DNA from: a virus
IMG/VR virus record: IMGVR_UViG_3300035698_019614
Span: 1 to 20,773 of that record
DNA length: 20,773 nt
Direction: 5' to 3' (one strand)
Shown here: piece by piece, positions 1 to 20,773 of the stretch
How the letters are laid out: every line of letters begins with the position of its first letter
Position numbering within the stretch: position 1 is the first letter of the stretch
The notes under the pieces: model-generated
Told to the model about the DNA's origin: nothing
The model's input: only the letters and a program-made list of their open reading frames with translations
The model's database searches: none
Made by a program: the position numbers and the translations under genes

Positions 1-1
1 A

Positions 2-307
2 ACAATGGCTGTTACTTGCACGCTTAATTCTGATTTGTTGGTGACTGCTACCGTAATAGTAAGAAACACACACGGTTCCACTTTCAAATTAATTGATTTG
101 AGAGTAAGGGTTGGCGGTTGAACAACATTAGCGGGAACATCGTATAACGTACATATACGACCATCATCCGTTCAATCCGTGGTATTACAATTTTTAGATA
201 CAGTACACACCACAGGCCCTTCATATACGATAGAGGCTTTTAGTAATGATGCGGCTTATGTACGTGTGGAAGAAAGAACCTTGTCTTGTGTGGAGTTATT
301 AAAATGA
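2..307 (+). CDS. C-terminal part of a structural/tail-type protein, with an in-frame TGA
   Basis: The frame is open from the left window edge to a TGA at 305-307, except for one internal TGA at 119-121. The segments before and after that TGA read as one protein: a beta-rich, Val/Thr-rich chain with a VRVGG stretch before the stop, then TTLAGTSYNVHI, VVLQFLDTV, GPSYTIEAF and a VEERTLSCVELLK end. That kind of ending is common in tail-fibre or other virion proteins, but no family can be named firmly. No ATG and no ribosome site follows the internal stop, so a separate downstream gene is unlikely. The stop at 305-307 overlaps the next ATG (304) as ATGA, which supports this frame as the real upstream neighbour. 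The internal TGA could be a Trp codon changed by mutation or error, or a leaky stop, since it is followed by A. Confidence 0.5.
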
Positions 308-621
308 GTGGTAAAAATTATCTTATATATAAAAAAACAACTGGTGAAATTATTCGTAGTGTAGGATGCATTCCTGCTGATATAGAAAGAAATGTAATGG
401 AGGGTGAAGCTTTCATAGAGGGGAGAGTGGATCAAAAAAGAAATAAGATTGTAAACAAAAAAATCGTTTCCAAATCAGCGGCAGAATTAAAGTTGGTTGA
501 TGACGATGAAAATATGTTTCCTACAATAGACACGATAACACAAAATCTAATGGATGAGGCAAAAGCAGAAGCCCCAAAATTACATGCTTTGTTAGTACAT
601 ATAGGGGTAATTTTAGAGTAA
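304..621 (+). CDS. Small tail-associated-like hypothetical protein (105 aa)
   Basis: The start is the ATG at 304, which overlaps the upstream TGA; the frame also extends to a GTG at 286, but the overlap decides the start. The N-terminal part (YLIYKKTTGEIIRSVGC, then GEAFIEGRVD and NKIVNKKIV at about residues 35-55) resembles the short opening domain seen in many phage tail-fibre and tail-assembly proteins, where a value is read out of a TG-I pattern followed by a GEA-EG turn. The second half is helical and acidic. No catalytic motif or membrane segment is visible. It lies between a structural protein and the glycan cassette, so a virion or tail role is an inference from resemblance and position. 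Confidence 0.65.
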   Translation: MSGKNYLIYKKTTGEIIRSVGCIPADIERNVMEGEAFIEGRVDQKRNKIVNKKIVSKSAAELKLVDDDENMFPTIDTITQNLMDEAKAEAPKLHALLVHIGVILE

Positions 622-643
622 CAACAAGAGAGGCAGTATTCCA

Positions 644-1321
644 ATGGAAAGGGATGAAGTTTTTATAGTCGGCGGTGGTCCAAGTCTAAAAGATTTTGAC
701 TTCAATAGGTTGAAAGACAAGACAACTATTGTTACCAATGTAGCGATATTTGATGTCCCCAATCCGGATTATTTCATCACGGTCGATTATACTTTTACGC
801 ATAAGATTAGAACCAAACGAGAAATGTTTTTGTCCGCACCATGTAACAAAATATTTGTTGCCGACTTTTCGACCGGCTCTTTGGAGAAAGATGAACAAGG
901 TGTTATTAGGGATACCAGATTCAAATTACAATATAAGCTTCGAGATTTTCATCAAGTAATAACAGCGAAAAAATCAGAGGGTATGGGATTATCCTTTGAT
1001 GATTTTAGAACGGGTTTGAATTCCGGTTTTTGTGCTTTACAATTGGCGGTTCTTCTTGGTTATAAAAATATATATTTGTTGGGTATAGACCTAACCTTTG
1101 ACATACTACAACAATCTCATTATCACACGAAGTACAAAGTTAAAAAATTAAAATTCAACAGGAACCTTAAAAAATACTTTGAATATTTCAAATTAGGTTT
1201 AACAGAATTAAAAGAAATGAAACCAGATACAAAAGTCTTTTCTTGTTGTAAAGGAAGTCCATTGAATAACGTTATTGAGTATAAAGGAATTGATAAAATT
1301 ATTGAAAAGGTAGAAAAATGA
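644..1321 (+). CDS. MptE/DUF115- or GT42-like protein (225 aa)
   Basis: The N-terminus has a glycine-rich nucleotide loop (VGGGPSL, residues 9-15) after a hydrophobic strand, and a later block at about 125-150 (LNSGFCALQLAVLLGY, then IYLLGIDL). Both are hallmarks of the DUF115 / MptE-like fold and of the related GT42 sialyltransferase-like proteins, which bind a nucleotide-activated donor. In phages and flagellar glycosylation clusters such proteins are linked to glycan or nonulosonic-acid transfer. The ATG at 644 has a purine-rich site (AGAGAGG) about 10 bases upstream. The gene opens the cassette and its TGA overlaps the next ATG (ATGA). Donor and acceptor are unknown. Assignment to the superfamily is fairly secure; the reaction is inferred. 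Confidence 0.75.
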   Translation: MERDEVFIVGGGPSLKDFDFNRLKDKTTIVTNVAIFDVPNPDYFITVDYTFTHKIRTKREMFLSAPCNKIFVADFSTGSLEKDEQGVIRDTRFKLQYKLRDFHQVITAKKSEGMGLSFDDFRTGLNSGFCALQLAVLLGYKNIYLLGIDLTFDILQQSHYHTKYKVKKLKFNRNLKKYFEYFKLGLTELKEMKPDTKVFSCCKGSPLNNVIEYKGIDKIIEKVEK

Positions 1322-2208
1322 AAGGGTATTATGAAACTGGAGCCGGCAAAGCAAGTGGGTGTTGCAAGCCTCATACATCTGTTTTTAAGACTACAATGTT
1401 TGGAACTTTTAATATACGAGTTCCAGGTTGTAGGATAACAAATCACGAACCTTCGATTGCGACAGACAAGAAGTCCTACTGGTTTATTGAAATAAAAAGA
1501 AAGGAACGTTCTTGGTTCGGTTGGGCTATTAGGGACCATACTAGCAAACAGTGTGATAATCTTTTAGAAGTGTTAACAAAAGAAAAGTTACCTGAAATAT
1601 TAAAAGAGGGTTCATTAGAAATTATCATCCATAAACATTGGTCCGATTCAAAAATTAAAAAGTGGGCTGATGTAACGTATTGGTTTGAGACTTTTCCTTT
1701 CACGCCTCACCCCAAGGCCGACAGTAATTATGTTTGGGACGCAATTAATAAAATAGATTGGAGCGGTCAAACCGTTTATGACGTAGGAAGTCACTATGGT
1801 TTCTTTTCGTTTAAGGCTAGTGAAAATGGGGCCATAGTTATCGGATATGAGCCCAACAAAAAAACTATAGCGACAGCGAAAATAATACAGAGCAACATAA
1901 TTCACCAAGACGTAGAATTCATAAATAGTCCCAATATAGGACTGTTAAAGCAGCCTTTCGATATTACCCTATACTTGAGCGTTCATCATCAACCGGACCC
2001 AAGCTATGAGCATTTAGAAACAACGATACAAACGTTGAAACAGCGTACTAAAAAACACGTGTTTGTAGAATTAATAATGCCCCCTTTGTTTCCTGTAAAA
2101 AGTTCCTTGACGGAAAAGGATATTGATGGTATTGTAGGTGGGGAAGTATTAAGCAAGTACAAACACAGGACACGTGGACATAGAAAAATATATTGGATAA
2201 AAAAATGA
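1318..2208 (+). CDS. Class I SAM-dependent methyltransferase, FkbM-like, with extra N-terminal region (296 aa)
   Basis: The methyltransferase part starts near residue 140. VYDVGSHYGFFSF (153-165) is the SAM-binding motif I (usually DxGxxxG, here DVGSHYG), and IGYEP (about 175-179) supplies the acidic residue for the ribose. LYLSVHHQPDP is a plausible motif IV. This spacing fits FkbM-type sugar methyltransferases. The first 135 residues are an unrecognised, Cys- and Trp-containing domain, with GCCKPH near residue 14 and a fold that may handle the substrate. The start ATG overlaps the previous TGA and the stop overlaps the next ATG, so it is co-translated with glycosyltransferases. O-methylation of a glycan is the natural inference; the substrate is not visible. 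Confidence 0.75.
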   Translation: MKGYYETGAGKASGCCKPHTSVFKTTMFGTFNIRVPGCRITNHEPSIATDKKSYWFIEIKRKERSWFGWAIRDHTSKQCDNLLEVLTKEKLPEILKEGSLEIIIHKHWSDSKIKKWADVTYWFETFPFTPHPKADSNYVWDAINKIDWSGQTVYDVGSHYGFFSFKASENGAIVIGYEPNKKTIATAKIIQSNIIHQDVEFINSPNIGLLKQPFDITLYLSVHHQPDPSYEHLETTIQTLKQRTKKHVFVELIMPPLFPVKSSLTEKDIDGIVGGEVLSKYKHRTRGHRKIYWIKK

Positions 2209-2876
2209 AGGTAAGTGTTTTAATTCCTACATATAATCGAGCCGAGTATTTACGACATTGTTTACGTTCCATACTTTGTCAAACTTATAAAGATTTGGAT
2301 GTGATCGTTTACGATGATGGTTCTACTGATGAGACGGAAAGTTTGATTAAAAAAATTAATGATGGTCGTATTCGTTATTATAAAAACAATACTAATGATG
2401 GTGTAAGTGTTGCTAGGAATGCTTTGCTTGATTTGGTGAAGACACCTGTAGCGTGTTGGCAGGATTCCGATGATATGTCCAATACGAAAAGAATTGAAAT
2501 ACAATTACAAGCGTTAAAAGAAAACAAAGGCAGATACATTACGACTAATCATATCAGACTCACTCCTCAAAACGAATGTGAATGTTTTGGCAATCCTATT
2601 ATTAATAAACAAGATAGGGGAGGCTCTTTTGCTTCCATTATGTTTGAAGTAGAAAAACTTCCGAATTTTATAAATGGTGTAGATTGTGGTGGTGAGGATG
2701 TCGAGTGGGTTTATGATATAAAAAAACAGGGACGTTCTCAGATCAATATTCCAGAGCGTTTATACTACATAAGACATTCGAACAATGATAGGATAGGCCG
2801 TTTGAAAAAAAAGGATTCAGAAAAAAGAAAAGCTTCGAATTTGAAAAGAAAAGAATACAGGGAGTGTAATGAGTAA
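2205..2876 (+). CDS. GT2-family glycosyltransferase (223 aa)
   Basis: This is a GT-A fold family 2 enzyme. VSVLIPTYNRAEYL (3-16) is the opening nucleotide-sugar binding strand, YDDGSTD (36-42) is the uridine-contacting loop, GVSVARN (66-72) is the conserved helix start, and DSDD (87-90) is the metal-binding DxD site. The protein is short (typical GT2 domains have about 220-260 residues) and has no membrane anchor, so it acts in the cytoplasm or on virion parts. The ATG at 2205 overlaps the upstream TGA at 2206-2208; a TTG at 2193 is open but not needed. The C-terminus is strongly basic. The sugar cannot be predicted. Confidence 0.9.
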   Translation: MKVSVLIPTYNRAEYLRHCLRSILCQTYKDLDVIVYDDGSTDETESLIKKINDGRIRYYKNNTNDGVSVARNALLDLVKTPVACWQDSDDMSNTKRIEIQLQALKENKGRYITTNHIRLTPQNECECFGNPIINKQDRGGSFASIMFEVEKLPNFINGVDCGGEDVEWVYDIKKQGRSQINIPERLYYIRHSNNDRIGRLKKKDSEKRKASNLKRKEYRECNE

Positions 2877-3627
2877 TATCTCTATATGTTTAACGTTTAA
2901 GAATCGTGCTAAGTATTTAGAGCGTTGTTTTGAAAATTTATCACGACAAAATTTTGATTGTAAAAAGATTGAAATATGCGTAGCTGATGGTGGTTCTAAT
3001 GATTCCTGGTTGTCTGTTATAGATAATTGGTATTCAAATTTTTATCAAATAAAAACCGCTTTTTGTGATCGGGAAATGTTGCCTTTTAAGGTCGCTTCTA
3101 ATTGTCCTGCTTGTGATAGAAATTCCTTAATATGTAATATGCCGTCATTCGAAAACGTAATGGTAACTGATCCAGAAATAACTTTTCCGGATAAAAATAA
3201 TTTGATAAAGGTTGTATCGGATTTACAAAATAAAGATATTTTATTATATCACAAAGCCAATCTTTTAGATCCACAGGGAAACAATACCCGTGTAATTAAT
3301 TTTGGTGGTTATTGTTTAGCTTTTAACAAAACCGCTTTTATAAAAAATGGCGGCTTTGACGAAAGGTACGCATTAGGTTTCGCCGGTGAAGACAGTTACT
3401 TTATTTGGTGGTGGAAAAATAATAGCGTAACGAAACAAGCTTCAAGTATAGTCAATCATAACTATCATCCGTCCCCATCAGACAATCTCGTTTACCAAAA
3501 ATTACGAAAAGAATATACCATACCGCTTCACAATAGTTTGAAACAAAAAAATGAACACCCAAACAAGAGTAACAACAAATGGCAAAGGCCTGAGATGTTA
3601 AAGGATGTAAAAATATGGAAGATATAA
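2869..3627 (+). CDS. GT2/GT7-C-like glycosyltransferase (252 aa)
   Basis: The N-terminus is GT2-like: ISICLTFKNRAKYL (4-17), then VADGGSNDSW (38-47). At the usual DxD position there is TDPEITFP (100-107), so the metal site would be DxE. At about 145-177 there is a block GGYCLAFNK, NGGFDERY and GFAGEDSYF, the galactosyltransferase/GalNAc-transferase C-terminal (GT7-C) signature that binds the acceptor; GED is the likely catalytic acid region. NCPACDRN (79-86) is an added Cys pair of unknown role. The start overlaps the end of the previous gene by 8 bases and the stop overlaps the next start. Glycosyltransferase identity is secure; the linkage is not. Confidence 0.85.
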   Translation: MSNISICLTFKNRAKYLERCFENLSRQNFDCKKIEICVADGGSNDSWLSVIDNWYSNFYQIKTAFCDREMLPFKVASNCPACDRNSLICNMPSFENVMVTDPEITFPDKNNLIKVVSDLQNKDILLYHKANLLDPQGNNTRVINFGGYCLAFNKTAFIKNGGFDERYALGFAGEDSYFIWWWKNNSVTKQASSIVNHNYHPSPSDNLVYQKLRKEYTIPLHNSLKQKNEHPNKSNNKWQRPEMLKDVKIWKI

Positions 3628-4361
3628 CTGTACATTGTATGGTAAGAAATGAACCGTTTGTATATTACGCTGTGAAATCGGTTTATAGCTATGTCAGTAG
3701 AATTTTATTATATGATACCGATTCTTACGATGAACATACATTGGAAGATATAGAAAAATTATTGGATGAGGACTACGATAATAAAATAACTTTTGATCGG
3801 TGTCCTATTGATGTGGATGAAACCTTATGGGATGCTAACAATTATAAACGAATGAAAAAAGAGCACGCCGGTAAAAAGGGAAAATGGAGTGTTCGAAAAA
3901 AAATGATAGAAGACACCGACACTAAGTTTTTTATTATTTTAGACGGAGATGAAGTTCATTACAGACATACGATGAAGGCTTTTCAAGATTGTGCTGTCAA
4001 TTGGAAAAAAGGCATGGTTTGCGGTTTCGTTCCTTTGATTTGGTTCTCTGATATGGATAATGTGTTTCGTACTTCCAGAAGCGGTAGAATGTTTCTAACA
4101 GAGGGTACGGATGTGAATACTTGTATTCCTGGTGAGATACATTTACATAAATTTACAAAAGAAATAATAGCCAGAGCCGCACCATACTCTTTCGATGTTC
4201 CGGATGTTTTTCCTTTCGCACATTTCGAAACATTCTTAAAACCGTGGAGAAGAAATCTCGCTGAGTATGATATTAAATTATTTCAAGGTGTTTTACCTGA
4301 AGTGATGATAGACAATCCCTACTATGTAGAGAGGTTCATAGAAGAAAATGGAAAAAAATAA
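3615..4361 (+). CDS. GT2-like glycosyltransferase (248 aa)
   Basis: The opening TVHCMVRNEPFVYYAVKS (5-22) is the pattern of GT2-like proteins that begin with a strand and a conserved RNE. It is followed by LLYDTDSYDE (31-40) and by LDGDEV (109-114), a DxD metal site at the expected distance. A Trp-rich centre (PLIWFSD) and HLHKF near residue 178 may form the acceptor site. The first 13 bases overlap the preceding gene and the last 14 overlap the next, so translation is coupled. It differs strongly from the two upstream GT2 genes, so it is not a recent duplicate. Substrate unknown. Confidence 0.8.
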   Translation: MEDITVHCMVRNEPFVYYAVKSVYSYVSRILLYDTDSYDEHTLEDIEKLLDEDYDNKITFDRCPIDVDETLWDANNYKRMKKEHAGKKGKWSVRKKMIEDTDTKFFIILDGDEVHYRHTMKAFQDCAVNWKKGMVCGFVPLIWFSDMDNVFRTSRSGRMFLTEGTDVNTCIPGEIHLHKFTKEIIARAAPYSFDVPDVFPFAHFETFLKPWRRNLAEYDIKLFQGVLPEVMIDNPYYVERFIEENGKK

Positions 4362-4917
4362 AGCAGAGAAATTTATAGCAGCAACACCTTTATGGTCGAT
4401 TCAAAGATTGATCCGATTGGCTTCCTTGTATGACAATGTTCTTGATATCGGCTGTGGGACGGGGAAATTTATAAAACAGGTTTCCGCCAAGAATCGTCGT
4501 GGCGTTGATGCGTTTCAGCCGGTGATATATAAAGCTAGTGAAAGTAATAATGGTGTTAAATTTTATTGTTACGACTTGTTAAACTTTCCGACATTGTCTA
4601 TTCATAATGCTGTAGAATGTATAACGGGCGTGGATATAATTGAACATTTTGAAAAAGATATAGCTTTGGATATTATTAAGAAATGCGAACATGCTGCGAG
4701 TGATTGCGTTGCTTTTTTTATTCCCGTTGGAAACCATCCCCAAACGAAAGATGATAGAGGTTTTGGCAATAACGAATACCAAACACATCGTAGCTCTTGG
4801 TATCCAAACGACATGATAAAATTAGGATATAAAGTTTTTCATTATCCGGAATGGCATAAAAATATTAAACTGCCAAAAGAAAAAGGAGCAATGTTTTGCG
4901 TAAAAATATTGGGTTAG
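4348..4917 (+). CDS. Class I SAM-dependent methyltransferase, Methyltransf_11/23-like (189 aa)
   Basis: VLDIGCGTGKF (31-41) is a textbook SAM motif I (DxGxGxG). GVDAF follows at about 52-56 as motif II, and CITGVDIIEHFEKD near 90-104 is the motif IV region with the DxxEH pattern of Methyltransf_11/23 proteins acting on small molecules or sugars. There are no membrane segments. It overlaps its neighbours by 14 bases upstream and 22 downstream. Together with the FkbM-like gene at 1318-2208 it gives the cassette two unrelated methyltransferases. Methylation of a glycan or its precursor is inferred from context only. Confidence 0.85.
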   Translation: MEKNKAEKFIAATPLWSIQRLIRLASLYDNVLDIGCGTGKFIKQVSAKNRRGVDAFQPVIYKASESNNGVKFYCYDLLNFPTLSIHNAVECITGVDIIEHFEKDIALDIIKKCEHAASDCVAFFIPVGNHPQTKDDRGFGNNEYQTHRSSWYPNDMIKLGYKVFHYPEWHKNIKLPKEKGAMFCVKILG

Positions 4918-6029
4918 ATATACAAACGAATACCTATCACCCGTTCAACAGCGGGAAGATATTAGTCCATGGTCAAAGAATGGAAGCTATTGTAAACGAA
5001 CAATACATGACGCCCATTGTTTTGAATTTAGATGTAAGCGGTCGGTGTCAGTATCATTGTACTCATTGTCACCATCGTCGTAAACAAGTGAAAAATAAAC
5101 TATTGCCGGATTTGGATGTACGGTTGGCGAATACTCTGCCCTATTTTTTACGTGAATGGGAAATTAAAAGTACAAAAGTAAAAGGTTGTTGTATCGTAGG
5201 CAGCCAAGGGGATGCTTTATTATACCCTCATTTACCTAAACTTTTAAGAGGTTTACACCATAACAATATTCAAATTGGTTTGGTTACTAATGGATACGGT
5301 TACAATGATATGCTTTTAGACTATGCCGCTTTCTATTGTTTGTTCAATGGGTTTAGTATGGATGCCGGTACGGCTAAAGGTTATCAAAAGGTTAAAAATT
5401 GTCCTAAAGATGCTTGGAAAAAAGTTCTTAATAATATTACCCAACTCACCTCCATTATAAGAAAAAATAAATTGAGGAATGATGTAGGTTGGAAAATTCT
5501 TATTTTGCCTGATACATACAAAGAGATATACGAGAGTTGTAAAATTGCGAAAGAAGCGGGATGTCGTTATGTACAAATACGTCCCGCTGACCTACCTGAA
5601 GAAATGATTCAAAGGATAGATATTAATTCGGTAGAAGAACAAATACAAAGAGCCATCGAAGATTTGGAAGTGCCGAATGAATTCGAGATTGTAGGTGTTC
5701 GTCATAAATTTACTTTGGACCTAAAACAAGTGCTTCCCGCTTATTGCTATCTCACGCCATTGACGGTGACTATTACAAGTGACGGAAAAGCTTATGCTTG
5801 CGTTGATAGACGTTGCGATGAAAATACTTTAATAGCCGATTGCGGTAAAGGGGGATGGTCTGCGTTGAAGGATAAATGGGGTAGTGCCGATCATATATCC
5901 ATCGTACATGATGTTATAAATAATAAAGGGAAAGGTCCCAGTTGCTCCATTCGTTGTTCTAATTATGGTTATGATAAATACTTCTTAAACTATTTTGTTG
6001 ATGACAAAGTAGATAGGAATATGATTTGA
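4896..6029 (+). CDS. Radical SAM protein with SPASM/twitch-like C-terminal cysteines (377 aa)
   Basis: NLDVSGRCQYHCTHCHHRR carries the CxxxCxxC motif (C51, C55, C58) that ligates the SAM-cleaving 4Fe-4S cluster. GSQGDALLYPH and GLVTNGYG follow as the GGE-like and beta-strand motifs of the partial TIM barrel. Near the C-terminus are further cysteines (the YCYLTP, YACVDRRC, ADCGKGG region, then C350 and C354 in CSIRC), an arrangement like SPASM or twitch domains that hold auxiliary clusters. The start is a TTG at 4896: an AAGGAG site (4883-4888) sits 7 bases upstream, ideal spacing, and the next in-frame ATG is about 28 codons on. Such enzymes modify peptides or carbohydrates by radical chemistry, for example epimerisation, dehydrogenation or cross-linking. 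It lies between a methyltransferase and a glycosyltransferase, so a sugar or virion-protein substrate is inferred. Confidence 0.85.
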   Translation: MRKNIGLDIQTNTYHPFNSGKILVHGQRMEAIVNEQYMTPIVLNLDVSGRCQYHCTHCHHRRKQVKNKLLPDLDVRLANTLPYFLREWEIKSTKVKGCCIVGSQGDALLYPHLPKLLRGLHHNNIQIGLVTNGYGYNDMLLDYAAFYCLFNGFSMDAGTAKGYQKVKNCPKDAWKKVLNNITQLTSIIRKNKLRNDVGWKILILPDTYKEIYESCKIAKEAGCRYVQIRPADLPEEMIQRIDINSVEEQIQRAIEDLEVPNEFEIVGVRHKFTLDLKQVLPAYCYLTPLTVTITSDGKAYACVDRRCDENTLIADCGKGGWSALKDKWGSADHISIVHDVINNKGKGPSCSIRCSNYGYDKYFLNYFVDDKVDRNMI

Positions 6030-6607
6030 TGTGTTATATTGTAGTTGGCTATTATACTAAAAAAACTTTGTACGAAAAGAAGGCACGTGTCTTAATAAAT
6101 TCCCTTGAAAGATTTTCTGTGCCCTATCATGTGGAGGCTGTTGAGAATTTAGGGGACTGGTATAAGAACACCAACTACAAACCAACGTTCTTAAAACGGA
6201 TGCTATTGAAGTTTCCAGGTTCTAATATCGTATATGTAGATTGTGATGCTGAATTTTTACGATACCCTGTGTTATTTGATACCTTTGATGCGAACGTTGG
6301 TGTTTACGTTTTTGATCGAAGTTGCTACCATAAAAGCGTTGTGGGCACGGAAGTGTTAAGCGGTACTATCTTTTTGAAGAACAATAAAGAGGTTTTTACA
6401 TTAATAGAAAAATGGGAAAAAGAATGTCAAGATAATCCCAGAGTTTGGGATCAGAAATCTTTAGAAAAAATATTGGATGGGAATTACGAATTGTTGCCAG
6501 GTGAGTATTGTAAAATATTTGATCGAATGTTAGAGGTAAAAAATCCGGTCATCGTACATTATCAAGCATCCAGAATAGTGAGGCAACAAAAAGGGTGTTT
6601 GACTTGA
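6029..6607 (+). CDS. GT8/nucleotide-diphospho-sugar transferase-like protein (192 aa)
   Basis: The protein starts with a strand (CYIVVGYYT), has KPTFLKRMLLKFPG at about 51-64, then IVYVDCDAEFLRYP with the DxD site DCD at 71-73. After a strand (VLSGTIFLKNN) comes WDQKSL at about 140, the conserved D-Q acceptor motif of GT8/GT77-like transferases that act on hexoses or glycoproteins. The ATG at 6029 shares a base with the previous TGA (TGATG); the TTG three bases earlier is also open but less likely. It is the last gene of the cassette and a hairpin terminator follows at once. Confidence 0.8.
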   Translation: MCYIVVGYYTKKTLYEKKARVLINSLERFSVPYHVEAVENLGDWYKNTNYKPTFLKRMLLKFPGSNIVYVDCDAEFLRYPVLFDTFDANVGVYVFDRSCYHKSVVGTEVLSGTIFLKNNKEVFTLIEKWEKECQDNPRVWDQKSLEKILDGNYELLPGEYCKIFDRMLEVKNPVIVHYQASRIVRQQKGCLT

Positions 6608-6610
6608 TAT

Positions 6611-6676
6611 GGAAGTGGCTCAGGGTCCTTTCCAACAGCTTTTGCCGGCTGCCAACTCCAGAGCACTTCCTTTTTT
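6611..6676 (+). terminator. Hairpin terminator at the convergent junction (element E1)
   Basis: GGAAGTG (6611-6617) pairs with CACTTCC (6664-6670), extended by CTC/GAG across a bulged G, and is followed by six T (6671-6676). The loop is long and contains GGTCC, a CAGC/GCTG mini stem (about 6635-6651) and CCAACTC. It follows the last plus-strand gene and its T-run reaches the stop of the facing minus-strand gene. It shares its arrangement and short blocks (GGTCC ... CCAACTC ... CNTTCC then T6) with the element at 15960-16036. Confidence 0.7.
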
Positions 6677-7064
6677 ATGCTAGAATATCGGTAGAAAATC
6701 GGGAACGATTATTGGAACTTATTACATCAGTGCCCTTCATTCTTTCAATAACTTTTTGAGCCAATCGGTAAGAGCCTATATTTTTTTCAACTTCTTTTTT
6801 ACAATCACTTAAAAACAATTGTCCTATATTAGATCCAAGCCATTGAATAACAGATGCCGCAACTGTTGCGTCCCTTTGTGTTATATTGCTTATTGAATCC
6901 ATTCGTTCTTCTGTATTTAATATATGAGCTAAAAAACTAAACTCTGGCCCTTGTGGGTTTTCGTTCACTTTCTCCCATACTTCCGCATATATCTTTTCTT
7001 TTGGATTCCATACAATCCGTCTATCAGCACTTACTCCAACGTGTTTTATTTTTTCCATTTCCAT
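6675..7064 (-). CDS. Hypothetical protein (129 aa)
   Basis: No family recognised. The N-terminus has a beta-rich stretch (VGVSADRRIVWNPKEKIYAEVW), the middle and end are helical (ATVAASVIQWLGSNIGQLF and IGSYRLAQKVIERM), and it looks soluble. It is the last gene of the long minus-strand operon. The start at 7064 follows a GAAAG site; an ATG two codons later would also serve. It lies 4 bases after the 55-aa gene at 7069-7236. No function is inferred. Confidence 0.7.
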   Translation of the reverse strand: MEMEKIKHVGVSADRRIVWNPKEKIYAEVWEKVNENPQGPEFSFLAHILNTEERMDSISNITQRDATVAASVIQWLGSNIGQLFLSDCKKEVEKNIGSYRLAQKVIERMKGTDVISSNNRSRFSTDILA

Positions 7065-7068
7065 AATA

Positions 7069-7236
7069 TTACTTTCTTAAAAGTATATCTAAATATTGCT
7101 GTACGAGTTCAAACGATTGTTCCATTGTGAAGCCCTGCTGAAGTGCCCCGATGTAAATGGTTCTTAAAGCGGGCATGACTTGTTCTTTGATATCCTGAGC
7201 TGCTTGTTCCATTTTACTTATGTCTTTAGCTTCCAT
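7069..7236 (-). CDS. Small hypothetical protein (55 aa)
   Basis: This short frame runs from an ATG at 7236, which shares a base with the stop of the previous gene (TAATG), to a TAA at 7069-7071. The protein begins MEAKDISKMEQAAQD and contains MPALRTIYIGALQQGFTMEQ, ending in YLDILLRK. It is mostly helical and resembles the many short helical phage proteins found near structural or regulatory genes. The tight junctions on both sides are the main support that it is real. Function unknown. Confidence 0.7.
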   Translation of the reverse strand: MEAKDISKMEQAAQDIKEQVMPALRTIYIGALQQGFTMEQSFELVQQYLDILLRK

Positions 7237-7481
7237 TATTTATCCTTTATTAAACGACAAAGCATTTTTAATATGAGGGCTTGGGATTTTCTTATCGCAA
7301 TATGATAGTTGGTCAAATCACCGGAAGTGCTTCCGGTACGGTGTTCTAATGTTTCAATATGTTTTTCTGCTTCACATATCATTTGTTTTCTTTCTTTTTT
7401 ACCTTTTTTGACACTATCTTCTAATTGTTCTTGCCAAGACTTTTTTATAGGTGATGGTGGGTTTGGTTGTTTCTTTCCCAT
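7236..7481 (-). CDS. Hypothetical basic helical protein (81 aa)
   Basis: The protein has a Pro/Lys-rich start (MGKKQPNPPSPIKKSW), then a charged helix (QLEDSVKKGKKERKQMICEAEKHIETLE) and an amphipathic C-terminal helix. No domain recognised. The ATG at 7481 has an AAAGGA site about 14 bases upstream inside the end of the preceding gene, and its TAA overlaps the next ATG. It may be a small nucleic-acid or protein-binding factor, but nothing in the sequence proves this. Confidence 0.7.
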   Translation of the reverse strand: MGKKQPNPPSPIKKSWQEQLEDSVKKGKKERKQMICEAEKHIETLEHRTGSTSGDLTNYHIAIRKSQALILKMLCRLIKDK

Positions 7482-7483
7482 TA

Positions 7484-7678
7484 TTATTTTTTTCCTTTCT
7501 TTCTTTTCATCCTTTGAAGATCAAAAAGATATAATATGAATTGAAAGGGTAGTGGTATAGGGCCTAATAATATACACACAAACACATCCCACCATTCCAT
7601 AAGCATGTCTTCATCGTATTTTTTATAAGAAGTATATAACCCGCAACAAATCCAAATTATAATAATACACCATATCAT
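7484..7678 (-). CDS. Small membrane protein (64 aa)
   Basis: There are two hydrophobic segments, residues 1-15 (MIWCIIIIWICCGLY) and about 30-51 (WWDVFVCILLGPIPLPFQFILY), separated by a charged loop and followed by a strongly basic tail (RMKRKKGKK). This predicts a two-pass inner-membrane protein with its tail in the cytoplasm. The ATG overlaps the TGA of the Rad50 C-lobe gene (ATGA). Its role is unknown; it could be a small membrane effector such as an exclusion or holin-like protein, but no specific motif supports that. Confidence 0.7.
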   Translation of the reverse strand: MIWCIIIIWICCGLYTSYKKYDEDMLMEWWDVFVCILLGPIPLPFQFILYLFDLQRMKRKKGKK

Positions 7679-8256
7679 ATTTCAATCACCTTTCCGGTTT
7701 GAAAAGCTGACTCATGTGTTACGATTATAAATTGTACCTTGAAATCTTCCGCCAATTCCTCCAACAAGATACGCACATTCTCTCTGTTCTTCATATCTAA
7801 ATTTCTAAAGGGTTCATCCATTATGATAACTCTTTTTAGGGACGGTTTGGCTAACACGATACAAGAGAGTCTCAAAGCTAAAGCAGCAACGTCGATAACA
7901 CCTCCACTGTCCGCATTTAATACATCTTCTATTTCATGTCCGTCTTTTAATAGTATCAAATTGGCTTCTGTCCGTCCCCGTTTCTTTTCAAAGTTTATCT
8001 TAAAACCATATTCATCCCCAAATACCGCTTCCAAGCATTTACTTACCACGCCTTCAATCCGTTCATGGGCACGCTGTTGTACGAGTTGGGCTATTTGCTG
8101 TGATATTTCTTGTGCTTCTTCTAAATATATTAGTTCTTTAGAAGCGTGGGCAAGGTTTTTTTGTTCCTGTATTCTAGTAGCTTCAACGTGGGCACATTTA
8201 GATAAAAAAGTATCCACTTGTTTTCGACGTTCTATAATTCGTATTACTCTTTTCAT
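7675..8256 (-). CDS. SbcC/Rad50-like C-terminal ATPase lobe (193 aa)
   Basis: Residues 1-70 are a coiled coil. DSGGVIDVAALALRL (116-130) is the ABC/Rad50 signature helix, RVIIMDEPF (142-150) the Walker B with catalytic E148, RNLD (151-154) the D-loop and IIVTHE (177-182) the switch His. No Walker A is present, so it cannot form an ATP site alone. It is the complement of the N-lobe gene at 9695-10717: in one-chain SbcC/Rad50 these halves are joined through a long coiled coil. The pair would power the SbcD nuclease at DNA ends, as gp46/gp47 do in T4 recombination-dependent replication. Its ATG shares a base with the previous TAA. Confidence 0.9.
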   Translation of the reverse strand: MKRVIRIIERRKQVDTFLSKCAHVEATRIQEQKNLAHASKELIYLEEAQEISQQIAQLVQQRAHERIEGVVSKCLEAVFGDEYGFKINFEKKRGRTEANLILLKDGHEIEDVLNADSGGVIDVAALALRLSCIVLAKPSLKRVIIMDEPFRNLDMKNRENVRILLEELAEDFKVQFIIVTHESAFQTGKVIEI

Positions 8257-8528
8257 TATTCATCGTCCTCATCGTCCTCATCGTCCTCATCGTCATCATC
8301 CCATTTCTCTTCAAATTCATCCAATGCTTTTTTAAGATTGTTTTGGAGCTTGGTCCCTTGTGCTTTCAATCCCTCTAATTTTTTTATGGCTTCTTGTAAA
8401 GAATCGCAATCAAATTCTTTTTTAAGTCTTTCTATAATTTGTTCCAAAGCTCCAGAAGCCTTGTCAGCGTTTTGTTGGGCTGTTTCAACCTCTTTTTTTA
8501 TTCGGTTATATCTTTTCATATCATCCAT
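8256..8528 (-). CDS. Coiled-coil protein with acidic tail (90 aa)
   Basis: The start is taken as the ATG at 8528 because AAAGGAG lies 7-8 bases upstream; the frame is open further to 8579, but that ATG has no good ribosome site. Residues 1-75 are a continuous heptad-rich helix (MDDMKRYNRIKKEVE ... LKKALDEFEEKW) and the end is a run of Asp/Glu encoded by 9-base repeats. Placed between SbcD and the Rad50 C-lobe, it may be an accessory or a detached piece of the Rad50 coiled coil. That is inference from position and structure. The acidic tail resembles that of the SSB. Confidence 0.7.
   Translation of the reverse strand: MDDMKRYNRIKKEVETAQQNADKASGALEQIIERLKKEFDCDSLQEAIKKLEGLKAQGTKLQNNLKKALDEFEEKWDDDDEDDEDDEDDE
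8261..8296. repeat. 9-bp tandem repeat (catcgtcct) coding for an Asp/Glu tail
   Basis: Three exact copies of a 9-base unit and one variant lie end to end and encode DEDDEDDED-type residues on the minus strand. The same short unit recurs in the SSB tail near 16255-16690. Confidence 0.85.
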
Positions 8529-8784
8529 TATAAACTCCTTTATGTTTTCTACCATATTCAATCCATCTTCTTCTTTCATCTATTAAGTCTTTGTTTGCTT
8601 TCCTCCAAATTCGTTTCACGCTTTGTTTAGACAAGCCTACATTTTTTGCTATTTCAGAAAGAGGTATATTATCATGAAGTATTTAATTTACGATATAATA
8701 TTCTCTATTCTCATAAAAAAATACATCGGAATATCTTCCATCATTAAGAAAAGGGAGATTTTTTCTTTTCATATCATTTGCCAT
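8521..8784 (-). pseudogene. HTH-containing small protein interrupted by an in-frame TAA
   Basis: From the ATG at 8784, which shares a base with the SbcD stop, the frame runs 33 codons (MANDMKRKNLPFLNDG ... EYYIVN), meets TAA at 8683-8685, then continues 53 open codons to TGA at 8521-8523. That final stop overlaps the next gene's ATG at 8528. The second part holds a clear helix-turn-helix (IPLSEIAKNVGLSKQSVKRIW), as in phage regulators or sigma-region-4-like domains, and has no usable start of its own. Both outer junctions are of operon type, so the intact gene would be 87 aa. A CAA to TAA change explains it; readthrough or a sequencing error are alternatives. Confidence 0.6.
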
Positions 8785-9767
8785 TATAATCCCATAGCCT
8801 TTCTTATTACGTTACAAATTTCCATATTGATATTGTTCTTTGTTAGGTATTGTTCCATTGCCGCTGAAAAGTCTAAATCCGTATCACCGAGTTTTTCAAG
8901 TTCTTGAATAAAAGCTTTCATATTCAAGACATCGTTTTTAGCGGTCAAATTCTGAAGGTCCAGATGTTTGTCTCTTGTACAGTTCATGTAGTAGGGGACC
9001 ATCCTACCAGTGTTATAAAATAAACCTACTTGTGGTTTATATTTTATTTCGTCTGACTTTCTTCTCATCAAAGAGCCACAATTAAAAACGGGTGTGGTTC
9101 CATAGTGCATTAAAAACCCTTTATGGTTATCACCGAACACTAACGCATCATACCCTTTGTACCGTTGTTTTATTAAGTCCTTTCCGTAAAAACCGGCTTT
9201 ATCTTCTTCTATAGCATTCGGGTAACTACAGCCTTCAGTCCAAATGTACTTATGGTTAACAGCGATAGCAATTTCATCTTTTCCTTTATTTTCTAAAGTA
9301 ATTATATCGTATCCAAAAGGAAAACCAAAGGCTGTCATATTAGCAGTGAGAACTCTGTCCTCTGATGGGTACAGATTATTTATTTTCTCTGCTTGAACCA
9401 AAGTCCAATATGCGCTTTTTTCTATGTCGTCATAATTATGTAAAGGTAAATCATGTTGTCCAGGAATCGCATAAAAGTTATCCGGTAGGTTTGTTATAGC
9501 AAAATTAATTAATTCAGGACTACTGTTCCAGCGGTCAAAAATATCACCAGCACAAAGAATAGGACACAAATTGTGTTTTGTTTGTAGGATAGTCAATTCA
9601 TCTAAAGGCCGTTTCATAGCCGCAAACCAATCCGGTTCCGCTGATCGCCCAATTGGCGGATTCAAAGACAGATGAAAATCAGAACAGAAAATTGCTATGA
9701 CTTCTTCTTTTTTACCCCGCACAGCGGGCATCTTTCGCTTGTCGCTTCCTTTAATCTTTTTTGACAT
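8784..9767 (-). CDS. SbcD/Mre11-like nuclease subunit (327 aa)
   Basis: This is a calcineurin-like phosphoesterase with the ordered metal motifs SDFHLS (29-34), GDIFDRW (74-80), PGQHDLP (102-108, where the usual Asn of GNHD is Gln), AVNHKYI near residue 178 and FGDNHKG near 218. It would cut DNA ends with the SbcC-like ATPase (T4 gp47 role). The ATG at 9767 has AAAGGA about 10 bases upstream; a second ATG at 9731 is in frame. It overlaps the end of the N-lobe gene by 73 bases. Homologues are usually 330-400 aa, so it is near full length. Confidence 0.92.
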   Translation of the reverse strand: MSKKIKGSDKRKMPAVRGKKEEVIAIFCSDFHLSLNPPIGRSAEPDWFAAMKRPLDELTILQTKHNLCPILCAGDIFDRWNSSPELINFAITNLPDNFYAIPGQHDLPLHNYDDIEKSAYWTLVQAEKINNLYPSEDRVLTANMTAFGFPFGYDIITLENKGKDEIAIAVNHKYIWTEGCSYPNAIEEDKAGFYGKDLIKQRYKGYDALVFGDNHKGFLMHYGTTPVFNCGSLMRRKSDEIKYKPQVGLFYNTGRMVPYYMNCTRDKHLDLQNLTAKNDVLNMKAFIQELEKLGDTDLDFSAAMEQYLTKNNINMEICNVIRKAMGL

Positions 9768-10717
9768 GGTTCTAATTCCTTTATTGCTTTTTGTGTTCTG
9801 TCTTTTATTGTTTTTGTTTCGTTTATTATACTATCCAATTTAACAAACATCGCTTCAGCATCAGAGTATTGTTGAAGAATATTCTTGATGGGGTTAAAAG
9901 ACGGAGGCCTGTCTTGTATAATTCTTTGTTGTTTTATGCCTCTTTTATTCAAATTCGTTAATGCCTCTATGGTTCCTGCTATTTTCTTATATCTTTTTCC
10001 ATAGGATATAACGTCTTTGCTATCAGACACCATCTCTTTTGCGCTTTTTTGCTCAGCCTCATATCTTCGTACTTGTTTCAAAAGATCATCACGTACGCAA
10101 GCTTTTCGTATGGTTTCTATACTCTGTTTTTCAAGGGTCTCAATCTCTTTCAAATCTGTGTCCATTTTTTTAACGTATGATAAAGATTTTTCAGCTTCCA
10201 CAGCATCTTTTATTCTTTTATTAATCAAACCAATTTCTATTTTTTTTCTTCGTAATTCAGAACCGATAGCACCAAGCGTTTTATCTATGATGTCTAAATT
10301 AACGATTGAATTCAATTGGCGGGATACTTCACCAGCTGTTTCGCAAAACCAAAAGGGGGCATCGTGCTGGCCTTGGAAGTTTATATTGGAAAGGTTTAAT
10401 GCCTTTTGTATTTCATCCGGTACATCGTTTCCAAATGCCTTAAACTCTTTCTTGCCCAATTTGTAGATGTTTTTACTTTTGCCTCTGATACGTGTTACCT
10501 TGTTTTCATCGGATGTAAGACGAACAGCTGCTTTATCCGCATCCCAATTAATTACAGAAGCTCCAGCAGGTTTATTTTTAACCACCCAACGCAAAGCCCG
10601 AATGATCGTACTTTTACCGGCGAAATTTTTACCGACAATAGAGTTGACATGAGGTCCAAATTCTATATCTAATTTTTTATGGGCACGGAAATTTCTTATT
10701 TGTATTCTACTTAACAT
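9695..10717 (-). CDS. SbcC/Rad50-like N-terminal ATPase lobe with zinc hook (340 aa)
   Basis: The protein starts like a Rad50 N-lobe (MLSRIQIRNFRAHKKLDIEFG). It has a Walker A GKNFAGKST (29-37), a Q-loop region NINFQGQHD (111-119), then a coiled coil from about 140 to 325, and stops just after CPLCG (330-334), the CxxC of a zinc hook. No signature motif or Walker B is present; these are in the separate gene 7675-8256. Two hooks could dimerise through zinc, so the assembled complex would be N-lobe, C-lobe and SbcD. The start overlaps the end of the preceding mini zinc gene by 11 bases. Confidence 0.9.
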   Translation of the reverse strand: MLSRIQIRNFRAHKKLDIEFGPHVNSIVGKNFAGKSTIIRALRWVVKNKPAGASVINWDADKAAVRLTSDENKVTRIRGKSKNIYKLGKKEFKAFGNDVPDEIQKALNLSNINFQGQHDAPFWFCETAGEVSRQLNSIVNLDIIDKTLGAIGSELRRKKIEIGLINKRIKDAVEAEKSLSYVKKMDTDLKEIETLEKQSIETIRKACVRDDLLKQVRRYEAEQKSAKEMVSDSKDVISYGKRYKKIAGTIEALTNLNKRGIKQQRIIQDRPPSFNPIKNILQQYSDAEAMFVKLDSIINETKTIKDRTQKAIKELEPCQKRLKEATSERCPLCGVKKKKS

Positions 10718-10943
10718 ATTTATAACCTATGGATAATAATAACCTGGAAAGATCACTATCACTTCCTGTAGCGTATTCGCATACTGTTTTATTGGGTACT
10801 GTTTCCCATTCCCCTTTACGTGGGTCTATTGTTTGGACTGTATTACATCGTGTACAAATTCTGTAAAGACCCAATCCGGATATTTTCCAATCACATCCTA
10901 ACATCCTATATACTATTTTATTTACCTTCGTTTCTGTTATCAT
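10707..10943 (-). CDS. Mini zinc protein, paralogue 5 of a tandem array (78 aa; first Cys lost)
   Basis: The family pattern is IVxRMLGCDW, about 14 residues, then YRICTRCN. In this copy the first Cys of the CRxLGC motif is Tyr (IVYRMLGC), leaving three of four presumed zinc ligands, and the usual RCG is RCN. The tail (EYATGSDSDLSRLLL) differs from its neighbours. The ATG at 10943 is preferred over the upstream TTG at 10949. It overlaps the preceding paralogue by 26 bases and the Rad50 N-lobe gene by 11. It resembles DUF1660-type phage proteins (CxxxGHxW ... CxRCG); function unknown. Confidence 0.75.
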   Translation of the reverse strand: MITETKVNKIVYRMLGCDWKISGLGLYRICTRCNTVQTIDPRKGEWETVPNKTVCEYATGSDSDLSRLLLSIGYKYVK

Positions 10944-11136
10944 TTTCAATCATTATCATTTTCGTTATTTCATTTTTTCTTTTCGATGTTACACCACTCC
11001 ATTGGTATTTATTTGTAAGAAGTCTTGATTGAACACCACCACATCGGGTACAAAGCCTATAAAAAAACTGATTAGAATTTATCCAATCGCATCCTAACAA
11101 TCGGCATACTATTTTATTTTTTAAGGACTCTGTCAT
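10918..11136 (-). CDS. Mini zinc protein, paralogue 4 (72 aa)
   Basis: The protein has NKIVCRLLGCDW near residues 7-18 and FYRLCTRCGGVQ about 13 residues later, giving a complete C-x4-C ... C-x2-C set. The tail (QWSGVTSKRKNEITKMI) is close to that of paralogue 3 (QWGNLSDKRKEVIREMI), so these two are the most similar pair. The first ATG is at 11136; the frame reaches a TTG at 11145. It overlaps paralogue 3 by 23 bases, so translation is coupled. No function can be assigned beyond probable zinc binding. Confidence 0.78.
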   Translation of the reverse strand: MTESLKNKIVCRLLGCDWINSNQFFYRLCTRCGGVQSRLLTNKYQWSGVTSKRKNEITKMIMIENDNRNEGK

Positions 11137-11335
11137 CTTTTTCAACTCGTATCATTTCTCTTATTACTTCTTTTCTTTTATCCGACAAGTTGCCCCATTG
11201 CATTCTATCTATATTGACCGTTGTTTCTATCTTTCCACATCGTAAACAAATTCTGTAAAAGGTTGAATATGACCTTCTCCAAACACATCCTAACATCCTA
11301 CATATTATTCTTTGTCTTTTCTTTTTTGTTAGCAT
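11114..11335 (-). CDS. Mini zinc protein, paralogue 3 (73 aa)
   Basis: After a basic start (MLTKKKRQR) come IICRMLGCVW and FYRICLRCGKIET, a complete four-Cys set with the family's fixed Trp after the second Cys. The tail is charged and helical. The ATG at 11335 lies inside the end of paralogue 2 (7-base overlap). Length and layout match the other members of the array, which supports a series of duplications followed by divergence. Confidence 0.78.
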   Translation of the reverse strand: MLTKKKRQRIICRMLGCVWRRSYSTFYRICLRCGKIETTVNIDRMQWGNLSDKRKEVIREMIRVEKDDRVLKK

Positions 11336-11595
11336 CTACTTATATTATCACCAATTCGTTCCGGTTTTGTTAATCCTTTTTTATTTTTATTTTTATTTTT
11401 ATTTTTTTCGAGAGAGCCTGTCAACTTGTCATCACCTTTTTTCGTTTGCGGATTAAGAACAGCACGTTCATTTTCATTTCCTATGCTGAATAACCCACAA
11501 CGGACACAATATCCCACATCAATCGTTTTCATCATACCATTCCAATCGTGCATTAATAATCGACATAGTATTTTATTTTTATCTTTTTCCGTCAT
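11329..11595 (-). CDS. Mini zinc protein, paralogue 2 (88 aa; His in place of second Cys, Lys/Asn repeat)
   Basis: NKILCRLLMHDW replaces the second Cys with His, giving the C-x4-H form seen in DUF1660-like proteins, and VGYCVRCGLFS closes the site. It is longer than its sisters because of a KNKNKNKNKK stretch near residues 66-75, encoded by a hexanucleotide repeat at 11381-11408. Two ATG codons in tandem (11598 and 11595) could start it. It overlaps paralogue 1 by about 17-20 bases. Confidence 0.75.
   Translation of the reverse strand: MTEKDKNKILCRLLMHDWNGMMKTIDVGYCVRCGLFSIGNENERAVLNPQTKKGDDKLTGSLEKNKNKNKNKKGLTKPERIGDNISRC
11381..11408. repeat. Hexanucleotide repeat (TTTTTA) coding for Lys-Asn repeats
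   Basis: About four copies of a 6-base unit lie inside paralogue 2 and encode the KNKNKNKN run on the minus strand. Copy-number changes would stay in frame and alter only the linker length. Confidence 0.8.
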
Positions 11596-11767
11596 CATTT
11601 TTTATCTGATACGTTGTTTCAAGTAGGCCAGATTTAGGCATTTCATTATGAATTATTGTTTTCATATCCCCGCATCGAGAACAACGTCTATGATAGGATA
11701 TACCACATAACGTCCATTCACATCCTAACAATCGACATACTATTCTATTTTTTTCGTTATTGGTCAT
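11579..11767 (-). CDS. Mini zinc protein, paralogue 1 (62 aa)
   Basis: This is the first of the array in transcription order. The ATG at 11767 shares its base with the stop of the 3D-domain gene (TAATG); an upstream in-frame start at 11809 lies inside that gene and is not needed. NRIVCRLLGCEW and HRRCSRCGDMKT give the full four-Cys set, with an additional Cys (TLCGIS) between. The short tail lacks the helix of paralogues 3 and 4. Zinc binding is inferred from ligand spacing; the partner, nucleic acid or protein, is unknown. Confidence 0.78.
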   Translation of the reverse strand: MTNNEKNRIVCRLLGCEWTLCGISYHRRCSRCGDMKTIIHNEMPKSGLLETTYQIKNDDGKR

Positions 11768-12228
11768 TATTCTATAATAATTTCTACATATAAATATTGA
11801 ACACCCCATTCTAAAGCTTCTTGGTGAGTGTCAAAATAAACGTCGATACAATTACCTTTAATAGCACCACCTCTATCCAAAACAGGCACAACTCCGTAAC
11901 CAGGAATATTTAACACGGTAAGGAAAGGTAAAGGGGAAGCACAAAACCTGTCGCCCTTCCTTATTCGGTGACCACTCGCTGTTATCCTGTCTGCGTATTC
12001 ACCACAACATTTTTCACAGGGACAGTAAGCAGTCACTTTGTATTTTTGTTTGCTTTGTTTTTCTATTAATTCTGTTTCTAAAGCTTCCACTTTTTTTAAT
12101 AAGGTAGAAGATTTTTGTCGGGCTTTTTGTATGTCTTTTTGATTAACCACCGTCCCTATGAATAAAACAAAAGCCACTCCACCTAGAAACAATAAAGTCC
12201 CCACTATTTTATCAGTGTCTTTGATCAT
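11767..12228 (-). CDS. Membrane-anchored 3D-domain protein, putative cell-wall enzyme (153 aa)
   Basis: A hydrophobic segment at about 8-27 (KIVGTLLFLGGVAFVLFIGT) acts as signal anchor, a coiled coil (33-60) follows, then a domain beginning KVTAYCPCEKCCG and ending VPVLDRGGAIKGNCIDVYFDTHQEALEWG. This is the 3D domain, named for its three Asp (D118, D129, D133 region), a double-psi barrel related to MltA-type lytic transglycosylases and common in Firmicutes cell-wall proteins and phages. It likely faces the outside of the membrane and trims peptidoglycan, or acts in lysis or superinfection control. The start at 12228 has AAAGGAG 6-7 bases upstream, one of the strongest sites in the window. Confidence 0.85.
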   Translation of the reverse strand: MIKDTDKIVGTLLFLGGVAFVLFIGTVVNQKDIQKARQKSSTLLKKVEALETELIEKQSKQKYKVTAYCPCEKCCGEYADRITASGHRIRKGDRFCASPLPFLTVLNIPGYGVVPVLDRGGAIKGNCIDVYFDTHQEALEWGVQYLYVEIIIE

Positions 12229-12419
12229 CTCAAACTCCTTTTTATTCTCATGTACATTACTTTGCCCAAAAGATACAAATTAAAAGGACCGATTATCATA
12301 GCCATTACTACCATCCACATTTTGATTTGTGGGTCCCTTCTTATTATTAAAATGTCCCACAACGTTCCAATAACCATAATAATAACACCGCATAAAAACC
12401 ACCATAATACGCATCTCAT
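12225..12419 (-). CDS. Small membrane protein (64 aa)
   Basis: There are two transmembrane segments, about 4-22 (VLWWFLCGVIIMVIGTLW) and 35-55 (MWMVVMAMIIGPFNLYLLG), with a basic loop (IRRDPQIK) between and a basic tail. It overlaps both neighbours by 4 bases (ATGA). Its layout (two segments with a Gly-Pro turn in the second and a basic tail) matches the 64-aa protein at 7484-7678, so the two may be distant relatives. Adjacency to the 3D-domain protein suggests a joint role at the envelope; no function is proven. Confidence 0.72.
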   Translation of the reverse strand: MRCVLWWFLCGVIIMVIGTLWDILIIRRDPQIKMWMVVMAMIIGPFNLYLLGKVMYMRIKRSLR

Positions 12420-12718
12420 ATTCCAAACACCTCTAACAAGGATTGTTTTTCAATCTTTTTCGTTTTTATATTATTGACGTCAATGTTTTTTTTATCATTC
12501 TTTTTTAATAAGCCCCAACGTCTGCCTAATTTTACTAATGATGACGTTCCAAAAATATACCGTCTTAATTTATCTTCTTGCTTCACCTTAATATCATACC
12601 AATTGGCGAAATCATTCGTAGGGGCTAAACGGGCCATGATTTCTGCTCGTGCTACCCTTTCGACCAGTACAATAATTCTTTTAGCTTGAGACTTTTTTAT
12701 GTTATTCGGATCAATCAT
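12416..12718 (-). CDS. Hypothetical basic helical protein (100 aa)
   Basis: This is a mostly helical, basic, soluble protein (IIVLVERVARAEIMARLAPTN, then WYDIKVKQEDKLRRYIFGTSSLVKLGRRWGLL) with a Lys/Asn-rich C-terminus. No domain was recognised. The ATG at 12718 overlaps the stop of the zinc-ribbon frame at 12711-12713, evidence that the latter frame is translated in some form. Function unknown. Confidence 0.7.
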   Translation of the reverse strand: MIDPNNIKKSQAKRIIVLVERVARAEIMARLAPTNDFANWYDIKVKQEDKLRRYIFGTSSLVKLGRRWGLLKKNDKKNIDVNNIKTKKIEKQSLLEVFGI

Positions 12719-12863
12719 TGCTTCCTATAGCTCCACAACTATCATAACGCCATTTATTATTAGACCATCTTACTTCATCTTCATCACAATTTAGACATTT
12801 AAGAACTTGAGCATTTTTTGACGATTTGCCTTTTAATAGTTTTGGCTCTTCCGTGTCATTCTT
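12711..12863 (-). CDS. Zinc-ribbon-like segment in the -1 frame of the nuclease gene; no start codon
   Basis: Fifty codons are open between TAA at 12864-12866 and TGA at 12711-12713. They read NDTEEPKLLKGK, QVLKCLNCDEDEVRW, NNKWRYDSCGAIGSND, a CxxC plus a third Cys like a degraded or unusual zinc ribbon. There is no ATG, GTG or TTG in the frame, yet its stop overlaps the next gene's ATG in the operon style of this phage. The simplest view is that it is the true C-terminus of the nuclease at 12833-13471, displaced by one base (an extra A in the AAAA run at 12862-12865 would restore a 253-aa protein). Confidence 0.5.
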   Translation of the reverse strand, partial: KNDTEEPKLLKGKSSKNAQVLKCLNCDEDEVRWSNNKWRYDSCGAIGSND

Positions 12864-13471
12864 TTAGGTACTATGGATGGGTAGAACTTATGGCCTTCTG
12901 AATGTATTTTTTTAATATGTTTCGGCTTCACCGTATCGAAAAAAGATTGTAACGTCATACCAAAAATAGTATGTGTGAGATTGCCTTTGGTTTTTATGGA
13001 AAAGGAACACACCGGATGTTTCCGATTTATGTTACACCCTATGCTTATTAATTTCTTTCTAAAAGTAAATGGCATGAATATTAAAGCTTTTCTTCTGTCT
13101 CTTTTCGTAATCAAAAGCCAAGTGAAGGCGTTGCTATTTATACTATCAAGTGCGGCTTGTCTTACAAAACTTTCAAACATTTGTTCCGCTGCCCCATCCG
13201 ATGAATCTAAAACATCAGCGAAAGTGCTTTTGGAATAACCTCTTTTCAATTCAAGGGAACACACGTCAATTAATCTTTGTCCGATTGGGTCAGTAGCTTG
13301 GATGTCGCCATACTGACCGAAAGTGCGTTGGTTTTTTTTGCTACGCACTTTCGCTCTCGCACCGCTCCCAGCCGTCCGCCAAAACACATCTTCCCTTTTT
13401 CCGTATGTCCACCAAAGACTAAATAACTTACAAGTTTCACGTTCAAAAGAACTTCCTTTTCCTTTTGTCAT
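12833..13471 (-). CDS. PD-(D/E)XK nuclease, possibly Holliday-junction-resolvase-like (212 aa as read)
   Basis: The N-terminal domain has the ordered motif FERE (E10), then RTAGSGARAK, then GDIQATDP (D56) and LELKRG (E74, K76), the E ... D ... ExK metal site of PD-(D/E)XK nucleases such as archaeal-type resolvases. A second, basic half (LLITKRDRRKALIFMPF) may bind DNA. It sits directly after the FEN nuclease (ATGA overlap), in keeping with processing of replication or recombination intermediates. Its last eight residues in the read frame (MTRKSQNY) look out of place, and the -1 frame continues with a zinc-ribbon-like tail (12711-12863). Confidence 0.75.
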   Translation of the reverse strand: MTKGKGSSFERETCKLFSLWWTYGKREDVFWRTAGSGARAKVRSKKNQRTFGQYGDIQATDPIGQRLIDVCSLELKRGYSKSTFADVLDSSDGAAEQMFESFVRQAALDSINSNAFTWLLITKRDRRKALIFMPFTFRKKLISIGCNINRKHPVCSFSIKTKGNLTHTIFGMTLQSFFDTVKPKHIKKIHSEGHKFYPSIVPKRMTRKSQNY

Positions 13472-14337
13472 AATGTTTTCCTTTTCCGTTTTTGTATAGG
13501 AATTTTGTTTCTAAAAGATTTGAAACCTAATTTTTTAATAACATCATTCCAACCTTTTGTTGATATCTCATCCGGAACGATTGAAAAGGTTTTGGTTCCT
13601 TCAAACGGCAATACAACCAAAGGGCGATTCCTTTCGTATATTTTACCACCCTCATCCGATATTATATTTTGAAGGGCTTTGGTTGTTTTTTTCAGTTCCC
13701 CTTTTATATATTTAACAGCAGTCTTTTCACCAATACCTTTAATCCCAGGAACTTCGTCAGTAGAACAACCCGTCAAACATTTTACTTCTGCCCACATAAA
13801 AGGTTTTATTCCATACTCTTTATAAAAACCTTGAAATGTCATCATTTTACTTTTTTGCGGATTGTAAAAAGAAACGTTAGGACGGATAAGTTGGTACAAG
13901 TCTTTATCAGAAGTTACGATGATCGCTTCTTCGTTAGGAAACATGCTTAAACACAAAGAGGCTATGAGGTCGTCACTTTCGTATCCTTTCTGGACGTATA
14001 TATTTTTGTATCCTATTTGTTTGAGATAAATGGTACGGAGTTTTTTCATTTGAAGCCTGAATTCCTTTTCAAACTTTGCTTCTTCTTCCGTCCAGTCTTT
14101 GTATTTATTCCCACGCTTCTTTTTATAATCTGGAAACAAATCATATCTTTTATTTGTCCGTGAGTCCCAACAAAATAAAACGTTGGGTATATCAAATCGC
14201 TCTTGTAAATTTAGAACCGTATGTAAAAAACCGAACATGATTCCGGTCGGTGAACCGCCATAGCTTAAACCTCCAGTGGAGTGTTTAGCTCGATGGCAAA
14301 GATAGTTACAATCCAATATTAGGTATTTTTTGTTCAT
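13468..14337 (-). CDS. FEN-type 5'-3' exonuclease / flap endonuclease (289 aa)
   Basis: YLILDCNYLCHRA (5-17) carries the first catalytic Asp, GYESDDLIASL (118-128) and VTSDKDLYQL (141-150) the central acidic cluster, and STDEVPGIKGIGEKTA (192-207) the last Asp with the helix-three-turn-helix that binds duplex DNA. This is the domain fused to DNA polymerase I in bacteria and free in phages (T4 RNase H, T7 gp6, T5 D15). It removes RNA primers and flaps and fits the family A polymerase in this operon. It overlaps the next gene by 4 bases. Confidence 0.92.
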   Translation of the reverse strand: MNKKYLILDCNYLCHRAKHSTGGLSYGGSPTGIMFGFLHTVLNLQERFDIPNVLFCWDSRTNKRYDLFPDYKKKRGNKYKDWTEEEAKFEKEFRLQMKKLRTIYLKQIGYKNIYVQKGYESDDLIASLCLSMFPNEEAIIVTSDKDLYQLIRPNVSFYNPQKSKMMTFQGFYKEYGIKPFMWAEVKCLTGCSTDEVPGIKGIGEKTAVKYIKGELKKTTKALQNIISDEGGKIYERNRPLVVLPFEGTKTFSIVPDEISTKGWNDVIKKLGFKSFRNKIPIQKRKRKTL

Positions 14338-14573
14338 TTTACGTTTTCTTTTATCAAGTCAAAAACATTTATTTCTTCTACTACCCTAATATGAGCCCCA
14401 ACCATTGTAACGTCCCCCATTCCGTAACCATCGCCATCATCTACCATAATGCTAAAAAAGCAATGACGGTAGCAAGAGCTTGTATGTTGTATCTTGGTTA
14501 TTATGCCCTTTCCTGTAAGTCCCTTCATATCATCGAAGATTACAAAATCCCCACGTAGTAATTTATTACTCAT
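14334..14573 (-). CDS. Hypothetical protein with SH3/KOW-like start (79 aa)
   Basis: GDFVIFDDMKGLTGKGIITKIQH (9-31) has the alternating hydrophobic pattern and GxxGxI turn of small beta-barrel (SH3/KOW-like) proteins; SCYRHCFFS adds two Cys. The remainder (GMGDVTMVGAHIRVV) is also beta. No family can be named. AAGGA precedes the ATG, and the gene overlaps the recombinase end and the FEN start, so it belongs to the recombination operon. A regulatory or structural helper role is only a guess. Confidence 0.72.
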   Translation of the reverse strand: MSNKLLRGDFVIFDDMKGLTGKGIITKIQHTSSCYRHCFFSIMVDDGDGYGMGDVTMVGAHIRVVEEINVFDLIKENVK

Positions 14574-15636
14574 ATCGTTTTTTCCTTTTTACTTCACAAG
14601 CTTTTTCAATTTCGTTCCACACATCGCCAACCAAGCTTCTTAAATCTTTTTCCATTTCTTTCTTTTCGATAAACTGGATGAGATGTTCTTTAGTACCTTT
14701 GTAATTGATTTCTTTCGCTACAATGGTATTGCCATTTTTCGACCAATACCCTTCATCAATTAAGTAATCAACGCATGAACCAATATCATCAATTCCAAAA
14801 GAATGATAAATAGGTATATTGATACTTCTATCTTTGCCCGTAATTCTATTTTTTTTAATTTGAACATTACAGGATACCCCTAATTGTCTTGGTTTTCCTT
14901 TAACAGTTTTCGTGATTTTTCTTTTAAGAGATGACCACATTTCTAAACAAGCATAGAATCGTAATGCCCTGCCTCCTGAGCGTGTCTTTTTTTCGAAACC
15001 GAATCCTATGTTGTCCCTGGTCTGGTTTAGAATGATAAGAATGGAACCGGTGTTTTTAAGTGGAGCCATTAATTTCCGTAAATTCGCTGAGTTCTTTTTT
15101 GCTTTACCATCGCCATAAGAGCCGGTGGTTTCTTTTCCTTTTCGTGATGCTTTCTTATTGCTTTCGAATTTGCTTATTTCTTCTTCTGAACTCAAGCTGT
15201 CCATCGAATCCAAAATATAAATACAAGGACATTCATCTTTCAAAGCGTCATCAATATTATAATAAAACTCTTCAATGGTAGTAGAACAACGTGGGCCAGT
15301 TCCTGAGTAGTTCGCATTCTCTATTCTATCAGCGACCTTTCTACCAAAGAACTTCTCGATGTTCATTAAAGCCCCATCTTCATTGTTATCGTAGATGAAG
15401 CGGTAGCCATCAAAATTCGGATTGTTAGCAGCTTCCGCTAAACAAGTGAGAGATAAGAAAGTTTTGCCGCTGGTTGAATCGCCTACAAGAAAGTAATACT
15501 TACCCTTAATAAAACCACCGTGAGGTTTACCAGTACAAGCTAAGTTCAATAAAGTGCTTCCGGTACTCAGGTATTTTTTAATGGGAGTGGTTTTTTTCTT
15601 TGGCTTCAATTTCTTTTTAACGTCTTTTATTTTCAT
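14566..15636 (-). CDS. uvsX: UvsX/RecA-like recombinase (356 aa)
   Basis: This is a RecA-fold ATPase with Walker A GDSTSGKT (52-59), an acidic YDNNEDGA segment (82-89) where the catalytic Glu lies, Walker B IYILDSMDS (139-147), a long basic loop (about 155-185) that fits DNA-binding loop L1/L2, and LIILNQTRDN near residue 203 as the sensor motif. It polymerises on ssDNA and drives strand exchange. With the SSB, a UvsY-like candidate and SbcCD in the same operon it implies recombination-dependent replication as in T4. It is shorter than UvsX (391 aa), and the highly basic first 20 residues are unusual. Confidence 0.88.
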   Translation of the reverse strand: MKIKDVKKKLKPKKKTTPIKKYLSTGSTLLNLACTGKPHGGFIKGKYYFLVGDSTSGKTFLSLTCLAEAANNPNFDGYRFIYDNNEDGALMNIEKFFGRKVADRIENANYSGTGPRCSTTIEEFYYNIDDALKDECPCIYILDSMDSLSSEEEISKFESNKKASRKGKETTGSYGDGKAKKNSANLRKLMAPLKNTGSILIILNQTRDNIGFGFEKKTRSGGRALRFYACLEMWSSLKRKITKTVKGKPRQLGVSCNVQIKKNRITGKDRSINIPIYHSFGIDDIGSCVDYLIDEGYWSKNGNTIVAKEINYKGTKEHLIQFIEKKEMEKDLRSLVGDVWNEIEKACEVKRKKRYE

Positions 15637-15639
15637 TTT

Positions 15640-15939
15640 TTATTTCTCTTTGAGGATGTAATCAGAACAATATCCGACAAGAAGAATCTCACACATAGTC
15701 CGATAGAATTTCACCGAAAGAGCACAACATGAAGCAGTCCGCACAATAAGCTTAGAATCTTCCCATTTTTCTAATACGTCCCAATCATCTTTTGATAATA
15801 GTCTGCCATTTAATGGTTCATTGTCTATCGTTTGTGTAATAATATACGGCATGAGTCTTAATTCTGCTTGAGTGATTTCATATCCTAAACGCTTCATGGA
15901 TACTTTTTTTACTTCGTCCGTTAACATTCCTCTTGCCAT
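15640..15939 (-). CDS. Hypothetical protein (99 aa)
   Basis: This is a helical soluble protein (MARGMLTDEVKKVSMKRLGY, then EITQAELRLMPYI, DDWDVLEKWEDSKLI, and a Cys-containing C-terminal helix). The MLTDEV start and the LMPYI and EILLVGY blocks look like a widespread type of small phage replication-operon protein, but I cannot name it. It is the first gene after the terminator and structured element at 15960-16082 and precedes the recombinase by 3 bases, so any promoter for this sub-operon should lie within about 15940-16045. Confidence 0.72.
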   Translation of the reverse strand: MARGMLTDEVKKVSMKRLGYEITQAELRLMPYIITQTIDNEPLNGRLLSKDDWDVLEKWEDSKLIVRTASCCALSVKFYRTMCEILLVGYCSDYILKEK

Positions 15940-15959
15940 TTTATAAATCTTTCTGTTCT

Positions 15960-16036
15960 AAAAAAGGAAAGAGAGTTGGGTTGTCCTTGTTGCAACCTAC
16001 GGACCTTGCCAACTCCAAGTAGGTTTTTTTCTTTCC
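15960..16036 (-). terminator. Structured intergenic element with terminator-like ending (E2)
   Basis: On the minus strand GGAAAG pairs with CTTTCC (15966-15971 with 16031-16036), GAGTTGG with CCAACTC (16009-16015 with 15973-15979) and GTCC with GGAC (15983-15986 with 16001-16004), and the hairpin ends in six T (15960-15965). The apical region has a self-complementary GTTGCAAC. It lies upstream of the gene starting at 15939, so it may be a leader or attenuator rather than a plain terminator. Confidence 0.5.
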
Positions 16037-16045
16037 TGTTTTCGT

Positions 16046-16082
16046 AAAAGGGCAGGAGCATAATAATATAAGCCCCTGCCCC
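16046..16082 (-). terminator. GC-rich hairpin terminator after SSB
   Basis: GGGCAGG (16050-16056 on the plus strand) pairs with CCTGCCC (about 16075-16081), with an inner GC/GC pair, and the minus-strand transcript then has TTTT (16046-16049). It begins 7 bases after the TAG (16089-16091) that ends the -1 frame of the SSB gene. Confidence 0.65.
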
Positions 16083-16153
16083 ACCTTTCTAATTTACATC
16101 ATGTTTAGCATCGTCGCATTCTTCCCATAGAGCACATCCGTCACAGTCTTTTA

Positions 16154-17413
16154 TCAAGTCCGTGCTTTCCCCGAACGTGCCTTTCCCTGGGCATTTTTTT
16201 TTGACTTTTTCTTGGATGACTTCTTCTTGGTTTTCTTTTTCGACTTGGGCTCATCGTCCTCATCGTCATCGTCAAAATTTTCATCGTCATCGTCAAAATT
16301 TTCATCGTCATCATCATCTTCATCTTCATCGTCCGGTTCTTCATCGTCGTCATCGTCGTCATCGTCCGGTTCTTCATCATCGAAGGGGATAGTGTCCTCA
16401 TCTTCGTCATCGTCTTTTTTTTTGGATGACTTCTTCTTGGTTTTCTTCTTGTACTTGGGCCCATCTTCCGCATCTTCATCTTCATCGTCCGGTTCTTCAT
16501 CGTCGTCATCGTCGTCATCGTCCGCTTCTTCTTCATCGAAGGGGATAGTGTCCTCATCTTCGTCATCGTCTTTTTTCTTGGATGACTTCTTCTTGGTTTT
16601 CTTCTTGTACTTGGGCCCATCTTCCGCATCTTCATCTTCATCGTCCGGTTCTTCATCGTCCTCATCGTCCGGTTCATCTTCTTCCGTTTGAAGCAAAATA
16701 CTCTTCAATTCCTTGTACTTCAGAATTTTGAGAAGATCATCCAAAGGGTGGACCTCATCAAGAATACTCTCTGGATAATCCTTTTTACGGGATTTGAAAT
16801 CTATGGATTCAATATCATAGAAAGTATTTTTATTGAAGTGTTTTTCTTCCACGCCGAGTTTCAAAGTGAAACCATCTTCCAGGTCCGCAAAATTTTCATA
16901 ACCATCATCTTCATCAGAGTTACGAATGCGAGCATCCAAAGCTTTTCCGAATAAGTAAAAAGATAATTCCCAAAGTTGCACGCCTTTTTCCTTATTGTTC
17001 AGGTCAATTACGTTGAATAATTGACGCTCTTTCGGGGATAAAGACTTTATCAAGTCCTCATCAGCGTTTGGGTCCTTTCGTAACTTAGCTTGGTAATCGC
17101 AAATGGGACACTTTTTCTTTGCCGTCTTTCGGGGGCATACATAAGAATTTTGATCGGCACCGATACCACGATGGACAAAAAAGGTTCTTTCGTAATGAAG
17201 TGAACCCTCATCAGCGAAAGGATTACCCTTGCCTACCTTATAAGGTAAAATGTCGATACGAACTGGTGAAGCATTTTCTAAACTGAATGTCTCCACACCA
17301 TTAGGGACATCGAAACTGGTTCTTTCAAAACCAGACCGATGCTCCGTTGCTCTCCGTTTCGTTGAGGCTGCGGCACTATGTTTCTTTTTCTTACCACGTT
17401 TCTTCTTGGCCAT
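16154..17413 (-). CDS. gp32-like single-stranded DNA-binding protein with long acidic repeat tail (419 aa; 441 aa if -1 frame is used)
   Basis: A basic N-terminus (KKKRGKKKKH) as in gp32 cooperativity domains precedes the ssDNA-binding core (about 28-240). H81, C93, C102 and C105 form an H-x11-C-x8-C-x2-C site, nearly the spacing of the T4 gp32 zinc site (H64, C77, C87, C90). From about 243 an acidic tail holds two 52-residue repeats (254-305, 306-357) and a partial third, alternating Asp runs with KKKTKKKSSKKK patches. Acidic tails of such proteins recruit replication and recombination partners; this one is far longer than in gp32. Near the end (16194-16202) a run of nine A allows a -1 shift into 34 codons with four Cys ending at 16089. 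AAAGGA precedes the ATG. Confidence 0.88.
   Translation of the reverse strand: MAKKKRGKKKKHSAAASTKRRATEHRSGFERTSFDVPNGVETFSLENASPVRIDILPYKVGKGNPFADEGSLHYERTFFVHRGIGADQNSYVCPRKTAKKKCPICDYQAKLRKDPNADEDLIKSLSPKERQLFNVIDLNNKEKGVQLWELSFYLFGKALDARIRNSDEDDGYENFADLEDGFTLKLGVEEKHFNKNTFYDIESIDFKSRKKDYPESILDEVHPLDDLLKILKYKELKSILLQTEEDEPDDEDDEEPDDEDEDAEDGPKYKKKTKKKSSKKKDDDEDEDTIPFDEEEADDDDDDDDEEPDDEDEDAEDGPKYKKKTKKKSSKKKDDDEDEDTIPFDDEEPDDDDDDDDEEPDDEDEDDDDDENFDDDDENFDDDDEDDEPKSKKKTKKKSSKKKSKKNAQGKARSGKART
16343..16654. repeat. Two tandem 156-bp repeats in the SSB tail
   Basis: Copies at 16499-16654 and 16343-16498 encode 52 residues each and differ at only two residues (EEEA against DEEP). A diverged part-copy continues to about 16205. 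All copies keep the reading frame. Confidence 0.85.
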
Positions 17414-17453
17414 GTTTTGTTTCCTTTATATAAGAGGCCCTAAAAATTAAAAA

Positions 17454-17594
17454 TTACTTTTCTTCTTTATTTTCTATTTCTTTTTTTATAAGTTCTACTG
17501 CTTTATAAAAACCAAACGCACCCCATTTAACACAATAGTAGCTAAGCACAGGCAATAGGATAAGCGTGGCTAAAATTATAAAAAAAATCTTCAT
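17454..17594 (-). CDS. Mini membrane protein (46 aa)
   Basis: The ATG at 17594 overlaps the stop of the UvsY-like gene (ATGA) and the frame ends at TAA 17454-17456. It encodes one hydrophobic segment (IFFIILATLILLPVLSYY, 3-20) followed by a charged helix ending in KEIENKEEK, so a single-pass membrane protein with its tail in the cytoplasm. The gene junction is the main support. No function is known; it lies between replication genes, where small envelope proteins are common in phages. Confidence 0.65.
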   Translation of the reverse strand: MKIFFIILATLILLPVLSYYCVKWGAFGFYKAVELIKKEIENKEEK

Positions 17595-18115
17595 TCGTCT
17601 TTTTTCTTTTTATGTATTTTGGTTCCAGTCTTTTTACGTCTGTTACCGGAACGAATAGAAGTTTTTTCAAGATCATCCATCCTTTCTTTTGAAGCTTCAT
17701 CGGGTGCGGTTGGGGTTGAAAAATAGTTTTGGCCGTGTAAGCTCACTAATCTTTCCAACGCACTCTTACGATGATCCAAAGCCGCAACAGCTGCTTGTAA
17801 AATATCAACATCATATTTTTTCTTTTGGACGATTGACAAAGCCTCCATATATACCGGATGAGAGATAACAGTGTTAGCTATTAAAGGCTCCGTCATTTTG
17901 ATACTTGTTGCCGTTGCTTTATTTCTTATCTTTCTATCCACAGTAGCTTTTACAACGTCCAATTCCGCTTTGACCTCTTCATACCCTTGCCTGGCTTTCG
18001 CCAACTCTTTGGCATAGGTATAAAATAAGCGGGGTTGGTTTATCCACTCTTCATCCAGTCTGTTTTTATCAATATCGAAAAAATCAAAATCTTGTACTCT
18101 TTCTTTCTTTTTCAT
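17591..18115 (-). CDS. Candidate UvsY-like recombination mediator (174 aa)
   Basis: No signature motif, but the architecture follows T4 UvsY: after an acidic start comes PRLFYTYAKELAKARQGYEEVK, a long helix to IRNK, a KMTEPLIANTVISHP segment, then YDVDILQAAVAALDHRKSALERLV, and a disordered basic tail. UvsY (137 aa) has the same order of a YSKWL helix, a Met/Glu-rich turn and a paired C-terminal helix. UvsY loads UvsX onto SSB-coated DNA, so its place one gene upstream of SSB and in the same operon as UvsX fits. This is inference from layout, not from an identified domain. AAAGGT precedes the ATG. Confidence 0.6.
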   Translation of the reverse strand: MKKKERVQDFDFFDIDKNRLDEEWINQPRLFYTYAKELAKARQGYEEVKAELDVVKATVDRKIRNKATATSIKMTEPLIANTVISHPVYMEALSIVQKKKYDVDILQAAVAALDHRKSALERLVSLHGQNYFSTPTAPDEASKERMDDLEKTSIRSGNRRKKTGTKIHKKKKDE

Positions 18116-18161
18116 TTGTTACCTTTCTATCTATATTATCATCATATCAAAGAGGTTTTGC

Positions 18162-18192
18162 GAATAAAAATTTTATTTTTTTATTTTTATTC
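18162..18192 (-). terminator. Weak A/T hairpin after the clamp-loader gene
   Basis: GAATAAAAAT (18162-18171) is complementary to ATTTTTATTC (18183-18192), with an 11-base loop, and overlaps the clamp-loader stop. All-A/T pairing makes real termination doubtful; it may only attenuate. Confidence 0.3.
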
Positions 18193-19113
18193 CGTACCAA
18201 CAATTACTTTGTAGCACGCTGCGACTAATCCGGCATGTTTCGAATCATAAAAATTATCTCTGAATGCATCAATAGTTAGATATGCTTTTCCGGATAATTG
18301 GCTGCCGGATAGTAGGATGGTTTTGGAATACCCTAAAACAATCCACCTAATGGTCTCTGCTTCCTCCGTCGCAACGCTTTTAAGGATTTGCGACATATTA
18401 TACCAACTCATACCTTTTTTGTATAGGGCCTGAGCTACTGCGAAACCTTGGACCTCTGCCGTAGAAGATTGTATTGTCTCCATCATTTCTTTTTCTGTGT
18501 CCAGTTCTATTATTTGGTTCAGAAAAACCATAGCCTTTCTCGCTGAACCTTCACTGTGCTCTTTGATTTTTTCTATCACATCGTCACTGACTTTTTTATT
18601 TTCCAATAGCACCGTCGAAACAACCAGTGTATTCATTTCTTTAGGGGTCAAAGATTTCACTGCTATTTCGGTGGCTCTGGTTTTTATTGTCTTTTTTAAT
18701 TTTTGAGGGTCAGTGGTAGCTAAGAAAAAGTAAACATGTTTAGGCGTGTCTTCAAGCATTTTCAAAAAGGCATCTTGGGCATCTGTCGTCATTTTGTGAC
18801 ATTCATCAATCAGCCAAACTCTACACTTCCCGCTTATGGGGGCCTGTCTTAAACGTTTACGAATACTGCGTACCATTTCAATCCCCCTAAAGTCAGCGCA
18901 GTCCATTTCCGTAAAATCATGCTTACCACATTTAAGCTTTTTTCTTACGATACGAGCAAGAGTTGTTTTACCACAACCGCTGGGTCCCGTGAAAAGTAAG
19001 GTATGAGGAAGCGTTTCATTTTTCAAAAAGGTTTCTAATACTTTGACAGGCGTTTTTTGCCCGACAATTTCATTAAAGTCTTTTGGTCGATGTACCTTGT
19101 AAAGTTCATTCAT
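18187..19113 (-). CDS. Clamp-loader ATPase (gp44/DnaX-like, 308 aa)
   Basis: This is an AAA+ protein: YKVHRPKDFNEIVGQ (5-19) is the clamp-loader start, GPSGCGKT (43-50) the Walker A, VWLIDECH (99-106) the DExH-like Walker B, FFLATTDP (129-136) sensor 1 and KTRATEI (144-150) stands where most loaders have SRC. The KKLKCGKHDFTEMDC region may be a remnant of the DnaX zinc module. It opens the sliding clamp on primed DNA for the polymerase. Its ATG overlaps the end of the previous small gene. Other clamp-loader subunits and the clamp are not in this window. Confidence 0.9.
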   Translation of the reverse strand: MNELYKVHRPKDFNEIVGQKTPVKVLETFLKNETLPHTLLFTGPSGCGKTTLARIVRKKLKCGKHDFTEMDCADFRGIEMVRSIRKRLRQAPISGKCRVWLIDECHKMTTDAQDAFLKMLEDTPKHVYFFLATTDPQKLKKTIKTRATEIAVKSLTPKEMNTLVVSTVLLENKKVSDDVIEKIKEHSEGSARKAMVFLNQIIELDTEKEMMETIQSSTAEVQGFAVAQALYKKGMSWYNMSQILKSVATEEAETIRWIVLGYSKTILLSGSQLSGKAYLTIDAFRDNFYDSKHAGLVAACYKVIVGTE

Positions 19114-19288
19114 TGTTTAGTTCCTTCCATCTTTCTAATACTTCGATTGCCTCTGTTAATTCAGGACTATAGCCACCTTCAGCCCCACGTTCATGTCCGT
19201 AAGTGTCATCAAAACGATACTTCATATCAGATATCATCCATTCCAAAGTTTTGATTGTTCTTTTAATTATGCTTTTTGTTACGCTCAT
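19106..19288 (-). CDS. Small helical hypothetical protein (60 aa)
   Basis: The start is placed at the ATG 19288 (MSVTKSIIKRTIKTLEWM) because AGAGG lies about 8 bases upstream; an ATG at 19312 is in frame but has no site. The protein is helical, with a loop HERGAEGGYSPEL and a C-terminal helix EAIEVLERWKELNNE. No family recognised. It overlaps the clamp-loader start by 8 bases, so it is coupled to that gene's translation. Confidence 0.68.
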   Translation of the reverse strand: MSVTKSIIKRTIKTLEWMISDMKYRFDDTYGHERGAEGGYSPELTEAIEVLERWKELNNE

Positions 19289-19298
19289 ATTTTTACCT

Positions 19299-19466
19299 CT
19301 AACATTTTTCATCGTATATACGTTGAATGATTAATATTTGTTTTGGTGAATATTTAAGAGGGGTATTGTCTATCATATTAACAATAAATTTGGTTTCCCA
19401 CTCAGACAGGCCTTTACCAAAATCATCAATATGATTCACCAGTTCTTTTATTTTTGTATTGGTCAT
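19299..19466 (-). CDS. Small hypothetical protein (55 aa)
   Basis: The ATG at 19466 overlaps the polymerase stop (ATGA); the frame ends at TAG 19299-19301. The protein begins MTNTKIKELVNHIDDFGKGL and continues SEWETKFIVNMID and LKYSPKQILIIQRIYDEKC. The order (an N-terminal helix, a GLSEWE turn, and SPKQ before an IIQRIY helix) resembles small phage proteins placed beside polymerase genes. Function unknown. The tight junction and open frame are the support. Confidence 0.7.
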   Translation of the reverse strand: MTNTKIKELVNHIDDFGKGLSEWETKFIVNMIDNTPLKYSPKQILIIQRIYDEKC

Positions 19467-20773
19467 ATTTTTACTTCTTCTTTTGAGTACCAGCTTTTAC
19501 CTAATGGCGCAACTTCCGCTTCGATAGACAAAGGTACATTAATCCATTTCCAATGTTTTTTAACATCCAACGTCATGACTTGGTTAACAATTTCTAAATA
19601 TTGTTTTAATTCATTCTTATGTACATCTCCAACAATACTATCATGTATCTGTCCGACAATTAAAGAACGCATGTTGTATTTATTTAGCAATTTATTTATA
19701 CGAATCAAAGACCAAAGCAGCCAATGAAAAGCAGAACCTTGAACCGGATAATTAATAACTTCATTTCTTCTATACACACCCTCAATTCTAAATCCTGTTA
19801 GCGTGTCAAAATATCCTTTTCTAAGGTAATCAGAATACCAATCCTTTTTCCATTGTCCATAAACTTCAAAACGATTGCCCCAAAAATCTTCTTCTACTTC
19901 TTGAATATGTCTTTCAAACGTTCCTTTTTTAGAACGTAGTTTGGGATCACAAGCCCCCAATTTCGTTATTCCTTTTCCCCTTAAATGACGGTATAGACCA
20001 ATCCCTCTGGTGTTCTCCAATTTCATTTTCCCGATTGCTTCCCATAAATTTTTAGCGCAATGGAGATAATAGTCACCATAAAATTCGGGGAACACGTACA
20101 TATTTTTCCCGCAATATCGTGTATCCTTTGTAACTTCTTTCTTTGGTAGAAGATAACACTGAGCTGCTATATCTCTGTGAAGGTCTTTTGTTTCGTCTTT
20201 TATGTACGCTATCATTCGGGGATCCAAATGATAACAAGCAGCACAAGCTATTTCAGCCCCATTATAATCCGTTTCAACTATATGATGATCAGGATGGGGA
20301 ATGAAAGCCCTGCGAATTAATTTGGCCATTTCCGGAATACGTATTGGAATGTTTTGGAAATTAGGGTCGCTGGAACTACTGCGAAAAGTTTGAGCTATGT
20401 TTAGATTGAAGACAGGATGTAAGAACCCATCCGTTGTATGTCTTAGAATGCCTTTGAGATAAGTTGTGTTAGCTTTTTTAAGCTTTTCGATTTTGAGAAG
20501 GTTCTTAACAAACTCCAAATCAATCGTACTCAAAACCGTCTCATCAACTTGGGGCCTTCCCTTCGTAGTACGAGCAGTACAAGGATACTCCATCACCGTG
20601 AATAATACTTTTCCCAATTGGGTTCTGGAACTCATATTGGTTCTAGCACCATATTCTTTTTTCCATAATTTATAAACCTTGTCTGACTTCATTTTGTGAG
20701 AAAGAGTTTTTATTTTATACTCTGTTTTAGCTATAGCATGTTTTAAGTATTTGGTGTCTATGCGCATACCGTT
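19463..20773 (-). CDS. polA: Family A DNA polymerase, polymerase domain (partial; 5' end beyond window)
   Basis: The palm and fingers are clear. Motif A is VETDYNGAEIACA (164-176, D167 and E172), the O-helix is RYCGKNMYVFPEFYG (217-231; R217, K221, F226, Y230), then a Tyr/Trp-rich region and INYPVQGSAFHWLL (338-351), and motif C is QIHDSIV (373-379), where the common HDE is HDS. The O-helix has one more residue between Lys and Phe than in E. coli Pol I, and about 90 residues before motif C's preceding helix form an insert. Residue numbers count from the first in-window ATG (20767), but the frame is open past the window edge, so the exonuclease part should lie to the right. Confidence 0.93.
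   Translation of the reverse strand, partial: NGMRIDTKYLKHAIAKTEYKIKTLSHKMKSDKVYKLWKKEYGARTNMSSRTQLGKVLFTVMEYPCTARTTKGRPQVDETVLSTIDLEFVKNLLKIEKLKKANTTYLKGILRHTTDGFLHPVFNLNIAQTFRSSSSDPNFQNIPIRIPEMAKLIRRAFIPHPDHHIVETDYNGAEIACAACYHLDPRMIAYIKDETKDLHRDIAAQCYLLPKKEVTKDTRYCGKNMYVFPEFYGDYYLHCAKNLWEAIGKMKLENTRGIGLYRHLRGKGITKLGACDPKLRSKKGTFERHIQEVEEDFWGNRFEVYGQWKKDWYSDYLRKGYFDTLTGFRIEGVYRRNEVINYPVQGSAFHWLLWSLIRINKLLNKYNMRSLIVGQIHDSIVGDVHKNELKQYLEIVNQVMTLDVKKHWKWINVPLSIEAEVAPLGKSWYSKEEVKI

Follow-up and report, generated by a model that had tools for sequence, protein, structure and literature searches.

We found that the glycan-building cassette of an uncultured phage belongs to a modular locus, of which it is one allele: constant end genes enclose an exchangeable middle, and the locus occurs beside differing tail types. 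Because related phages have the same end genes and different middle genes, we conclude that they probably decorate their own particles with exchangeable sugar chains.

Gene content of the cassette

The window, meaning the whole 20,773-nt stretch of DNA analyzed, comes from an uncultured phage (IMG/VR record IMGVR_UViG_3300035698_019614). An earlier note had described an overlapping series of eight glycan-building genes in it, and this description was borne out by the ORF calls, the overlaps and the family assignments (Table 1). The eight ORFs all lie on the + strand between positions 644 and 6607, every pair of neighbors overlaps by 4–22 bases, and they encode an MptE/Maf/GT42-like protein, two methyltransferases, four glycosyltransferases and a radical SAM enzyme. 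They are intact in the four most similar cassettes, at 39–74% identity, except at one position: in L013 the place of ORF3 is taken by a GT90-like gene.

Table 1. Genes of the cassette and the reading frame before it, with coordinates in the window.
Feature	Position	Strand	Evidence
106-aa protein, between tail gene and cassette	304..621	+	Homologs in L030 (phmmer 1e-6), L057 and L059, each between tail fiber J and the MptE-like gene
ORF1, left bookend, MptE/Maf_flag10/GT42-like, predicted glycosyltransferase	644..1321	+	PF01973 2.7e-7 and CST-I 9e-4 (both scores slightly under curated cut-offs); PHROG alpha-2,3-sialyltransferase 1.4e-17
ORF2, two-domain: uncharacterized N-terminal domain and C-terminal SAM (class I) methyltransferase	1318..2208	+	Methyltransf_31 0.0047
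ORF3, GT2 glycosyltransferase	2193..2876	+	PF00535 4.4e-29; start TTG 2193 or ATG 2205
ORF4, GT2-type glycosyltransferase	2869..3627	+	PF00535 1.7e-8; alignment of four relatives
ORF5, GT2-like glycosyltransferase (weak assignment)	3615..4361	+	PF00535 0.013
ORF6, SAM-dependent (class I) methyltransferase	4348..4917	+	Methyltransf_25 9.8e-6
ORF7, radical SAM enzyme, cysteine-rich C-terminal region	4896..6029	+	PF04055 7.8e-9
ORF8, right bookend, DXD PF03407-like glycosyltransferase	6026..6607	+	PF03407 1.5e-7; start TTG 6026 or ATG 6029

Several motifs are invariant among relatives: the DXD-like motif LDGDE of ORF5 (four sequences), the CxxxCxxC motif (C51, C55, C58) and C-terminal cysteines of ORF7 (65–74% identity in four relatives), and D72-x-D74 of ORF8 (15 loci, with 46–68% identity to the window). 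Profile searches with ORF2, on which a fold search was also run, matched methyltransferases including WbdD, and in L012 this gene is fused to the MptE-like gene. A GTFNI + LEVLTK-LP pattern made its N-terminal domain a candidate CTP-dependent riboflavin kinase, which we rejected: PF01982 gave no match up to E = 10, the archaeal controls matched, and a PDB profile search was negative.

Promoter and terminator matches in positions 1–7300 of the window were not above those in shuffled sequences, Rfam and tRNA searches gave no matches, and nonulosonate genes are absent from the window. TGA recoding, prompted by an in-frame TGA at 119–121, is not supported because TGA is the stop codon of four cassette genes and of several replication genes.

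By profile search ORF1 matched CstI (2.9e-5) and CstII, and the only fold matches of its AlphaFold model (pLDDT 88) at E ≤ 1e-3 were to CstII (2.0e-6, probability 1.00, TM 0.52). N32 and S127 of ORF1 align with N31 and S132 of CstII, residues that, with the CstII His, presumably have catalytic and CMP-binding roles. H159 of ORF1 is invariant and H161 nearly so, and for the base/catalytic His of CstII the alignment shows no clear equivalent in ORF1. PF01973 also takes in a pterin kinase, archaeal MptE. A pattern scan of 85,000 genomes found no cellular relative of the MptE clade. Since ORF1 has a single domain of 225 amino acids and not the three-domain Maf architecture, we do not class it as a true Maf protein. 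The Maf domain is PF01973, and Maf, which itself resembles CstII, O-glycosylates flagellin on Ser/Thr, with CMP-Kdo or CMP-Neu5Ac accepted by some Maf enzymes (PMC11339370).

Constant ends and an exchangeable middle

We compared the window with 41 distinct IMG/VR contigs bearing the first gene. The MptE-like gene opens the cassette in nearly all of them, and in 22 the PF03407-like last gene is also present and closes it. The genes between these bookends vary freely (6–15 genes) and include those for nonulosonate synthesis, pyruvyl transfer, epimerases, FkbM methyltransferases and B12-radical SAM enzymes. CTP-transferases occur in some cassettes, and NeuB scored above the cut-off in 4 of 16 records, in every case within the cassette. 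A search for the same eight-gene order elsewhere, proposed in the earlier note, revealed no conserved fixed order: all eight genes occur in order only in L002, L003 and L075, which all have a ParB-methyltransferase gene in addition, and in L013 another gene stands in place of one of the eight.

Cassettes are exchanged between phages, because the backbone of the window is nearest to L053 and L059, whose cassette differs, but its cassette is nearest to that of L075, whose tail type differs. In the tree of the SMC C-terminal gene the window groups with L053 and L059 (100/99), and in the MptE tree the L053 and L059 genes form part of a 100/100 clade with the window outside it.

So variable an interior, with 37 singleton genes in 15 loci, might point to a cargo hot spot, at which host-derived genes are swapped selfishly or neutrally at a tolerant site and serve no single conserved function. 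We think this very improbable, however, given that the two end genes are conserved at 40–68%, that nearly all the genes concern glycan chemistry, that the ORFs are intact and overlapping, and that the MptE-like gene has become fused to two different partners. Among 50,697 records we found no cultured phage with the interior genes c7 or GT90, and in the open-access full-text literature no paper on such a cassette; the subscription literature may differ.

Linkage to virion genes and the likely acceptor

The cassette had been said to follow directly after structural genes. This could not be read from the window alone, where only about 300 bases of another gene and one 106-aa ORF lie upstream, but synteny supports it: in the three relatives named in Table 1, tail gene J and the cassette are separated by a homolog of the 106-aa ORF. 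A tail J, tail hub or fiber gene lies at most three genes upstream of the MptE-like gene in 28 of the 41 contigs, and with the three tail and two head genes added by PHROGs there is a tail gene within three genes in 31 and any structural gene in 33 (about a third of the tail-linkage calls depend on a 'fiber' family with a weak structural assignment). Three tail types adjoin cassettes: a lambda-J-like type, another tail-hub family and the fiber type. L046, L048 and L074 have no structural gene within three genes of the cassette. In an unrelated podovirus, a cassette with radical SAM and GT genes lies behind the major capsid gene. Linkage to late genes could instead have arisen from the timing of expression or from a site that tolerates insertions.

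The gene types are like those of bacterial surface-glycan loci, and a Flavobacteriales MAG chromosome has homologs of the last gene, the GT90-like gene and c7 away from any virus; in MAGs, two relatives of the last gene were found. WbdD-like methyltransferases, which cap bacterial O-antigen, are present as well. The cassette might thus alter the infected cell surface (by receptor masking or superinfection exclusion) or LPS, and not the virion, but we consider this unlikely. PF02397 (phosphoglycosyl transferase), PF01943 (flippase) and PF04138 (GtrA) were each found in 0 of 16 records, with positive controls matched, and no membrane segment was detected in any of the eight ORFs (top Kyte-Doolittle 19-residue mean 1.46), in agreement with the earlier observation that they have no membrane anchor or carrier-lipid motif. 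Of 311 cassette genes, just 5 contain a single hydrophobic segment, and the position of the cassette is late and tail-adjacent. An integrase occurs in only 1 of the 16 records, so lysogenic conversion is unlikely; lipid-linked O-antigen synthesis and serotype conversion are both unsupported by these searches.

The glycans could also be placed on modified bases, hypermodifying the phage DNA. Glycosyltransferases that build DNA glycans are known from phages (Pyle et al. 2024, as cited in PMC12619734), and L002 has a thymidylate-synthase-family gene together with an ORF that we read as C5-methylase-like. Against this, the thymidylate-synthase/dCMP-hydroxymethylase family (PF00303) is present in 1 and absent from 13 of 14 records, several of which are fragments, so the relatives do not tie the cassette to DNA-modification genes. 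HMUDK and Tet_JBP (Tet/JBP dioxygenase) searches, which had no working positive control, gave zero matches. The cassette adjoins tail or head genes and not replication genes, and nonulosonate and pyruvyl-transfer genes suit surface glycans better. Like the earlier note, we therefore rank DNA hypermodification low, at a very small probability.

Least probable of all is a product without a macromolecular acceptor, either a soluble small molecule or an unusual nucleotide sugar. Such a product would fit enzymes that are all cytosolic, the tailoring by radical SAM enzymes and methyltransferases, and the CTP-transferases of some cassettes, but the number of glycosyltransferases, several in each cassette, implies a growing chain, no export route is obvious, and the placement behind tail genes would be left unexplained.

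The linkage to tail and head genes, the lack of a lipid route, the scarcity of the thymidylate-synthase family and the CstII-only model match make glycosylation of a virion protein the best explanation, one that we favor with moderate confidence. Of the virion glycosylation system that the earlier note had suggested, the glycan-building operon, its linkage to virion genes and the lack of a membrane or lipid-carrier step stand as observations, and from them we infer what the acceptor and the donor sugars are, in which order the steps run and what the glycan is for. Glycans would be assembled in the cytosol and most likely joined to a protein of the virion; the tail tip or fiber encoded just upstream is the most probable target. 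The MptE/Maf/GT42-like protein may join the sugar to Ser/Thr of the protein, or carry out a key early step there, with a CMP-activated host sugar such as CMP-Kdo or a nonulosonate as donor. The GT2 enzymes would extend the chain, the methyltransferases and radical SAM enzyme would modify its sugars or cap, and the PF03407 enzyme may carry out a step that every version of the locus shares. The purpose would probably be to vary the surface chemistry of the particle against recognition by hosts, competitors or immune systems.

More tentatively, and with somewhat less than even confidence, we propose a serotype-like locus, in which exchangeable enzymes for making and tailoring sugars lie between a GT42/Maf-like starter and a finishing glycosyltransferase, both constant, and which builds differing protein-linked glycans on the tail tip and moves between tail types as interchangeable 'glycotypes'. 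If this is true, many environmental phages coat the end that recognizes the host with glycans that vary, sialic-acid-like sugars among them, and exchange these as bacteria exchange O-antigens, which would affect recognition by hosts, competing phages and animal immune systems. Virion glycosylation, so far a matter of a few mycobacteriophages, would then be extended to a system that is modular and widespread and whose soluble enzymes could be used in protein glycoengineering.

Comparison with known systems

The locus resembles bacterial O-antigen and capsule loci in its constant flanking genes, exchangeable interior and similar enzyme classes, but it has no phosphoglycosyl transferase or flippase (16 records) and almost no membrane proteins. 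With the DNA-glycan clusters of phages (Pyle et al. 2024) it shares multiple phage glycosyltransferases, but it has no consistent base-activating enzyme and is linked to virion genes. The linkage to a tail gene recurs in the cultured phage CcrColossus, where gp125, the tail gene, is followed directly by the MptE-like gp126, then by glycosyltransferase-like and methyltransferase genes (gp126–gp131) and then by lysis genes; the first gene has only about 30% identity, and the remaining genes differ.

Maf flagellin glycosyltransferases have the same PF01973 domain (Maf_flag10) and a CstII-like fold, are cytosolic, and target a protein of an assembled filament; NeuB and NeuA are also present in some of the loci described here. 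ORF1, a predicted enzyme, differs in lacking the extra Maf domains, in having a phage protein as its putative acceptor, and in being followed by a chain of further glycosyltransferases. Finally, mycobacteriophages encode glycosyltransferases that decorate capsid and tail proteins (Freeman et al. 2023, as cited in PMC12619734). The system described here, read from its genes, differs in being a large modular locus with conserved ends, a GT42/Maf-like first gene and differing tail types, and the window's version includes a radical SAM enzyme.

Cassette and surroundings in the window

Eight forward-strand ORFs occupy positions 644-6607 of the window, a virus fragment of 20,773 bases in IMG/VR. Neighboring ORFs overlap by 4 to 22 bases and their products match Pfam and PHROGs families (see table), which bears out an earlier note's description of an overlapping glycan-building series. 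That note also held that the cassette lacks a membrane anchor, and indeed none of the eight proteins has a membrane segment. To the right is a convergent replication module (RecA-like, 5'-3' exonuclease, PDDEXK nuclease, SbcD-like and SMC-like genes). Its SbcC-like protein is split into two genes with the SbcD-like gene between them, and the split also occurs in the related contigs L003, L006, L013, L030 and L053. Five small tandem paralogs nearby are probably a tandem-expanded zinc-ribbon family. On the left, the window begins with ~300 bases of a partial gene, followed by a 106-aa ORF; nothing else precedes the cassette.

Features of the window and of related contigs (L numbers)
Sequence	Position	Strand	Feature
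Window	2-307	+	Partial frame, open save a single in-frame TGA (119-121); terminal TGA overlaps next ATG
Window	644-1321	+	ORF1: PF01973 MptE-like, 2.7e-7; CST-I, 9e-4; PHROG alpha-2,3-sialyltransferase, 1.4e-17
Window		+	ORF2: methyltransferase
Window		+	ORF3: GT2, 4.4e-29
Window		+	ORF4: GT2, 1.7e-8
Window		+	ORF5: GT2, weak, 0.013
Window		+	ORF6: methyltransferase
Window		+	ORF7: radical SAM, 7.8e-9
Window	6026-6607	+	ORF8: PF03407, 1.5e-7
Window	7675-10717	-	Split SbcC-like protein: C-terminal 7675-8256; N-terminal 9695-10717, CPLCG zinc-hook motif at end
Window	10707-11809	-	Five paralogs, 73-89 aa, CRLLGCxW...RCxRCG
Window	16154-17413	-	Long acidic C-terminal half, internal repeats, D/E-rich with KKKTKKKSSKKK repeats
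L002	19367-19996	-	Thymidylate-synthase-family gene, ~10 kb from cassette
L012	9959-11560		MptE fused to ORF2-type methyltransferase
L019	2484-3740		MptE fused to GT2
L026	3821-5041		MptE fused to GT2
L030	2412-3701		MptE fused to GT2
L042	9375-12787		Chromosomal-looking cluster, Flavobacteriales MAG
L081	4975-8400		Divergent MptE cassette (epimerase, GT2, ORF2-type methyltransferase) after head gene (phrog_771, major head), not tail gene
L083	1-3000		As L081

Ends and interiors of related cassettes

By scanning viral contigs we found the MptE-like gene in 41 distinct contigs, the window included. The PF03407-like gene is the last of the cassette in 22 contigs, and many others stop short of its expected place. 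Cassettes with both ends contain 6 to 15 genes (median 9.5) and span 4.9 to 10.6 kb. Identity to the window's proteins is 40-54% for the MptE-like gene (13 aligned relatives) and 46-68% for the last gene (14 relatives), in which the DXD is invariant.

One interior set is common to the window, L002, L003, L013 and L075; relative to the window's set, L002, L003 and L075 have an extra ParB-methyltransferase gene, and L013 has a GT90-like gene in place of the third gene. A second, very different set is common to L019, L026, L030, L053 and L056. Other interiors include B12-radical SAM enzymes, FkbM methyltransferases, polysaccharide pyruvyl transferase, UDP-GlcNAc 2-epimerase, RmlC- and RmlD-like enzymes, a GDP-mannose dehydratase-like epimerase, and NeuB with a CMP-sugar synthetase. 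Fusions of MptE to a methyltransferase or a GT2 domain tie the first gene functionally to the interior. Our search of open-access papers found no description of such a locus, large and modular, with an exchangeable middle between constant ends.

Nine fibre-type phages (L008, L012, L044, L045, L052, L055, L065, L068 and L075) have two successive MptE-like genes at the cassette start, one of about 250 aa and then the usual one. In the L042 cluster, the last gene has a homolog (39%), as do the GT90-like gene and c7, another interior gene; the ORF preceding them is MptE-like by eye, with no profile match.

Linkage to structural genes and exchange between phages

The earlier note placed the cassette directly after structural genes. 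The window alone does not bear this out, as its partial left-edge gene has no match; the in-frame TGA there could mark a true end or stem from an assembly error, and TGA is an ordinary stop elsewhere in the window. Synteny does support the placement: homologs of the 106-aa ORF in L030, L057 and L059 each lie between the central tail fibre gene J (assigned by phrog_31 in L030 and by J model hits in the others) and the MptE-like gene, so the window's order is most likely J, small ORF, cassette.

A tail hub, lambda-J-like or fibre gene is located at most three genes upstream of the MptE-like gene in 28 of the 41 contigs, although ten of these linkages depend on a fibre-type family that is itself weakly assigned as structural (2.5e-6 to 8e-4). 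PHROGs identified three further tail genes (L056, L066, L070) and two head genes (L081, L083). In L046, L048 and L074 we found no structural gene within three genes of the cassette; the rest are one contig without upstream sequence, three in which large ORFs lack an assignment, and the window, which is cut off.

In a tree of the SMC C-terminal gene, the window clusters with L053 and L059 (support 100/99; identities 70% and 68%), yet these two contigs carry another cassette set, and their copies of MptE belong to a clade of 18 members (100/100) from which the window's is excluded. L075, which has the fibre type of tail, carries the cassette nearest to the window's (radical SAM 74%); the window's last gene is nearer to those of other relatives than to L075's, and deep placement inside the mixed MptE group is weakly supported. 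The disagreement between these groupings indicates that the cassette is transferred between phages as a unit or near-unit, docking after differing tail modules.

Proposed pathway and acceptor

CstII is the sole match (E ≤ 1e-3) to the predicted MptE-like model (pLDDT 88). PF01973 is also the Maf_flag10 domain, which is CstII-like in a Maf crystal structure; Maf attaches nonulosonates to Ser/Thr residues of flagellin, and there are two Maf enzymes that can use CMP-Kdo and CMP-Neu5Ac (PMC11339370). In the alignment, nothing clearly corresponds to the catalytic histidine of CstII, and it is therefore not assured that the MptE-like protein is active. NeuB scores above cut-off in 4 of 16 records, every time within the cassette. 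We propose a pathway in which the first gene product would link or add a CMP-activated acidic sugar, the interior glycosyltransferases and tailoring enzymes would assemble a chain specific to each phage, and the glycosyltransferase at the end would perform a step common to cassettes. Because the window has no nonulosonate genes, its donor sugar would come from the host.

We somewhat favor a virion protein as the acceptor, because of the linkage to tail genes of differing types (and to a head gene in two contigs), two parallels described below, and the lack of any sign of a lipid-carrier route: PF02397, PF01943 and PF04138 matched none of 16 records, several of them fragments, in searches whose controls were detected. 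A single hydrophobic segment occurs in just 5 of 311 cassette genes. Modification of phage DNA, which the earlier note ranked lower, is disfavored because the thymidylate-synthase family is limited to 1 of 14 records; that one, L002, also has a C5-methylase-like ORF and is the sole relative that could modify its DNA. HMUDK and Tet/JBP had no match, in searches without a positive control.

Phage enzymes that glycosylate virions are known in mycobacteriophages (Freeman et al. 2023, as cited in PMC12619734). Two independent parallels support a virion-protein acceptor: cultured CcrColossus has tail gp125, then an MptE-like protein, then glycosyltransferase-like genes, and in podovirus ctQWt234 the genes for the major capsid and stabilisation proteins flank a cassette of radical SAM and glycosyltransferase genes.
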